Virus record (IMG/VR): IMGVR_UViG_3300049856_000130
Span: 1 to 46,754 of that record
DNA length: 46,754 nt
Origin: a virus
Direction: 5' to 3' (one strand)
The position numbers and the translations under genes were made by a program. How positions within the stretch are numbered: position 1 is the stretch's first letter; the number at the start of each line of letters is the position of its first letter. Shown one piece after another: positions 1 to 46,754 of the stretch. The notes beneath the pieces are model-generated. The model had not been told where the DNA came from. It worked only from the letters and a program-made list of their open reading frames with translations, and did no database searches.

Positions 1-14
1 CCCTAGCTATATGC
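1..14. repeat. terminal direct repeat, left copy (circular closure)
   Basis: These 14 bases (ccctagctatatgc) are identical to the last 14 of the window. A transglycosylase gene reads in frame through the join. The repeat is most simply the overlap left when a circular or circularly permuted genome was written linearly. A 14-base overlap is too short to be a typical packaged terminal redundancy. Confidence 0.9.
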
Positions 15-499
15 TTTGACACATGACCATTTTTAGCAATGTCCTTATAAGGATCTTTACCATTTTTTAAAAATAGATAAGCCCCTCTTTCTCCTTGCCT
101 GTGGTAGATAGCCAGAAGCTCTAAATCGCTCATATTTTCGGCTAATTTTCTGGTTCTTACATCTTCGATAAATGGTTCAACCATGTTTTTAAAATAGATA
201 TCAAACATTTTATCCTGGTGAATTTCCATCTTCTTTTTTACTGAGGTAGTAGCCGTACATTTTGGAACTACAGAAGCCCAAGTTTTCCCGTACTTCTTTT
301 GAAAATAGGGGTTCCAAGCCTTCATGAATTGATACTTGCCGCTAGCACTCGTATAAGGGTTTTGAGCACATACATTGCCGCCGCTTTCAACCTTGGCAAT
401 AGCCTTCCTAGCAATAACATACTCATCATTGCTAAATGAGAAAGCCATGCTCGGAAAGGCAAAGAATATGATGAAAAATAAAAACATAAAGTCAAACAT
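1..499 (-). CDS. secreted lytic transglycosylase (SLT/lysozyme-like), main part; continues at 46700-46754
   Basis: The reading frame starts at 499, runs off position 1 and continues without a break from 46740 to a TAA at 46700-46702. The complete protein has 179 residues. Residues 1-20 form a hydrophobic signal or anchor sequence. The motif VESGG (residues 37-41, candidate catalytic Glu38) followed by SASGKYQFM (51-59) is the signature seen in lytic transglycosylases and phage muralytic domains. A later HRQGERGAYLF stretch fits the second SLT motif. The start at 499 is chosen because AAGGGGG lies four bases upstream; the internal ATG at 487 is too far from it. The gene lies between a small unknown gene and a papain-like protease in the lysis segment. 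It would cleave peptidoglycan glycan strands in the periplasm, complementing the amidase. Whether it acts in lysis or entry is inference. Confidence 0.8.
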   Translation of the reverse strand, partial: MFDFMFLFFIIFFAFPSMAFSFSNDEYVIARKAIAKVESGGNVCAQNPYTSASGKYQFMKAWNPYFQKKYGKTWASVVPKCTATTSVKKKMEIHQDKMFDIYFKNMVEPFIEDVRTRKLAENMSDLELLAIYHRQGERGAYLFLKNGKDPYKDIAKNGHVSKHIAR

Positions 500-512
500 A
501 CCACCCCCTTAA

Positions 513-674
513 TTAAGGTTCAACAAAGATATAAACCCACGTCTTTTTCGACCAATAAACCAAAGTATATTGGTAATGCGTTGTTACAATTTTGTTAGTT
601 ATAGGATGCGGCAGTTTGAGACCGTATTTTCTTCCTTTAGCAATGGTTGAAGGGTGAAAGAACTTTTCAACCAT
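513..674 (-). CDS. small basic protein of unknown function in lysis segment
   Basis: This 53-residue protein begins MVEKFFHPST and is rich in Lys, Tyr and Trp. The ATG at 674 is preceded by GAGGAACA, a good ribosome binding site, and begins 19 bases after the amidase stop. A longer start at 740 would overlap the endolysin by 47 bases and is less likely. There is no clear membrane segment or lipobox, so it does not look like a holin or o-spanin. It sits between the amidase and the transglycosylase and is presumably co-transcribed with them. The function is not recognised. Confidence 0.6.
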   Translation of the reverse strand: MVEKFFHPSTIAKGRKYGLKLPHPITNKIVTTHYQYTLVYWSKKTWVYIFVEP

Positions 675-693
675 TGTTCCTCGGAAGATAATT

Positions 694-1302
694 CTACACA
701 ATCTTAGCTGTTGTTTTTTTGCTCCTTTCTTGCAAATCATGTCTGATTTCCTCCATAGATTTTGTTAAAATCCTGCCAGGATCCACTTTTCTACCATCGG
801 GTAAGGCACACTCATCATGTCCACAAATCATGTTCGGTTTAATCCCATGTAAAACCAGCCAATCTAATAGCCGTGTAAGTTCTCTTTCTTGTGCGGTGGT
901 TGCCGGGTCCCACCACAATTTTTGTCCTTTGTAATCTCTCAGTACCGCTTCAGGTATCGCAGTCCCATTCCATGCTTCCTTGTGTTCGTTAAGTAGGCCC
1001 CACGATGCAAGCGAAATGGCAATAAAACAACGGTTAGGAGAGGCCTTATTCCATAAGGCTTTCCCTGCGTGATTTACCGCTAAGTTAAAGTAAGTTGTCT
1101 GGGTAGTTTTTCCATCTCGGTCGATAATTAAATGATAACCTAAATTTTGATTATTTTGAAGTGACTGGATAGCTCTTTTTACATTCCTATCGGCTAAATA
1201 ATGAACACAAATACCCGTTGGCTCCATCTTGGCCACGCCCATTTTCAGGTCTGCCCTTAGCTCTGTTGAATAAGGATAAACATCGGGAAAATTACCAGAC
1301 AT
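694..1302 (-). CDS. N-acetylmuramoyl-L-alanine amidase (endolysin, Amidase_2 type)
   Basis: This 202-residue zinc amidase would cut the bond between N-acetylmuramic acid and L-alanine in peptidoglycan. Visible Amidase_2 features are CVHYLAD (zinc ligand His34), GYHLIIDRDGK (55-65), VNHAG (77-81), MICGHDE (His162) and KVDPG (Asp174 as probable third ligand). There is no signal peptide and no separate wall-binding domain, which fits a globular endolysin of a Gram-negative phage that needs a holin. The ATG at 1302 has GGAAGGGG upstream. The start overlaps the end of the preceding membrane-peptide gene by 11 bases, a typical holin-endolysin arrangement. Confidence 0.92.
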   Translation of the reverse strand: MSGNFPDVYPYSTELRADLKMGVAKMEPTGICVHYLADRNVKRAIQSLQNNQNLGYHLIIDRDGKTTQTTYFNLAVNHAGKALWNKASPNRCFIAISLASWGLLNEHKEAWNGTAIPEAVLRDYKGQKLWWDPATTAQERELTRLLDWLVLHGIKPNMICGHDECALPDGRKVDPGRILTKSMEEIRHDLQERSKKTTAKIV

Positions 1303-1468
1303 CTTTAGCCCCTTCCATCTCTTGAAGCCGTTGGTCCTGAGCGTCTAAAGCTTCAATTATTTGAAGCAAAGCCTCATTATGTTGGGATAACATTAGCGTC
1401 ATCTCGTTCAACTTTAGCGCCCATGCTACAATCAATAAAGCAGTGATAGCCCAGCTTAATTGTCGCAT
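1292..1468 (-). CDS. single-span membrane protein, candidate holin or spanin-like
   Basis: This 58-residue protein has one hydrophobic segment at about residues 5-22 (SWAITALLIVAWAL). A polar, helix-prone tail rich in Gln, Glu and Leu follows and may form a coiled coil. It is immediately upstream of and overlaps the endolysin, the usual place of a holin. The topology (short N-terminus, one span, coiled-coil tail) would also suit an inner-membrane spanin, although it is short for that. The ATG at 1468 is supported by AGAGGTG; a GTG six bases upstream lies inside that ribosome binding site. An extended -10 promoter about 35 bases upstream makes it the first gene of the lysis transcript. Confidence 0.65.
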   Translation of the reverse strand: MRQLSWAITALLIVAWALKLNEMTLMLSQHNEALLQIIEALDAQDQRLQEMEGAKDVW

Positions 1469-1501
1469 GTTCACCTCTTTTATTTTGTTGTATTAATCTA
1501 C

Positions 1502-1510
1502 ATTATAACA
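1502..1510 (-). promoter_or_regulatory. extended -10 promoter for the lysis operon
   Basis: Reading the minus strand, TGTTATAAT is a perfect extended -10 (TG-N-TATAAT). It lies about 34 bases upstream of the candidate holin ATG. There is no good -35 at 16-18 bases, as is common for extended -10 promoters. It sits in the 57-base gap between two divergent genes. Transcription from it would give a leader of about 27 bases. Assignment is by consensus only. Confidence 0.5.
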
Positions 1511-1525
1511 TATGGAGCCCATTTT

Positions 1526-1741
1526 ATGTATCAATACAAGTTCAAATGTGATCTGTGCAATAATACCCACGAAAAAGATAATAACGGATTGCCCAAAGAT
1601 TGGTGGTATCTTGAGATTTCTAGAGATCTTTACGGCGACAATTTTAAGATTTGTGTATGCAAGTTTTGTTTGCCTACTCCCGTAAAAAAGTCGGATATCC
1701 AAGGTATTCTCCCATGGATACGCAAAAAGTTATGGTCTTAA
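1526..1741 (+). CDS. small zinc-ribbon protein
   Basis: This 71-residue protein carries CDLC (residues 9-12) and CKFC about 30 residues later, a zinc-ribbon spacing. It is one of few plus-strand genes and is inserted between the lysis genes and the glycosyltransferase. The ATG at 1526 is preceded by GGAG with eight bases of spacing. A longer in-frame start near 1460 would add a hydrophobic leader but overlaps the opposite-strand gene and its promoter, so it is rejected. A second small gene (3110-3313) has the same pattern, CDxC followed by CxxCxP, so the two may be distant paralogues. Possible roles are nucleic-acid or protein binding; none is demonstrated. Confidence 0.6.
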   Translation: MYQYKFKCDLCNNTHEKDNNGLPKDWWYLEISRDLYGDNFKICVCKFCLPTPVKKSDIQGILPWIRKKLWS

Positions 1742-1779
1742 GACGCATTTATCATATTGTTTCACAGTGTTAACTTTTC

Positions 1780-1815
1780 GCAAACACTCCTTATTTATTC
1801 TATGGGAGTGTTTGC
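1780..1815. repeat. 11-bp inverted repeat between convergent genes
   Basis: GCAAACACTCC (1780-1790) pairs perfectly with GGAGTGTTTGC (1805-1815) around a 14-base loop. It lies between a plus-strand gene ending at 1741 and a minus-strand gene ending at 1864. That position suits a bidirectional transcription stop or RNA processing hairpin. Neither side has a run of T, so it is not a canonical intrinsic terminator. Confidence 0.5.
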
Positions 1816-1863
1816 ACGAAGATAACCAAATGATTATGAATAAAACCGTTAAATAAAACAATT

Positions 1864-2898
1864 TCATACGGGGTCTAGCTGGTCCGAGTCCTCGCACCTT
1901 TGCCGGAAGTAGGCCCTGATTTCATCCCTTAACCTGATCGATCTATCGTCCCCGTGGTCGATCAATTGCCAAAGTCCCTGGCTGTCTCGCTTCACATCGA
2001 CATACGGGTCGAACTGGTTTTTCTCCAATATTTTCCATCTGTTCCAATATTGGCGATCCCCTTTTTTTCCATGCCACTCATGGCAAATTACCCCTGGGAC
2101 ATAACCAATATTTTGTCTGATATGCTTGTCGGCTAATTTCTGCCAGGCAATAACGGCTCGTTTATATCCATCGGTAACCCCGCTTGGCAAACTTTCTTCA
2201 GCCCTAGAGATTAGACCTAGTGCCATGGCATGATCCCCCGCGCCCAATAAACCATATTCATATAATCCTACTCGCTCATAGGCGCTTCGCCGCCAGGCCC
2301 AAGCATACCCTGGATGCCAATAAACTTTTTTATCGGTTATACCGTATTGGCTTTTGTTCGTGAATCTTTTGGGATTCAACCTACCATCGCTGTTAAGCAA
2401 TGGAGGGATTGTTTTGTTTTGGATTGTGTTTTGGTAACAATAATTAAAACCATAATTTTGGCCTACAATTGCAAGATCTGGGTAAGGTCCCATGTCTAGC
2501 GCGGTGGAGAACATCTGGACAACATCATAATGTTGGAGCTGCTGAACGGTTTCTTGCGCCCAGTCCATTCTTTGAAAGGTTAAGTCGGCATCGACCAGAG
2601 CGACCCATTTCCAATCGGCGGGAAGTCTGTTGATCGCTGCCGCCAGGAAGTTTTCCTTGTGCCAGAGCTCGTGCCTTGTCCTGAGCTGCAAATGGTTGGG
2701 ATTCTTTTCCTCGGTTATCTCAAACGGCCTATCCCCGAAAGCCACCTCCACAGTCATCAAGTTAACGCCAAAGCTCTTAATGTGAGCTTCAAATTTTCGG
2801 TAAAGATTGTACCGAGATTTGAAGCGAACCACGTTAGAAATCCCCGTGACAACCCAGAATTTATCTAGCGGCATCGGCGTTAAATCAGACTTAAACAT
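1864..2898 (-). CDS. GT-A-fold glycosyltransferase-like protein
   Basis: This 344-residue protein has the architecture of a nucleotide-sugar glycosyltransferase. It has an N-terminal strand (FWVVTGISNVVRF), a central DxD-type motif in VALVDADLTF (Asp103, Asp105) and a C-terminal acceptor half with CHEWHGKKGDRQYWNRW. The DxD would hold the metal and nucleotide-sugar. No signal peptide or membrane span is visible, so it should act in the cytoplasm. It is the last gene of the late minus-strand block after the tail genes, four bases after a small ORF. It may decorate phage virions or DNA, or alter host surface sugars to block superinfection. The target is inference. Confidence 0.7.
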   Translation of the reverse strand: MFKSDLTPMPLDKFWVVTGISNVVRFKSRYNLYRKFEAHIKSFGVNLMTVEVAFGDRPFEITEEKNPNHLQLRTRHELWHKENFLAAAINRLPADWKWVALVDADLTFQRMDWAQETVQQLQHYDVVQMFSTALDMGPYPDLAIVGQNYGFNYCYQNTIQNKTIPPLLNSDGRLNPKRFTNKSQYGITDKKVYWHPGYAWAWRRSAYERVGLYEYGLLGAGDHAMALGLISRAEESLPSGVTDGYKRAVIAWQKLADKHIRQNIGYVPGVICHEWHGKKGDRQYWNRWKILEKNQFDPYVDVKRDSQGLWQLIDHGDDRSIRLRDEIRAYFRQRCEDSDQLDPV

Positions 2899-2902
2899 GG
2901 TT

Positions 2903-3067
2903 TTATTCTTCTTCTGTGAAAAGTCTTTTTTGCTCTTTCAAATCTTTTTTGATGATAGGTCTAGGTGGGAACCAAGTTGACGATGGTTTAGTATGCGTGA
3001 GACTTTCACCCGTCTTCATCTTTCGGAGAATTTCATCATTTTCAATTTTTCGACAATCTGTCTTCAT
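2903..3067 (-). CDS. small charged protein of unknown function
   Basis: This 54-residue frame begins MKTDCRKIENDEILRKM and ends in an acidic tail (FTEEE). It is very polar and contains a Pro-rich WFPPRP segment. The stop lies four bases before the glycosyltransferase ATG, suggesting translational coupling. The ribosome binding site is weak. No family is recognised. The frame is supported by its snug fit between flanking genes and lack of overlap. Confidence 0.5.
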   Translation of the reverse strand: MKTDCRKIENDEILRKMKTGESLTHTKPSSTWFPPRPIIKKDLKEQKRLFTEEE

Positions 3068-3109
3068 ATTGTACCCATGATTTATTTTTTTTGGAATGGT
3101 TCTTAATTA

Positions 3110-3313
3110 TTAATTTATTACGCAGTAATTCCATAAATGGTCTACCGTGTAGCTCATAAACTTTTTGTGAGGTATGCAGGATTCACAAATATAAAAATGC
3201 AGTGTTTTTGCTTTTTTAGGCGTTAGCTTAATAGTAAATTCACTATTTTCAATGCCGCATATGTCACATAAAACAATGGAGTTAACCGAATCTTCATTTT
3301 GATCTGATTTCAT
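3110..3313 (-). CDS. small zinc-ribbon protein
   Basis: This 67-residue protein has CDIC (residues 16-19) and CESC about 28 residues later, followed by IP. The two CxxC pairs should bind zinc. The ATG at 3313 has a strong AGGAG ribosome binding site. The protein resembles the plus-strand product of 1526-1741 in size, CxxC spacing and the hydrophobic-aromatic stretch before the second pair. It lies after the tail fibre genes. The function is unknown. Confidence 0.65.
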   Translation of the reverse strand: MKSDQNEDSVNSIVLCDICGIENSEFTIKLTPKKAKTLHFYICESCIPHKKFMSYTVDHLWNYCVIN

Positions 3314-3333
3314 CGGTTAACTCCTAATTGTGA

Positions 3334-3510
3334 TTATCCTTCAGGATCTGGTACCATTACCGGCTTAAGGTTAGGAGAATGTTCCCCCTTAGCAATCTGA
3401 TAGATCTGATTCAAAACAACTTTAAGATACTCATGCTCATCAGCCGTGCCTTTATACTGTCTGCACACGGATTGGAGAGCGGTCATGGCTTGGTCTAGGT
3501 CGAATTTCAT
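3334..3510 (-). CDS. small helical protein, possible tail-fibre accessory
   Basis: This 58-residue frame begins MKFDLDQAMTALQSV and is predominantly helix-forming, ending in a Pro-rich tail (KPVMVPDPEG). It starts just after the stop of the upstream tail protein gene (TAA at 3512-3514), with AAGG about ten bases before its ATG. Tight spacing puts it in the tail-fibre operon. It could be a fibre chaperone or an unrelated moron; the sequence does not decide. Confidence 0.55.
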   Translation of the reverse strand: MKFDLDQAMTALQSVCRQYKGTADEHEYLKVVLNQIYQIAKGEHSPNLKPVMVPDPEG

Positions 3511-3511
3511 T

Positions 3512-4042
3512 TTAGGTTATCCTTGTGGCTTGGATAAATGAGTTAGTAGCATTAAAAATTCCGCTATTTAGAGTCGAAAAATCTATTCTACTCAATAAAT
3601 AAATTGTCGTAGAACCTGGAGGTAAATCAAAAATTCTTGGTGTTGTATAAAAATAAGAGTCGGTATTAATTGGTGGATTTGGAGGATATCCTTGAAAAAA
3701 TCCTCCGGCAGTAGACAAATCAATACTCGAAGAATTTAGCGATAAAGACATTATAACTACGGTTAATCCTGATATTTGCGTACCAGAAACCGATAGTCTT
3801 GACACCCCCTCTACACGCCATCTTCCTCCACCTAACGAAATAGATCCTGTTTGGATAAAATTTCCACTAACTGGAGTTCCGCCAGTTCCAGCGTTTCTAA
3901 TAACCTCCCCCACAAACCCCGCTGCCACAGCAGCTCCGCTAGTATTCCCTGGTAACCCACTCGCACTAACCTGCCCTGGACTAACGCCAGGAACCACTAT
4001 ATTTTGGCCAAAAACCGTTGGCGTGAATGCTGAGTTTGACAT
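3512..4042 (-). CDS. tail tip/fibre protein with C-terminal beta domain
   Basis: This 176-residue, Gly/Ser/Thr-rich beta protein begins MSNSAFTPTVFGQ. From about residue 45 it has a domain starting GFVGEVI and ending IQATRIT. The same layout (GYVGEKT to ITGIRV) ends the larger fibre protein at 4972-6645, so the two share a C-terminal domain. The ATG at 4042 is preceded by AAAGG with eight bases of spacing; a TTG at 4057 would overlap the upstream gene. It is a likely receptor-contact or fibre-tip component, inferred from composition and position beside the collar protein. Confidence 0.6.
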   Translation of the reverse strand: MSNSAFTPTVFGQNIVVPGVSPGQVSASGLPGNTSGAAVAAGFVGEVIRNAGTGGTPVSGNFIQTGSISLGGGRWRVEGVSRLSVSGTQISGLTVVIMSLSLNSSSIDLSTAGGFFQGYPPNPPINTDSYFYTTPRIFDLPPGSTTIYLLSRIDFSTLNSGIFNATNSFIQATRIT

Positions 4043-4053
4043 ATTTTTACCTT

Positions 4054-4704
4054 TCAATTTACTCTGATTAAATAGACTACGTTTATATAGTTTGGTTCTG
4101 TTGAAAATGCCGTGGTGGTTCCAGGCCCGTTCCCTGAGTTACCAGTGAAGTTTGGAAGGTCCACGTTATGGCTGTGATCAAGGTTCGCCGAGGTATTGAC
4201 ACTGATACCTGTCGTTGCGCTGCTTGTTACGTTTGTATTAAAGAACGAGTTCAGAGCTGATGCCACGTTAGCGGCGTTTCCACCAACTCCATAAGCTGGG
4301 CAAACGTGAATATGTCCCGGATCGGTGATACCGTGTCCGTGAGTTGTGTTGGCCGACATACCCGTTGACGTTACGTTACCATGATCGTGGTCTATAGTGT
4401 GAACATGTGGCGGAAGGTTGGCCGCTGCAATGGTACTTGTATTAGATCCACCCGTCCCACCATAAGTTGTCGAGCCTCTCAAATAAATGGAGCCTGACAA
4501 GTTCGGAGATGTTCCACTAACTGAGTTGCTTGCAGGTATCGCCGTTCCATCGGCTCTCATATAACCATTGCTCACCACACCCGATGCCGGAATAGCCATG
4601 GCACCCGTGAGCCCTGAGGTCATAGCGATAATTGCACCCAGAGGCACAACCCCTGGCGCATTTCCCGCTGCTTGAAAGTTACCTATAATATTTGTTGTTG
4701 CCAT
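4054..4704 (-). CDS. tail collar / fibre-tip protein with His-rich metal-binding segment
   Basis: This 216-residue protein has the features of phage tail collar domains. It has an N-terminal PLGAIIAMTSG and NGYMRADGTAIP, then LPPHVHTIDHDHG (about 99-111) and further HxH pairs (THGHG, GHIHV, DHSHN). It ends in EPNYINVVYLIRVN, the canonical collar-family terminus. In T4 short and long tail fibres the HxH repeats bind metal ions inside an intertwined trimer; the same is likely here. It is co-transcribed with neighbouring fibre genes and is a good candidate for the host-receptor-binding tip. Confidence 0.85.
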   Translation of the reverse strand: MATTNIIGNFQAAGNAPGVVPLGAIIAMTSGLTGAMAIPASGVVSNGYMRADGTAIPASNSVSGTSPNLSGSIYLRGSTTYGGTGGSNTSTIAAANLPPHVHTIDHDHGNVTSTGMSANTTHGHGITDPGHIHVCPAYGVGGNAANVASALNSFFNTNVTSSATTGISVNTSANLDHSHNVDLPNFTGNSGNGPGTTTAFSTEPNYINVVYLIRVN

Positions 4705-4944
4705 TTATTTCACCTTTACTGCAAGTTTAATATCGGTTCCCGTTTGGCTTTCCATATTTTCTTTAACCGCTATCACCCAATCGACACCAAGTTTTAAAGA
4801 GTATTGATCCCAATTAGGGATGGTTTGAATCCCACCATTTTCGAGATAGAGAGCCATGGTGTTGCCTTCGAGTTTGTGGCCTATGACCTCTATTTTTTTC
4901 CAGAGGAATTTTTTGCGGTATTTGAAAATGTATTTTTTGTTCAT
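4705..4944 (-). CDS. small fibre-module protein of unknown function
   Basis: This 79-residue protein begins with a very basic, aromatic stretch (MNKKYIFKYRKKFLWKKIEV) followed by beta-like sequence (MALYLENGGIQTIPNWDQY). It abuts the collar gene, whose ATG follows its stop directly. There is no signal or membrane segment. The arrangement between two fibre genes suggests a fibre-assembly or attachment role, which is inference only. Confidence 0.65.
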   Translation of the reverse strand: MNKKYIFKYRKKFLWKKIEVIGHKLEGNTMALYLENGGIQTIPNWDQYSLKLGVDWVIAVKENMESQTGTDIKLAVKVK

Positions 4945-4971
4945 TAGGCGTTCTCTAGTGCTACGATCTTA

Positions 4972-6645
4972 TCAAACTCTGATTCCAGTTATTTTTCCTA
5001 CCATTGTCCCTCCAGTTTGCGATGTATAGTAAACTGTTGCGCATATATAGATCGTCGTAGTTGTATTGAAACTATAAACCTGAGGTAAACAGATACCACC
5101 TCCAGCTACCGCTCCACTTATGAATGTTCCCAAAACATTTGTTACGGCTGAATTATTGTCGAATCCATTGTTTGTATCAGAAAGATTTGTTGTTATGTTG
5201 TTTATATTAACCCCTGGACCAGCATAGGCCGATCCAAAAGTTGCTGTGACGGTTCCGTAGATTAGCCATGTTCCTGCTGAAAAAGACTGCGATGCTATCG
5301 TTGTGGTAATACTGCTAGCACCCCATGCAACACTACCAACTATTGTAACAGAGGTTTTTTCGCCAACATACCCAGACGGAACTGAGCTTCCATCTTTCCT
5401 ACCTACGATAAGGTTTCCGGGAAATGTTGCGTTAGCCGGATTGCCTAAGGTCCAAACTCCAACCCCATTACATAGAGCAAAATTAACCGTGGCTGCCCTA
5501 TTCGCTACTTGTAAAGCTGTGTCGCCAGCAACTATTCCTGCCCTAAGGCTTAAACCGTTGCTGTTCCCTGCACTGGCCGAGGCATTTGTGGCCTGGATAA
5601 TCGCAGTATAACCGCCTGTCGCATCACCTTGAATAGTATGTGGTCCAGAACTTCCGGCAGCAGGTCCAGCAGTTAAACCGCCAGCATTGCTCCAACTTCC
5701 AATCTGAGTCGCTGAACTATTCTGTAAAACAAATCCGCCCGAGTCCTTAGCTTTCAACGTCGAAAACTGAACGAGAGTCGAATCAATCGACAAAGGAAGT
5801 GTCACGCCAACGGCAGGAGCATTGAGAGCAAAATTTATCTTGGCTGAAACGTATCCAGCAATGCTCGGTAGAGTAGCCTGAATGATTCCAGCACTCGTTA
5901 CGGTGATCAAAAATCCCACGGGTGGTGTGTCACCGACATATTGCGGGGATATGTTATAATCCGTGGCCGCACCGTTCTTTGCGAAGGGAGCCGACACATA
6001 AAATTTAGAGTCGGTTGTTCCATCGATCTCAACCCACCCGGTCAACTCACCCGCTTGATATGCCGCAACGGATTGGACGTTCGTCACCGTGTTATTGCCC
6101 AAGGCTATCTCAGTCCGAGCGTTCGAGCTCCCAACCACCGCACCCCGTGAGGATCGGACATAGATAACCGTGGTCGAAATGGCAACACCCACGGGTAAGG
6201 AAACATGGCCTATCACGGTTGGCTCGGTAATCGTGATCCCACCGGAAACCGTTGGGCTCAAGAAATAGGCTTCGCCAGCAGTTAGCCCTGTCAGCCCTGT
6301 TACCTTGCCTTCCAGCGTCGCTTCAAAAGTATTGGCATCAATCACTCGGGAAACCATCCCGATGATTTCAGAAGTGTTTGCGGCATTGGCAAGGGCTCTT
6401 GCGTAAGCTGTACCCGTATAATACAAAATTTCACCCACAGAAAAACCGTGAGCTGTCTGAATGATCTTATCTACTGTTCCACCTGCGCCAATTGCCGTTT
6501 CTAGCCCAGTAGAATCCTGAACTTGGAATGTACCACCACGGTTAATGAGTCTATGAGATCCGCTTGCAGGGTTTGCAATGCTCGATACTCCAACATCTTT
6601 TAAAACCGTGGAATTAAACTTTGGATTTTGTCCTGTGTATGCCAT
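4972..6645 (-). CDS. large tail fibre protein
   Basis: This 557-residue protein is low in charge and rich in Gly, Ala, Ser, Thr and Val, as beta-helical fibres are. The N-terminus (MAYTGQNPKFNSTVLKDVG) resembles phage fibre attachment segments. Residues about 60-160 contain an IIQTAHGFSVGEILYYTG and GLTAGEAYFLSP domain common in tail proteins. A C-terminal beta domain from GYVGEKT (about residue 425) is shared with the smaller protein at 3512-4042. It probably forms the shaft of a side or tip fibre used in adsorption. The specific receptor cannot be deduced. Confidence 0.75.
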   Translation of the reverse strand: MAYTGQNPKFNSTVLKDVGVSSIANPASGSHRLINRGGTFQVQDSTGLETAIGAGGTVDKIIQTAHGFSVGEILYYTGTAYARALANAANTSEIIGMVSRVIDANTFEATLEGKVTGLTGLTAGEAYFLSPTVSGGITITEPTVIGHVSLPVGVAISTTVIYVRSSRGAVVGSSNARTEIALGNNTVTNVQSVAAYQAGELTGWVEIDGTTDSKFYVSAPFAKNGAATDYNISPQYVGDTPPVGFLITVTSAGIIQATLPSIAGYVSAKINFALNAPAVGVTLPLSIDSTLVQFSTLKAKDSGGFVLQNSSATQIGSWSNAGGLTAGPAAGSSGPHTIQGDATGGYTAIIQATNASASAGNSNGLSLRAGIVAGDTALQVANRAATVNFALCNGVGVWTLGNPANATFPGNLIVGRKDGSSVPSGYVGEKTSVTIVGSVAWGASSITTTIASQSFSAGTWLIYGTVTATFGSAYAGPGVNINNITTNLSDTNNGFDNNSAVTNVLGTFISGAVAGGGICLPQVYSFNTTTTIYICATVYYTSQTGGTMVGKITGIRV

Positions 6646-6686
6646 GTGAGTTTCCTCATGCGTTGTTTACGTTTGGCTTTTACCTG

Positions 6687-6956
6687 CTATCTCATAAGTA
6701 TCGCCCCGACTAAAGCTTGCCCGGCTTTCAGGGATTCCATCGCTATCATCTTACATTCATCAGGGCTTAAATCGTTCAATTCCAATTGAATTTTATCAGA
6801 GTCTTGAATGGCTTTTCTTGCTGCCAAAATAACTGGAGCAAACTTAGGAATATCAAACCAATCTAAGTCGCCATCTTTTTTTGACTCGGAGATAGCTTCA
6901 GCTATAACTAAAATCAAATCCACTAACTCTAGACTTTCTTTGATTCCTACACTCAC
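6687..6956 (-). CDS. small helical protein of unknown function in tail module
   Basis: This 89-residue, mostly helical, acidic protein begins MSVGIKESLELVDLILVIAEA. It overlaps the upstream gene by four bases (ATGA), so translation is coupled. It has no strong membrane segment. It lies between baseplate/tail genes and the large fibre. Similar-sized helical proteins in this position are often of unknown function. Confidence 0.65.
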   Translation of the reverse strand: MSVGIKESLELVDLILVIAEAISESKKDGDLDWFDIPKFAPVILAARKAIQDSDKIQLELNDLSPDECKMIAMESLKAGQALVGAILMR

Positions 6957-7219
6957 AATTCACCCCTATTTTCATAGTTTTTTTCGAAATATTCTTTAGT
7001 TACTACCCAAGCCTCTTCATCGGAAATGATTACAACATCCCCTGGTTTTGCGCTTTGTTGTCCTGTTTCTGTTTTCAAAAGCATATTTACTTCTGCGATG
7101 AAACTCAAATGTTCTACTGGTTTTTTCATAACTTTGTGAGTAGCCCAACTTTTGATAAGTCTTAGACAGCTATCTTTATGGTTAACAAAGTCGAATCTCA
7201 AATTTTCATCCAATTTCAT
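6953..7219 (-). CDS. small protein of unknown function in tail module
   Basis: This 88-residue protein begins MKLDENLRFDFVNHKDS. The N-terminal half is helical and the C-terminal half is beta-like, with KPGDVVIISDEEAWVVTKEYF. It pairs with the downstream 89-residue gene by a four-base overlap. The start is the first ATG after a 31-base gap from the upstream tail gene. No family is recognised; conservation of the pair would indicate a joint role. Confidence 0.6.
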   Translation of the reverse strand: MKLDENLRFDFVNHKDSCLRLIKSWATHKVMKKPVEHLSFIAEVNMLLKTETGQQSAKPGDVVIISDEEAWVVTKEYFEKNYENRGEL

Positions 7220-7250
7220 TTATAAATTTTCTCGCAAATTTCTATTATGG

Positions 7251-7931
7251 TCATAAAACAAACCAATCCGTACCATCATTAATGAGTGTCCATGCTCCAA
7301 GATCATAATCTAAAACAAAACTAGCTGCTACGGTTTCTATTTTCTCTGATCCAGCTCTAACCAAGGTGATCGGGTTGGTAGAAGCTGAGCCCGTCTTGTC
7401 TTTTAACCATATTGGTTTCGTTGTCGATGCGGGGCTTGGGAGAGTTAGAGACCTCGCGGCGGAAGTATCAACCAAATGATATTTTCCTTCTTCCAGTGTC
7501 ACCGGCCCAGAGACCACCTTCGTTACAAAATCAACTTTCTTGGAGTTGATGACTCCCTGAGTAAGAACAAGAGCAAGGTTTCTTGAAGCTCCAGAGCTGT
7601 TCGTAACGCGGATTCGAGTTGTGGTAAAGCTTGGAGTTGCTGCAATAGTAAATGAGGAAAGAGCTGGAGTAGAAGAGTCTGAAATAAGAGTCAACTCTCC
7701 TGTCCCAGTATCTCTGAGGTAGAGGTCATATCGGAGATCTGCAAACGGGCATTTAAAGTTATGCTCAAAGTCTACGTTGGCAGCATTTGCCAAAGCATCT
7801 TGAGTGAAGAATCTGGAGTTAGTCATGTCTCCAATCTTCTCGTAGATATCTTCTATGGCTGTGTGCAATGCACTGCCGCCAGCATCACCCAAGGCAGGGT
7901 GAGTTAATTGTAATCTTGAAATAATTGCCAT
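7251..7931 (-). CDS. tail/baseplate structural protein
   Basis: This 226-residue protein begins MAIISRLQLTHPALGDAGG, a segment typical of phage tail proteins that starts with a short helix and continues in beta-rich sequence. The C-terminal part (SLTLPSPASTTKPIWLKDKTGSA to DWFVL) resembles the small beta-sandwich domains found in phage fibres. It lies in the baseplate-to-fibre stretch with only three bases to the next gene upstream. A structural role is inferred from composition and position. Confidence 0.6.
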   Translation of the reverse strand: MAIISRLQLTHPALGDAGGSALHTAIEDIYEKIGDMTNSRFFTQDALANAANVDFEHNFKCPFADLRYDLYLRDTGTGELTLISDSSTPALSSFTIAATPSFTTTRIRVTNSSGASRNLALVLTQGVINSKKVDFVTKVVSGPVTLEEGKYHLVDTSAARSLTLPSPASTTKPIWLKDKTGSASTNPITLVRAGSEKIETVAASFVLDYDLGAWTLINDGTDWFVL

Positions 7932-7934
7932 TAA

Positions 7935-8333
7935 TCACCTACCAAATGTTGCGTAATGAAATTTTTTGTCCTCTTTGGCTCTACCCATAATACGCTTTGA
8001 TCCATCGATAAAAACTTTTATTTCCCTTTCTCTCGTGACCAAGCATAATCCGACATTATTGCTTACCAGCTTCAAGTCACCCTTAGGCCATCCAGGAGCC
8101 CCCGCCAATGCTAGCCATTTGAAGAGACAATAATCCCAGCCATCGCATTCGGCTAGCGTTTCTTCATCTCCACCGTTGATATGCTTTCCAATGATTGAGG
8201 CCCTAATCAGGCCCTCTTTCATTTGACTATGTGCATTCTGGCTATTGTCCTCATAGGGTCTCAGCCAAAGACCCTTTTTAGTAGGATGGTTCAAAAACTC
8301 TAATTTCCAAGTTACTTTGTAAATTCGTTTCAT
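7935..8333 (-). CDS. tail-module protein of unknown function
   Basis: This 132-residue protein begins MKRIYKVTWKLEFLNHP. The ATG at 8333 has TAAGG six bases upstream and begins eight bases after the previous gene. A longer frame reaching 8540 is a shadow overlap with that gene and is not used. The sequence mixes aromatic and charged residues (KGLWLRPYEDN, ECDGWDYCLFKWL, REIKVFIDG), consistent with a compact alpha/beta domain. Family and function are not recognised. Confidence 0.6.
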   Translation of the reverse strand: MKRIYKVTWKLEFLNHPTKKGLWLRPYEDNSQNAHSQMKEGLIRASIIGKHINGGDEETLAECDGWDYCLFKWLALAGAPGWPKGDLKLVSNNVGLCLVTREREIKVFIDGSKRIMGRAKEDKKFHYATFGR

Positions 8334-8340
8334 TTTAACC

Positions 8341-9027
8341 TTAAGCCGTAAATGAGTAGGACCAAACAAGTTCCCATTGAAGGACCCCTCCGTCCGTTTC
8401 ATCCTGGCGTAAATAGAATCTTGTTTTGATGTGAGCACGGTCGCCGAGCACTGTATCACCTGTTTTTCCCACGCGCCCGGCCACTGGAGTACCGGCATCG
8501 ACTTCAGTACCACCGTTGTTTCTTGACATAGCATCGGCATGGATCAGGAAAGCCGTTGCAAGGTTCCTGCCTTCGCCCGTAGCAGCCCCGCCGTTGTCTC
8601 CGAATATCCTGACATTGGTTCCAATTCGAGCTGGCGCAAACTGGCTAGGCTGCGATACCTGCCAGTCCATATCGATATGGAAACCGTTGGCGAGTCCGTC
8701 AGCGTTGTTTGCGTTGGCTGAGTTCGAAGCATTTCCCATGTTTAATAGCTTGGTTATATCGGCTGTAGCTGAGTTAGCCCCACCATAGGTAAAGCCCGTA
8801 CCAACACCATATTGTTGAGCGTATAAACTTAAATCTGTTATGGGGTCAATAACCGCATCGTGTTTAACGAATATCGATTGATAACCATCGTTACTTGGAA
8901 TGTCTACAACAGGACTAAACTGTCCGTTAATTACTTGGCCTAGGTCAAGTCCAGTACCTCCCCCACTTAAACTATCGGCTAGAGCTCCACCCGTTAGGGT
9001 TTCAGAAATCGTTAAATTTACCGCCAT
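8341..9027 (-). CDS. tail structural protein
   Basis: This 228-residue protein begins MAVNLTISETLTGGALADSL and is rich in Gly, Asn, Ala and Asp with few charged runs, as in virion proteins. The ATG at 9027 has AGGAG upstream. Recognisable patches include YQSIFVKHDAVIDPITDLSL and TRFYLRQDETDGGVLQWELV near the end. It follows the 652-residue hub-like protein by four bases. It is probably part of the tail tip or baseplate. Confidence 0.65.
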   Translation of the reverse strand: MAVNLTISETLTGGALADSLSGGGTGLDLGQVINGQFSPVVDIPSNDGYQSIFVKHDAVIDPITDLSLYAQQYGVGTGFTYGGANSATADITKLLNMGNASNSANANNADGLANGFHIDMDWQVSQPSQFAPARIGTNVRIFGDNGGAATGEGRNLATAFLIHADAMSRNNGGTEVDAGTPVAGRVGKTGDTVLGDRAHIKTRFYLRQDETDGGVLQWELVWSYSFTA

Positions 9028-9031
9028 TGTA

Positions 9032-10990
9032 TTAGATCTCCTGAGTTATCGTACCGTTTTGCCCCGAAACTATGCCAAAATAACCTGGATTCCAGGTCTT
9101 AAAAGGGAACATTTGAAAAGACCATATTTTTATGACTATCTTTAAACCGTCTGGATCATATCCGATATCCCTAATCATACCTGGGACATCGTTTAGAATC
9201 ACGCTTCCGATCGAAACATTTAGCTTAACAAAATTGCCAATGTCTAAAAGCATGGCCCGCCACGTCAGATTTATGTCAAAAATTTCGATTGTCCCACTTG
9301 CAAGGCGCACTATTTCTATGAGTTGAGAAGCAACCACATTTGATTGATATAGGTTCGGGAAGACTATCTTCTTAGAGATTTTAAGGCCCGCCATTTGCGT
9401 TATGGCGTCATCATTTCTCATGATGGAAGTAGCCCTAGAATTTTCGTTAACTATGGGTAAAAAGTTAAACGCCGCTTGCGCCCTATTGAAGTTATTTTTT
9501 TCATCGATTCTCGCCCTTAGCGAGCCTTCTACGACATCCCAGTTTTTAACATTATAGGTAGTCAATTCGTCCCAGTCTTCGAAGTGAAGACTGTTAAGCT
9601 TTAGCTTCAAATCCCTATCGATAAATGCTTCTAACCTGACTTGCTCAAGCAGGGATAAAACGTATGTCATAGCTGGGGTAGATTCGTTGAGCCAAATTCT
9701 TGATTTAAACGTGCTTATAGATGACTGCGCTGGAGTTGCTTTGTCTCGATATGTTTCCCAATTGAGATCAAAGTCCCCGTAAATTAAACCGCCGTATGTA
9801 ATGATTATATCGTGAGCTTGCCATACTATATTATTATCATACCCAATGTTTTTCCCTCTAACTTGGACAAAAAATTCATCGCCAGAATCAAAAGCGTAAG
9901 CAATTAAAACCCCTGCGCCATCGTTCATCCACAAAGCGCCCTGTTTGACTTCAAATATGTTCTTATTGCCGTTGACATTCGTTACCTCTGCGCTAGGAAC
10001 CAAGCTATAAACTTCGCTCCTTCTCACATAAACTTTGGACGTATCGAAAAAATAATTGGCGTTTTCTGAGATCAAAAAAGATAGGTTTTTTCTTGGCTCG
10101 CCCGTGAATGGTTTGAATTGGTGTGTACCAGTTTGAGCTCCTGAAGAAGTAATAACAGCGCCACCTGGAGACAGGGATATCTCGAAGGAATCTAACAAAG
10201 GATTTCTAACGTAATAGGCTGTTGAAATAGCAAGAGGAGAAGGAAGAGATCCAGTTGTCACAAGCTCTATCTTGCCTCCCTCATCAAGAGCATGAGCCAC
10301 GCAAGATAGAGTTGATCCAGATATGGTTACCTCCTTCTCCTTGTACGCTACAAATGGATCTGATCCATTCGTACAATAAGCGGGGATAGCAGCATAAAAT
10401 GGTTCTAATTCTACGGTCCAATCTCCGTAAATTAAGGGTATTATCTTTCCTAAGTTTTTCTGCTCGCACTTAGGAAAGCTATCGTAGGTTATCGCCGTGT
10501 TCGGGAATTTCGCGTTTATTCTGTCGTAGTTGTCTCGCGCCACAATGATAATTGAGTTGATGGAGCGTTGAAACCCTCCAACGGGAGTAATTGTGCCCTT
10601 AAATATCGTTGTATACGTTCCGGCTTTCTCTGCCAAACCCACTTTAACCACAACCTGCTTATTAACCCATCCCCCATAGTTATTCCCGCTTTGTAGTATG
10701 TTGTTAAACCGTCCGTCTACGTTGCTTAATTCTAGTGTTAATGTACTAAATTGGAGGTCATTCGACAACCATTCTCCAACGGTTCTCCCTATCGTCGGGA
10801 ACACTAAAAGTGCTTCGTAGAAAGTCCCATCAACATACTTGTTTCGATCGCTTGCGTAGATAGTCCCAGTAGGGCTTTCGATCTCGCAAACCATCTCTAT
10901 TTTACATTCTAAATTGTCATGACAGAAATCTAACAATGCTTGGTCAAGCACGTTAGATGTTAGGTATGGTCTTCGGTTACTACTGCTCAT
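9032..10990 (-). CDS. tail tip / baseplate hub-like protein
   Basis: This 652-residue protein overlaps the upstream tail gene by one base. The first 150 residues are beta-rich (EIESPTGTIYASDRNKYVDG, LTLELSNVDGRFNNIL). A central IIPLIYGDWTVELEP segment is seen in phage tail-tip proteins, and a C-terminal part carries MIRDIGYDPDGLKIVIKIW. Such proteins form the hub at the distal tail end that closes the tube and carries fibres. No peptidase or lysozyme motif is visible. The assignment rests on position after the tape measure and on composition. Confidence 0.65.
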   Translation of the reverse strand: MSSSNRRPYLTSNVLDQALLDFCHDNLECKIEMVCEIESPTGTIYASDRNKYVDGTFYEALLVFPTIGRTVGEWLSNDLQFSTLTLELSNVDGRFNNILQSGNNYGGWVNKQVVVKVGLAEKAGTYTTIFKGTITPVGGFQRSINSIIIVARDNYDRINAKFPNTAITYDSFPKCEQKNLGKIIPLIYGDWTVELEPFYAAIPAYCTNGSDPFVAYKEKEVTISGSTLSCVAHALDEGGKIELVTTGSLPSPLAISTAYYVRNPLLDSFEISLSPGGAVITSSGAQTGTHQFKPFTGEPRKNLSFLISENANYFFDTSKVYVRRSEVYSLVPSAEVTNVNGNKNIFEVKQGALWMNDGAGVLIAYAFDSGDEFFVQVRGKNIGYDNNIVWQAHDIIITYGGLIYGDFDLNWETYRDKATPAQSSISTFKSRIWLNESTPAMTYVLSLLEQVRLEAFIDRDLKLKLNSLHFEDWDELTTYNVKNWDVVEGSLRARIDEKNNFNRAQAAFNFLPIVNENSRATSIMRNDDAITQMAGLKISKKIVFPNLYQSNVVASQLIEIVRLASGTIEIFDINLTWRAMLLDIGNFVKLNVSIGSVILNDVPGMIRDIGYDPDGLKIVIKIWSFQMFPFKTWNPGYFGIVSGQNGTITQEI

Positions 10991-12429
10991 TATAAACTTT
11001 CATCAATTTCTACAGCAAGCGTTACTATATCGGCGGCATCCCCTCTATTCTCATGCTCTTCTTCAGGGATATCTACCAACTTTCCAAAAACTCCGAATCT
11101 TTTTGGGTCTTGTGGGTCTGGAAGCCATAGACATTTTAAACTAGTTCTGGCTGTTTCAAAAACATTTATTAAGCTGTCGAAGTTCCCTTTACGGTAATCT
11201 AAACTGTTAAAATTAACAACGATGGATCTCTTTAAGGCTCTATCGTTCGACACATTTGTAAACCCTTCTGTCTTTACTTTCGAGGAAAAGTGACGCATTT
11301 TTCTACGGATTCGATCAACAATATCCTCTCCCTGAAAAATAATTGAGTTCCCAAAAATAATCGTTCCCACCTGCAAAAATCCTTCTGGATTTGTCGGATC
11401 GCTTATCGTCAATCGCCAGTATCGGTATTGTGTTGTTGGGAATGTTGGGGATATGTAATAGCTGTTAATACTAGTCGCCTCGATCGGGAGAGTAATGCCC
11501 ACGCTGGCAAAGGTAGGAGAATTGCTACCTTCGAATGTAACCACGGCGCTGGAGGACCAGTTATGATTAAGGAACGCGAAGGTATCAGGAGCGACTCCTT
11601 GAACTAGTTGGGTGTCACAAACCAATGTAGCCGATAATGAGCTGTTTGATCTCCATACATATTCTACAATATCGTTGTTTACATTATTGACAGAAAAATC
11701 ACCTGCTAGAGTTGATGAAGCCGTCCAGTTTAAACCATTGGTTCCACGGCTAGGAAACTCAGAAAGGATCCGTAGCTTTGTGGTATTGTAGAGAACAAAC
11801 CTGATCTGAGATCCTAAGTTCAAAGCTCTTAGCAAGTTTATCTCGGCTCCAATAGCCTTAACAGCTTCTATGACTCGCTCAACTTCTACGCCGTTCTGAG
11901 TGTACGTCTTGATAGCCCGATCCATCTCGACGCCCGTATATCGCTTAGTCACAATCTTTCGATCAATCTCTAAACCGATATGGGCACAAATCCCATCAAC
12001 CAAATATCTTTTTGTCAGGTAGTCTTCAGACAGATAGCCCTTTTCTCGGCAATGCCAGGAAGAGATATATTTTTCCCTGGTTATTTCGACTCCAGAGAAT
12101 TGAGTGTCTCCTAATGATCTTTCAACTTCCACGCCCGAATATCGTGCTGTGGATATCTTCCTTTCGATTTCCAAGCCAATTTGGTCCATAGATTCTATGG
12201 TTCTTTCGACTTCCGTTCCTAGAAAATCATCTCCAGGATTAGACCGATCGACCTCGATCCCTGAATAAACCATTTCAATTAATCTTCTATCGATCTCCAG
12301 CCCCGAGGCTAGATCATCCTGAATGACCCGCTTAACCTCCGTTCCATAGTGGTCTCGGCATCTCCCCGACATATAGCTATAAGTTAAATATGGTTCTTCG
12401 AGATATCCGAAATAGGCTGGATTTGTCAT
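10990..12429 (-). CDS. distal tail-like protein with modular 14-residue repeats
   Basis: This 479-residue protein starts in an ATGA overlap with the tape measure stop. Residues 8-207 are repetitive. A 21-residue element with GYL-x-E-x-YLT (residues 8 and 131) is followed by tandem 14-residue units starting G-x-E-hydrophobic-D/E-R (glycines at 29, 43, 57, 71, 85, 99, 113 and 152, 166, 180, 194). Residues about 215-360 look like a discoidin/galactose-binding-type beta sandwich (TTQYRYWRLTISDP). The C-terminus is alpha/beta (KCLWLPDPQDPKRFGVFGKL). Its place directly after the tape measure is that of a distal tail protein. The repeats are not part of the usual family. Confidence 0.6.
   Translation of the reverse strand: MTNPAYFGYLEEPYLTYSYMSGRCRDHYGTEVKRVIQDDLASGLEIDRRLIEMVYSGIEVDRSNPGDDFLGTEVERTIESMDQIGLEIERKISTARYSGVEVERSLGDTQFSGVEITREKYISSWHCREKGYLSEDYLTKRYLVDGICAHIGLEIDRKIVTKRYTGVEMDRAIKTYTQNGVEVERVIEAVKAIGAEINLLRALNLGSQIRFVLYNTTKLRILSEFPSRGTNGLNWTASSTLAGDFSVNNVNNDIVEYVWRSNSSLSATLVCDTQLVQGVAPDTFAFLNHNWSSSAVVTFEGSNSPTFASVGITLPIEATSINSYYISPTFPTTQYRYWRLTISDPTNPEGFLQVGTIIFGNSIIFQGEDIVDRIRRKMRHFSSKVKTEGFTNVSNDRALKRSIVVNFNSLDYRKGNFDSLINVFETARTSLKCLWLPDPQDPKRFGVFGKLVDIPEEEHENRGDAADIVTLAVEIDESL
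11809..12408 (-). repeat. coding repeat array: 42-base units encoding GxE(I/V)(D/E)R peptides
   Basis: Within the 479-residue tail protein, eleven units of 14 residues follow two copies of a 21-residue cysteine-containing element. Seven units follow the first element and four follow the second. The glycine spacing is exactly 14 within each series. Unit cores such as GLEIDR, GIEVDR, GTEVER, GLEIER, GVEVER and GVEMDR are easily seen in the translation. Confidence 0.85.
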
Positions 12430-15400
12430 AGGTTTCTAACTCCGTTGGCGTACACGATAGTTTGGCCATCTGCGCTACTTCTTCGCAATTGGTCCTTGAT
12501 CGTTGGCATTAGCTTATTCTTGATAAAGGTTTCGTCGATCTGCTGGGTAGAATTTATGGTTAGTTTAATCTCTATGTTTTGAGTGTTGTTGGCAGGAGCT
12601 TGGCCTTTGTTGAGTGATGACAGGTTATTCATTCCCAAGGATGCCGCCGCGCTTTTGTTGATAACAAACTCGCCACCTTTTAGCATGGTGGGGACATCTC
12701 CAGACCCTCCTACTAAACCGCCTTCATGAAATTTGTTGGCCTCAAGCATCTTCCAAAACATGTCTAGAACTTTGCCGTAAACTGTTCCTTTCATCTGGTC
12801 CCATAACTTGGCAAGTAGCTGGCTAGGATCTAGGTTTTCTGCTTGATTTCCTAATGTGTCCCTTGCTCCTCGCAAATCTTTGCCAAGGTCTTTAGCTCCA
12901 TAAGCATATCCACTAGGTTTAATATCTCCATCTAAGATCGCTTGGACCAAGGCTGCAATGGTTGGATCATTCATTTTTGATCTTGGGATAACGGCCTCAC
13001 CTGCGCTGAGCAATGCCACAATTCTATCATTCATCTTGCTATCACCGGGAACAGAAGCTTGACCAGGGATCAAACCGCCCTTAGCGAAGTTTAAGAAGGG
13101 GATATCGATACCAAGCTTTTTCTCTACATCACCCTGGCCTTTAGCTGAATCTGTATTAAACATTTTCCCAAAAAGATTAGCTGGATTAATTGCATCTAGA
13201 GCATCCCCAACTAGCTTTCCAAGACCACTTAAACCTTTTTTCAAACCCTCCCAAATTGCGCCGCCTAACCCCATAAAGAAGTCCCAAAGCCCAGTTAATG
13301 CGGTTTTTAAACCCTCGAATATTTTCCCGCCGATTTCTAAATAGATCGAAACTAGGTCTTGCAATGCTTTAAATATGCTTTGGAATATGTCTGCAACACC
13401 TTTAAGGATGGTTTCTCCTGCTTTAAATACAGAGCCAAAGATATCGGCGACACCACCAAGAGCATCTCCTATTGCCTTGAAAGCTGCTTGAAATATGCCA
13501 ACAACACCTTCAAAAATAGTCTGAGCAGTCTTAAAGACTTCTCCAAATACTTCCGTAACGTGCTGCAGTATCGCCCCACCGATTTTAAATACAGCTTCGA
13601 AGATATTGATCTTGCCCGTAAAGAGCTCCATCAAAGTGTCCCAGATATTCTTAACCATCTTCCAAGCTGATTCAAAGATGCCCATCATTCCATCCCAGAT
13701 AGCTTGAACAGCTCCCCAAGCGGCACTAAAGACAACCATTAAAACATCCCAAACCGATGACAGTACATTTATCATTGCCGACCAGATCGCCTCGATTACA
13801 CCCCAAACCGCCGTTAATGCCCCGAGCATGGAGTTCCAAACGGTTTTAAGGACATTGACAATTGGCATAAATATATTGTCCCATACCCATCGCCATACCG
13901 CTGTAATGCCGTCAAGAATTGGTTTTAGGAATGTGTCATAAACAAATCTCCAAACAGCCGTAAGACCATCAATAAGAGGCTTGATAAACGTATCGTAAAT
14001 AAATCGCCAAGCTGCAATTAAACCATTGGTTAAATCTTTAAAAAGTTTGTCTAGGGTTGACTTTCCATCCTTTAAGCCACCTCCTACGTTATTCATCGCC
14101 TTGGCACCCACTTTCATTGCGCCTTCGAGATCCATCACAGCAAAGAGTTTGCTAGCCTCTCCTGTAAGCTTCTTCCCAAAATCCCTTAGGCCCAAGCCTA
14201 GGGCTTTGGTATCAATTGGAACCTTGAAGCCCTTACCAGAAAGTAGATTTTTCATTACGTTAACTAATAGCATTCCTAGTGCTATCCCAATTTTAGGAAG
14301 ATCTTTGATTGTAAATTCTATTATTTTATCAATTAATTTAGGGATTCCCTCAATGAGTCCAGCAATTAAAGCGGGAATGATATCGGGTAGCTTCTCAATC
14401 AACTTGATAAGAAGGTCGGGAATTTTATCGAGTAGATCGACCAAGGCTAGTGGGATCTCAGCAACAAACTTGATTACTGAGTCGATTATACTCGAAACCA
14501 TCTTTATGACGTTGGGAATAAAGTTCTTAATGAAATTGATTACACCATTGAAAAGATTAGCAATTCCCGCTGCAATCCTGTTAGGAAGATCAGTCAATGA
14601 ATTAAATATATTCGCAATCTTTTCGAGCAAACCAGGGATAAAATCAATCAATGCTTGAACGGCATCAGCCACAGCACCAACTCCAGCCATGGCTCCCATT
14701 GCCGACATTCCAGCAATCTCTCCAGCTCCTTGCACTGCCTGAGTTATTGACCTACCAACCTCTTCACCCATTTTGGTTCCAGCTTCAAATGCTTTGGGAG
14801 GAGCTTTTTTTGCTGCTTGCGCTGCTTCTTCTTTTGCAAGCTTTCGCCTTTCATTCAATTGCTTGATAATATTTTCTTGTTCTTTGGTTGGTGGCCCTAT
14901 TTTTGTAAGTAATTGCTTTATTTCCAGCTCTTTTTGTAGAGCGTCAACTATTTTTAGCTGTCTATCTAGTTGTAATTTGATGCCATCGAGCGTTAAAGCT
15001 TCAGCAATTTTTAAATTAGTGAATATGTCTTCGTTTTCTTTCTTAAGATCTTTAGCTTGATCGGTCATTATTTTGTAGATTTTAGCTTTAGATCCTAGGT
15101 CTACTAACTCCCTACCTTGTGCAATTAGATCTTTATTCGCTTGGGATAGATGACCTTGCAGTTTTAATAGTTTTTCTTGGTCATCTAATTCACTATTTCT
15201 AAGTTGAACTCTTTCGTATTCCTGGAGAATGTCAGATTGTACGTTAACCGTAAATTCTTTCTGAACATCAGCTATTTTTCGTCTTAATGTTTTGGTTTCT
15301 TCTAGCCTTTGGATAACTTCTTCTTGAATTTTTATTTCTTTTTCTTTATTAACAGAATCAATTTGCTTCTGAATTAGCATTTGTTCATCTGAACGAAAGC

Positions 15401-18095
15401 CGTTAATCTTGAGCAAGCCAGCGGATACTTGCTCTATTTGCTTAACTTTAGCTGCTGTTTCAAGCTTTACAGCTTCAACTATTCTTCCGCTTTGCCTTAA
15501 TTCATTGAGTTTAAGCGCAAAAACATCGGTCTCTATTTTTGAAACCGTATCGAATCGAAGTTTTTCCGCTTCTATCCTGGCTGTAGCTGCTTCTTTCTCA
15601 GCTCCAGCTAATTTCTCCGCTGTCTCTTTTGGCGAAGCCTTAAGATCGAAAACTTTAGCAAGATTCGCCTTAGAATCCTCTATTTTTTTAGAAGCTTTTT
15701 CAAATTCGTTAGCAAAAAGCTTTTGTTTTTCAGCAGCTTCGCTGAACTCGCTATTTATTTCATCAGCTAATCCTCTGACTTTTTTCCTAAATTCTCCCGT
15801 TACTTTCAATACATCAACCTGATTCGTACCAAAATCTTTCGTTGCTGTTGATGCCCCTGCTAGAAATCCCATCGCATTATCTAGCTGGTTTGAATAGTCA
15901 TCTATTGATTTTCCTAGAGCATAAAATTTCTTGGTTTGATCTTCTATTAGTAAGTCAAAAGCGAGTATATCTTCATCATCTGCAAAAAGTTTTTTAAATT
16001 CAGCATAAATTATTGAAAGAGCTACAAGCCCTTGCGCTAACCTGAGTATTTCTATGCTCGCAAATTTTACCGCCGTGGTGAATATTCGCTCGATAACACC
16101 AGCACTTTGTTTGAGATTATTTCCAGTTTCTTCAGCAGCAACAGCGGAAGATCTAAAATTGTCTGCTAAATCTTCAAAAACCATGTTAATTTCTGGCACT
16201 GCTACCGCTAATTGTTCAATTGCCTTAGAAACAACGAAAAAGGCAGCAGCCCAAGGAACAATCCTTTTAGTTATGACTAATATAATTGAAGAGAGAGCTA
16301 CAGAAGTTCCGAACAATGACAACACGTAAGTGTTTAAAAGCTGAATAACTCCTGCTAAAGCTAAAGCACCAACCGTGAATTTTAAAAGCTGTCCAATAAC
16401 AATGAAGGTTACACCAACGAAGTCTTTTAATTTTCCTATTGTAACCAAAATAATATCGGGTAAATCTGCCCACCAAGTTGCAAATTTAATCGATAAAGCA
16501 AGGTATTTTCTAGTAGCATCGCCTTGCTCACCAATTTTTATGTTAATTCTTTCAAGTGTTTTCTCATAAACAGCGTTTGCCCCTGCAATCGTATCGGTTT
16601 GATCGCTTGCTGCTCCTAGAATTGGGGTAACTTGCTTCATTAAAGCTTCATATTTAGCCATAGATATCTGATTTTCATCTAACTGCTCTATAGATAAACC
16701 AATGGATTTTGCATAATCAGTCTGTGCTAGCGTTGTATTTGTTAGGTTTATACCGTTTTGTGTCACCAAAACGCTAGAATCACTCAGCGCCTTTATTAAT
16801 TCTTTCGTGGTTCCTTCAAGATCTTTATTACCAACGGCTGCTAGATCTTGAGCAGCGCCAAATAGTTTTAATGATTGTTGAAATCCTAGCCCTAGATTGT
16901 GAGCTCCCGCAATAATTGACTTAATAGAGTTCGCTATTTCGTTACGGCTAAACTCTGTATTCATAACAGTTTCGTCTAAAATGTCATTCCATTGCTTAAA
17001 TCCACCTGTAGCCTTTTCTCCAAACTCTTTGACGTAACCACCAACAACCTTGGTAAAAGTTTTCATGGAATATTCAAAATCTTGAAAAGCCTTATTAGCT
17101 TTTTCCATGTCCGTTAAAAACTTTTCACCAATGGATATTAATAGATCTCCAATTGCGAATATAGCGAGCCTTACCGCTACCCCTAAGCCTCCTGATATTA
17201 CGCCAGCAACTTTTAATATGGTTCCAGCAAATTTTCCTGCTGCTGTTTCTGTATCAACAAAATATTGACCAAGTAAAATAAAAGCTGGAGATAAAATACC
17301 AAGGGCTGTTGTAACGGTGATAATAGATGTAGGAAGAGACTTTGAAGCAAAACCAGCAAATCCTGTACCTGCCTTAAATACAACCCCTATAACATCCGCA
17401 ATAGGCTTAAATGCCTTTATGAAATCGTAGGCATATTTACCTACAATCCCAGTCGCCGCGACTGCTAGGGCAAATCCGGCTTGCTCTAGAGCCATCATAA
17501 AACCTATTTGCGCTTCGCTAGCGTTTTTTATCGTTTGTACATATCTGTCTATTTTTTTTGAAATTGAATCAAAAACTGAATTGTATAAATTTTGCAACTT
17601 ACCTAAATATGATTCACTATCTTTAACCATTACTTGCATTGATTCATTAGCAGTCTTGCCAATATCTTGCTGTTTATCTGTAGCGCCAGAGCTGACTTCT
17701 TGCTTTATAACAGGCAAACTTATTGGCTTATTTGCTTTTTCAATAGATTTTGATATTTCATCATTCAAAATCTTATAATCGTTAGTAAGGGATCCAACGG
17801 CTTTTGAGTATACATCGTAACTTTTCGTTAAATTTTCGGTATCAATCGATAAAACTGCTGTAGTTTTCAGATAGGCCAGGTCTTTTTCTATGTCTTTAAC
17901 CATAGATTGATAGGCTGATTTTTGTTCATCGGTATTTTTAACAGCGTTATCAGTCCATGAATTCATCGTTTTTTCCGATGAATCCATGGATTTTTCCAAA
18001 TTATTTATCTGATCGACTACGGTTTTTATATCAGACTTCCAACTTGCTGATATTTTTGACTCGATCTCGATTAAAAGCTTATCTGTTACCGCCAC
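12426..18095 (-). CDS. tail tape measure protein
   Basis: This protein of about 1,889 residues sets tail length and is threaded inside the tail tube. It has a helical N-terminus with coiled coils, several hydrophobic segments, and a long charged coiled-coil region (about 780-1150). A membrane-active series of Trp/Ile-rich amphipathic repeats follows (VIEAIWSAMINVLSSVW, AVQAIWDGMMGIFESAW). The C-terminus is typical, with FAKGGLIPGQ, EAVIPRSKM, EGGLVGGSG and GGEFVINKSAA. The start is taken as GTG at 18095 because GGGAGGGG lies just upstream. An ATG-like start at 18137 would add 14 residues and overlap the chaperone gene more. At about 1.5 angstrom per residue the tail would be near 280 nm. No peptidoglycan hydrolase domain is seen. 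Confidence 0.92.
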   Translation of the reverse strand: MAVTDKLLIEIESKISASWKSDIKTVVDQINNLEKSMDSSEKTMNSWTDNAVKNTDEQKSAYQSMVKDIEKDLAYLKTTAVLSIDTENLTKSYDVYSKAVGSLTNDYKILNDEISKSIEKANKPISLPVIKQEVSSGATDKQQDIGKTANESMQVMVKDSESYLGKLQNLYNSVFDSISKKIDRYVQTIKNASEAQIGFMMALEQAGFALAVAATGIVGKYAYDFIKAFKPIADVIGVVFKAGTGFAGFASKSLPTSIITVTTALGILSPAFILLGQYFVDTETAAGKFAGTILKVAGVISGGLGVAVRLAIFAIGDLLISIGEKFLTDMEKANKAFQDFEYSMKTFTKVVGGYVKEFGEKATGGFKQWNDILDETVMNTEFSRNEIANSIKSIIAGAHNLGLGFQQSLKLFGAAQDLAAVGNKDLEGTTKELIKALSDSSVLVTQNGINLTNTTLAQTDYAKSIGLSIEQLDENQISMAKYEALMKQVTPILGAASDQTDTIAGANAVYEKTLERINIKIGEQGDATRKYLALSIKFATWWADLPDIILVTIGKLKDFVGVTFIVIGQLLKFTVGALALAGVIQLLNTYVLSLFGTSVALSSIILVITKRIVPWAAAFFVVSKAIEQLAVAVPEINMVFEDLADNFRSSAVAAEETGNNLKQSAGVIERIFTTAVKFASIEILRLAQGLVALSIIYAEFKKLFADDEDILAFDLLIEDQTKKFYALGKSIDDYSNQLDNAMGFLAGASTATKDFGTNQVDVLKVTGEFRKKVRGLADEINSEFSEAAEKQKLFANEFEKASKKIEDSKANLAKVFDLKASPKETAEKLAGAEKEAATARIEAEKLRFDTVSKIETDVFALKLNELRQSGRIVEAVKLETAAKVKQIEQVSAGLLKINGFRSDEQMLIQKQIDSVNKEKEIKIQEEVIQRLEETKTLRRKIADVQKEFTVNVQSDILQEYERVQLRNSELDDQEKLLKLQGHLSQANKDLIAQGRELVDLGSKAKIYKIMTDQAKDLKKENEDIFTNLKIAEALTLDGIKLQLDRQLKIVDALQKELEIKQLLTKIGPPTKEQENIIKQLNERRKLAKEEAAQAAKKAPPKAFEAGTKMGEEVGRSITQAVQGAGEIAGMSAMGAMAGVGAVADAVQALIDFIPGLLEKIANIFNSLTDLPNRIAAGIANLFNGVINFIKNFIPNVIKMVSSIIDSVIKFVAEIPLALVDLLDKIPDLLIKLIEKLPDIIPALIAGLIEGIPKLIDKIIEFTIKDLPKIGIALGMLLVNVMKNLLSGKGFKVPIDTKALGLGLRDFGKKLTGEASKLFAVMDLEGAMKVGAKAMNNVGGGLKDGKSTLDKLFKDLTNGLIAAWRFIYDTFIKPLIDGLTAVWRFVYDTFLKPILDGITAVWRWVWDNIFMPIVNVLKTVWNSMLGALTAVWGVIEAIWSAMINVLSSVWDVLMVVFSAAWGAVQAIWDGMMGIFESAWKMVKNIWDTLMELFTGKINIFEAVFKIGGAILQHVTEVFGEVFKTAQTIFEGVVGIFQAAFKAIGDALGGVADIFGSVFKAGETILKGVADIFQSIFKALQDLVSIYLEIGGKIFEGLKTALTGLWDFFMGLGGAIWEGLKKGLSGLGKLVGDALDAINPANLFGKMFNTDSAKGQGDVEKKLGIDIPFLNFAKGGLIPGQASVPGDSKMNDRIVALLSAGEAVIPRSKMNDPTIAALVQAILDGDIKPSGYAYGAKDLGKDLRGARDTLGNQAENLDPSQLLAKLWDQMKGTVYGKVLDMFWKMLEANKFHEGGLVGGSGDVPTMLKGGEFVINKSAAASLGMNNLSSLNKGQAPANNTQNIEIKLTINSTQQIDETFIKNKLMPTIKDQLRRSSADGQTIVYANGVRNL

Positions 18096-18507
18096 TTTTA
18101 GCCCCTCCCTTTGCTCCCGACCCATCCCCAAGAACACTCTTTGCCCTGCTTACAAACTGAGCTTGCTTATATGACTGAATAAACCAAGAAATATTATCAA
18201 TCCACCATGACGGCTGGTCAACCATCCCGCCTTCCAGGTAGCGCCAGTCTCCAGACTCCGCCGCAAGAGACATGAGCCTATAGAGTCTAGTATACTCGGG
18301 ATCCCATGTCGCTTTGCCAGGACAGAAGCCATATTTCTCACCACCTTTGTTTATCTCTATAGGCCATATTATGCCATCATCAGCTGTGAAATCCTCCCGA
18401 TCTTCTGCACACCGCCTTATATCTTTGGTTCTCTGCGGGCACTCTTGGCAAATAAAATTCCGACCACCAGCTTTAAGGGCTGCATGGTCGGCTTGGGTGA
18501 GCTCCAT
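18079..18507 (-). CDS. tail assembly chaperone, T-like downstream frame (expressed by -1 frameshift)
   Basis: This 142-residue frame has a Cys cluster (FICQECPQ, RRCAEDRED, YGFCPGK) that may bind zinc, a Trp-rich middle, and a Gly/Lys-rich tail overlapping the tape measure start. It lies between the G-like gene and the tape measure, the standard location of the second chaperone product. It is in the -1 frame relative to the upstream gene. The open frame continues back from its ATG through LVAL to the A8 slippery run without a stop. A G-T fusion of about 303 residues can therefore form. It may also start independently at ATG 18507. Confidence 0.75.
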   Translation of the reverse strand: MELTQADHAALKAGGRNFICQECPQRTKDIRRCAEDREDFTADDGIIWPIEINKGGEKYGFCPGKATWDPEYTRLYRLMSLAAESGDWRYLEGGMVDQPSWWIDNISWFIQSYKQAQFVSRAKSVLGDGSGAKGGAKSGGNR

Positions 18508-18515
18508 CAGAGCTA

Positions 18516-18989
18516 CTAGCTTTTTTTTAAATCTGGTTTTGAAAGACTAGATTTTTCCATGACAGTCTTGCGAGCTGCATAGAGATCTTGAACGATCCCA
18601 ACGGCCAGGAGCTTCTCCATCAGCTTTTCGCTCGCGCCGCCGTCTGATCCCCTTAGATAGACAATCTTTTCGGATTCGGGCACGTGCGGTGGGTTGATGA
18701 TATCAATCAAAGAACATCTTACCTCTTCAGAAATGAAGCTCATCTTGATTTGCATCTCGCCCTTTTGCATTGTAACCTTCTCGTCTTCTACCTTCTTTGC
18801 AAGGCCCCAAGGCAAAGCTTTACGCAATACAAACTTGGTTGGATAGTCGCCTTCTTTGAACTTCAAATGAGACTCATCTAGGCCAGATTCAATATATTGC
18901 TGGTAGTCTTCTTCGCTGCAATCTAGAGCAGAGTCTACCTTGCAAATGACTGAGATACTGCCTTCTAACTGGTCTAACTTTAGTGCCAT
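18516..18989 (-). CDS. tail assembly chaperone, G-like upstream frame
   Basis: This 157-residue protein begins MALKLDQLEGSISVI and is acidic and helical, as chaperone G-type proteins are. The ATG at 18989 has GGAG about ten bases upstream; longer starts would run into the terminator hairpin. The gene ends DLKKS at a TTTAAAAAAAA run where ribosomes can slip -1 into the next frame. It is located between the tail tube gene and the tape measure. It would coat the tape measure during tail assembly and be absent from mature virions. Confidence 0.8.
   Translation of the reverse strand: MALKLDQLEGSISVICKVDSALDCSEEDYQQYIESGLDESHLKFKEGDYPTKFVLRKALPWGLAKKVEDEKVTMQKGEMQIKMSFISEEVRCSLIDIINPPHVPESEKIVYLRGSDGGASEKLMEKLLAVGIVQDLYAARKTVMEKSSLSKPDLKKS
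18522..18531 (-). other. -1 programmed ribosomal frameshift slippery site
   Basis: On the minus strand the sequence is TTTAAAAAAAA followed by GC and the stop TAG. The upstream frame reads GAT TTA AAA AAA AGC TAG. Both T TTA AAA and A AAA AAA (then G) are canonical X XXY YYZ slippery heptamers. After a -1 shift the ribosome reads AAG CTA GTA GCT CTG and then the ATG GAG of the downstream frame, with no stop between. This is the lambda-type G/GT arrangement. Confidence 0.85.
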
Positions 18990-19033
18990 AAATTTTGATC
19001 TCCATGATGTTTTAAACATACAATAGAGCATGG

Positions 19034-19064
19034 ATAAAAAAGAAGCTATCTTAAAAAGATAGCT
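19034..19064 (-). terminator. intrinsic terminator after the tail tube gene
   Basis: A perfect 9-bp stem, AGCTATCTT (19044-19052) with AAGATAGCT (19056-19064), encloses a three-base loop. On the minus strand it is followed by TCTTTTTTAT. It lies in the 110-base gap between the major tail protein and the chaperone gene. It would attenuate the late transcript so that the tube protein is made in excess over distal tail genes. Confidence 0.85.
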
Positions 19065-19099
19065 CCTCCCCATGTGAAAAATGCGTTTGGCCATACTAT

Positions 19100-20350
19100 C
19101 TAGAGGTAGCTAGCTGTAACTTCATCCTTCGCACCGTCAGCCGTTTGTAGCGCTAAACCGTCATTGAAATCTACTGGAATGGAACCTTCCTCGGGCACTG
19201 TGATAGAAGGTAAAGGGAACTCAACTTTAGGCAGAAACAGCTCAAATCTACGGCCCGTTGCTGATCCCAAACGCAAGGCAATCTCTTGCACCGTGAAGAC
19301 TTGGAGATCCTTAAATAGCTTCATGACTTCTTTATTGAGGTTCATTTGCAGCGAGACTCTCGCTTCCATTCTTGAACCAGGAACAAACAAAGAACCATCG
19401 AGAGAATCAGAACCATAGCAATCTGTTCTCATTTCGTGGTTGTTGGTCAGAGTCAATGTGAAAGTTCTTACACACTGTTGGATTGCCATAGAGTCAACGG
19501 TAATGGCCCCTTGCAAACCTGTGACAGGGCTGTTTATGGAAACCGGCGTTGCGGGCTCATAATATGAAAGATAAATTGGAGCATTGAGACCAGATCCATC
19601 GGCATCGACTAGTGGGGCACCGGATAGGGTGACAACATCACCAACTACGCTTACAACGGTTCTAGGAGATCCATCTGGAGTATCGGTACTTCTGGTTGTA
19701 CCGTTAGCTTCAACGATCATGACGAAGGCGCCAACAGCATTTTCAAAGAGCTTGCCATCGCCTGTAACTAAAGTAACCGTGTTTGTAATGTTGTTGGTGA
19801 TAGACTTGCCGATACCAACATACAGAGCATCCTTGGCGTTTCCGCTCCATTCAATCATGGAATCGCCATCACCAGGGAATTGAAGGTTAGCCGACTGTAC
19901 AAATGCGCCGCGAACTAAACGACTCCAGCGATCCCCGGTTTCTAGGATGGTGAAGCTTATATCGGGTGTATCTCTTGTGTAGATTAAACCAGATGAAACG
20001 ACTTCTTTACCTAGAAGAGACTTCCATAGGACCCGCAAAGCTGGGTCAATCTCGGCTGCTCCGCCAGATCCCAACGTTGTATCGATGTTAAACAGAGTGG
20101 GAAGAGTCCAAGAACACTCTTTTTTGCCTTTGATGGTTCCAACGAATCCACGGCCCGATCTATGGGGAGAAGGTTCGAATGGTTGGGTAAACTCTACCGA
20201 TCCACCTTGAGCCGTAAAGAAAAAATCGGCTCCAGTAGGAGCTACAGCTACACCGCGAAGGTTAGAAGCTTCTTGTTTAATATAAAAGCGTTGCTCTAAA
20301 GCAATCGAATCGCCAGAAAGATTATAGAGATCCGCGTAATTCTTTGCCAT
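19100..20350 (-). CDS. major tail tube protein
   Basis: This 416-residue protein begins MAKNYADLYNLSGDSIALEQ. It is a beta-rich, low-charge protein with a long Ig-like region and LTLTNNHEMRTDCYG and PEEGSIPVDFND patches typical of phage tube proteins. It is larger than most tube proteins (about 150-250), so extra surface domains are likely. Its position fits: a tail terminator-like gene immediately upstream and the chaperone pair and tape measure downstream. A strong terminator follows it, fitting a highly expressed structural gene. Confidence 0.8.
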   Translation of the reverse strand: MAKNYADLYNLSGDSIALEQRFYIKQEASNLRGVAVAPTGADFFFTAQGGSVEFTQPFEPSPHRSGRGFVGTIKGKKECSWTLPTLFNIDTTLGSGGAAEIDPALRVLWKSLLGKEVVSSGLIYTRDTPDISFTILETGDRWSRLVRGAFVQSANLQFPGDGDSMIEWSGNAKDALYVGIGKSITNNITNTVTLVTGDGKLFENAVGAFVMIVEANGTTRSTDTPDGSPRTVVSVVGDVVTLSGAPLVDADGSGLNAPIYLSYYEPATPVSINSPVTGLQGAITVDSMAIQQCVRTFTLTLTNNHEMRTDCYGSDSLDGSLFVPGSRMEARVSLQMNLNKEVMKLFKDLQVFTVQEIALRLGSATGRRFELFLPKVEFPLPSITVPEEGSIPVDFNDGLALQTADGAKDEVTASYL

Positions 20351-20353
20351 TTA

Positions 20354-20797
20354 TTAGCACTCCCCAACTAAATTTTGGTAATAATCCACCGTGAAGTTTA
20401 TTCGAGCCGTATAGAATGGGTGCAAAAGCCCCTGATCTGTATTAGATCCTAAGAGCTTAACATGCAAAACCGTTGCTAGTCCAAGCTTAGGTTCTCCCAT
20501 CACAGAATTTTCTATTGCCTCGATCAAGTCCCACAATTTTTTTTGAGAAGGTTCATATCCTGTTGCCGCAATTGGCCCGATGACTAATTCAACGGTTATA
20601 GGCCAGGTCTTCCTGCCTCTTAGCATCTCATGCGCGTTTAATTCATCTCCATCGATCAATTGAACGGCTGGCAATTCCCACTCTGCGAAGTCGCCATCGA
20701 GCAGTCTCACCCGGTCAAAGCTAGACGTTTTTATATCGACTACCAGAGCGACTCTAGCCAAAAAGGCATCTGCTATCTGTGATCTGATTGACGGCAT
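20354..20797 (-). CDS. tail terminator / completion protein
   Basis: This 147-residue alpha/beta protein begins MPSIRSQIADAFLARVAL and includes ELPAVQLIDGDELNAHEML, KTWPITVELVIG and FYTARINFTVDYYQ. These match the pattern of tail-terminator (gpU-like) proteins, in which a helix is followed by strands and a final antiparallel sheet. It overlaps the upstream gene by one base and lies just before the tube gene. It would cap the tail tube and form the head-tail joint. Confidence 0.7.
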   Translation of the reverse strand: MPSIRSQIADAFLARVALVVDIKTSSFDRVRLLDGDFAEWELPAVQLIDGDELNAHEMLRGRKTWPITVELVIGPIAATGYEPSQKKLWDLIEAIENSVMGEPKLGLATVLHVKLLGSNTDQGLLHPFYTARINFTVDYYQNLVGEC

Positions 20798-21261
20798 TAT
20801 TTAAGCCCCAAAGCTTTTGCTAATTGTTCTACGATGAAGTCTTTTTCGCTTTCTAGAGCTGGTCTTAGATATGGCCTCGGTCTCCAGTAATTTCCTTGAA
20901 TGGTAGGAGCCTTATTAGGCGATCCCTTGCCTAGCCTTCCTCGTTCTTTGAGGTTGGCAAACATGGCTTTCCTCATAGACTCTGTAAACGCGCCGCCGTA
21001 TTCATTTATAGAAGCATATGGAACACCAAAAGAGCCAATTCTAACCCCGTATGACCTTCCTTTTCGATAGAACTCATACCTAATGCTATTGACTAAACGT
21101 CCTGTATCGATCATTCCGTAACGTCTAACATTCAGTTTTGCTTTGTACATCACACGCAAAGCAATTCGAGTGAAAGCTTCGTTTAATTCAGGTGAACCAA
21201 TCTTAGCTTTATTGCTTCTTGCTTGGATTCTTTCAACCAAATTTTTAGCATTAGACTTCAT
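20797..21261 (-). CDS. HK97 gp10-like neck / tail completion protein
   Basis: This 154-residue basic protein begins MKSNAKNLVERIQ. It contains GMIDTGRLVNSIRYEF and PYASINEYGGAF, characteristic of the HK97 gp10 family (helix followed by DTG-x-L-x-x-S-I). A terminal PYLRPALESEKDFI segment is also typical. The ATG at 21261 begins two bases after the upstream stop; an upstream TTG is less likely. These proteins connect the head-completion ring to the tail. Confidence 0.8.
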   Translation of the reverse strand: MKSNAKNLVERIQARSNKAKIGSPELNEAFTRIALRVMYKAKLNVRRYGMIDTGRLVNSIRYEFYRKGRSYGVRIGSFGVPYASINEYGGAFTESMRKAMFANLKERGRLGKGSPNKAPTIQGNYWRPRPYLRPALESEKDFIVEQLAKALGLK

Positions 21262-21263
21262 TT

Positions 21264-21875
21264 TCAACCATTCCAAACAGGAGAATCCAGGCTAGGAACC
21301 TCCGATTTTTTATAGTTGTTTAGGACAGCCATGATATAAGGAGGAGCTTCTTGCGCCCATTGAGCACTTTCACCATCCTTAGACTTATTGGATCGCCCGA
21401 TATTCTGCCCTTCTCTCATTCTGTGATACCATGTACAAAACCACAAACAAGCCATCTGAAGATTGCTAGGAATGGCCGCGAATCCAGCCGTATAAGTCGC
21501 ACGAATGTTATGATATCCCTTTGGAAAGATGCTTCCATCGGTCAAAATAAGCGTGTTTTTGAAGTCGCCAAGCGCATATGTAGTGGCATCTTTAAGGGTA
21601 TTAGAATCGGTGAAAACGCTATTGGGATCTATCCGTAATTCTGTGATAGAAATAACCGGAAATTGATCCAGTAGAATCATGTTGCTGGATCGCCCGTGGT
21701 GATATTCCACGTGGCTTTGTAGAGCAAATTTCCGGTTACAATAGTCTTCAATGTGTTGACTCGAAGCATTGACAAAGAGTTCTACCATATCGTCAAGAGT
21801 AGTCTCTAGATCTGGGATCTTTAGCCACTTTTTAGCAAAGCTTAAAGTTACCAATGCGTTCGAGTTCAAAGCCAT
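21264..21875 (-). CDS. head-tail connector (gp6-like)
   Basis: This 203-residue protein begins MALNSNALVTLSFAKKWLKI. The N-terminal helical part includes DDMVELFVNASSQHIEDYCNRKF, the typical head-tail connector signature. An insert with RATYTAGFAAIPSNLQMACLWFCTWYHR, seen in longer members, follows. It should form the ring beneath the portal that tail proteins dock onto. Its stop is followed at once by the gp10-like gene. Confidence 0.8.
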   Translation of the reverse strand: MALNSNALVTLSFAKKWLKIPDLETTLDDMVELFVNASSQHIEDYCNRKFALQSHVEYHHGRSSNMILLDQFPVISITELRIDPNSVFTDSNTLKDATTYALGDFKNTLILTDGSIFPKGYHNIRATYTAGFAAIPSNLQMACLWFCTWYHRMREGQNIGRSNKSKDGESAQWAQEAPPYIMAVLNNYKKSEVPSLDSPVWNG

Positions 21876-22103
21876 TTATTTTGTCTCCAGAGCTACTTTT
21901 TCTTTTGTGTCAAAAACTTGTGCAAAAGAACCATGATATTTCGCCATAATGATATACCCGATTTCATCGGTAACTTCGGCCACGGATCCAAGATTCCACT
22001 TGCCGATATATTTCTTCTTTGGTTCTTCTTCACAGCCGTACTCTACCATAACAACTATTCCATCAGTATCGCCGCTAAGTTTTTTCGTTAGCTTGAGTTT
22101 CAT
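21876..22103 (-). CDS. small protein of unknown function in head-tail module
   Basis: This 75-residue protein begins MKLKLTKKLSGDTDGIVVMVEYG and appears to be a small beta barrel or SH3-like fold with alternating charged and hydrophobic residues. The ATG is preceded by AAGGAA. The gene overlaps the end of the upstream permuted-papain-like gene by 29 bases and abuts the connector gene. It may be a minor head or connector component; no family is recognised. Confidence 0.65.
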   Translation of the reverse strand: MKLKLTKKLSGDTDGIVVMVEYGCEEEPKKKYIGKWNLGSVAEVTDEIGYIIMAKYHGSFAQVFDTKEKVALETK

Positions 22104-22557
22104 CTTGCAATTCCTTTATGAGTTTTTCTAATTCTACTAATCCAATTGAACTATTGGTTTTACCCAGGATAGCTCTTGTCACAAACTCTGTGCAAATAAA
22201 ATAGTTACGATTTTGCCAGATATTTTCCTGTTTTTTAGAGAAGAATCCTAGCTTTCGTAATCCAAGAAATATTAATGCAAACCAATCGTATGAAATACCG
22301 ATATAAAGAGAGAGCAATCCTAAAAAATAAGACTGCTCATCTCCTTCCACTTCCACTTCATAAGTTTTTATGACGTTATATTTTTTTTGGAATTGTTTAA
22401 TATGACTAAGCTCAACTCCTGAATGTGTTGAGTGAGCCACTACGCTACAATTTCCAAAATATCTAGAAGAAATTGCAACATGGGAATAAGGTCCTCCATC
22501 AATCGATGCTATCAATTGAGATCCGATGTTTTTCCCCTTGCAAAATATGACGATCAT
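22075..22557 (-). CDS. permuted NlpC/P60-like (YiiX/LRAT-type) papain-fold protein
   Basis: This 160-residue protein has the circularly permuted papain-fold motifs in the diagnostic order. A His comes in GGPYSHVAIS (His26) and, about 95 residues later, a Cys in FICTEFVTRAI (Cys122). YiiX/YebB/LRAT-like proteins use this His...Cys order as amidases, peptidases or acyltransferases. A partly hydrophobic stretch (about 79-103) could touch membrane. It starts in an ATGA overlap with the upstream virion gene, inside the head-tail module. It may be a virion enzyme that acts on the cell wall or lipids during entry. That role is inference. Confidence 0.6.
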   Translation of the reverse strand: MIVIFCKGKNIGSQLIASIDGGPYSHVAISSRYFGNCSVVAHSTHSGVELSHIKQFQKKYNVIKTYEVEVEGDEQSYFLGLLSLYIGISYDWFALIFLGLRKLGFFSKKQENIWQNRNYFICTEFVTRAILGKTNSSIGLVELEKLIKELQDETQANEKT

Positions 22558-23153
22558 TTGACCTCGTTCATAATGTAATTGATGCCAATGGTTTTACTTG
22601 ACATAGAGGTATAGGTGATCTTTAAAACCATACCAGCATAGAGGTCTGCGTCAAAAGGGCTCTCACGCTTGTAAAAGTCCTTGGCTATATTGAGCGTGTA
22701 ACCAAACTGGTTGAGCAAAAGATTAGGCACCCCTGAGTATGTTCCCGCTGCACTATCATAAACTCGAAGCTCACCATAATCTAGAGACTCGGCACCGATG
22801 CACTCAAGCCCGATCATTTTTACCCAGGGAAAAGTTGCGGTATAGATCAAATCATTGGGACCAGGTCCCAACATAAATTGCTTGCCAGTGTTTCTCGCAA
22901 ATAGTTTTTTAGAACCTAAATTTTTAGATGAAAAAGCAGAGTTGATTTGTGGTGTTACAATATTACCTTTGGATTTGTAACTTGTCTCAAACTCTAGTTC
23001 GGCTGATCCGTCTTTAGGTATGATGCAATCTAGTTGAAAAGCATCATCGGTTGCGTACAAAAAATAGTTTGAATCAATATCAACCCACTGAATCGATATG
23101 GATCGACTATCAACGAACGATTTAAAATCAGACCATTTTGCTGTTAATCTCAT
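22554..23153 (-). CDS. virion-module protein of unknown function
   Basis: This 199-residue protein begins MRLTAKWSDFKSFVDSRSIS and is beta-rich, with LDCIIPKDGSAELEFETSYKS and FPWVKMIGLECIGAESLDYG. It resembles decoration or connector proteins in composition. The ATG at 23153 lies in an ATGA overlap with the preceding gene and has GAGG upstream. The longer start at 23168 is unlikely. A structural role in the head or neck is inferred from location. Confidence 0.6.
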   Translation of the reverse strand: MRLTAKWSDFKSFVDSRSISIQWVDIDSNYFLYATDDAFQLDCIIPKDGSAELEFETSYKSKGNIVTPQINSAFSSKNLGSKKLFARNTGKQFMLGPGPNDLIYTATFPWVKMIGLECIGAESLDYGELRVYDSAAGTYSGVPNLLLNQFGYTLNIAKDFYKRESPFDADLYAGMVLKITYTSMSSKTIGINYIMNEVK

Positions 23154-24463
23154 ACAGCCTCGAACCAAATTAAGTTAGCAAGATTTGACGTTCCGTTAGC
23201 TTTTGCAGATCCAGTTATTAATAATGTGTTTCCTGGTGTCAAAATAATATATGGATCTAATTTTCCGTGATACATAGGCGAAGCTTGATCGGATTTACCT
23301 ACGGTAAAAATATGGCTTCTTGTTCCGTTTGCTGACACCGTTGGCGTTATAAATACACTTAAAACTGAAGCCGTTGCCGATCCTGGTCTTAGATTGACAA
23401 TGGTTTGAGCCGTTCCGTTAGCACTAACGGTTGGATTATAATAAAAATTATAAGTTATATAGTTCCCGTTATCAGGTCCAGGCGCAAGTAGCATCGTTGA
23501 TATAAATATTGTTTTTGTGTTTGCCGCAGAGTTAACCAAATAAATCAATCTGGTCTCAGCGGTTGCAACGGTTAAAGTTGAGTTTGACCAGCTAAAAGCA
23601 TTACCTTGCATTGCCATTTGAGATGGCTCTGATCTAGGTATTTGATTGTATGTTGAGTTGTTATCGATATAAGCCGTGGTTAGCAACGGCTCGCCGATGA
23701 AATCATTATCAACTTGAGTTCGGTCCCAGTTGTTTAGATAGATTGCATCAAATGACAAGGTAGTTGCTGTTACAATAGCGGCATTTAAAACGCTACAAAC
23801 AACGTCCATCGGATCGTATGGACCGGGGATATGAAGGGTATGTCTTGCGACAACGACATCATTTATAGCCAAGGTAGAATTTATGGCTGAAACCGATATG
23901 GAATACTTCTGATCGTTGGCCGTTGTCGCTCCACCCGGCAACGTCACCACGGTTTCTTGAATTTCCGTGGCAGAGGACCCCCAAGAGGTTCTAAATTTTA
24001 ACGTGGTGTTAACGGTTCCATCTAACACGCAAACGGATTGCTTAGTTGCGGCAGCATTTTGAAAACCAAATATGGACGTTTGATTAGCAATCCTTTGCGA
24101 TACCCTGCCAAAAAATTGTAAGGTCATTGGCAAGTAATCGGCGGCGTGAACGATCTTAGCCGTGCCAGCGTTTGCGGTTCCTGGCAGAATAGACACGCGC
24201 CCTGATCCAACCGTTATATTTGAGCCGGTCCCTGAGTTGGTGGGAACCCATTCAGCGGTTAAAGCGACACCAGAAAAATCATCTCTGAACCCGCCCTCAT
24301 CACTGGTCACGGATCCGTGGATTTCAAGTCTATTTGATGAGTCAAAATTCTGTTTAGTTGTTCCGGTGGTGACAATGGTAACGGATGGATCCGGCTGGTA
24401 TCCATTTTGAATATCACCTAGGATCACTTGGCTATTGTCTAGATCACCACCACCGATACCCAT
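23150..24463 (-). CDS. virion structural protein, possible head/neck fibre or decoration
   Basis: This 437-residue protein begins MGIGGGDLDNSQVILGDIQNG. Residues about 55-230 look like a lectin/concanavalin-like beta sandwich (GGFRDDFSGVALTAEWVPT, then SWGSSATEIQETVVTLPGG). The rest is beta-rich and Thr/Ser/Asn-rich, as in fibres. The start overlaps the preceding small gene by one base (TAATG). Being far from the tail fibre genes and near the capsid, it may be a capsid or neck appendage that binds sugars. The fold assignment is by eye. Confidence 0.55.
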   Translation of the reverse strand: MGIGGGDLDNSQVILGDIQNGYQPDPSVTIVTTGTTKQNFDSSNRLEIHGSVTSDEGGFRDDFSGVALTAEWVPTNSGTGSNITVGSGRVSILPGTANAGTAKIVHAADYLPMTLQFFGRVSQRIANQTSIFGFQNAAATKQSVCVLDGTVNTTLKFRTSWGSSATEIQETVVTLPGGATTANDQKYSISVSAINSTLAINDVVVARHTLHIPGPYDPMDVVCSVLNAAIVTATTLSFDAIYLNNWDRTQVDNDFIGEPLLTTAYIDNNSTYNQIPRSEPSQMAMQGNAFSWSNSTLTVATAETRLIYLVNSAANTKTIFISTMLLAPGPDNGNYITYNFYYNPTVSANGTAQTIVNLRPGSATASVLSVFITPTVSANGTRSHIFTVGKSDQASPMYHGKLDPYIILTPGNTLLITGSAKANGTSNLANLIWFEAV

Positions 24464-24702
24464 TACTTATCCCCGCCCGGATGAATTGCTTTGATTGTGT
24501 ATCCTGGTTCATCGGCTGGCTTTTGAGCCTCGGCATATGCCTTAGCCATAGTTCCAGCCAAATCTTGGAGCCACCGCACACCATCGGCAAACTGACATAT
24601 CTGAGGGAGAGCCGCTTCGGGTAACTTGGCTCCCCTCAAAACCGTGATAAAATTTGCTAACGCTAAGCAGTCGTCTCTCGTGATATTTAATAAGTCCTTC
24701 AT
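24463..24702 (-). CDS. small head-module protein
   Basis: This 79-residue, mostly helical protein begins MKDLLNITRDDCLALANF and contains LPEAALPQICQFADGVRWLQDLAGTM. It lies two bases after a beta-rich virion gene, with which it is certainly co-transcribed. Small helical proteins here are often head-completion or scaffold accessories. The family is not recognised. Confidence 0.6.
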   Translation of the reverse strand: MKDLLNITRDDCLALANFITVLRGAKLPEAALPQICQFADGVRWLQDLAGTMAKAYAEAQKPADEPGYTIKAIHPGGDK

Positions 24703-24704
24703 AA

Positions 24705-25454
24705 TTAACTCATTTCTAATATTGCTACGTCTTTGCTTGCACCATCGCAGATACCATACATGATAGGCGCAGGTCCGACATCAAAAGTTACATACCCACC
24801 GTTGCCAATCTTAACCCCTCTGGTTGCGCCATTCGATGTTACCGTTGCAGAGCCAACATAAAGGTTTCCGTTCGATAGCATCTGAATCATCAGTGATTTA
24901 CGATTGCTCAACGATGTTGTCGGTAAGGCCACTGCGGTGGTTCCTACGGTAATAACCTGCTGGAGTACGGCAATTTCAGACTTTTGGATAACTCGCAATT
25001 CACCAATGGCGTTTTGCTGAATCGCTGCATAATCGCCATCTGCTGATACCAAGGTTCCTGCACTGTCCTTTCGAACCACTGCAATAGCAGCAAGAATATC
25101 CGCGTTAGCCGATGCCGAATCCTCAACCTTCGTAAAATTCTGGCCGGTTGGAATTGTCGATAGAGTGTAAAGCCTTCCCACATTGTCTGTTGTGAGCGCA
25201 ATATAATCCCCATCGGTTCCGGCTAGAGCTGTTCCTCCATCGTTTCTGACGGCTAAAATTAGCTGGCCCAGATCTCCGCTTACATGGGGGCTGTCCTCAC
25301 CAAATGTAGAGGCTGGGTAAACATCAAGCTTACCACCTGTCGAAGTTAACAGAGTTCCAGCTGCGTCTGACAAGTAAGATACGATGTTGTCACCGTTAGA
25401 AATGCTTGCCGTGTTCGCTATAATTTGAGTTTTACCGCCACCCATAACCGCCAT
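24705..25454 (-). CDS. virion structural protein (paralogous C-terminal domain, copy 1)
   Basis: This 249-residue protein begins MAVMGGGKTQIIANTASISN and is beta-rich. Its last 75 residues (ALPTTSLSNRKSLMIQ onward) match in layout the end of the next protein, 25466-26260 (ALPITPLNKRNALSIQ onward). This type of domain is found in phage capsid-associated and fibre proteins. The ATG has AAGGAG upstream. It is a probable head decoration or neck-appendage subunit, based on position between the capsid and connector genes. Confidence 0.65.
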   Translation of the reverse strand: MAVMGGGKTQIIANTASISNGDNIVSYLSDAAGTLLTSTGGKLDVYPASTFGEDSPHVSGDLGQLILAVRNDGGTALAGTDGDYIALTTDNVGRLYTLSTIPTGQNFTKVEDSASANADILAAIAVVRKDSAGTLVSADGDYAAIQQNAIGELRVIQKSEIAVLQQVITVGTTAVALPTTSLSNRKSLMIQMLSNGNLYVGSATVTSNGATRGVKIGNGGYVTFDVGPAPIMYGICDGASKDVAILEMS

Positions 25455-25465
25455 GGTTTTACTCC

Positions 25466-26260
25466 TTAAGCTATTTCCTCAACCGTTATAATAACAGATC
25501 CAGATTTTGATTTTGCGTATATCGGTATTGTATCGCTTATTTCGTAATAACGCTCTACTCCAGGTAGCACTATTAAACCATAATAACCAATTGTTGTTTG
25601 GTCAAAGTTTAATTTAATTTCTACACCCGAATAATTTTGAATTGATAAAGCGTTTCTTTTGTTTAGTGGAGTAATAGGTAATGCGGTCCAATTTGCATCG
25701 TTTATCATTACTTGCGAAGTCTTCCCAGCAATGCTTAAGCCAGCAGGTTGCAATAGTCCAGACACTTCTGGTACGCCGTTATCCCCTCGCCAAGCGTACC
25801 ATTTCCCATCTGATCCAAGGATCATGACGGGGCTTCCACGGTCAGCTTCTAGGTCTGCCGTTTGTGCATCTAATAGAGCTGGATCTAGTGGGAAGTCAGC
25901 GACAACGGCGACATGCACCCCGAGCTCACAATCCTCTCCGGTGACTATGACTTCGACGCTTAACTTATTTGCTATCCGTGTGATAACTCTTCTATCACTT
26001 GTTGGAGCATCTGCAAAAGTAAAAATGGAGTGGCCGTTTAAATCGACTCGCTCCCCTGCTTGAGATCCATCGCCTGGTCCAGCATCAAAATAGTTAACCT
26101 TAACCGTACCTGAAGTACCCAAATCCTTATAATAAACCGTGGATAAAAGGCTATTTCCTCCAGGGTTTCCGATCAATAACGTATGAGTTCCTACAGAGAA
26201 AGTCTGAATAGGGATGATAGTTTTTTGTTCGTATAAACCAATCCTTGTTGCGTCAGACAT
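25466..26260 (-). CDS. virion structural protein (paralogous C-terminal domain, copy 2)
   Basis: This 264-residue protein begins MSDATRIGLYEQKTIIPIQ. The N-terminal 110 residues form a beta domain with TVKVNYFDAGPGDGSQAGERV. The C-terminal 70 residues (ALPITPLNKRNALSIQNYSG to VIITVEEIA) share the pattern of the preceding-numbered gene 24705-25454. The start has GAGG upstream and follows a weak hairpin after the capsid gene. It could be a decoration or fibre protein on the capsid. Confidence 0.65.
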   Translation of the reverse strand: MSDATRIGLYEQKTIIPIQTFSVGTHTLLIGNPGGNSLLSTVYYKDLGTSGTVKVNYFDAGPGDGSQAGERVDLNGHSIFTFADAPTSDRRVITRIANKLSVEVIVTGEDCELGVHVAVVADFPLDPALLDAQTADLEADRGSPVMILGSDGKWYAWRGDNGVPEVSGLLQPAGLSIAGKTSQVMINDANWTALPITPLNKRNALSIQNYSGVEIKLNFDQTTIGYYGLIVLPGVERYYEISDTIPIYAKSKSGSVIITVEEIA

Positions 26261-26286
26261 TTATACCTCAAAAAACTAATATGACA

Positions 26287-26303
26287 GGGAGATTTTACCT
26301 CCC
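26287..26303 (-). terminator. weak hairpin after the major capsid gene (possible attenuator)
   Basis: GGGAG (26287-26291) pairs with CTCCC (26299-26303), with a possible G-T extension. It lies in the 77-base gap after the capsid gene. On the minus strand a T6 run occurs only about 13 bases further on, so termination would be partial at best. It may serve to favour capsid expression. Confidence 0.4.
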
Positions 26304-26337
26304 CATCATACACAATCATCACCCCTCTAGGAAACGA

Positions 26338-27732
26338 TTACAGCGGAATGTTGAAACCATAAACAACGGAAACCTCGTTTGCGCCTTGGGTATGGCCTTT
26401 GAAGTCCAACCGTTGGTAGGATGCCAACAAAGTACGGTCATCCTTAGGAAGATCTTGCATCATCTTGACCTGGATTGCTCGGCGTTGGCCAAAGTACCAG
26501 CGAGAAGTATTGACCAAGATTAAACCGGCTTTGTTAGAGACAAGACCGTCATAAACACCTGCCGTTGCGTTAAGATCTTCACGCATATATTGACTTTGAA
26601 TCAGCGGGATCCCCATGTAGGAAGCTGTTGCTCCTTTGAGGATTGTCGCTGCTGCTGGCCCTGCTTTATCTACTGTAAGGATCTCATCAAGAGCCAAGAA
26701 TTGGGTGTAGACTGCTGGTCCACAGATCCACATGAGGTTGGCAGGATTTACGCCAAACTTTTTCATACGAGCTCGCATCGTGCGGAGCTGGGTCTTTGTG
26801 AAAGCTGCGCCAAAATCTACCGTTGCGCCGTTCGCACTGTTGGCAATCGATTGGCGTCTTAAACCCTTCCAAACTTTCTCAGCAACATCAGCGCCAAGAG
26901 CTTGGGTGTCAGAGTCAATGTGAGTACCGTCATCATCGCCGTTAATTGCAGCTGCTTCCACAGCTCTGTATTGTTCAAGAATGACCTCTTCTTTGGCTCC
27001 AGCTAGGAAGTCAGGAGCGCTATCCTCCTGTAATTCCTCAGGAATTTCCTGATATGACGCGAGCTTCACGGCGTTGAAGTCTATAGTTGTGGTCCCCCAA
27101 GAATTGGCCGTCATAGACGTATTCTCGGTGGCCTTACGAGCCTTGTTGACGTCCTTCTTGACTGGTTGTTTCCAAGGGTTGGTAGGCATGGTCACGGTAC
27201 GAAACCGTTGTTGCAAAACAAAATCTAGTTCATATTCGGCGATGAAGTTTGAGCTTATGCCGGTTGGGATCCACTCTAAACCGCCCGATGCCACTCCCGT
27301 ACCAAACGCCTTGATCATAGGAACCAGGGTATTTTTAGCGTAATAGGAATCTTCGACGCCTTTGACAGCGGCGGTATAATCCTGATCTTCCGTCTTGCCA
27401 ATCCGGTCAAGTGGTTGGCCTTTCCATTGAGCGATCCAGCGAGAAACATCAACCGTGGTTTTCAGGTTTTTCACGATGCTTTTCAGCTCAGGAGCGACAT
27501 GCTTAAAGATCGGGGCTCCAGTGTTCACCTTGATCAATTGAGCAGGGGAGGAGCATCCGAAAGCTTTCAATGCCCGTTGTTCATCGGAAGTGGAGCGATT
27601 GCCATAAACAGGATTGCTGATCCAGTTTGCTTTTTCGGTTTCAAGTTCGGTCACTTTTTTCTCTGCTGCTACGACTCGATCTTCAAACTTCTTCAGATCT
27701 TCAGCTAAACTCTCTTTTGTCACTGCCGCCAT
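26338..27732 (-). CDS. major capsid protein (HK97 fold)
   Basis: This 464-residue protein has an N-terminal coiled coil (LAEDLKKFEDRVVAAEKKVTELETEK, residues 8-34) like a delta/scaffold segment. HK97-family features follow: VTMPTNPWKQPV, KLASYQEIPEELQEDSAPDF, ALRR-type helix GLRRQSIANSA, NPANLMWICGPAVYTQFL, ATASYMGIPLIQSQYM and a final DDRTLLASYQRLDFKGH. The downstream order of prohead protease and portal on the same transcript supports it. The N-terminus is probably removed by the adjacent protease. Capsid subunits assemble as a T-number icosahedron around scaffold. Confidence 0.92.
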   Translation of the reverse strand: MAAVTKESLAEDLKKFEDRVVAAEKKVTELETEKANWISNPVYGNRSTSDEQRALKAFGCSSPAQLIKVNTGAPIFKHVAPELKSIVKNLKTTVDVSRWIAQWKGQPLDRIGKTEDQDYTAAVKGVEDSYYAKNTLVPMIKAFGTGVASGGLEWIPTGISSNFIAEYELDFVLQQRFRTVTMPTNPWKQPVKKDVNKARKATENTSMTANSWGTTTIDFNAVKLASYQEIPEELQEDSAPDFLAGAKEEVILEQYRAVEAAAINGDDDGTHIDSDTQALGADVAEKVWKGLRRQSIANSANGATVDFGAAFTKTQLRTMRARMKKFGVNPANLMWICGPAVYTQFLALDEILTVDKAGPAAATILKGATASYMGIPLIQSQYMREDLNATAGVYDGLVSNKAGLILVNTSRWYFGQRRAIQVKMMQDLPKDDRTLLASYQRLDFKGHTQGANEVSVVYGFNIPL

Positions 27733-27756
27733 ATTAGGTCTCCTCCGTGAATATTT

Positions 27757-29271
27757 TTAATAGCCTAATTTTTTTAATCGTTGGTTTAAATTATCTCTGT
27801 AATTGGTCAACATTGCAAGAGTCTGTGTACTTTCGACTTCATTATCTTCTCCAGGCTCTTCGACCGTGGATTCTTCTTGCTCAAGAGCTGCTGCATTGTC
27901 TAACTTCTGGCTCATCTTTTGTACTTCTTGAATAAGCGTTGTGAGCAGCATATTTGTCGTTTTAGCCACAACCATCTCTGCTGTGTCTTGGGTCGATTGA
28001 GCGTCCTGGTCGGCGGGAATTGACGACTTAACTTTGAGGCTTTTCTGCGCACTGGCCATGCTTAAAGCGTACCACGCCAGAAAGCCATAATCGAGCTTAC
28101 CTAGCGCCTCTTGACATGCCGCTTTGGCATTGGTCCAAGCTGTCTCATCAGACACCCAGCTAGGCATAGCTCCACCCTCAGATTCTTCAACCGTTTTCTT
28201 GTCGGCTAGGAAGGATTCTTTGAGCTTAGAAGCGTCTGGTTTTGGCTCCTCTGTTGGGGTCTCTTCTGGCGGCGGTTCACCCTCGATTGCTTTGACTTTT
28301 TCAACCGCTGTAAAATATCCAGTTGCCCCGTTTTCTAGTACCTCACTTGTGAGCGTAGAAGGATCGAGTTCTGGGATATCTGCTTGCGTGAAAATGAAGC
28401 TCCCTTCAGTCTCTTCTACGACCCCCGTTTTGTAACCGCTTTCTTCGATGAAATCCTTCGCCATGTCTAGCTCTTCAAACATGGTTTTAGGCACTTCAAC
28501 TTTTACTAAAACTGATTCGGTTTCCATCGCTTTAAATCCCCCGATGATTTTAGATCCAAACAATGTAGAAAAGGCTAACCAAATTTTTGGAGACATTCCG
28601 ATATCGCCAGACATGGCAGCGTAAACTTCTTCCTTCTTTACCTTCCCGATCTTTGCCACGTTATCAAAGATTGCCTTACGGTCAAAATTAAGACCATGAA
28701 TAGAATATAAATGCTTGGTTATGATAGCAGCCATCTCACAGTTTTTAGATATCAATCGTCTTTCTTCCAGGAACATCTGGCCGAAAGTATTGTTCTTAAA
28801 CCGTTTTTGCATGGCCGAAAATATCGAGTCTTGGTTCATCGGGATTGGGACTATGCTTTGTTCGATAAGCTCCCATACCTTGATGACATGGATTCCATCG
28901 GCGTCCTTCTCGCCCCGCTTGGGATCAAAACCAATGGAAAAAGCTTTTAGGATCCCCTCTTCTACCAAGTCCCTAACTGCTGATATCTTCTCGGTTTTGC
29001 TGTTGGATATCATCCCTTTGGTGTAGATGCCGCTATCCTGGAGCTCCACTACCATAGACTTGCCTACTGGCATATTTCCAAAAGCTGGATCCTTACCATG
29101 ATCAAACAGATAAACAGGATTTTTTTTGTAGTTGTCCAACATGCCGCCATGTGGATCTACCCTTTCGTTACCCCTATCCGGTACGTTCTTATTACTGAAA
29201 CCCTCAATTATAATGCCGCCGTTCCGTGTGCTTTTCTTATCAAATTCGAATCCTAGATACTGCATGGTCAT
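27757..29271 (-). CDS. HK97-type prohead protease with long C-terminal extension
   Basis: This 504-residue protein has residues 1-150 as an S78/U35 prohead protease: NPVYLFDHGKDPAFGNM (His58), GILKAFSIGFDP (Ser112) and VWELIEQSIVPIPMN (acidic residue near 134-137). Family members are usually about 200 residues. Here some 300 extra residues follow, including an acidic Pro/Glu-rich linker and a terminal coiled-coil-like part. That extension may be a fused scaffold, matching the short delta region of the capsid protein. It matures the capsid by removing N-terminal segments. It begins in an ATGA overlap with the portal gene. Confidence 0.88.
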   Translation of the reverse strand: MTMQYLGFEFDKKSTRNGGIIIEGFSNKNVPDRGNERVDPHGGMLDNYKKNPVYLFDHGKDPAFGNMPVGKSMVVELQDSGIYTKGMISNSKTEKISAVRDLVEEGILKAFSIGFDPKRGEKDADGIHVIKVWELIEQSIVPIPMNQDSIFSAMQKRFKNNTFGQMFLEERRLISKNCEMAAIITKHLYSIHGLNFDRKAIFDNVAKIGKVKKEEVYAAMSGDIGMSPKIWLAFSTLFGSKIIGGFKAMETESVLVKVEVPKTMFEELDMAKDFIEESGYKTGVVEETEGSFIFTQADIPELDPSTLTSEVLENGATGYFTAVEKVKAIEGEPPPEETPTEEPKPDASKLKESFLADKKTVEESEGGAMPSWVSDETAWTNAKAACQEALGKLDYGFLAWYALSMASAQKSLKVKSSIPADQDAQSTQDTAEMVVAKTTNMLLTTLIQEVQKMSQKLDNAAALEQEESTVEEPGEDNEVESTQTLAMLTNYRDNLNQRLKKLGY

Positions 29272-31631
29272 AGGCCCCCCGCTAATTCGTCTGGTGTTTG
29301 CGCTGCTTGCAATTCATTCTCTTTGACGTTATCCATTTCATCTTCAGGTAGCATAATCCATGTACACCTGCAATTGATTACATTGGCGGCGCTTCCTTCA
29401 GGAGCTCTAGGATATTGTAGTTCTTCTTTGCCAAACTTTCCTGAAACTACAAATGGTTTGTCATGGTCTACCGTTTGGCCTTGCATGTTGATATGATCAA
29501 ACTGATCCGTAGATTTGTATCCCCTGACTCTATCATCGCCTGAATTCAGCCACATTTTCTTGAGCTTGGGGATAATCTTTGCAGCGTCTTTCATGGCTGC
29601 CCCCTGGCCCGCACTAACCGCCGATAGAGTCTCGGTCCTGGCTATCGTCCTGGCCCTATTGCCGACTGCTTTGGTATTGGCATCTGCCAGTAAATTCTTG
29701 GCTATTTCATCTATGGTTTTGTTTTCTTTTACTGCCCTTTCAATGATGACCATAGCTCTTTCTGTAGTCGATTTATTTAGATTTGCAAATGAAGTTAAAC
29801 CACGTTCTTTTAGTAGCAATCTTCTTCGCTGCTTGTCCTTTTCTTTCAATGCCTGTAGCTCATCTCTGCTTGTTCCTCCAAATGGGATATCAAGACCAGC
29901 TCCATAGCCAAGCTCTAAAGCTGGCTTTAAATTGGTACTGTAATCTTCTCCCCATTCCTTCTTGCCAGTCTTGTCTAAAGTGGCTTGAACTTTCTCTTTA
30001 AGCTTCTCTTTATCCTTAATTTTAGCCTTGATTACCCATGATTTTGTAGATCCAACATGGTCTGATCTGAAGTAACTCCTTTGCTCTTCATATCCCTTTT
30101 CATCTGTCAAGTATTCTTTTGCCACCTTGATAATCTCAGGGTATTGTTTAGCGAATAAATCCAATGCCGCCTGGAACATTTTAGGCTCTGATTCGGCAAC
30201 TACCTTGGAGATATCTTGCTCCCGTTTCTTAAACCAATCGTTGTTCTGCTTTAGGAATCTCTCGGCCTTCTCGGCATAGGGGCTTACCACGAGCTCCTCA
30301 GCGTCAAACTCCTTGGTTTCAGCGGTTTTATCTGCTGGATCTGGCTGTAGAGCCATGGAGAATTGAGGAAATTGTGGATAGGCTGGTTGCTTCTGCGATC
30401 CTGGTAAAGCGTCTCCGCCTTCTAAGGGAGCATCATTCCATACCGTATGCCGTACCTCGTTTAGAGTTCGGCTCGTGAGCATGGCCGTTGCAATGTCTGC
30501 CTTGGTCTTGTAGTCCTCTTGCAAGATATCGACATCGCTTAGATCAAACTCAAGGAAGTGATCTGGACCTAGCTCTTGTGCCCAGACTTTCGACAATGCC
30601 CCTGCAATCATTCTCATCTTGGGCTTAAGACTTGCTGCCCAGAAGTTTTTTAGCGCGGTCTTGTATTCTTCAGACCCTAAGGATCCTGTCTTCTGGAGTC
30701 CGACTTCGTGCGGTGGGATCTTAAGGATACTGATAATCGTTTCACGGTTTAGGATGATATGCTCTTTTAACTGCTGATCTGCAAGGGTATGGCTCGCAAC
30801 TTGAGCCGTAACACCCTTGGGTATGATCATAGTACGCCGTTGATTCTTTCGCCCCGTGTAGCTCATTTCGATTGATCTTAGAAGCCTTAAAGCGTTCTGC
30901 TCATTCGATCCATCGCCCATCTGTAGGATCAAACCAGGCGATGCACCCTTCTGATAGAAGGCATTGAGATACTCTGTTGACCAACGGTTAAACGCCAAGA
31001 CCCTTTGACCTGGGATAAATGGCGACATTCCCCAAACCATTGAAGAAGGATTTGGTAACCGAATGTGTGCGACATCGACGGGCAGGAAGGAAAACATTGG
31101 CCGCTTCTGCATAAAACCATATGAGTCAATATGGCTATAAGTCACATAGCGAGTTATCTTGCCATCTCGGTCAAAGTCAATTCCGATGTTTTCCACGGGG
31201 ATTGGGAAGATCTTTTTATTGCCGCGCCAGTACCATTGTGGAGCGTTTCCAGTTAGGCAAAGGTCGGCTGCAATGTTGTACATCCACGAATAGTAATCTT
31301 GCATTTCATTCGGGTTTTCGATGACCTTTTGCAGCCAATGATCTTCAGCTGGTTGTACGCTAGTCTTACCGTTTTCAATCGTTTGCTTCATCACTCGGAG
31401 CTGCTGGCTAGAGATCTTTGAAGCGAGGAGATCGACGCAAATAAAGACCCAATCTTCACTTTGGAACAAGTGTTTTAGCTGCGCTGAATCCAGCGTCATC
31501 TGATCATCTGTGTTGAACTTCCCGTTCATTTCGCCTTGCATTACTTGCGCGAGCGACACCCCCTTAGAACTATATTCTATGATATCTTTTATCGTACTTT
31601 CGTAACGCATAATGTCATGTTCAATCGTCAT
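29268..31631 (-). CDS. portal protein fused to MuF-like minor head domain
   Basis: This 787-residue protein has two parts. Residues about 50-430 are an HK97-type portal: WVFICVDLLASKIS, PVDVAHIRLPNPSS, FNRWSTEYLNAFYQKGASPG, ILKIPPHEVGLQKTGS. Residues about 640-760 match MuF/SPP1 gp7-like head morphogenesis proteins: RARTIARTETLSAVSAGQG, WLNSGDDRVRG, FDHINMQGQTVDHDKPF and NVINCRCTWIMLPED. The portal forms the dodecameric DNA gate. MuF-domain proteins enter the head in few copies and may be injected. Having both in one chain is uncommon. The gene overlaps TerL by 11 bases. Confidence 0.88.
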   Translation of the reverse strand: MTIEHDIMRYESTIKDIIEYSSKGVSLAQVMQGEMNGKFNTDDQMTLDSAQLKHLFQSEDWVFICVDLLASKISSQQLRVMKQTIENGKTSVQPAEDHWLQKVIENPNEMQDYYSWMYNIAADLCLTGNAPQWYWRGNKKIFPIPVENIGIDFDRDGKITRYVTYSHIDSYGFMQKRPMFSFLPVDVAHIRLPNPSSMVWGMSPFIPGQRVLAFNRWSTEYLNAFYQKGASPGLILQMGDGSNEQNALRLLRSIEMSYTGRKNQRRTMIIPKGVTAQVASHTLADQQLKEHIILNRETIISILKIPPHEVGLQKTGSLGSEEYKTALKNFWAASLKPKMRMIAGALSKVWAQELGPDHFLEFDLSDVDILQEDYKTKADIATAMLTSRTLNEVRHTVWNDAPLEGGDALPGSQKQPAYPQFPQFSMALQPDPADKTAETKEFDAEELVVSPYAEKAERFLKQNNDWFKKREQDISKVVAESEPKMFQAALDLFAKQYPEIIKVAKEYLTDEKGYEEQRSYFRSDHVGSTKSWVIKAKIKDKEKLKEKVQATLDKTGKKEWGEDYSTNLKPALELGYGAGLDIPFGGTSRDELQALKEKDKQRRRLLLKERGLTSFANLNKSTTERAMVIIERAVKENKTIDEIAKNLLADANTKAVGNRARTIARTETLSAVSAGQGAAMKDAAKIIPKLKKMWLNSGDDRVRGYKSTDQFDHINMQGQTVDHDKPFVVSGKFGKEELQYPRAPEGSAANVINCRCTWIMLPEDEMDNVKENELQAAQTPDELAGGL

Positions 31632-32952
31632 CTGCTAGGTCCTCTGTGAACAAGGGATCGAGATTCTCTAAGACCTTAACGTCAAAGCTATTGTTACGTA
31701 TTTTTAGGCAAGCATACCAGGCTAGCATTAGACCTGTTACAAGGTCGTCATGTTCACCTTTCGGCGCGCTATAAAACATCATTCCTAAGTTGTTAGATCG
31801 TACCTCGAAAGAGCTGAGTTCTTCAAGCATGGTTTGGTAGTTTGGGATGATGACTTCTTTAGACTCAAAAGCGTTCATAAGCAGGGCTACCATTTCAGCC
31901 TTATTTGTGTTGTTAAAAGTGACACCGTAATAGTCGCATCCAATGTCCTCTAACATCTCATCAAGCGCCACCCCTACACCCGTCTTATCGTGCATCAAAA
32001 AGCACACGTTTTTGAAGCATTTTAAGAAGGTTTTAAGGCGCAAAATTTGTAGTTTATAAGCAACATTCCGTTGTCTCCTTATGCCTACTACTCTACCGCT
32101 TTTAAGACATATTGCTACTGTCACAGCGAAGTCTAAAGTCTTCGCCCAATCGACCCCTATCACAACATCGGAAGTTAGTGAATCTTCATGCACCCACATA
32201 AGCGAATCGGCTTCATCTGGGTTGATTTCTTCACCCTCAATGCAAGCATTTATGTTGGTGAAAATGCTTCCTTCGTCTAAGAATTCTGCAAGGTAATATT
32301 GTCTAAACAGCCTATCAATTAAGGTTCGTTTTGCGAAGTCGATTGACTCTTGCGGAACATACTTATTGTCAGAAGTAGGCGCAGTAATAAAGATAGATTC
32401 GGGAGTTCTATTGTGCTTATAAGCCCATTCCATCCTTGCCTTGGCATCCATGGCTTTGTGATAAAAATGGTTCTTCCCCAACGGCGTAGACAGATACACA
32501 ATCGGCCCTTTTGTAACCGTTGTTGTGGTCCGGCAAGCTGCATAAACCAATGGTTTTAACTTGGCTGCTTCATCCAGGATATACCCGTCTACTGCCTCCC
32601 CCTCCAAGCTTTCGGGTTCCTGGCCGTGAAAGCATTGCACCTGGGTATCAAGGTGAGGGAAGTTCACGATCAAGTTTGATTCGTTTAGCTTGGTGTATGG
32701 CGATCCAGGCAACATCCGTTTTAGATATTTGAATCCGATACGAGCCTGGGAATAAATGGGGCTTACCCATCTAAACAATTTTTGTCTACGCAAAGGAGCT
32801 GCCACAATGATAGCACTGGCTCCCGACAAGCTCTTGCCGTATTTCGTGCCACAGGCTACCACGATCTCTTTCACTCCTGGCGTGATAAAAGCTCGCATGA
32901 TCTGCTCTTGGCTTTTACTGTGTGGTTCAGGTGTTTGAATCTCCAGGAACAA
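31621..32952 (-). CDS. terminase large subunit
   Basis: This 443-residue packaging motor has an ATPase half with an adaptor region (PHSKSQEQI), Walker A ACGTKYGKS (33-41), Walker B YILDEAA (Asp127, Glu128) and the coupling motif STP (155-157). The RNase H-like nuclease half has Asp268 (GVDWAKT), Asp322 (MHDKTG) and Asp402/403 (GEHDDLVTG). The start is TTG at 32952, the only start that keeps the adaptor region. GGAGG lies six bases upstream, inside the small terminase gene. No ATG is available until just before Walker A. It cuts and translocates concatemeric DNA through the portal. Confidence 0.93.
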   Translation of the reverse strand: MFLEIQTPEPHSKSQEQIMRAFITPGVKEIVVACGTKYGKSLSGASAIIVAAPLRRQKLFRWVSPIYSQARIGFKYLKRMLPGSPYTKLNESNLIVNFPHLDTQVQCFHGQEPESLEGEAVDGYILDEAAKLKPLVYAACRTTTTVTKGPIVYLSTPLGKNHFYHKAMDAKARMEWAYKHNRTPESIFITAPTSDNKYVPQESIDFAKRTLIDRLFRQYYLAEFLDEGSIFTNINACIEGEEINPDEADSLMWVHEDSLTSDVVIGVDWAKTLDFAVTVAICLKSGRVVGIRRQRNVAYKLQILRLKTFLKCFKNVCFLMHDKTGVGVALDEMLEDIGCDYYGVTFNNTNKAEMVALLMNAFESKEVIIPNYQTMLEELSSFEVRSNNLGMMFYSAPKGEHDDLVTGLMLAWYACLKIRNNSFDVKVLENLDPLFTEDLADDD

Positions 32953-33403
32953 GTTCGGCCTCCAATACTTCTTGCTCGCTTTTTATGATTTCGCCCTGCT
33001 TGCCGATGCGAGTCCGAAAGATTATGCCCTCGATTGCCTTTTCGTTGGGGGCTCTGTCCTTCCCAGCTCCCGAAACATATTCAGCCATGAGAGGAGCCAG
33101 GACTATCTTTGCCGCTTCGATTATGTCCTTTTTGCTTGTCATATCGTCTTGGATGATATGAATCAAGGCTTTGATCGCTACCGATTGGGCTCTTTTCAAA
33201 AGCTCTGAGGTAGTTCCGAAATGCTCGTTTATCGCTGCGATAAAGTTTTTTTGTCTACATCTATAATTAACCGTATGTAGATTTGCGCCAATAGCCTTGG
33301 CGGTTTCAGTGAGTCCTGCCGTTGGATTGCTTACCTTGTACTTAAAGATAAGCTTGTCCAGCGTATCAAGCTTATGCTTGTCCGGTATCGTTGTCTCAGT
33401 CAT
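32927..33403 (-). CDS. terminase small subunit
   Basis: This 158-residue protein is directly upstream of and overlaps the large subunit by 26 bases. Residues 10-55 form an HTH (LTETAKAIGANLHTVNYRCRQ). A helical oligomerisation part (LLKRAQSVAIKALIHIIQDD) and a charged C-terminal tail that could bind the motor follow. It would recognise the packaging site. It is the first gene of the long late operon, preceded by a palindrome at 33423-33446. Confidence 0.8.
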   Translation of the reverse strand: MTETTIPDKHKLDTLDKLIFKYKVSNPTAGLTETAKAIGANLHTVNYRCRQKNFIAAINEHFGTTSELLKRAQSVAIKALIHIIQDDMTSKKDIIEAAKIVLAPLMAEYVSGAGKDRAPNEKAIEGIIFRTRIGKQGEIIKSEQEVLEAELVPGDSNT

Positions 33404-33415
33404 TTTATACCCAAT

Positions 33416-33446
33416 AAAAAAAGTGATAATAATAAATTATTATCAC
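33416..33446 (-). terminator. AT-rich palindrome with T-tract: early terminator or late operator
   Basis: GTGATAATAAT (33423-33433) and ATTATTATCAC (33436-33446) form a perfect 11-bp inverted repeat. On the minus strand it is followed by seven T (33422-33416). It lies between the early small-gene operon and terminase, so it could end early transcription. A GATAAT -10-like hexamer lies inside the palindrome, so an operator over a late promoter is also possible. Confidence 0.6.
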
Positions 33447-33487
33447 CTAATCTATGGATACGCTACAAGTTATACCTGTCTAATTTT

Positions 33488-33637
33488 TCAAAGCCTATGA
33501 ATAAATGAGCAGGTTTCAATCGTCTTTGATTTCAGGCACTCGGTCTTCCGATCCTGCTCCTTCGTTCTCTCACATTGCAGGGTAGCCAGAATCATCCAAG
33601 TTATAGTTATTTGAGTTAGATTAAATCGGATAGTCAT
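33488..33637 (-). CDS. small Cys-containing membrane or secreted peptide
   Basis: This 49-residue frame begins MTIRFNLTQITITWMILATLQC, a short hydrophobic N-terminus followed by charged sequence with two more Cys. LATLQC is close to but does not match a lipobox. The ATG starts three bases after the upstream stop, and GAAAGG lies seven bases before it. It is the last early-operon gene. It may be an inner-membrane or secreted peptide; no family is recognised. Confidence 0.5.
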   Translation of the reverse strand: MTIRFNLTQITITWMILATLQCERTKEQDRKTECLKSKTIETCSFIHRL

Positions 33638-33640
33638 CCT

Positions 33641-34036
33641 TTAGCCTTTCTTATTCCATTCGATCTCTGATTTCAAATGGGCAAACTTGCCACAGACCCA
33701 CCTTTTAAATTCAGGAAAATCTTCCCTATCGTTGAGCTTGTAACGATCATATTCTAGCAACTCGCCCATGATCTCGCTGTAATAATCGGTGAAAATCCTG
33801 GCTTTATCATCTTTGGACTCTTCAAACAAAGGGCTCAATTTTTCCTGGCCGTTTACGTTATGTCTTTCTGAGTCTGAATAAAAATTAATATAGACAACCT
33901 CCTCTTTCTTAAAGCCTTCAAAAAGCAATTGTTGCCTAATTTTTTCAACCATTTCTTTCTTGCTCTCAGCTTCGCCACGTTCCGGCTTATGAAGCTCGCC
34001 AAGTCCGTATATGTAGACTCTAAAATAGAATTTCAT
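33641..34036 (-). CDS. early protein of unknown function
   Basis: This 131-residue protein begins MKFYFRVYIYGLGELH, a beta strand followed by a Lys/Glu-rich helix (EAESKKEMVEKIRQQLLFEGF). YYSEIMGELLEYDRY and a Trp-containing C-terminus follow. The ATG at 34036 has GAGGAAACCC upstream. The alternating strand-helix layout suggests a ferredoxin-like or small alpha/beta fold. It has no membrane segment. It lies at the end of the early minus-strand operon. Confidence 0.6.
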   Translation of the reverse strand: MKFYFRVYIYGLGELHKPERGEAESKKEMVEKIRQQLLFEGFKKEEVVYINFYSDSERHNVNGQEKLSPLFEESKDDKARIFTDYYSEIMGELLEYDRYKLNDREDFPEFKRWVCGKFAHLKSEIEWNKKG

Positions 34037-34054
34037 GGGTTTCCTCAATGATTG

Positions 34055-34237
34055 TTATCGATCCGAAAATAACAATTCCCTTCTTTTCTTGTCCCACTCC
34101 ATAACTTTTAACAGCAATAAACTACGACACTCATTAATTCCCTTTGTTTCAAAGTCACCAAGTATAATCGTAATTTCATAATTTAGTTCCAAAGCATTTT
34201 CAATGACCCACTCTCTTAAATCCATATCAACCATCAT
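34055..34237 (-). CDS. small early protein of unknown function
   Basis: This 60-residue protein begins MMVDMDLREWVIENALELNYE and is helical and acidic, with a Leu-rich middle (CRSLLLLKVMEWDKKRREL). It overlaps the upstream paralogue gene by four bases. Such size and charge are typical of phage early proteins that bind host enzymes. The function is unknown. Confidence 0.55.
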   Translation of the reverse strand: MMVDMDLREWVIENALELNYEITIILGDFETKGINECRSLLLLKVMEWDKKRRELLFSDR

Positions 34238-34443
34238 AGTTCAACCTCGATTATATATAGATCATAGCATCCCATTTCGTCTGGTTTCGTTTCGTATCTT
34301 GTCTCGAAATTCCCGTATAATGCCTTTTTAAGTTTTAAAAAAGCCTCAACGTCTTCAATCCTTTCGTAAGCTCCTACTGAAAGCCGAGATCCTGGAAATG
34401 AACCACCATAGACATATCTAGACTTAAAAATATGGTAGAGCAT
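34234..34443 (-). CDS. early paralogue B (YERxxDVxxFLK...GCYDLY family)
   Basis: This 69-residue protein begins MLYHIFKSRYVYGG. It shares YER-x-x-DV-x-x-FLK-x-x-K and the C-terminal PD-x-x-GCYDLY-x-I-x-V with the protein at 35714-35965, so the two are paralogues in the same operon. The ATG at 34443 has GAGG nine bases upstream and begins just after the preceding membrane-peptide stop. The strand-helix-strand pattern suggests a small alpha/beta domain. The function is unknown. Confidence 0.65.
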   Translation of the reverse strand: MLYHIFKSRYVYGGSFPGSRLSVGAYERIEDVEAFLKLKKALYGNFETRYETKPDEMGCYDLYIIEVEL

Positions 34444-34444
34444 T

Positions 34445-34597
34445 TTATGTAACCTCATTCATTTTTTTATGGACTACCATTATTTTTATGTTTGCTAAAA
34501 TGGATAAAAATAAAATTATCAATATCGGTAGGATTGAAAAAAATATTATCAATATCATAATATGCCAGTATTTTAATAAATCTATGAAACCTCTCAA
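34445..34597 (-). CDS. single-span membrane peptide
   Basis: This 50-residue frame uses a TTG start with GGGAG about ten bases upstream. It has a long hydrophobic segment (IMILIIFFSILPILIILFLSILA) followed by a short basic tail. Its stop lies one base before the next gene's ATG. It should be an inner-membrane peptide. Superinfection exclusion or membrane signalling is possible, but nothing specific is visible. Confidence 0.45.
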   Translation of the reverse strand: MRGFIDLLKYWHIMILIIFFSILPILIILFLSILANIKIMVVHKKMNEVT

Positions 34598-34627
34598 TAG
34601 GGTTTACTCCCAATCAAGCTCAAATAT

Positions 34628-34885
34628 TTAACGCCTGTCGTCGATCCACTCTTTGAGCCCCTCGATAACCTCATCATCGATATCGTGGAGAACACTTTTT
34701 GCATAAAGCCAATCTTCGCTTTGGAGCTCTTGCAAAGTAAAATTCGTAAACAATATCCATTCAGTTCCATCGTAATACTCCAAATAATCGCCAATCGGGT
34801 CAAGTCTAACTCTGATCTTCAATCCGCTATCTTTGAGATATATACTCCTACCCCTTGCGTTCTTTATCGCTTCTAGCAAGTTCAT
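34628..34885 (-). CDS. early protein, weak resemblance to DUF2829/Tad2-like family
   Basis: This 85-residue protein begins MNLLEAIKNARGRSIYLKD and has YDGTEWILFTNFTLQELQSEDWLYA. The layout of an N-terminal EAI helix, a small sheet, and a terminal L-x-x-EDW resembles small DUF2829-type phage proteins, some of which (Tad2) sequester Thoeris signalling nucleotides. The match is by eye and weak: the typical conserved Trp after the first helix is not seen. It overlaps the upstream membrane-peptide gene by 38 bases. An acidic helix ends the protein. Confidence 0.55.
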   Translation of the reverse strand: MNLLEAIKNARGRSIYLKDSGLKIRVRLDPIGDYLEYYDGTEWILFTNFTLQELQSEDWLYAKSVLHDIDDEVIEGLKEWIDDRR

Positions 34886-35006
34886 CTTTGTTTCTTTCTA
34901 TAAAATATTTTGTAAGAAACGAACTTATAAAAAAAGGAATACAAAATAACAATAGACATAATCCAACCATTCGAAGTGTATTATCTACGACAAAAAATTC
35001 ACTCAC
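34848..35006 (-). CDS. small membrane peptide
   Basis: This 52-residue frame starts with GTG at 35006, overlapping the upstream stop, and has GAGGGG seven bases upstream. It has one hydrophobic segment (MVGLCLLLFCIPFFISSFL) and a basic C-terminal tail (RNKDELARSDKERKG). It should span the inner membrane with the tail in the cytoplasm. Overlap of both ends with neighbours is normal in this crowded operon. The function is unknown. Confidence 0.5.
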   Translation of the reverse strand: MSEFFVVDNTLRMVGLCLLLFCIPFFISSFLTKYFIERNKDELARSDKERKG

Positions 35007-35199
35007 CTACCAACCCCTCTCTCTCTGCCGTGAGCAATTCCATATAAGCCAAGATTGCGGCCAGCTTTTCCTCCGGCTCGTAAGATCTGAGTCGTTTGAT
35101 TAACACTGCAAAGATAATGGCATCCCTTTCTTGCTGTGTTTTATTTTCTAGCAAGACATTGATAGCCACCGCTACATCAACCAGATCGGTTTTACTCAT
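34999..35199 (-). CDS. small helical early protein
   Basis: This 66-residue protein begins MSKTDLVDVAVAINVLLENKT and is almost entirely helical, with QQERDAIIFAVLIKRLRSYEPEEKLAAILAYMELL. It overlaps the preceding 124-residue gene by eight bases and the following membrane-peptide gene. It may form a helical bundle or a partner-binding helix pair. No family is recognised. Confidence 0.6.
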   Translation of the reverse strand: MSKTDLVDVAVAINVLLENKTQQERDAIIFAVLIKRLRSYEPEEKLAAILAYMELLTAEREGLVGE

Positions 35200-35566
35200 A
35201 GTCTTTCCACATTTTATCTATAATGTAATAAGTATAATTAGCCATCGAATCAAAGATATCTTCTAGCCCTTTTGATTGATTCCTAGTTGCCATGTATTGT
35301 GTAAGCTCGCGTTCTATTATCGATACATTTTTGAATGGCTGCTGTGTCGTTTCGCTCCAAAACTCCGACAAAGCACTTTGATATAAATTGGGATCTTCAA
35401 CCGTGAAATCGACATGAGTTGCTGAATGAGCTTTTAACTTTAAAGCTATCTCTCCTTCTAGCCTGAATCTAAATATCTTTTTAACTTTTACAAGTTCCTG
35501 GCTATCAAAAAAGCCTTCCATGTTTGCGTACCATCCATCAAAAAGTCTATCAGCCAACTTTTTCAT
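35192..35566 (-). CDS. early protein of unknown function
   Basis: This 124-residue protein begins MKKLADRLFDGWYANMEG. A basic middle (VKVKKIFRFRLEGEIALKL) and an amphipathic C-terminal half (NVSIIERELTQYMATRN, YTYYIIDKMWKDYE) follow. The ATG at 35566 has GAGG upstream and overlaps the end of the RHH gene by 17 bases, so the two may be functionally linked. A toxin-antitoxin-like pairing is possible but not shown. The family is not recognised. Confidence 0.6.
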   Translation of the reverse strand: MKKLADRLFDGWYANMEGFFDSQELVKVKKIFRFRLEGEIALKLKAHSATHVDFTVEDPNLYQSALSEFWSETTQQPFKNVSIIERELTQYMATRNQSKGLEDIFDSMANYTYYIIDKMWKDYE

Positions 35567-35717
35567 TCTTCGCCTCATCAAGCAGTTGTCTAATAGTCTC
35601 ACTCCGAGACTTTAACTTCCTCCTTTTTTTGATCTTATCTAAAGCTTTTATGTGTGCTTCAGATAGCGTGAAGCTAACATTGGTAACAAACTCACCATCG
35701 ACAACCCTATTGTTCAT
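35550..35717 (-). CDS. ribbon-helix-helix DNA-binding protein
   Basis: This 55-residue protein begins MNNRVVDGEFVTNVSFTLSEAH. The strand NVSFTLS, the helix EAHIKALDKIKKRRK and the second helix KSRSETIRQLLDEAKNE are the classic CopG/Arc RHH fold, with SRSE at the helix N-cap. It starts in an ATGA overlap with paralogue A and overlaps the next gene. It is a likely dimeric early regulator binding operators in phage or host DNA. It is shorter than 60 residues and easily missed by automated calling. Confidence 0.75.
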   Translation of the reverse strand: MNNRVVDGEFVTNVSFTLSEAHIKALDKIKKRRKLKSRSETIRQLLDEAKNEKVG

Positions 35718-35965
35718 TTTTTTTCTTCCTTTTCTAGCTCAAAGTGGACATCAATTTTATATAGATCATAACATCCAATGCTATCTGGCTCAGTTTGATA
35801 AAAAGCACAACCTACATATCTGTGCATTACTTTTCTTTTTTTTAAAAATATTTTAACATCCTGAGATCTTTCGTAACGCGCTACGGCTTTCCAATGACCT
35901 TGAAAAATAACATTATGCTCACATTTCGTTTTATAGATCGTGTAGTAGCACTTATCTTTTTTCAT
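35714..35965 (-). CDS. early paralogue A (YERxxDVxxFLK...GCYDLY family)
   Basis: This 83-residue protein begins MKKDKCYYTIYKTKCEHN. It shares YERSQDVKIFLKKRK and PDSIGCYDLYKIDV with the product of 34234-34443, which marks them as paralogues. It has an extra acidic C-terminal tail (ELEKEEKK). The ATG at 35965 has AAAGG upstream; a GTG one codon earlier is an alternative. The stop overlaps the RHH start. The function is unknown. Confidence 0.65.
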   Translation of the reverse strand: MKKDKCYYTIYKTKCEHNVIFQGHWKAVARYERSQDVKIFLKKRKVMHRYVGCAFYQTEPDSIGCYDLYKIDVHFELEKEEKK

Positions 35966-36344
35966 CACTTTTTACCTTTGCACATTTCTCAAGATAATCA
36001 TCGACCCATGGTCCGTTAGTCCCTTGTTTCATCATTTTTTTGATAACTTCCTCTAGCGTGTATTTTTTAAAATCAACGACTTGGTAATGATTATGATAAT
36101 CCTGTATCGACATGACAAATATTATTCTGTGTGGGACTCCTTTAATATTAACCAGACCAAATGCTAAGGTCTCCTGTTCAATTCTATGCTCTAGCCAGGC
36201 ATGAGAATACAAAGACCCATCTTGCATTGTGCAAATTCCATGAACCAAAAAATATTCGTCTCCTTCTGGATTCAAGAGCATATAATCTGCCGTATCATCA
36301 AAGCAAGAGCCTGTAGGGAATATCGTGTCTTTATCAATGTTCAT
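35952..36344 (-). CDS. possible papain-like-fold protein
   Basis: This 130-residue protein begins MNIDKDTIFPTGSCFDDTAD. The pattern of an early Cys (GSCFDD), then YFLVHGIC and SHAWLEH, is like small phage proteins with a Cys-...-LVHG-...-HAW(V/L)E arrangement thought to adopt a papain-like fold. A Cys14-His49 pair could be catalytic. The C-terminus is charged and helical. The ATG at 36344 has AAAGGG nine bases upstream; ATG 36350 is also possible. A proteolytic or amidase role on host proteins is speculative. Confidence 0.5.
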   Translation of the reverse strand: MNIDKDTIFPTGSCFDDTADYMLLNPEGDEYFLVHGICTMQDGSLYSHAWLEHRIEQETLAFGLVNIKGVPHRIIFVMSIQDYHNHYQVVDFKKYTLEEVIKKMMKQGTNGPWVDDYLEKCAKVKSDEKR

Positions 36345-36570
36345 GATCATGATCCCTTTTACACCAACCAAAAAATGACATATTCATCTTTATCTTTTCT
36401 CTAAGACTTTTGCCGAGCTTCAAACAATTTTCTGGGCTAACAATTGTCATAAAAGGATCTATACCATGCTGAACTCCAATTCCAATCAGCAGGGATCTAA
36501 TGCAATCTTGATAAAACTTTTCACAATCTGCTACCGTTGGATCTTTAATTATCATTTTCGTCATCCCCAT
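36334..36570 (-). CDS. small early protein of unknown function
   Basis: This 78-residue protein begins MGMTKMIIKDPTVADCEKFYQDC and ends in a His/Asp-rich tail (CKRDHDHEH) that could bind metal. The central part has GVQHGIDPFMTIVSPENCLKLG. Three closely spaced Met codons could each be the start. It overlaps the next gene by about eleven bases. No family is recognised. Confidence 0.55.
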   Translation of the reverse strand: MGMTKMIIKDPTVADCEKFYQDCIRSLLIGIGVQHGIDPFMTIVSPENCLKLGKSLREKIKMNMSFFGWCKRDHDHEH

Positions 36571-36578
36571 TTTTTTTT

Positions 36579-36758
36579 CTAAATTGAGTCAAGCGCCATT
36601 ATTTTCCTGATCTTGGTAATCGTGTTGGCCTTCCCCACTACCTTATTTGTCGCTACGTTTCGGCAAGTCCAGACTTGCAAAACCAAGACTGTCCTTACCA
36701 ATTCGTAGCGCTCGCACTCGGAGCGATAAAGCCCCTTTTTAACCAAGTTGAATTTCAC
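36579..36758 (-). CDS. small early protein of unknown function
   Basis: This 59-residue protein uses a GTG start at 36758 that overlaps the upstream TGA by four bases; an upstream TTG (36782) is less attractive. It begins MKFNLVKKGLYRSECERYE. A beta-rich basic core (LVRTVLVLQVWTCRNV) is followed by a Lys-rich end (KANTITKIRKI). It is possibly a small nucleic-acid-binding protein. The function is unknown. Confidence 0.5.
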   Translation of the reverse strand: MKFNLVKKGLYRSECERYELVRTVLVLQVWTCRNVATNKVVGKANTITKIRKIMALDSI

Positions 36759-36943
36759 GCCGCCACCATTCTGATCAGCCAAATGCTTTTTTGGTGCTTG
36801 TGGTCGGAGATTGTTACAATGCCTTTTTCGCTCAGTGATCTAGCAGCGCGGCGCATTGAAAAAGTGTCAATCGAGCAAAAGCCAAGGGATTGGTAAAACT
36901 TGATTTTTTTGAGGAGCTTTAATTCTGTCTTGTTGTATTTCAT
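36755..36943 (-). CDS. small winged-helix-like regulator
   Basis: This 62-residue protein begins MKYNKTELKLLKKIKFYQS. A helix, the segment FSMRRAARSLSEKGIVTI and a short hairpin resemble a minimal winged helix (recognition helix RRAARSLSEKG, wing VTISDHKH). The ATG at 36943 has AAAGGA upstream. It is the first gene after a promoter embedded in a palindrome at 36992-37035, so it may regulate its own operon. The fold call is by eye. Confidence 0.55.
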   Translation of the reverse strand: MKYNKTELKLLKKIKFYQSLGFCSIDTFSMRRAARSLSEKGIVTISDHKHQKSIWLIRMVAA

Positions 36944-36991
36944 TGGTTTTATCCTTTGCGGCGGGGGCTTCATTGCCCTCTCTTGAAACCA

Positions 36992-37035
36992 ACAATATTA
37001 TCTTTCACCATTCCCGTCAAGTGAAAAATAATATT
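36992..37035 (-). promoter_or_regulatory. promoter embedded in a 15-bp inverted repeat
   Basis: On the minus strand TTGACG (37020-37015) is separated by 17 bases from TATTGT (36997-36992), a reasonable sigma70 promoter. It faces the winged-helix-like gene at 36943. The promoter lies within an inverted repeat: AATATTATCTTTCAC (36994-37008) pairs with GTGAAAAATAATATT (37021-37035), with one mismatch. The palindrome would place an operator half-site over each promoter element. Confidence 0.55.
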
Positions 37036-37056
37036 ATTGTAACCAGTAATAAAGAC

Positions 37057-37088
37057 AAAAGAAAAGACGGCATCTCATAGAAATGCCG
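37057..37088 (-). terminator. intrinsic terminator after small membrane peptide gene
   Basis: CGGCATCTC (37068-37076) pairs with GAAATGCCG (37080-37088), giving nine pairs including one G-T, with a three-base loop. On the minus strand it is followed by TCTTTTCTTTT. It ends the transcript carrying the 64-residue, lipoprotein, RyR and membrane-peptide genes. It separates them from the promoter at 36992-37035. Confidence 0.8.
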
Positions 37089-37125
37089 CCGCCGCTAGAA
37101 TGGGTATTAAGAGATCTTGTCAGAT

Positions 37126-37272
37126 TTAAGCGGGAGGAGCAACAGGAAGCACTTTTTCCTTGACTTTGCCAAGCTTTCCATGGCTCCAAACGAAAGGAAA
37201 TAGCAGTAACGAAGCAGCAACTACGAGAATAACAACACATGCCGAACCTAAGCTTTTGATTTCCGCGCCCAT
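37126..37272 (-). CDS. small single-span membrane protein
   Basis: This 48-residue frame begins MGAEIKSLGSACVVILVVAAS. It has one clear transmembrane segment (ACVVILVVAASLLLFPFVW), then a basic region and a Pro-rich end (VLPVAPPA). AGGGGAT is a strong ribosome binding site eight bases before the ATG. A longer overlapping frame here, ending in CLYYWLQ, reads through the terminator hairpin and is a shadow. A membrane role near the lipoprotein gene suggests envelope-directed early functions. Confidence 0.6.
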   Translation of the reverse strand: MGAEIKSLGSACVVILVVAASLLLFPFVWSHGKLGKVKEKVLPVAPPA

Positions 37273-37285
37273 AATAATATCCCCT

Positions 37286-37639
37286 TTAAATTAGTTTAAG
37301 GTATATCTTAGCAGTTTGGAGTATTATTTCAGCGTTTTTTTGCATGCGTTCGGGGAGTAGATCATAAGGTATTAACCACGGGTTTGTTTTCGTCGTTACG
37401 TTTCTAATAAACCCCCGCTTCCAACCATCCGCGACATAAGCTTTAACATAGATATCATGCAATGAAATGGCGTCAGCATCGGGATTAAGCTCAACGAAAG
37501 AAACTTGCTTAATGACTATATCTCTATCAAGTTGAGCCAGATTATTCCAATTTGTGACACCGCCAGTATCCGACAATCTTTGAAACTGCGCGAGGCTTGA
37601 ATAAGCTAATATGGCCACTTTATCACACCCGTATTGCAT
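37286..37639 (-). CDS. RyR-domain protein
   Basis: This 117-residue protein begins MQYGCDKVAILAYSSLAQFQ. From about residue 57 it has the Ryanodine Receptor (RyR, PF02026-like) pattern: SLHDIYVKAYVADGWKRG, then TKTNPWLIPYDLLPERMQKNA and a final helix. The usual family order (H-x-x-W/Y, DGW-x-x-G, K-T-x-P-x-L-x-P-Y-x-x-LP) is present. The N-terminal helix with VTNWNNL also fits phage members. In bacterial conflict systems RyR domains have been proposed to bind nucleotide-derived signals. A role in blunting such a signal is inference. The gene overlaps the lipoprotein gene by 34 bases. Confidence 0.8.
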   Translation of the reverse strand: MQYGCDKVAILAYSSLAQFQRLSDTGGVTNWNNLAQLDRDIVIKQVSFVELNPDADAISLHDIYVKAYVADGWKRGFIRNVTTKTNPWLIPYDLLPERMQKNAEIILQTAKIYLKLI

Positions 37640-37797
37640 AAGAACTCTAGGCCTTCTTCGCAGTCGCTCAGATTAAGTCCACATCGGCTTTCTTGAGCTT
37701 GTTTGCACGTTGCTACCTCGCCACTTTGGAGCTCGTAGATGCCGCTTTCCGGCATCGTCTGACAAGCCGCCGCACCAAGACAAAAACCAATGATCAA
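37606..37797 (-). CDS. candidate lipoprotein, Cys-rich, non-ATG start
   Basis: The frame reads LLIIGFCLGAAACQTMP, a strong hydrophobic segment with lipobox LGAAAC; Cys12 counted from TTG would be lipidated. Five further Cys follow in about 50 residues (TCKQ, RCGL, SDCEE, EFLCN among them), suggesting disulfides in the periplasm. The only start is TTG at 37797 with a weak ribosome binding site. The frame stays open upstream and includes SKKSGYQSK before the hydrophobic run. It could be entered by a -1 shift at the A8 run of the preceding gene. A superinfection-exclusion lipoprotein is a plausible role. Confidence 0.6.
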   Translation of the reverse strand: MIIGFCLGAAACQTMPESGIYELQSGEVATCKQAQESRCGLNLSDCEEGLEFLCNTGVIKWPY

Positions 37798-37988
37798 AAG
37801 CTTACTTTGGTAACCACTTTTTTTTCGAGAACTCGCCCTTTAATGATCGTCGCGTCCTGGAAGTCCTGGGACTCCATTTGAAGGCGAAGTTCGCGCTTAG
37901 TCTTGGCATGTAGGATGCCGCCAGCAGTTACAGCTAGGAATCCAACATTAACTCTTTTCTTCGCGCCGGTAGTCTCAGCATCGCTCAT
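37794..37988 (-). CDS. small early protein, first gene of its operon
   Basis: This 64-residue protein begins MSDAETTGAKKRVNVGFLAV. It has a Gly-rich loop and a basic C-terminus (KGRVLEKKVVTKVSF). The ATG at 37988 has GAGGAG upstream. Codons for EKK contain G followed by eight A and then G, a slippery run. It overlaps the lipoprotein frame by four bases. The compact alternating pattern suggests a small beta barrel. The function is unknown. Confidence 0.6.
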   Translation of the reverse strand: MSDAETTGAKKRVNVGFLAVTAGGILHAKTKRELRLQMESQDFQDATIIKGRVLEKKVVTKVSF

Positions 37989-38075
37989 CTAATCGCTCCT
38001 CAAAATTGTGTTGTATGTCTCCCAAAAAGATGACGTAGGGGAGCCATAAAGTCAAACTTTTTCGTCGTTTTATTT

Positions 38076-38081
38076 ATTATA
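38076..38081 (-). promoter_or_regulatory. possible early promoter -10 (TATAAT)
   Basis: A perfect TATAAT on the minus strand lies about 88 bases upstream of the 64-residue gene at 37988. The best -35-like hexamer (TTGCTA) is 20 bases away, so the match is incomplete. It would drive the early operon from the non-coding region. Confidence 0.3.
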
Positions 38082-38159
38082 AAAGTTATGTTGGGAATTT
38101 ATAGCAACATAATTTTAATAGATATAAATTTTACCCACTTTTAAACAAAAAAACTTTAG

Positions 38160-38459
38160 ACTACAAATCGCCGACGACATTGATTTGATTGAGTTACTAC
38201 ACGTTTTTTTTCTTTGTAGTCGCGTTGTAGTCTCTAATTCCCCAATGATTTCATAGGCTAGTCCTATAATAACTACAAAACTACATATATTTATAAATAT
38301 ATATATAAGGCTCTCTTTTTTTTCCTCTCTCCATAAAAAAAAGCCACTCTATGAGTGGCGGCGGGAAAGTTGTAGTTTTGTAGTTTTTCGGAGATCTGCC
38401 TTTGAGATCATCAGCTTAATGCTGTAGTCGCCTCTGTAGTCGGTCCGTAGTCGTGTAGT
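38160..38459. other. iteron-rich candidate replication origin
   Basis: The 520-bp gap 37989-38508 has no credible gene. Within 38160-38459 there are eleven exact TGTAGT/ACTACA hexamers and one CGTAGT variant: forward at 38215, 38226, 38371, 38379, 38423, 38435, (38446), 38454, and reverse at 38160, 38196, 38272, 38280. Many continue as TGTAGTCG. AACTACAAAACTACA (38271-38285) and TGTAGTTTTGTAGTT (38371-38385) form a perfect inverted pair. Between them lies an AT-rich tract (about 38286-38310) that could unwind. Next to the primase-helicase gene this fits an iteron origin; regulatory use is an alternative. Confidence 0.65.
38335..38359 (-). terminator. intrinsic terminator after the replication operon
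   Basis: GCCACTC (38343-38349) and GAGTGGC (38353-38359) form a perfect seven-pair stem with loop TAT. On the minus strand eight T (38342-38335) follow directly. It lies downstream of the primase gene (stop at 38509) and inside the iteron region. It would end replication-operon transcripts within the presumed origin. Confidence 0.85.
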
Positions 38460-38508
38460 TCTTCAATGATATCAACACTTTGTATAAACATTTATCTGAT
38501 TACTTGCT

Positions 38509-40953
38509 TCATCCTAGAATCTGGGTCAACGGTATTCTAATAGCTCTGCTTGAAACTTCATTAAATTTTCTAGGAGTTATAAATTCCGCACCGAAACACC
38601 GTTTTAATGTCTGGCTCCAGTTTGTCCACCTGGTCGGTTTAAAAATCTTTGCCAGCTCTGCATGAGAATTAGCTACAACGATACCATCATAGTTCAAAAT
38701 AATGCCATAGCTTTTTAAGCTCCTGATAAGCCCCTCATCTGACATCCTATTAATTTCCATGATCGTTTTTTCCATGGCATCGCCCATGCTTGTCCTTAGA
38801 TGAAATCTGTACGTCAGAAGGTATGTTAAACATTCCTCTTCATCTGTTATTTTTGACTCTAATTTTTCATCGTTTAAATCCAATTCGGCTATCATATTCT
38901 TTGCTAAATCTGGCGTTATAATTTCGTCATGAGTAAGGCACCAATACCCGGCTAAAATCATCCCTACTTGCTGACCAAACCGCTGGCTTATCGTCGCCGC
39001 CAGCTCTTTAGCTATGATCCTCTGACACTCTCTTACATTGCGTACATTTATTATCATCCTTGAAAACAACCTCTCCCCATATTCTTCCGTTATGTCGCTT
39101 AAAATCCGTTGTAAATACTGCCACGATCCGGCGTCTGAATCATGCGGCGCGAGTTCACAAACTGAGAACCTATTTCTATCCGCATCGTTCGTCAAATTAA
39201 CTCTCACAGACGATACTAAAGCACTGAAAGCGAGCTGATACTCTACGCTTAAACCACTGTTTGAACCTTTTATAACTGCGCCTTGGGATTCACTCCAAGC
39301 CACTCTTAAAAGCTCCACAAGAGCATTTATACGATTCTTCGAGTACTCGTCTGTTGTCTCAAATTCATCAAAGATAACCGGCACTGAACTAGATCGAATC
39401 CGTTGCCTAATCCCTGCTTCTGTCGAACAACCATGGATATGAATCTTGCTTGCAGGATTGCCGAGACATGGAGCTATTAGATTCTCCATCACTGTACTCT
39501 TGCCGGTCCCACTTCCGCCGGTTAACCAGAAATGTGGATGAATAGGCAAGGCTCCAGCGATGCGAGCTATAGCGATCCATCCCGCGAGCAAGTAGGGACT
39601 CTTTCGGTCTCTCCACGCTAGAGCATCACAGGCATTAACGAGAAGCGTAGTTTCTTTAACATTTAATGGTTTTTCATGTATGGTTAGTCGGTTTCTAGTT
39701 TGGACATAGATTGAATGACTTTTGAAATCGGCCAGCGACACTTTTTTATCGTCAACTATAAGATCTCTGCCGGTATTAACGACAACTCGCCCGTGATCAT
39801 ACCAGACCCCACATCCTCTAATCCTTGAACTATCAAATGGCCCAATCTTCCGTGAAATCTGTATAAGATCATCCGTTGCAGCATTAAAGTCAGCGCCGCT
39901 TTTACCGGGATACTTTGCAAACCAATAATCATCAGGAGCTAAGGCATACAATTGGGGCTTGCTCCATGTCGTTACTTTTACGATATCTTTCGATGGAAGA
40001 TGAAAGAAGAAATAGGTTCCTTCCTCGTATCCCAATGGGAGGAATCCTGTAGCTGGATCTTGGGAGCTCGTGAGCTGACTCTTGACGGCATCAAGGCCCT
40101 CAATGATTTCCAGGTCATTAAAGTCCGTTGGTTTCCCTTCATCGCTGGTAAAGATCGGAAACACAACAGAGGATTGGGTGATCATGCCAGCTTGCTCGGC
40201 TTTGTCTCTCCCTGGATTCCCGATCTCATCAGGGTGAAAACGATCGTCATCACCACAAATTGTGATCACTACATCTGGCCACTTGGTTTTAATCGACTTG
40301 GCCACCTGGCCAAGATTATGCGCAGTGAAGGAAACCACCACCGTTTTACCCGTGGCCTTGTGAATAGAAACCCCGGTAGCAAATCCCTCGCACAAGTAGA
40401 TTTCGGAGTCGACTTCTCCGATTGTGTGAAAGCATCCATCGACTTTTGCGCCAGAACTAAATCTTTTTTTTCCATCGCCAAAAATATATTGAAGGCCCCA
40501 CAATTTCCCATCAGAGTCACGCAAAGGCACCTGTAGCGTATCCTGATAGATTTTGGTCCCATAGCATTTGTCGATCTTCTTGCGAAGCATGTAGGGTGTA
40601 GCCCCAGCTTCACCCGCGCTTTTCCATTGTTTTTCGGCCTTTGCCGCTGCTTCGTGTTGCTTGTGAAGCTTTTCTTGAGCGACTCGGAGCTTTGCTTGCT
40701 CGATTTGAGCTTTGCAAGCCTCCAGATCTACCTTGGACATTCCTGCGGGTTTATGGTCAAACTTTTCGCCAGTTTTCCAGTCGCCATATTGAGCTACAAC
40801 GTAGACTTTACCGTCTCTAATGCCATGGTTTTGGAATCCGATAAACCAAGCATTGTCGTTGCCATTGCGATTAAATCTGTGGATCTTTCCGTCAAGCTGA
40901 ATTGACGGCAAAGAGAAGCCATTGGACTCTAAAGCCCTTCTCAATTGTTCCAC
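38509..40953 (-). CDS. primase-helicase: Toprim primase fused to DUF927 ATPase
   Basis: This 814-residue protein combines a TraC/P4-alpha-like primase with a helicase. Residues 1-180 form the N-terminal module, and the coiled region 75-110 is charged. The Toprim part (about 183-290) has IYLCEGFATG (Glu189) and ITICGDDD (Asp235-237). Residues about 300-450 are the DUF927 N-part (DDYWFAKYPGKSGADF, RIRGCGVWYDHGR). Walker A is GGSGTGKST (479-487) and Walker B is VIFDEFE (526-532). It would synthesise primers and unwind DNA at the origin. It is the last gene of the replication operon and is followed by the iteron region and a terminator. Confidence 0.9.
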   Translation of the reverse strand: MEQLRRALESNGFSLPSIQLDGKIHRFNRNGNDNAWFIGFQNHGIRDGKVYVVAQYGDWKTGEKFDHKPAGMSKVDLEACKAQIEQAKLRVAQEKLHKQHEAAAKAEKQWKSAGEAGATPYMLRKKIDKCYGTKIYQDTLQVPLRDSDGKLWGLQYIFGDGKKRFSSGAKVDGCFHTIGEVDSEIYLCEGFATGVSIHKATGKTVVVSFTAHNLGQVAKSIKTKWPDVVITICGDDDRFHPDEIGNPGRDKAEQAGMITQSSVVFPIFTSDEGKPTDFNDLEIIEGLDAVKSQLTSSQDPATGFLPLGYEEGTYFFFHLPSKDIVKVTTWSKPQLYALAPDDYWFAKYPGKSGADFNAATDDLIQISRKIGPFDSSRIRGCGVWYDHGRVVVNTGRDLIVDDKKVSLADFKSHSIYVQTRNRLTIHEKPLNVKETTLLVNACDALAWRDRKSPYLLAGWIAIARIAGALPIHPHFWLTGGSGTGKSTVMENLIAPCLGNPASKIHIHGCSTEAGIRQRIRSSSVPVIFDEFETTDEYSKNRINALVELLRVAWSESQGAVIKGSNSGLSVEYQLAFSALVSSVRVNLTNDADRNRFSVCELAPHDSDAGSWQYLQRILSDITEEYGERLFSRMIINVRNVRECQRIIAKELAATISQRFGQQVGMILAGYWCLTHDEIITPDLAKNMIAELDLNDEKLESKITDEEECLTYLLTYRFHLRTSMGDAMEKTIMEINRMSDEGLIRSLKSYGIILNYDGIVVANSHAELAKIFKPTRWTNWSQTLKRCFGAEFITPRKFNEVSSRAIRIPLTQILG

Positions 40954-40964
40954 TTTTAATACCC

Positions 40965-41300
40965 TTATTTTAAATGACGATTGTGTTCTAGCGAGAGTAA
41001 AGCATCAGCAACAGATCGAGCAACAAAATAGATTCCACCCTTGCTTAAAATCATCTGCTCAAAGCATTTTTGTTGCTCAGATTGCACCGCTTTTCCTGTC
41101 TTAACTTCCACTTCTAATCTGCGCCCATCGATCATCAAACCAGTTATATCTGCACACCCGATTAAACCATATCGAATCAGCTTCTCTTCGCGATACGCCG
41201 CGCCCGTTGGCTGACTCCAGACCCTGCAAATTTTGGTGTTATTTAACGCCAAAATTATCTGGTTCTGTAGCGTGTCGTGGTTCAAACTTCGATTTGACAT
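40965..41300 (-). CDS. VRR-NUC domain nuclease
   Basis: This 111-residue protein begins MSNRSLNHDTLQNQIILALNN. It has RLEVEVKTGKAVQSEQQKCFEQMILSK, the E-x-K-(x)10-Q pattern of the PD-(D/E)XK VRR-NUC fold, with GCADITGLMIDG supplying the upstream Asp. It ends with a short helix pair. VRR-NUC proteins are structure-specific nucleases of phage and repair systems. The gene overlaps the helicase gene by 62 bases; an earlier start at 41345 would overlap more. It probably processes Holliday junctions or flaps. Confidence 0.85.
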   Translation of the reverse strand: MSNRSLNHDTLQNQIILALNNTKICRVWSQPTGAAYREEKLIRYGLIGCADITGLMIDGRRLEVEVKTGKAVQSEQQKCFEQMILSKGGIYFVARSVADALLSLEHNRHLK

Positions 41301-42693
41301 ACAACCATTCTTGCTTCGCGACTTTTGGCCCGTATCGTCCTTCAATTTGATGAAAGACCCACCCGGGTTTATATCTTCTGCTTATTGCTCTCGAAATCAA
41401 TTTATCTATATCTGTTTTTACCTTGTTCACATTAAATTGATCAATGCTTTTTATTTCTTCAAGTTCAATTGACTTGTCCACAGACTTTGCTAATTCTCTA
41501 TTTTGTTTTTCGATTTCTTTTCCACATTCTGGGCAAGAATCTAATTTTTGAAACGTGAAATAACAAAATCGACAAGTCAGAAAGCTATCAGAAGTTTGCT
41601 GTTTTGAAGTCTTCCCATGTCCCTCTAGGATGCACTCTTTATCATCTTCGACAAAGCCATGTCTAAGCACGTTGCCGACATGATCCAAAACCAAGAAATT
41701 TTCTTTTCCTGGGTAGGGTCTTGTGGCGCGTCCGAGCTGCTGAATGTGAAGGTTGTAACTTAGTGTTGGCCTCGCAATAATCACGGTTCTCAAGCATGGA
41801 ATATCTACGCCGGTACAGAAGATTCCAACATTCACAACCACTTTTATAGCGCCATTCTCAAGGCACTTCTTGGCCCAATCTCGCTCGCCAGAAGTCGAAT
41901 TGGCATCGACGTGCAGCGCCGCGACTCCCTTATCAGCAAACTCATTCATGATCGCTTGGCTGTGTTTTATATTAATCGCAAAAACAATGGTTGGTAAATT
42001 GTAAGAGTGTTTTTTCCAGGTAGCAAAAAGATCGCCACAAATGTCGGCTCGATCAACTTCCTTCCACAATTGGTGGCTGTTAAAGTCTCCGGTTTTCTTA
42101 TCGACATCGACATTTTTCAAATTGATTTTGCTTGGTATAGAATAATATTTCCCACCGACAAGGTAACCGTCTTTGATGAGATCTTTAATCCCAATTGGGA
42201 AAACCACGGCGTCAGCGATATGCTTGAGACCATGCTTGACGAAAGGAGTGGCAGAAACGGGAAGAAAGTAAGAATCAGGATAGCTTTCGACAACGGTTTT
42301 AAAGCTTTCGGAGACTGCTAAATGCGCTTCGTCAATTACGATTAAATCAGCGTGAGGTCTCAAGCCCCTCGATCTTAAGGTGTCGATAGAGCAAATCTGG
42401 ATGTTTTCATGAGGTCGATTGTTCCAATGGCCGGACATGATAACGCCGTGGTCGATACCCTCATCAAATAACCGTTTTGAAGCTTGCTCTACAAGCTCCT
42501 TGCCGCGCACGATCATCATTGCTTTCTTGCCCTTTTCCTTCACGCCCTGCATGATCCTTGTGAAGCAAAGGGTCTTACCGGCCCCGGTAGCTAGATAGAG
42601 CAATACCTTTTTAGTTCCACCTGCATAATGGTTTCTGATTTCTTCTAAAGCTTTTTCCTGATAAGGACGTAAAACTTTCTTAATCATCGTCAT
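41239..42693 (-). CDS. SF2 DEAD/DEAH-box helicase with C-terminal zinc ribbon
   Basis: This 484-residue protein begins MTMIKKVLRPYQEKALEEI. It shows the SF2 motifs in order: RPYQ, LATGAGKT (Walker A), VIDEAH (DEAH), PVSATP, VFAINIKHSQA, VVNVGIFCTGVDIP and QQLGRATRPY. A zinc ribbon follows (CRFCYFTF, SCPECGKEI), then a Lys-rich tail. It is a UvrB/SSL2-type DNA translocase typical of phage replication and recombination. The ATG at 42693 follows GGGAG by nine bases; a start at 42741 would overlap the small upstream gene. Confidence 0.92.
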   Translation of the reverse strand: MTMIKKVLRPYQEKALEEIRNHYAGGTKKVLLYLATGAGKTLCFTRIMQGVKEKGKKAMMIVRGKELVEQASKRLFDEGIDHGVIMSGHWNNRPHENIQICSIDTLRSRGLRPHADLIVIDEAHLAVSESFKTVVESYPDSYFLPVSATPFVKHGLKHIADAVVFPIGIKDLIKDGYLVGGKYYSIPSKINLKNVDVDKKTGDFNSHQLWKEVDRADICGDLFATWKKHSYNLPTIVFAINIKHSQAIMNEFADKGVAALHVDANSTSGERDWAKKCLENGAIKVVVNVGIFCTGVDIPCLRTVIIARPTLSYNLHIQQLGRATRPYPGKENFLVLDHVGNVLRHGFVEDDKECILEGHGKTSKQQTSDSFLTCRFCYFTFQKLDSCPECGKEIEKQNRELAKSVDKSIELEEIKSIDQFNVNKVKTDIDKLISRAISRRYKPGWVFHQIEGRYGPKVAKQEWLYVKSKFEPRHATEPDNFGVK

Positions 42694-42826
42694 AGACAAA
42701 TTCTCCCGAATGACAGTTGATAAATCCGTGGATTTCACCATCCCAATAGACTGTTATTTTTTTTGTATTTATATCGGCGTCGAGTGGCAGGTCTGATAAT
42801 AGCTCTATTAAATCTTGTACTTTCAC
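42680..42826 (-). CDS. small acidic protein upstream of helicase
   Basis: This 48-residue frame starts with GTG at 42826 after a strong AAGGAG. It begins MKVQDLIELLSDLPLDAD and continues with beta-like ITVYWDGEIHGFINC and an Asp-rich end (YDDD). It overlaps the helicase start by 14 bases. The helix, acidic loop and strand pattern is common in small phage proteins. The function is unknown. Confidence 0.6.
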   Translation of the reverse strand: MKVQDLIELLSDLPLDADINTKKITVYWDGEIHGFINCHSGEFVYDDD

Positions 42827-42838
42827 AATAAACTCCTT

Positions 42839-42874
42839 TAAAACCGTGTTAAATATAAATCTAACACGGTTTTA
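42839..42874. terminator. 13-bp perfect inverted repeat in the replication operon
   Basis: TAAAACCGTGTTA (42839-42851) and TAACACGGTTTTA (42862-42874) pair perfectly around a ten-base loop. It lies after the SSB-like gene and directly before the AAGGAG of the next small gene. The A4 and T4 ends make a bidirectional terminator or attenuator possible. An operator or RNA-stability hairpin is an alternative. Confidence 0.6.
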
Positions 42875-42888
42875 TCAGGAATTAAAAA

Positions 42889-43389
42889 CTAGAACGGAAT
42901 TTCTGGGCTTGGCTTGAATGATTCTGGTTTTTTCTGTGGAGGCCTTGCCGCCGAGATCCCATGAGGTTGCAATGCCATAAGCTCCGCTTCGAGTCCCATG
43001 CCATCGATGCGCTGAATGACTTCAGCTCTTGATAGCAAGTTGCTTAAGCCATTCTCTCCGATCCAAGATATCTTGGGATAAGTCTTTCCTTCCTGGTCTT
43101 TTTCAAGGATGACGCCGACATAATAATCTTTCGATATATCGATAGCATTTCCTTTGGGACCATCGGCGAAAATACTTAGATCGGTTCCACGAAATCCAAG
43201 TCCAATGATCGCTTTTAGCGTGATATCCTTGGCTCCACCGTTGAGACTTCCGGCCCAATAAAGATTGTGCGAAACGGCCTCTTCATCCAAGACATCCATC
43301 TGAATTATAAGCCTAATGCCGTTGTCTTTCTTCTGGCCTCTGATTCCATAATTAACAATCTTTCCGTAATATTTTCCTGGCGCGATCAT
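42889..43389 (-). CDS. SSB-like (DUF669-type) single-strand DNA-binding protein
   Basis: This 166-residue protein begins MIAPGKYYGKIVNYGIRGQKK. The first 110 residues have an OB-like strand pattern (GIRLIIQMDVLDEE, YYVGVILEKDQEGKTYPKISWI). The C-terminus is disordered (ARPPQKKPESFKPSPEIPF). The final EIPF resembles the acidic-IPF tip by which bacterial SSBs recruit repair and replication proteins. It is adjacent to the Sak4 gene, as in other phage recombination operons. It would protect ssDNA made during replication or by the YqaJ exonuclease. Confidence 0.72.
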   Translation of the reverse strand: MIAPGKYYGKIVNYGIRGQKKDNGIRLIIQMDVLDEEAVSHNLYWAGSLNGGAKDITLKAIIGLGFRGTDLSIFADGPKGNAIDISKDYYVGVILEKDQEGKTYPKISWIGENGLSNLLSRAEVIQRIDGMGLEAELMALQPHGISAARPPQKKPESFKPSPEIPF

Positions 43390-43568
43390 TCTTTTGTCTC
43401 CGCTGTAATTGTTGATATGAGAGCATAAATGTTAGCTAGGTGTTCGAACACTACTTTTTCAAAAATATCAGTTCTATTCTTTTCTACATATTTTCTTTTG
43501 GCAAAATTAGCTGATATGTCTTTGTAAAAAGTGTCATAAATCTTTTCATATGAAGAAGGATCAGACAT
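43386..43568 (-). CDS. small helical protein in recombination operon
   Basis: This 60-residue protein begins MSDPSSYEKIYDTFYKDISAN and is helical and charged (FAKRKYVEKNRTDIFEKVV). It overlaps Sak4 by eight bases and the SSB-like gene by four, so all three are translationally coupled. It may be a small partner of Sak4 or SSB. No family is recognised. Confidence 0.6.
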   Translation of the reverse strand: MSDPSSYEKIYDTFYKDISANFAKRKYVEKNRTDIFEKVVFEHLANIYALISTITAETKE

Positions 43569-44463
43569 TGATATTTAACCTTATTTTTAGCCTGTTTTCG
43601 ATCTTAATAAGCTGATCTACATTGTTATTAGCCTTGGCTATTGTCTGCGTTACCAGTTCTCTTAGCCCTTCTTCAGTTTCATTGACTTGAAGCATGTCGT
43701 AGATCCTATCTATAATGACTTCTGGCTTTTCGACATCGGGGACATTCGCTGCCGAGGCATAATCTTCCCACCCAAGATTTAAAAGCAATGGTAGGCCCAT
43801 TCGGTTTTTGGCGTCCCAACCTGGCCTTCTCTCGGTGTACATGACCCTAACGCCATCGCCTACTACGTTACTCCCATCCTTTTTAGTAAAGATCTGGAAA
43901 TTGGCAAACAATACAGCGTCAACCCACTCCCTAAAGATTGGTGAAGATTTTTTGTAAAGCTTCAGCTCGTAACGATCATATGGACTAGCTGTCAAAGGAT
44001 CGTTAAAAGTTACAACCGTACTATGTGCTATCAAAATGATATTCATTTTGCGTTCATTGCGTAGCTTGTCCACCGCACCGATGAAAGCCTTCCATCGCTC
44101 TACAAGCTCAACGTAGCCTTTTCCATACCCCCCCGCTGCTAGCTCTATAGACTTCACGCCGTAGTCTTTGCAAATCTGTTGATAAAGCAATGGCTCTAAC
44201 CAGTCTAAGCTATCTACTGCAAGGGTCTTGTAGTCGTGTGGATCTTTCCTAAGTTCTTCCAGATCGGCAAGCACATCATTAAATGTATCAGGCACTGGGA
44301 GCCGAGATACATCTAGATGATTGGTGCCGCTCTCAGGACCTAGAAAAATTGTATCTGGAGCGTTGGCGGCAAAGGTGCTTTTCCCTACGCCATCAGGCCC
44401 ATAGATAAGCACTAAATGTGGTTTTGGTATCTTGCCTTTAGTTACTTGCGCTAGTCGACTCAT
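43561..44463 (-). CDS. Sak4/RecA-like AAA ATPase (single-strand annealing recombinase)
   Basis: This 300-residue protein begins MSRLAQVTKGKIPKPH. It has LVLIYGPDGVGKSTFA (Walker A), TLAVDSLDWLEPLL (Walker B region), NIILIAHSTVV and ERRPGWDAKNRMGLP. These are hallmarks of the Sak4 branch of RecA-like phage proteins. Sak4 acts with SSB to anneal complementary single strands. It follows the HTH gene with an ATGA overlap. The YqaJ exonuclease on the other strand would supply the single strands. Confidence 0.85.
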   Translation of the reverse strand: MSRLAQVTKGKIPKPHLVLIYGPDGVGKSTFAANAPDTIFLGPESGTNHLDVSRLPVPDTFNDVLADLEELRKDPHDYKTLAVDSLDWLEPLLYQQICKDYGVKSIELAAGGYGKGYVELVERWKAFIGAVDKLRNERKMNIILIAHSTVVTFNDPLTASPYDRYELKLYKKSSPIFREWVDAVLFANFQIFTKKDGSNVVGDGVRVMYTERRPGWDAKNRMGLPLLLNLGWEDYASAANVPDVEKPEVIIDRIYDMLQVNETEEGLRELVTQTIAKANNNVDQLIKIENRLKIRLNINV

Positions 44464-44630
44464 TTTGTACCCTTTAAAATTGCTTTAACCCGGTTAATCT
44501 GAAAAGAAGGTATGCTTTTCCTGCGAATCCATTGCCTGATCGTTTCGCTGGATTTGTAACCCAAAAGCGTAGCCATCTCGCTAGGACCATGCTCTTTGAT
44601 CCAAGCATCTAGTTGCTTAATAATATCCAT
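44460..44630 (-). CDS. small HTH regulator (Cro/C1-like)
   Basis: This 56-residue protein begins MDIIKQLDAWIKEHG. The segment EMATLLGYKSSETIRQWIRRK is a clear helix-turn-helix, with IPSFQINRVKAILKG as the following helix. It is the first gene of the replication operon and faces plus-strand genes across a 98-base gap. The gap contains three 11-bp-spaced ATTGT repeats that could be its operators. It could be a Cro-like switch for early genes. It has no oligomerisation domain. Confidence 0.8.
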   Translation of the reverse strand: MDIIKQLDAWIKEHGPSEMATLLGYKSSETIRQWIRRKSIPSFQINRVKAILKGTK

Positions 44631-44646
44631 TTTTTTATCTCCAAAA

Positions 44647-44673
44647 ATTGTTCTGCAATTGTTGTGACATTGT
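44647..44673. promoter_or_regulatory. three 11-bp-spaced ATTGT repeats: candidate operators
   Basis: ATTGT occurs at 44647, 44658 and 44669, spaced exactly 11 bases, so all face the same side of the helix. Each is part of a longer similar unit (ATTGTTcTGC, ATTGTTgTGA, ATTGTaCAA). They sit between the HTH gene (start 44630) and the plus-strand Lar-type gene (44729). An autoregulatory operator array is the simplest reading. Confidence 0.5.
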
Positions 44674-44728
44674 ACAAAATCTTTGGCAAGATATTTTTAT
44701 CAAAAAAGATTATTTTTTAAGGATGGTT

Positions 44729-44962
44729 ATGTTGAAAAAATTATTTAGATTTTTAACAAAAAAAGTTTTAGCTGAAAATATTAGGATCTGCCCATTTTGT
44801 TCTGGAGACGTTTTGGCCGTTCGCCAATCCCGAGAAGGATTTTATTTAACTTGTGAAAATTGTTTTGCAAGATCGAGAGAAGCAGCTACTATCAGCCTTG
44901 CAATCAACCAATGGAACATAGTTGTATATGAACAAAAACGAATGGCATCAGTGGAGAGCTAA
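44729..44962 (+). CDS. Lar-family restriction-alleviation-like zinc-ribbon protein
   Basis: This 77-residue protein begins MLKKLFRFLTKKVLAEN. It has ICPFCSGDVLAVRQSREGFYLTC, then ENCFARSREA and SLAINQWN. This matches Lar/RalR-type proteins: CPFC, a strand, C-x-x-C-x-A, A-I-x-x-WN. Such proteins bind type I restriction enzymes and modulate their methylation or cleavage, protecting phage DNA. The ATG at 44729 follows AAGGA by five bases; an ATG six bases earlier abuts it. It overlaps the next gene by 35 bases. It implies a host with restriction systems. Confidence 0.78.
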   Translation: MLKKLFRFLTKKVLAENIRICPFCSGDVLAVRQSREGFYLTCENCFARSREAATISLAINQWNIVVYEQKRMASVES

Positions 44963-45518
44963 GGGACTTGGTGCATCAGATGCACCGATCATCTTAGGCC
45001 TCAGCCCATGGAAAGATCGAATCACTTTATACAAAGAAAAAATTGGTGAAATAAAAAAAGATTATACAAGCAATTGGGCAATCGATCGGGGTAATAGACT
45101 GGAGCCGATCGCTAGAGCTCATTATGAATTGATGGTTCTCTACGATTGCCCTCCTCAAATGGTAGAACATGGTGAATTTCCCTGGCTGAGAGCTTCCCTC
45201 GACGGATACAACCCCGTCGAGAGTGTCGTACTAGAAATCAAATGCCCTGGCAAAGCTGACCATCAAAAAGCGATAGACTATAAAGTACCAAAAAAATACT
45301 ATGCTCAATTGCAACACCAGCTCCTAGTTACTAGAGCCAAGCGTTGTGATTATTTTTCTTTCGATGGTTCTACTGGCGTCATCGTCGAAGTCTTTCCCGA
45401 TCCTGCTTTTATGCTTCGGTTATTTTGCGAGTTAAGAGATTTCTGGGAATGTATCGAAAACAGAAAAGAGCCATCAAAAACAATTAATGAATTAGTTTTA
45501 CCAGGAATTGTTGAATGA
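44928..45518 (+). CDS. YqaJ-type exonuclease (lambda exonuclease-like)
   Basis: This 196-residue protein begins MNKNEWHQWRAKGLGASDAP. It has the YqaJ/lambda-exonuclease motifs: RAKGLGASDAPIILGLSPW, RGNRLEPIARAHYE, WLRASLDGY, VVLEIKCPGKADH (Glu-Ile-Lys catalytic core) and YYAQLQHQLLVT. It would resect double-stranded ends 5'->3' to make 3' single strands for Sak4 and the SSB-like protein. It is on the plus strand opposite the other recombination genes. The start ATG lies inside the Lar-type gene. Confidence 0.92.
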   Translation: MNKNEWHQWRAKGLGASDAPIILGLSPWKDRITLYKEKIGEIKKDYTSNWAIDRGNRLEPIARAHYELMVLYDCPPQMVEHGEFPWLRASLDGYNPVESVVLEIKCPGKADHQKAIDYKVPKKYYAQLQHQLLVTRAKRCDYFSFDGSTGVIVEVFPDPAFMLRLFCELRDFWECIENRKEPSKTINELVLPGIVE

Positions 45519-45757
45519 GAATCAGATACACGTGTAGAAATCAGCAAGAATTTAAGATTTATAAAGTAGAAAAGGGAAAGGAAGACGAAGATCTAGGGAC
45601 GTGGTTCGGGAAATTTGAGCAAGTCATGGCTGAACTCCATGACGCATATGCGCCGGAGTTCATCGATTTTACCGCCAAGAATGTAATTTATCGAAGCGTC
45701 TTTAATCATTCTTCGAAAAAATTATCCAAAAAAATAAGAAGATTATGCAAGAAATAG
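45515..45757 (+). CDS. small protein after YqaJ exonuclease
   Basis: This 80-residue protein begins MRIRYTCRNQQEFKIYKVEKG. It has an acidic middle (KEDEDLGTWFGKFEQVMAELHD) and a very basic end (SSKKLSKKIRRLCKK). It overlaps the exonuclease stop by four bases. It may be a DNA-binding partner of the nuclease. No family is recognised. It ends at an inverted repeat that separates it from the papain-like gene. Confidence 0.6.
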   Translation: MRIRYTCRNQQEFKIYKVEKGKEDEDLGTWFGKFEQVMAELHDAYAPEFIDFTAKNVIYRSVFNHSSKKLSKKIRRLCKK

Positions 45758-45801
45758 AGACAACCTGGCAGAGAGCCACAAGAAATAGGACCAGGTTGTC
45801 T
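45758..45801. repeat. 11-bp inverted repeat between convergent genes
   Basis: AGACAACCTGG (45758-45768) and CCAGGTTGTCT (45791-45801) pair perfectly. Inside the 22-base loop TGGC and GCCA can form a smaller hairpin. It begins immediately after a plus-strand stop and precedes the end of the minus-strand papain-like gene. It probably serves as a bidirectional transcription stop, though the T-tract is missing. Confidence 0.5.
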
Positions 45802-45829
45802 ACAAATATTACAAAATCTTGGTTATTTT

Positions 45830-46678
45830 TCATGGTTTTTTAGCCTGTAAAACTGCAAAAGCTGCAATCTCCCCAATTCGGTTGCATCGATTACCAAACC
45901 GATCTTTATAGGCAATGAAGAGATATCCACCTGCTCCCCATTGTGTACCCCATGAGTTTCTAACTACCCAGTAGCCACCGTCATCATTCCAGCCCTCGAT
46001 TACAACCATGTGATCAACTCTAGCTTGCGTACAATTGCGGAAGATGCCACCCCGATAGTTACCGAAAGATCCGTTGACCACGGCTGCAACAGGCCCATAT
46101 TTCAGAATCGCAGCTTTTAATTCGGTTTCTGAAGGGGCTTGCCCTGGAGTTCCGATATATGACCAGCTAAATAATTTTGCTACTGGTTTAGGATATGGAC
46201 AGGCTAAGTCGGCTCCTGCATATGGGAAGGAAGCTTCATTCGTTACGCCCTTAGCTACGATATAGTTAAAAGCATTGAAGAATCCCCCGCGACAAGATCC
46301 AGATCCCGAACAGCTCAAGACATCCTGCTCACTCAAATCTTCTCTATTTTGGTTCGTTAAATGAGTCAGAGACTCAACGACTGAAGTTGTGGCAAAGGCC
46401 CAGCATGATCCACATCGGCCCTGGTTTCTAATCGGGTGAGTCGATGCCCAAACAAAATTCCTAGGCAAAGCCAAGGATTCTTGATCCTCTTTAGCCATCG
46501 AAGTCCACTCAGCTAACTTAGGCCAATTTTCGGGAAGCTCTAAGCCCCTGCCGTTGTCATCGTCAGCCTGTTCATCTTCGGAGCTCCAGCCCCCATCATG
46601 TCCTAATGGGTCTGGAGTTTCTTGAGCCTTTGCAATGCTTGACATTTGCAACAAAAAAAAGAGGATAAAAAGCTTCAT
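45830..46678 (-). CDS. secreted papain-family (C1A) cysteine protease
   Basis: This 282-residue protein has a signal peptide (MKLFILFFLLQMSSIAKAQ, likely cleaved near residue 19). An acidic segment of about 50 residues may act as a short propeptide. A full papain-like domain starts near LPRNFVWAS. Catalytic residues are all present: Gln86 and Cys92 in NQGRCGSCWAF, His223 in VDHMVVIEGW, Asn241 in RNSWG. Extra Cys (SCSGSGSCRGG, LACPYP, FRNCT, NRCNR) suggest disulfides, hence periplasmic or extracellular action. It follows the secreted transglycosylase by 21 bases in the lysis segment. C1A proteases are very rare in phages. Possible targets are envelope proteins or released host material. Confidence 0.93.
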   Translation of the reverse strand: MKLFILFFLLQMSSIAKAQETPDPLGHDGGWSSEDEQADDDNGRGLELPENWPKLAEWTSMAKEDQESLALPRNFVWASTHPIRNQGRCGSCWAFATTSVVESLTHLTNQNREDLSEQDVLSCSGSGSCRGGFFNAFNYIVAKGVTNEASFPYAGADLACPYPKPVAKLFSWSYIGTPGQAPSETELKAAILKYGPVAAVVNGSFGNYRGGIFRNCTQARVDHMVVIEGWNDDGGYWVVRNSWGTQWGAGGYLFIAYKDRFGNRCNRIGEIAAFAVLQAKKP

Positions 46679-46699
46679 AAGACAAACTCCATTATGGTT

Positions 46700-46754
46700 T
46701 TACTTACTAGCAATTATACTTTGTTTTGAAGCTTTTACCACCCTAGCTATATGC
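46700..46754 (-). CDS. lytic transglycosylase, C-terminal end (continues from 1-499)
   Basis: After the junction the frame reads VVKASKQSIIASK and stops with TAA at 46702-46700. This completes the 179-residue transglycosylase that begins at 499. Positions 46741-46754 repeat 1-14. The short basic tail does not change the domain call. The stop precedes the protease ATG by 21 bases. Confidence 0.8.
   Translation of the reverse strand, partial: HIARVVKASKQSIIASK
46741..46754. repeat. terminal direct repeat, right copy
   Basis: These 14 bases are identical to 1-14. Removing one copy gives a 46,740-bp circle in which the transglycosylase gene is intact. Confidence 0.9.

Follow-up and report, generated by a model that had tools for sequence, protein, structure and literature searches.

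The gene that follows the tape-measure gene in a 46.8-kb uncultured virus record is a tail-tip gene in the Dit slot, and its product carries an N-terminal array of 14- or 15-residue units that is dispensable, variable and fast-diverging among relatives and whose second part gains or loses units in threes. We analysed the whole stretch of DNA from this record (46,754 nucleotides, hereafter the window) together with relatives from viral contigs. The reading we favour, at a little short of an even chance, is that of a Dit-type tail-tip protein bearing N-terminal β-strand arms whose length changes in three-unit blocks.

Gene position and neighbours

The target gene (10990..12429, minus strand) encodes a repeat-bearing tail-tip protein of 479 residues. 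In transcription order it is preceded by the gene for a 1,903-residue tape-measure protein (12426..18137, minus strand; PHROGs tape-measure families, best E 1.2e-27) and followed by the gene for a 652-residue protein in the hub/Tal slot (9032..10990, minus strand), and this three-gene order is conserved in all near-family loci long enough to include both neighbours. In most siphophages the tape-measure gene is followed by the Dit gene and then by Tal (PMC7291167); the target occupies the corresponding position, directly after the tape measure and before the putative hub/Tal gene, and the distal tail location proposed in a first-pass annotation of this DNA is upheld. The hub identity of the 652-residue protein, itself a conserved neighbour, is putative and comes from gene order, since its sequence profile found no convincing relative in the PDB. 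Other matches in the window comprise terminase, portal, head-maturation protease, head–tail adaptor, neck and tail-terminator proteins, with no sheath match among the window proteins scanned.

Residues 236–442 of the target match phrog_8610 (E 4.5e-12), a family of phage proteins of about 270 residues with unassigned function that resembles the C-terminal half of the target. The same family is matched by 17 of the 17 members of alignment A2 and likewise by the repeat-less relatives described below. Its profile of 270 positions covers the C-terminal part only, the target being longer by about 210 N-terminal residues, which carry headers and units.

Architecture of the repeat region

The motif G-x-E-hydrophobic occurs at eleven places in the protein (residues 29, 43, 57, 71, 85, 99 and 113, then 152, 166, 180 and 194), with nine pairs exactly 14 residues apart, while 100,000 shuffles of residues 1–200 gave no such pair 99,864 times and a single pair 136 times. 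The exact spacing of these glycine units reported in the first-pass annotation is therefore genuine, as are the two GYLxExYLT elements that it placed at residues 8 (GYLEEPYLT) and 131 (GYLSEDYLT) of the 479-residue frame. Its count of eleven equal units stands for the positions and fails for the full units, as the site at 113 begins a conserved cap and that at 194 a 12-residue half unit. Glutamate fills position 3 in all eleven, which is unusual within the family.

All parts of the protein are encoded on the minus strand. Header 1 (residues 8–20, GYLEEPYLTYSYM; 12370..12408), with Tyr-Leu every five residues, has a counterpart in all 50 members compared. It is followed by array 1, six 14-residue putative strand–turn units forming two blocks of three (residues 29–112; 12094..12345), and by the cap unit (residues 113–130, GVEITREKYISSWHCREK; 12040..12093), which ends in ..WHC.. 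directly before header 2 (residues 131–143; 12001..12039); a cap precedes header 2 in 40 of 40 two-header members. Array 2 consists of three 14-residue units, one block of three (residues 152–193; 11851..11976), and is succeeded by the 12-residue half unit (194–205) and a terminal GSQIRFVLYN (206–215), which continue into the next domain (11785..11850). The GSQIRF at 206, running into that domain, had been missed in the first-pass annotation. Tandem Repeats Finder reported no tandem repeat in the DNA of the window array, and its units are on that account old.

Profile-guided scans of viral contigs yielded 61 loci, 51 of which carry the repeat-family architecture; the other 10 (L074–L083) match the C-terminal part only, at 24–36% identity. 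The 50 rows compared comprise 44 of the 51 near relatives, the window and five finds from the header pattern, near-duplicates having been left out before counting (L017, L029, L039, L042, L049, L050 and L068), and all come from uncultured phages. Array 1 is countable in 40 of the 50: the 5′ part is incomplete in L037, L059, L060 and L087, and the single-header members L063, L064, L066, L067, L069 and L084 have no array 1 count.

Across this family, proteins contain either one header or two, with an aromatic-Leu pair every five residues, usually as YLxxPYLxxPYL, and a gap of 8 residues to the first unit in nearly all members (exceptions being 10 before array 1 in L041, 9 before array 2 in L044 and 0–10 in single-header members). 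Units are 14 residues long in 275 of 469 cases and 15 in 194. Their consensus is G-x-Q/E-h-x-R-x-I, in which positions 14, 2, 4 and 8 are hydrophobic, and a polar loop enriched in D, K, S, N and P comes after it. Nearly all units have Gln or Glu at position 3, in a segmentation that on its initial pass preferred Q/E there, G/A (or R/T/P) at position 1 and hydrophobic residues at positions 4 and 8. In two-header proteins array 1 closes with a cap, often Cys-bearing, ahead of header 2, and array 2 terminates in the 12-residue half unit, whose gap emerged from a free search in most members and was then fixed for segmentation, before a GxQ strand leads into a conserved YN motif.

Unit counts and the step of three

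The step of three holds in array 2. All 44 members showing header 2 have 0 (13 members), 3 (27) or 6 (4) units there, and among the six single-header members the count is 0 in three, 3 in two and 10 in L064. Independently of any segmentation, the distance from the last or only header to YN is 28–30, 70–75 or 112–117 residues in 48 of 50 members, with L069 (20) and L064 (177) as outliers. On a quick and only moderately supported tree of the C-terminal domain (13 of its 47 inner branches bear a star), 11 changes of array 2 count are needed, 10 of them by multiples of three; if each residue class is given an equal chance, our own arithmetic puts the probability of at least 10 of 11 at 1.3e-4. The four six-unit members are scattered over four separate parts of this tree. 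Array 1 shows no clean triplet stepping: the units before the cap number 6 (7 members), 7 (1), 8 (15), 9 (8), 11 (4), 12 (4) or 15 (1), that is 3k in 20, 3k−1 in 19 and 3k+1 in 1 of 40, and steps of three make up 9 of 20 inferred changes. With array 1 ranging from 6 to 15 units and array 2 taking 0, 3 or 6, the earlier expectation of an array that varies in unit number is borne out by the relatives.

A periodicity of three is also seen within arrays. In 45 arrays of at least six units, similarity is raised between units three apart (z 5.6 by BLOSUM and 6.2 by identity; z 6.0 in 27 nonredundant arrays) and is near 0 at lags 1 and 2; it is not raised at lag 6, and the lag-3 signal may for that reason partly reflect duplication history. 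Unit length depends on phase as well, the fraction of 15-residue units by phase from the cap being 0.62, 0.55 and 0.24 (z 13.7, 26 arrays). Counted back from the cap one unit at a time, this fraction is 0.69, 0.58, 0.15, 0.73, 0.42 and 0.27 for the first six units and 0.52, 0.60, 0.36, 0.50, 0.62 and 0.20 for units 7–12. Phase has smaller effects on composition than on length, and in array 2 the phase test is weak (z 2.9).

Traces of copying remain in two members. L016 carries a 132-bp tandem duplication at 99% identity, equal to three units, and has 12 units before the cap against 9 in L057 (C-terminal identity of the pair 86%). The array of L104 has 45-bp tandem copies of one unit each, so duplication of single units also occurs. 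Ongoing homogenisation as a general process is rejected: of 421 units, the closest other unit lies in the same protein for 120 and in another protein for 189, with 112 ties. Three units (42–45 residues) appear to be the building block, given the counts, the lag-3 similarity and the duplication in L016. Because a homotrimer with equivalent units would not in itself demand counts in threes, either the block is the repeating unit of the structure or past duplications of triplets account for part of the pattern. The first-pass annotation had not noticed such a three-unit block.

Dispensability and divergence

Among the ten loci matching the C-terminal part only, nine are complete repeat-less frames of 248–290 codons and L082 is incomplete at its 5′ end; the frames upstream match tape-measure families in 7 of 7 cases tested. 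Within the repeat family, L066, L067 and L069 carry a single header and lack full units. Since relatives without repeats keep the C-terminal domains alone, the array is an add-on rather than the core of the protein. Relatives lacking repeats in an otherwise identical protein had been named in advance as evidence against a building-block array; the nine distant frames and the three single-header members come part of the way to that description.

Rates of amino-acid change were compared in 28 pairs among eight close relatives with equal unit counts. Nonsynonymous divergence (dN) ranged from 0.065 to 0.567 in array 1, from 0.012 to 0.100 in the sandwich domain and from 0.008 to 0.140 in the last domain, with array values 2.4 to 11.9 times those of the sandwich in 28 of 28 pairs. 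Most pairs had a saturated or undefined synonymous divergence; dN/dS, where defined, stayed below 1, and we make no claim of positive selection. A ruler role for the array is rejected, as the length of the repeat region is uncorrelated with that of the tape-measure frame (Spearman 0.05, p 0.78, n 28).

Structure models

Two AlphaFold2 monomer models were built from 17 and 21 sequences, the second with the repeats in register. Both model residues 214–479 well and leave residues 1–211 at pLDDT below 50 (22–42 in blocks of ten), an outcome to be expected alike if the array folds between chains, if it is a disordered tether or if the alignment was too thin. The suggestion in the first-pass annotation that the array forms a fibre, spring or adhesion stem gains nothing from array pLDDT values of this kind and stays conjectural. 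Its proposed check for regular structure gave a divided answer, with none in the monomer models and a strong β-strand periodicity in the sequence: over 503 segments the hydrophobicity signal at 170 degrees reaches z 23.7 and that at 100 degrees z 2.6, the higher value being inflated because the choice of segments favoured particular residues at positions 1, 3, 4 and 8. The window array alone, which is unaffected by segment selection, peaks at 180 degrees.

Residues 214–365 (11335..11790, minus strand) are confidently modelled as an F5/8C or CBM32-like β-sandwich. VIA-align superposes them on 4zxe_C with Z 13.6 and an rmsd of 2.3 over 130 aligned residues at 12% identity, and F5/8C/CBM32-type structures have 8–18% identity among the matches listed; in the relatives L075, L076 and L077 the Pfam F5_F8_type_C match is sub-threshold. 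F5/8 type C, CBM32 and discoidin-like domains share the modelled fold of this part of the target, which sits in a phage tail cluster.

Residues 366–479 (10993..11334, minus strand) form a putative tail-tube or Dit-ring-like domain, modelled as a long hairpin (370–385/393–411), a helix and further strands. Foldseek matched it to tail-tube and head-to-tail chains with E from 2e-4 to 2e-3 and a TM score by target of about 0.34 (9jlf_E, E 2.2e-4, TM 0.34), low enough to make the ring-like reading a weak one. No tail-tube or Dit structure stood among the 50 VIA-align matches listed, all of which were filled by the sandwich domain, and sequence profiles of the full protein and of the C-terminal domain found no convincing relative in the PDB.

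Possible roles of the array

Under the reading we favour, a phage of the siphovirus type would have the target as its distal-tail (Dit-slot) protein. The C-terminal half of the target would be a tail-tip ring piece with a carbohydrate-module-like sandwich, and its N-terminal arm a series of 14- or 15-residue strand–turn units in blocks of three (42–45 residues). Each Tyr-Leu header would start a run of units and the last half unit would join the sandwich domain, the runs growing or shrinking, in array 2 at any rate, by entire blocks. Each block might then be one structural repeat of three strands, probably paired with other chains, as the failure of the monomer models suggests. The tail tip could then bear several such arms of adjustable length, pointing outward and either in contact with the cell surface or carrying receptor-binding proteins. 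In siphophages, proteins of the Dit type count as the conserved core of the tail tip. That the target adds to such a protein a previously undescribed β-repeat arm, with three-strand blocks added or removed whole, reach tuned in steps and an exposed face changing fast, is a bolder proposal that we rate as possible and somewhat doubtful. If it is true, the natural series of array 2 (0, 3 and 6 units) and array 1 (6 to 15) would serve to examine how arm length and sequence bear on host range, and a repeat block of about 44 residues would have a fold beyond the monomer models tried here (alignments of at most 21 rows). The three-unit step is the feature most deserving of a second look.

The array might instead be flexible and for the most part unfolded, serving as a spacer or tether from the N-terminal header to the tail-tip domains, with loose selection on length and steps that record recombination of old triplet duplications. 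Low pLDDT over the array in both models, fast amino-acid change and the triplet tandem duplication in L016 would all suit such a tether; the alternating hydrophobic pattern, the near-invariant Gln or Glu at position 3, a unit length held at 14 or 15, its dependence on phase across unrelated members and dN/dS below 1 where defined would not, and we think this explanation unlikely. A monomeric β-solenoid stem, each coil of which would be made either of a whole three-unit block on three sides or of a single 14- or 15-residue unit, would account for the three-unit periodicity of count, similarity and length, and a ladder might form from the stacked Gln conserved at one position of the strand. We nevertheless judge it distinctly improbable: AlphaFold2 should reach a monomer solenoid, yet it gave no such model, and such a three-sided coil, with some 44 residues and strands of 9 residues, would not to our knowledge be of a familiar size.

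We set just as little store by an internal or assembly role, in which the array would act as a lining or clamp for the tape measure, the hub or the channel of the tail tip, with its length matched to its partners. The gene does lie between those for the tape measure and the hub-slot protein, whose counterparts in other siphophages come together at the tail tip (PMC7291167). Against this role, the repeat region does not follow the tape measure in length, the array is the fastest-changing of the three protein parts compared, and relatives that keep the same gene slot do without it.

Likeness to known systems

The target is a variant of a decorated Dit-slot protein, and its array is not described in the literature as far as searched, being absent from the titles and abstract openings returned. 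According to PMC7291167, 'evolved Dit' proteins carry carbohydrate-binding modules, with a CBM inserted in the C-terminal galectin domain, and an 'arm' of the p2 Dit holds receptor-binding proteins. The target shares with Dit and evolved Dit the slot after the tape measure and a CBM-like sandwich beside a putative ring-like domain; it differs from evolved Dit in that its sandwich lies N-terminal to the ring-like domain, not inside a C-terminal galectin domain, and from the p2 Dit in that its putative arm is made of repeats, lies at the N-terminus and varies in length.

Repetitive phage and virus fibre shafts include the triple β-spiral (15-residue repeats), the triple-stranded β-helix and the β-prism. 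Like the target array, they are short β repeats with conserved Gly and alternating hydrophobic residues, whereas a threefold trimer of equivalent units would need no counts in threes; the full-protein profile had no convincing sequence match in the PDB.

No relative turned up in either of two scans of genomes from bacteria and archaea. Searches of named phages up to E 1 gave no match to the window protein, to L002 or to the C-terminal part of L043. The closest relative found among named phages is gp71 of EBPR siphovirus 2, a repeat-less protein of 264 residues matched by L075 (E 4e-4), as the sole match by L066 (E 0.03) and, in a search of L011 at E up to 10, weakly alongside two Aeromonas phage tail proteins. 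The tail protein of Aeromonas phage 13AC503A, which has a 14-residue repeat of another motif, was judged unrelated. A DNA pattern scan for the header returned 24 stretches, of which 8 were short chance frames and 16 lay in contigs of the repeat family, and the header as a free-standing module is rejected; the scan added five new members to the family (L084, L087, L092, L099 and L104).

Variation in the repeat array

All 11 units of the tail-tip protein (10990–12429, minus strand), strand-turn repeats set at 14-residue spacing, carry Glu at position 3, a position held by Gln in about 80% of units across the family; a tendency towards Glu is also seen in several relatives (repeat-family loci L028, L032, L034 and L065 in other viral contigs). 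At another such locus, L064, the protein at 5440–6873 has one header, the Tyr-Leu-rich element preceding a run of units, and ten units, making it the sole clear departure from multiples of three in the array adjoining the C-terminal domain.

Tandem repeats were also found at family locus L104 (1477–2085), where a 15-bp repeat in the header region encodes YLEGP and 54-bp repeats lie upstream of the target, at the position occupied by the tape-measure gene in its family. A tail protein of Aeromonas phage 13AC503A (L023, 2404–6870) carries approximately 20 copies of a 14-residue repeat at its C-terminus (motif APYGLTAGYLPDLV); this is a further modular tail repeat, with the period of the array in the window's tail-tip protein and a different motif.

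Other genes of the window

In the neighbouring 652-amino acid protein (9032–10990, minus strand), residues about 214–300 are absent or substituted in part of the family, the match being broken into 1–214 and about 297–651 in 6 of the 12 records searched. Tail proteins of Rhizobium, Sinorhizobium and Microbacterium phages contain portions resembling this segment. Elsewhere, a 160-amino acid protein (22075–22557) matches a PHROG named enoyl-CoA hydratase-like (E = 3e-12), an unexpected location for such a match, amid the head and connector genes.

Follow-up and report, generated by a model that had tools for sequence, protein, structure and literature searches.

Lysis of Gram-negative hosts by phages is carried out by a holin, an endolysin and a spanin (or a disruptin), and the question raised by the locus described here is what an exported cysteine protease of the papain family (C1A) does at the end of such a set of genes. 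The window, i.e. the whole stretch of 46,754 bp that was analysed, comes from an IMG/VR virus record. A first-pass annotation had read in it a secreted C1A protease within a phage lysis segment, next to a transglycosylase and an amidase. The features needed for the argument are the following.

45830 to 46678, minus strand: exported C1A (papain-family) cysteine protease of 282 aa (open reading frame, Pfam, alignment and model).
46625 to 46678, minus strand: signal peptide of the protease, residues 1-18, with an AKA/Q cleavage site placed by eye (sequence inspection).
46700 to 46740, minus strand: final 13 codons and stop of the transglycosylase-like gene, on the far side of the contig join (joined ORF).
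46741 to 46754, no strand: 14-bp exact repeat of window positions 1-14 (CCCTAGCTATATGC), the overlap of the contig ends.
1 to 499, minus strand: first 166 of the 179 codons of a secreted lysozyme/transglycosylase-like protein, running on over the join to 46700 (joined ORF, weak profile matches).
513 to 740, minus strand: small ORF between amidase and transglycosylase, kept in a collinear relative (39% identity).
694 to 1302, minus strand: N-acetylmuramoyl-L-alanine amidase (Amidase_2), probable endolysin (Pfam E=2.2e-15).
1292 to 1468, minus strand: 58-aa protein whose N-terminal part has one transmembrane (TM) segment and whose tail is coiled-coil-like; a candidate for the holin or for a short i-spanin (sequence only).
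1730 to 1867, minus strand: 45-aa predicted lipoprotein with lipobox LSSC, candidate o-spanin-like protein (sequence prediction only).
1864 to 2898, minus strand: glycosyltransferase-like ORF that matched neither Pfam nor PHROG.
44922 to 45518, plus strand: YqaJ/RecE-like exonuclease, first gene of the convergent early module and far border of the segment (profile matches).

The protease open reading frame begins with ATG, preceded eight bases 5' by GGAG, a good ribosome-binding site. Peptidase_C1 spans residues 73-266 (E=9.9e-46; 157 bits against a curated cut-off of 20.7), far beyond a chance match to the family, and the catalytic set Q86, C92, H223 and N241 stands at the positions first assigned to it, invariant across an alignment of 32 sequences with a mean identity of about 30%; cysteines 89, 123, 129 and 160 are conserved as well. 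The protein is laid out as a signal peptide (residues ~1-18, MKLFILFFLLQMSSIAKA/QE), a pro-segment (~19-70) containing the motif GLxxPxNW, and a catalytic domain (71-278). Its AlphaFold2 model (mean pLDDT 88.2, pTM 0.82) has the papain fold, with procathepsin K as the top structural match (Z 30.8) and with plant papains and cathepsins as its relatives among solved structures. Residues 31-70 of the model superpose on the stretch of the procathepsin K and propapain propeptides that threads the active-site cleft. The globular I29 inhibitor domain is absent, Peptidase_C1 being the sole Pfam match and the pro-segment, at about 50 residues, comprising the cleft part only. By sequence and model, this has the appearance of an intact C1A protease that is exported in a pro-form, and the secreted papain-family enzyme originally proposed is confirmed; in family and fold it is ordinary, and it is its position that calls for explanation.

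In order of transcription, the segment runs from the glycosyltransferase-like gene through those for the 45-aa lipoprotein, the 58-aa TM protein, the amidase, the small ORF and the transglycosylase-like protein to the protease, the final gene of this same-strand late segment, with the transglycosylase stop at 46700 lying 21 bases ahead of the protease start. The amidase and the transglycosylase-like gene sit at the opposite end of the window, and the latter reads through the join of the contig ends; the assembly represents the genome as a circle of about 46,740 bp, as given by the 14-bp end overlap. The join is confirmed by the lysozyme-like gene of a complete collinear relative (IMGVR_UViG_3300049893_002232; L196, G443), which aligns through it, over 152 aa with the joined ORF as opposed to 140 aa with the cut one. 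An earlier scan with the single transglycosylase sequence had returned no viral relative, and none in 192 Bdellovibrionota genomes, this relative being recovered later through the collinear genome; a search with window positions 1-12000 returned no near-identical phage DNA.

The lysis context initially perceived around the protease is thus borne out across the join, and three types of enzyme, directed at glycan, amide and protein bonds, do share one segment, with the qualification that the transglycosylase has weak profile support (PF06737 E=0.002, below the cut-off of that family; phrog_4067 E=0.0018). The amidase provides the probable endolysin expected in a Gram-negative lysis cassette. No confident family match was obtained for the 58-aa TM protein, nor PHROG names for the small TM genes near the protease, and a clear i-spanin/o-spanin pair was not seen in the window, where the 58-aa protein and the 45-aa lipoprotein are the candidates.

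The surprise at finding a C1A protease in a lysis locus was justified as regards its placement; the gene is not, however, a one-off, but a member of a recurrent phage family that is often found beside lysins and is accessory. A profile scan of IMG/VR placed relatives on virus loci, of which the best 80 of 89 were retained. Annotated phage records searched with the protease gave no match, and those searched with the L002 domain gave distant ones only, e.g. Lak phages. Several carriers are related to the window in other genes too: besides a 49% identical protease, L085 has in common with it the terminase (47%), the portal (42%) and the prohead protease; the overlap with G444 (L364) comprises the genes for terminase, portal and capsid along with a 47% identical protease; L117 has tail genes in common with the window and a 45% identical amidase beside its C1A gene; and L168 combines a C1A gene with a replication module like that of Bdellovibrio phage phi1422. 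An export signal was present in all 47 viral copies analysed, with a lipobox-like cysteine in 14. Invariant catalytic residues in the 32 sequences and dN/dS values of 0.07-0.14 between related phage C1A pairs indicate that the enzyme has been kept functional.

The family also shows some variety of architecture. A 994-aa protein (L130:7902-10886(+)) fuses an exported C1A protease to an SGNH-hydrolase-like and a GH5-like domain, and in L008:1983-3848(+) and L009:3529-5394(+) a C1A-like protein is split, from the region of the catalytic cysteine, by a large insert resembling an intein. Counterparts of the window's glycosyltransferase-like ORF occur in two C1A carriers, G444 (57% identity) and L141 (37%).

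Across 45 viral loci, lysins account for 13 of the 186 genes up to three positions away from the protease and for 3 of the 318 at four to nine positions (Fisher p=3e-4, a value that is indicative only, since the seeds of the count came partly from near genes and the loci are related). By Pfam, 148 near genes include Amidase_2 nine times, M15 twice, and Phage_lysozyme and GH108 once each; among 148 far genes no lysin family appears in the 25 commonest Pfam families listed, a comparison that weak singletons could escape. The clustered amidase lies directly upstream of the C1A gene in eight of the nine loci that have it, and one ancestral arrangement is common to eight or nine of the cases with a lysin. 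The lysin types nonetheless differ (Amidase_2, GH108, Phage_lysozyme, M15 and a lysozyme-like protein), which argues that the association was formed repeatedly. No recognised lysin occurs within three genes in 32 of the 45 loci.

Other exported proteins recur around the phage C1A genes. In ten loci the gene directly after the protease encodes an exported protein with an invariant HExxH and a downstream EGxADYY (alignment A3) and no Pfam match (e.g. L110:5346-6176(+) and L089:4714-5520(+), besides eight more); the label 'metalloprotease' for this protein rests on the motif, its model having a pLDDT of 70 and no significant PDB match. SNase genes, whose products have no signal peptide, come next in most of these loci. 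A family of exported proteins or lipoproteins of unknown function, A4, is found near the C1A gene in 11 phage loci (e.g. L125:8993-9826(+) and L085:8125-8808(+)), and in G444 the C1A gene adjoins both a gene from an uncharacterised exported family and a trypsin-like gene (L364:9287-10144(-), E=2.9e-17), the latter placing two protease families side by side. Exported redoxin/thioredoxin-like lipoproteins are also encoded near C1A genes (L146:6261-6977(+), L085:7405-7878(+), L138:9220-9681(+), L141:5692-6174(+) and L139:2452-2958(+)); these might hold the catalytic cysteine reduced.

That the protease is accessory emerges most clearly from the collinear relative, a complete genome with a 127-bp terminal repeat in which most genes have counterparts in the window in the same order, with identities largely in the range 34-78%. 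The amidase (54% identical), the small ORF, the transglycosylase-like gene and the exonuclease are all there, and a similar 69-aa TM ORF occupies the place of the 58-aa protein. The complete genome contains no C1A gene, nor clear spanins besides the 69-aa TM protein, and at the place of the protease it encodes a CAP-domain protein (L362:3425-3928(-), E=1.3e-12) predicted to be a lipoprotein. Lysis in this lineage therefore works without the protease, and the slot after the lysis enzymes holds exchangeable exported cargo; the protease gene is present in 4 of 22 related virus records.

The identity of the host bears directly on what such an enzyme could digest. The top annotated match of the window's primase and helicase is phi1422, which is also among the best for Sak4. 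The cellular search took in 291 genomes of Bdellovibrionota, the phylum to which a Bacteriovoracaceae genome belongs, where the closest cellular proteases were found: chromosomal, exported, up to 43% identical (in G082) and matched in 85 of the 291 genomes. In the protease tree, 43 viral and eight Bdellovibrionota sequences form one clade (support 98/96) with a weak internal backbone, along which the bacterial rows nest among the viral ones; the suggestion that the gene may have come from a bacterium gains a cellular kinship, and by this tree transfer may have run from host to phage or from phage to host. Among the neighbour genes of the related phages, which are not the window's own, the HExxH family occurs in 199 of 291 Bdellovibrionota genomes, in up to nine copies each, against 0 of 149 Spirochaetota, and A4, as chromosomal copies standing alone, in 26 of 281 against 0 of 149. 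From its sequence distribution, the HExxH family may possibly be a hallmark of predators. A4 was also tried as a prophage marker in Bdellovibrionota; the 11 A4 regions read there contained no clear prophage (one short phage-like match in two of them) and no C1A gene, and the marker was set aside. A prophage-like Bdellovibrionota region (L193; G026:C22:7001-26900) has relatives of the primase and helicase of the window, and no C1A gene. Matching of host DNA and spacers with 20 kb of the window gave chance-level matches, with no CRISPR array at the best three loci, and no near-identical prophage was found. From these sequence relationships we infer that the host is a member of Bdellovibrionota, a predatory bacterium.

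The reading preferred here, to which we give about an even chance, is that the exported protease is made together with the lysis enzymes and digests proteins of the envelope or the bdelloplast, speeding the release of progeny. As to timing, in a phage of Bdellovibrionota the late/lysis transcription unit would yield it as its final product. It would probably be exported by Sec as a zymogen, since the short pro-segment sits in the active-site cleft, and removal of this segment outside the cytoplasm would activate it. Holin, amidase and transglycosylase would open the wall, after which the protease could digest periplasmic and outer-membrane proteins and, in a periplasmic predator, bdelloplast proteins as well, so that the envelope would fall apart faster and progeny be freed. 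A phage in a periplasmic predator must pass the bdelloplast shell, as Bdellovibrio itself does. B. bacteriovorus leaves its bdelloplast by means of the secreted protease Bd2269 and the lysozyme DslA; deletion mutants of either one exit late, and E. coli cells lyse when Bd2269 is expressed inside them (PMC12546842, PMC7511926). The sheath of a host cell, named at the outset among the conceivable targets, is plausible if the host is indeed such a predator inside a bdelloplast. A broader form of the proposal, possible if somewhat doubtful, is that phages of predators, facing two shells (the predator envelope and the prey bdelloplast), recruited the predator's exported digestive and prey-exit enzymes (C1A, HExxH and others) into an interchangeable slot of the lysis module, resulting in a protease-assisted lysis of both shells.

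The neighbours described above can also be understood in terms of feeding, with the protease boosting the predator's digestion of prey protein during infection and supplying amino acids to the phage, without any part in lysis. Homologues adjoining exported degradative enzymes (HExxH, trypsin-like, the GH5 and SGNH fusion), the abundance of the HExxH family in Bdellovibrionota and the accessory nature of the gene are all consistent with this. It seems rather unlikely for the window, however, where the protease closes the lysis run, next to lysins, and is not in the early module; moreover, the SNase partners have no signal peptide.

Modification of the host surface, in which the enzyme would trim surface proteins and thereby block superinfection or alter the host as conversion-type cargo, has a lower probability still. 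The CAP lipoprotein in the same slot of the collinear relative and the many homologues predicted as lipoproteins (14/47) would suit it; on the other hand, the window proteins scanned included no recognisable lysogeny module, the slot is within the lysis run, and a papain fold of broad specificity is a blunt tool for the purpose. Lipoprotein homologues, together with the want of a clear spanin pair in the window, could likewise point to the protease as the outer-membrane-disrupting step in phages without classical spanins. This is quite improbable, as the collinear relative lacks the protease and equally shows no clear spanins beyond its 69-aa TM protein, while phi1422 has spanins and no protease (PMC6139136).

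A virion-associated or entry protease, suggested at first sight, has very little to recommend it: the single point in its favour is the position of the structural genes, which come before the lysis segment and share its strand, against which stand the signal peptide on every analysed copy, the absence of a tail or adhesin domain in the protease by Pfam, and the lysis genes that separate it from the tail genes; a eukaryote-directed role found no support either. Fusion of a bacterial gene to the phage at the contig end, conceivable from the position of the gene 63-76 bases off that end, its GC content (46.5% against 42.2% for the contig) and its absence from the closest collinear relative, is rejected as having a negligible chance, because the protease is contiguous with the verified transglycosylase end and the related phages L085 and G444 carry proteases 47-49% identical to it. 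The circumstance set out beforehand as speaking against the finding, loss of the gene from every close relative together with a neighbouring assembly join, does not apply, on these two grounds.

Lysis assistance by the exported protease thus remains the favoured reading. A search of open-licence papers for C1A proteases in phage lysis found nothing relevant, and the placement of the protease, its recurrence beside lysins and the link with predators are, to the extent that this could be checked, new. The recurrence of an exported C1A protease beside varied lysins suggests a protein-degrading accessory lysis step, undescribed in the open-licence literature searched. It would tie phage lysis to the secreted enzymes with which predators leave their prey and, if the hosts are predators inside prey, the exit of a phage from two cells, a long-neglected question, becomes testable.

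Comparison with known systems places the locus between several of them. With canonical Gram-negative phage lysis cassettes it shares an endolysin-type amidase, a second muralytic-like enzyme and a small TM protein, and it differs in adding an exported protease and in showing no clear spanin pair. Phi1422 is the closest described phage for the primase and helicase, and also shares endonuclease and exonuclease genes with the window (30-43%); unlike the window, it is a dwarf myovirus with unrelated virion genes, in which no C1A gene was found. Both phi1402 and phi1422 have two-component spanins (PMC6139136), and phi1422 thus indicates that the protease is not generally required in Bdellovibrio phages.

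Among cellular enzymes, the chromosomal C1A proteases of Bdellovibrionota (L061 in G082, L062, L063 and L064) have the same signal peptide, short pro-segment with a GLxxPxNW-like motif and single C1A domain, and belong to the same clade at 33-43% identity, but no lysis genes adjoin them where the neighbourhood was read. Papain, cathepsins L/K/S, ananain and procerain have in common with the phage protein the fold, the Gln-Cys-His-Asn set, the disulfide cysteines and a pro-segment in the cleft, whereas the protease of the window is phage-encoded and its pro-segment is short, without the globular I29 part. Bd2269 and DslA offer the functional likeness of a secreted protease and a lysozyme that free progeny from the bdelloplast (PMC12546842, PMC7511926), Bd2269 being the predator's own serine protease of the subtilase family and not a phage C1A enzyme.

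A viral analogue is known from insects. Baculovirus V-CATH and chitinase pair a viral C1A pro-enzyme with a polysaccharide-degrading enzyme in the terminal breakdown of the host and the release of progeny, acting on cadavers and with an activation that depends on chitinase (PMC9965964). In a structure search of viral models, fragments of baculovirus cathepsin ranked below several giant-virus and phage C1 proteins, and the likeness is one of analogy only; with an amidase and a transglycosylase-like gene adjacent to its C1A protease, the window would nevertheless present a bacterial-virus parallel to the liquefaction brought about by baculovirus cathepsin and chitinase.
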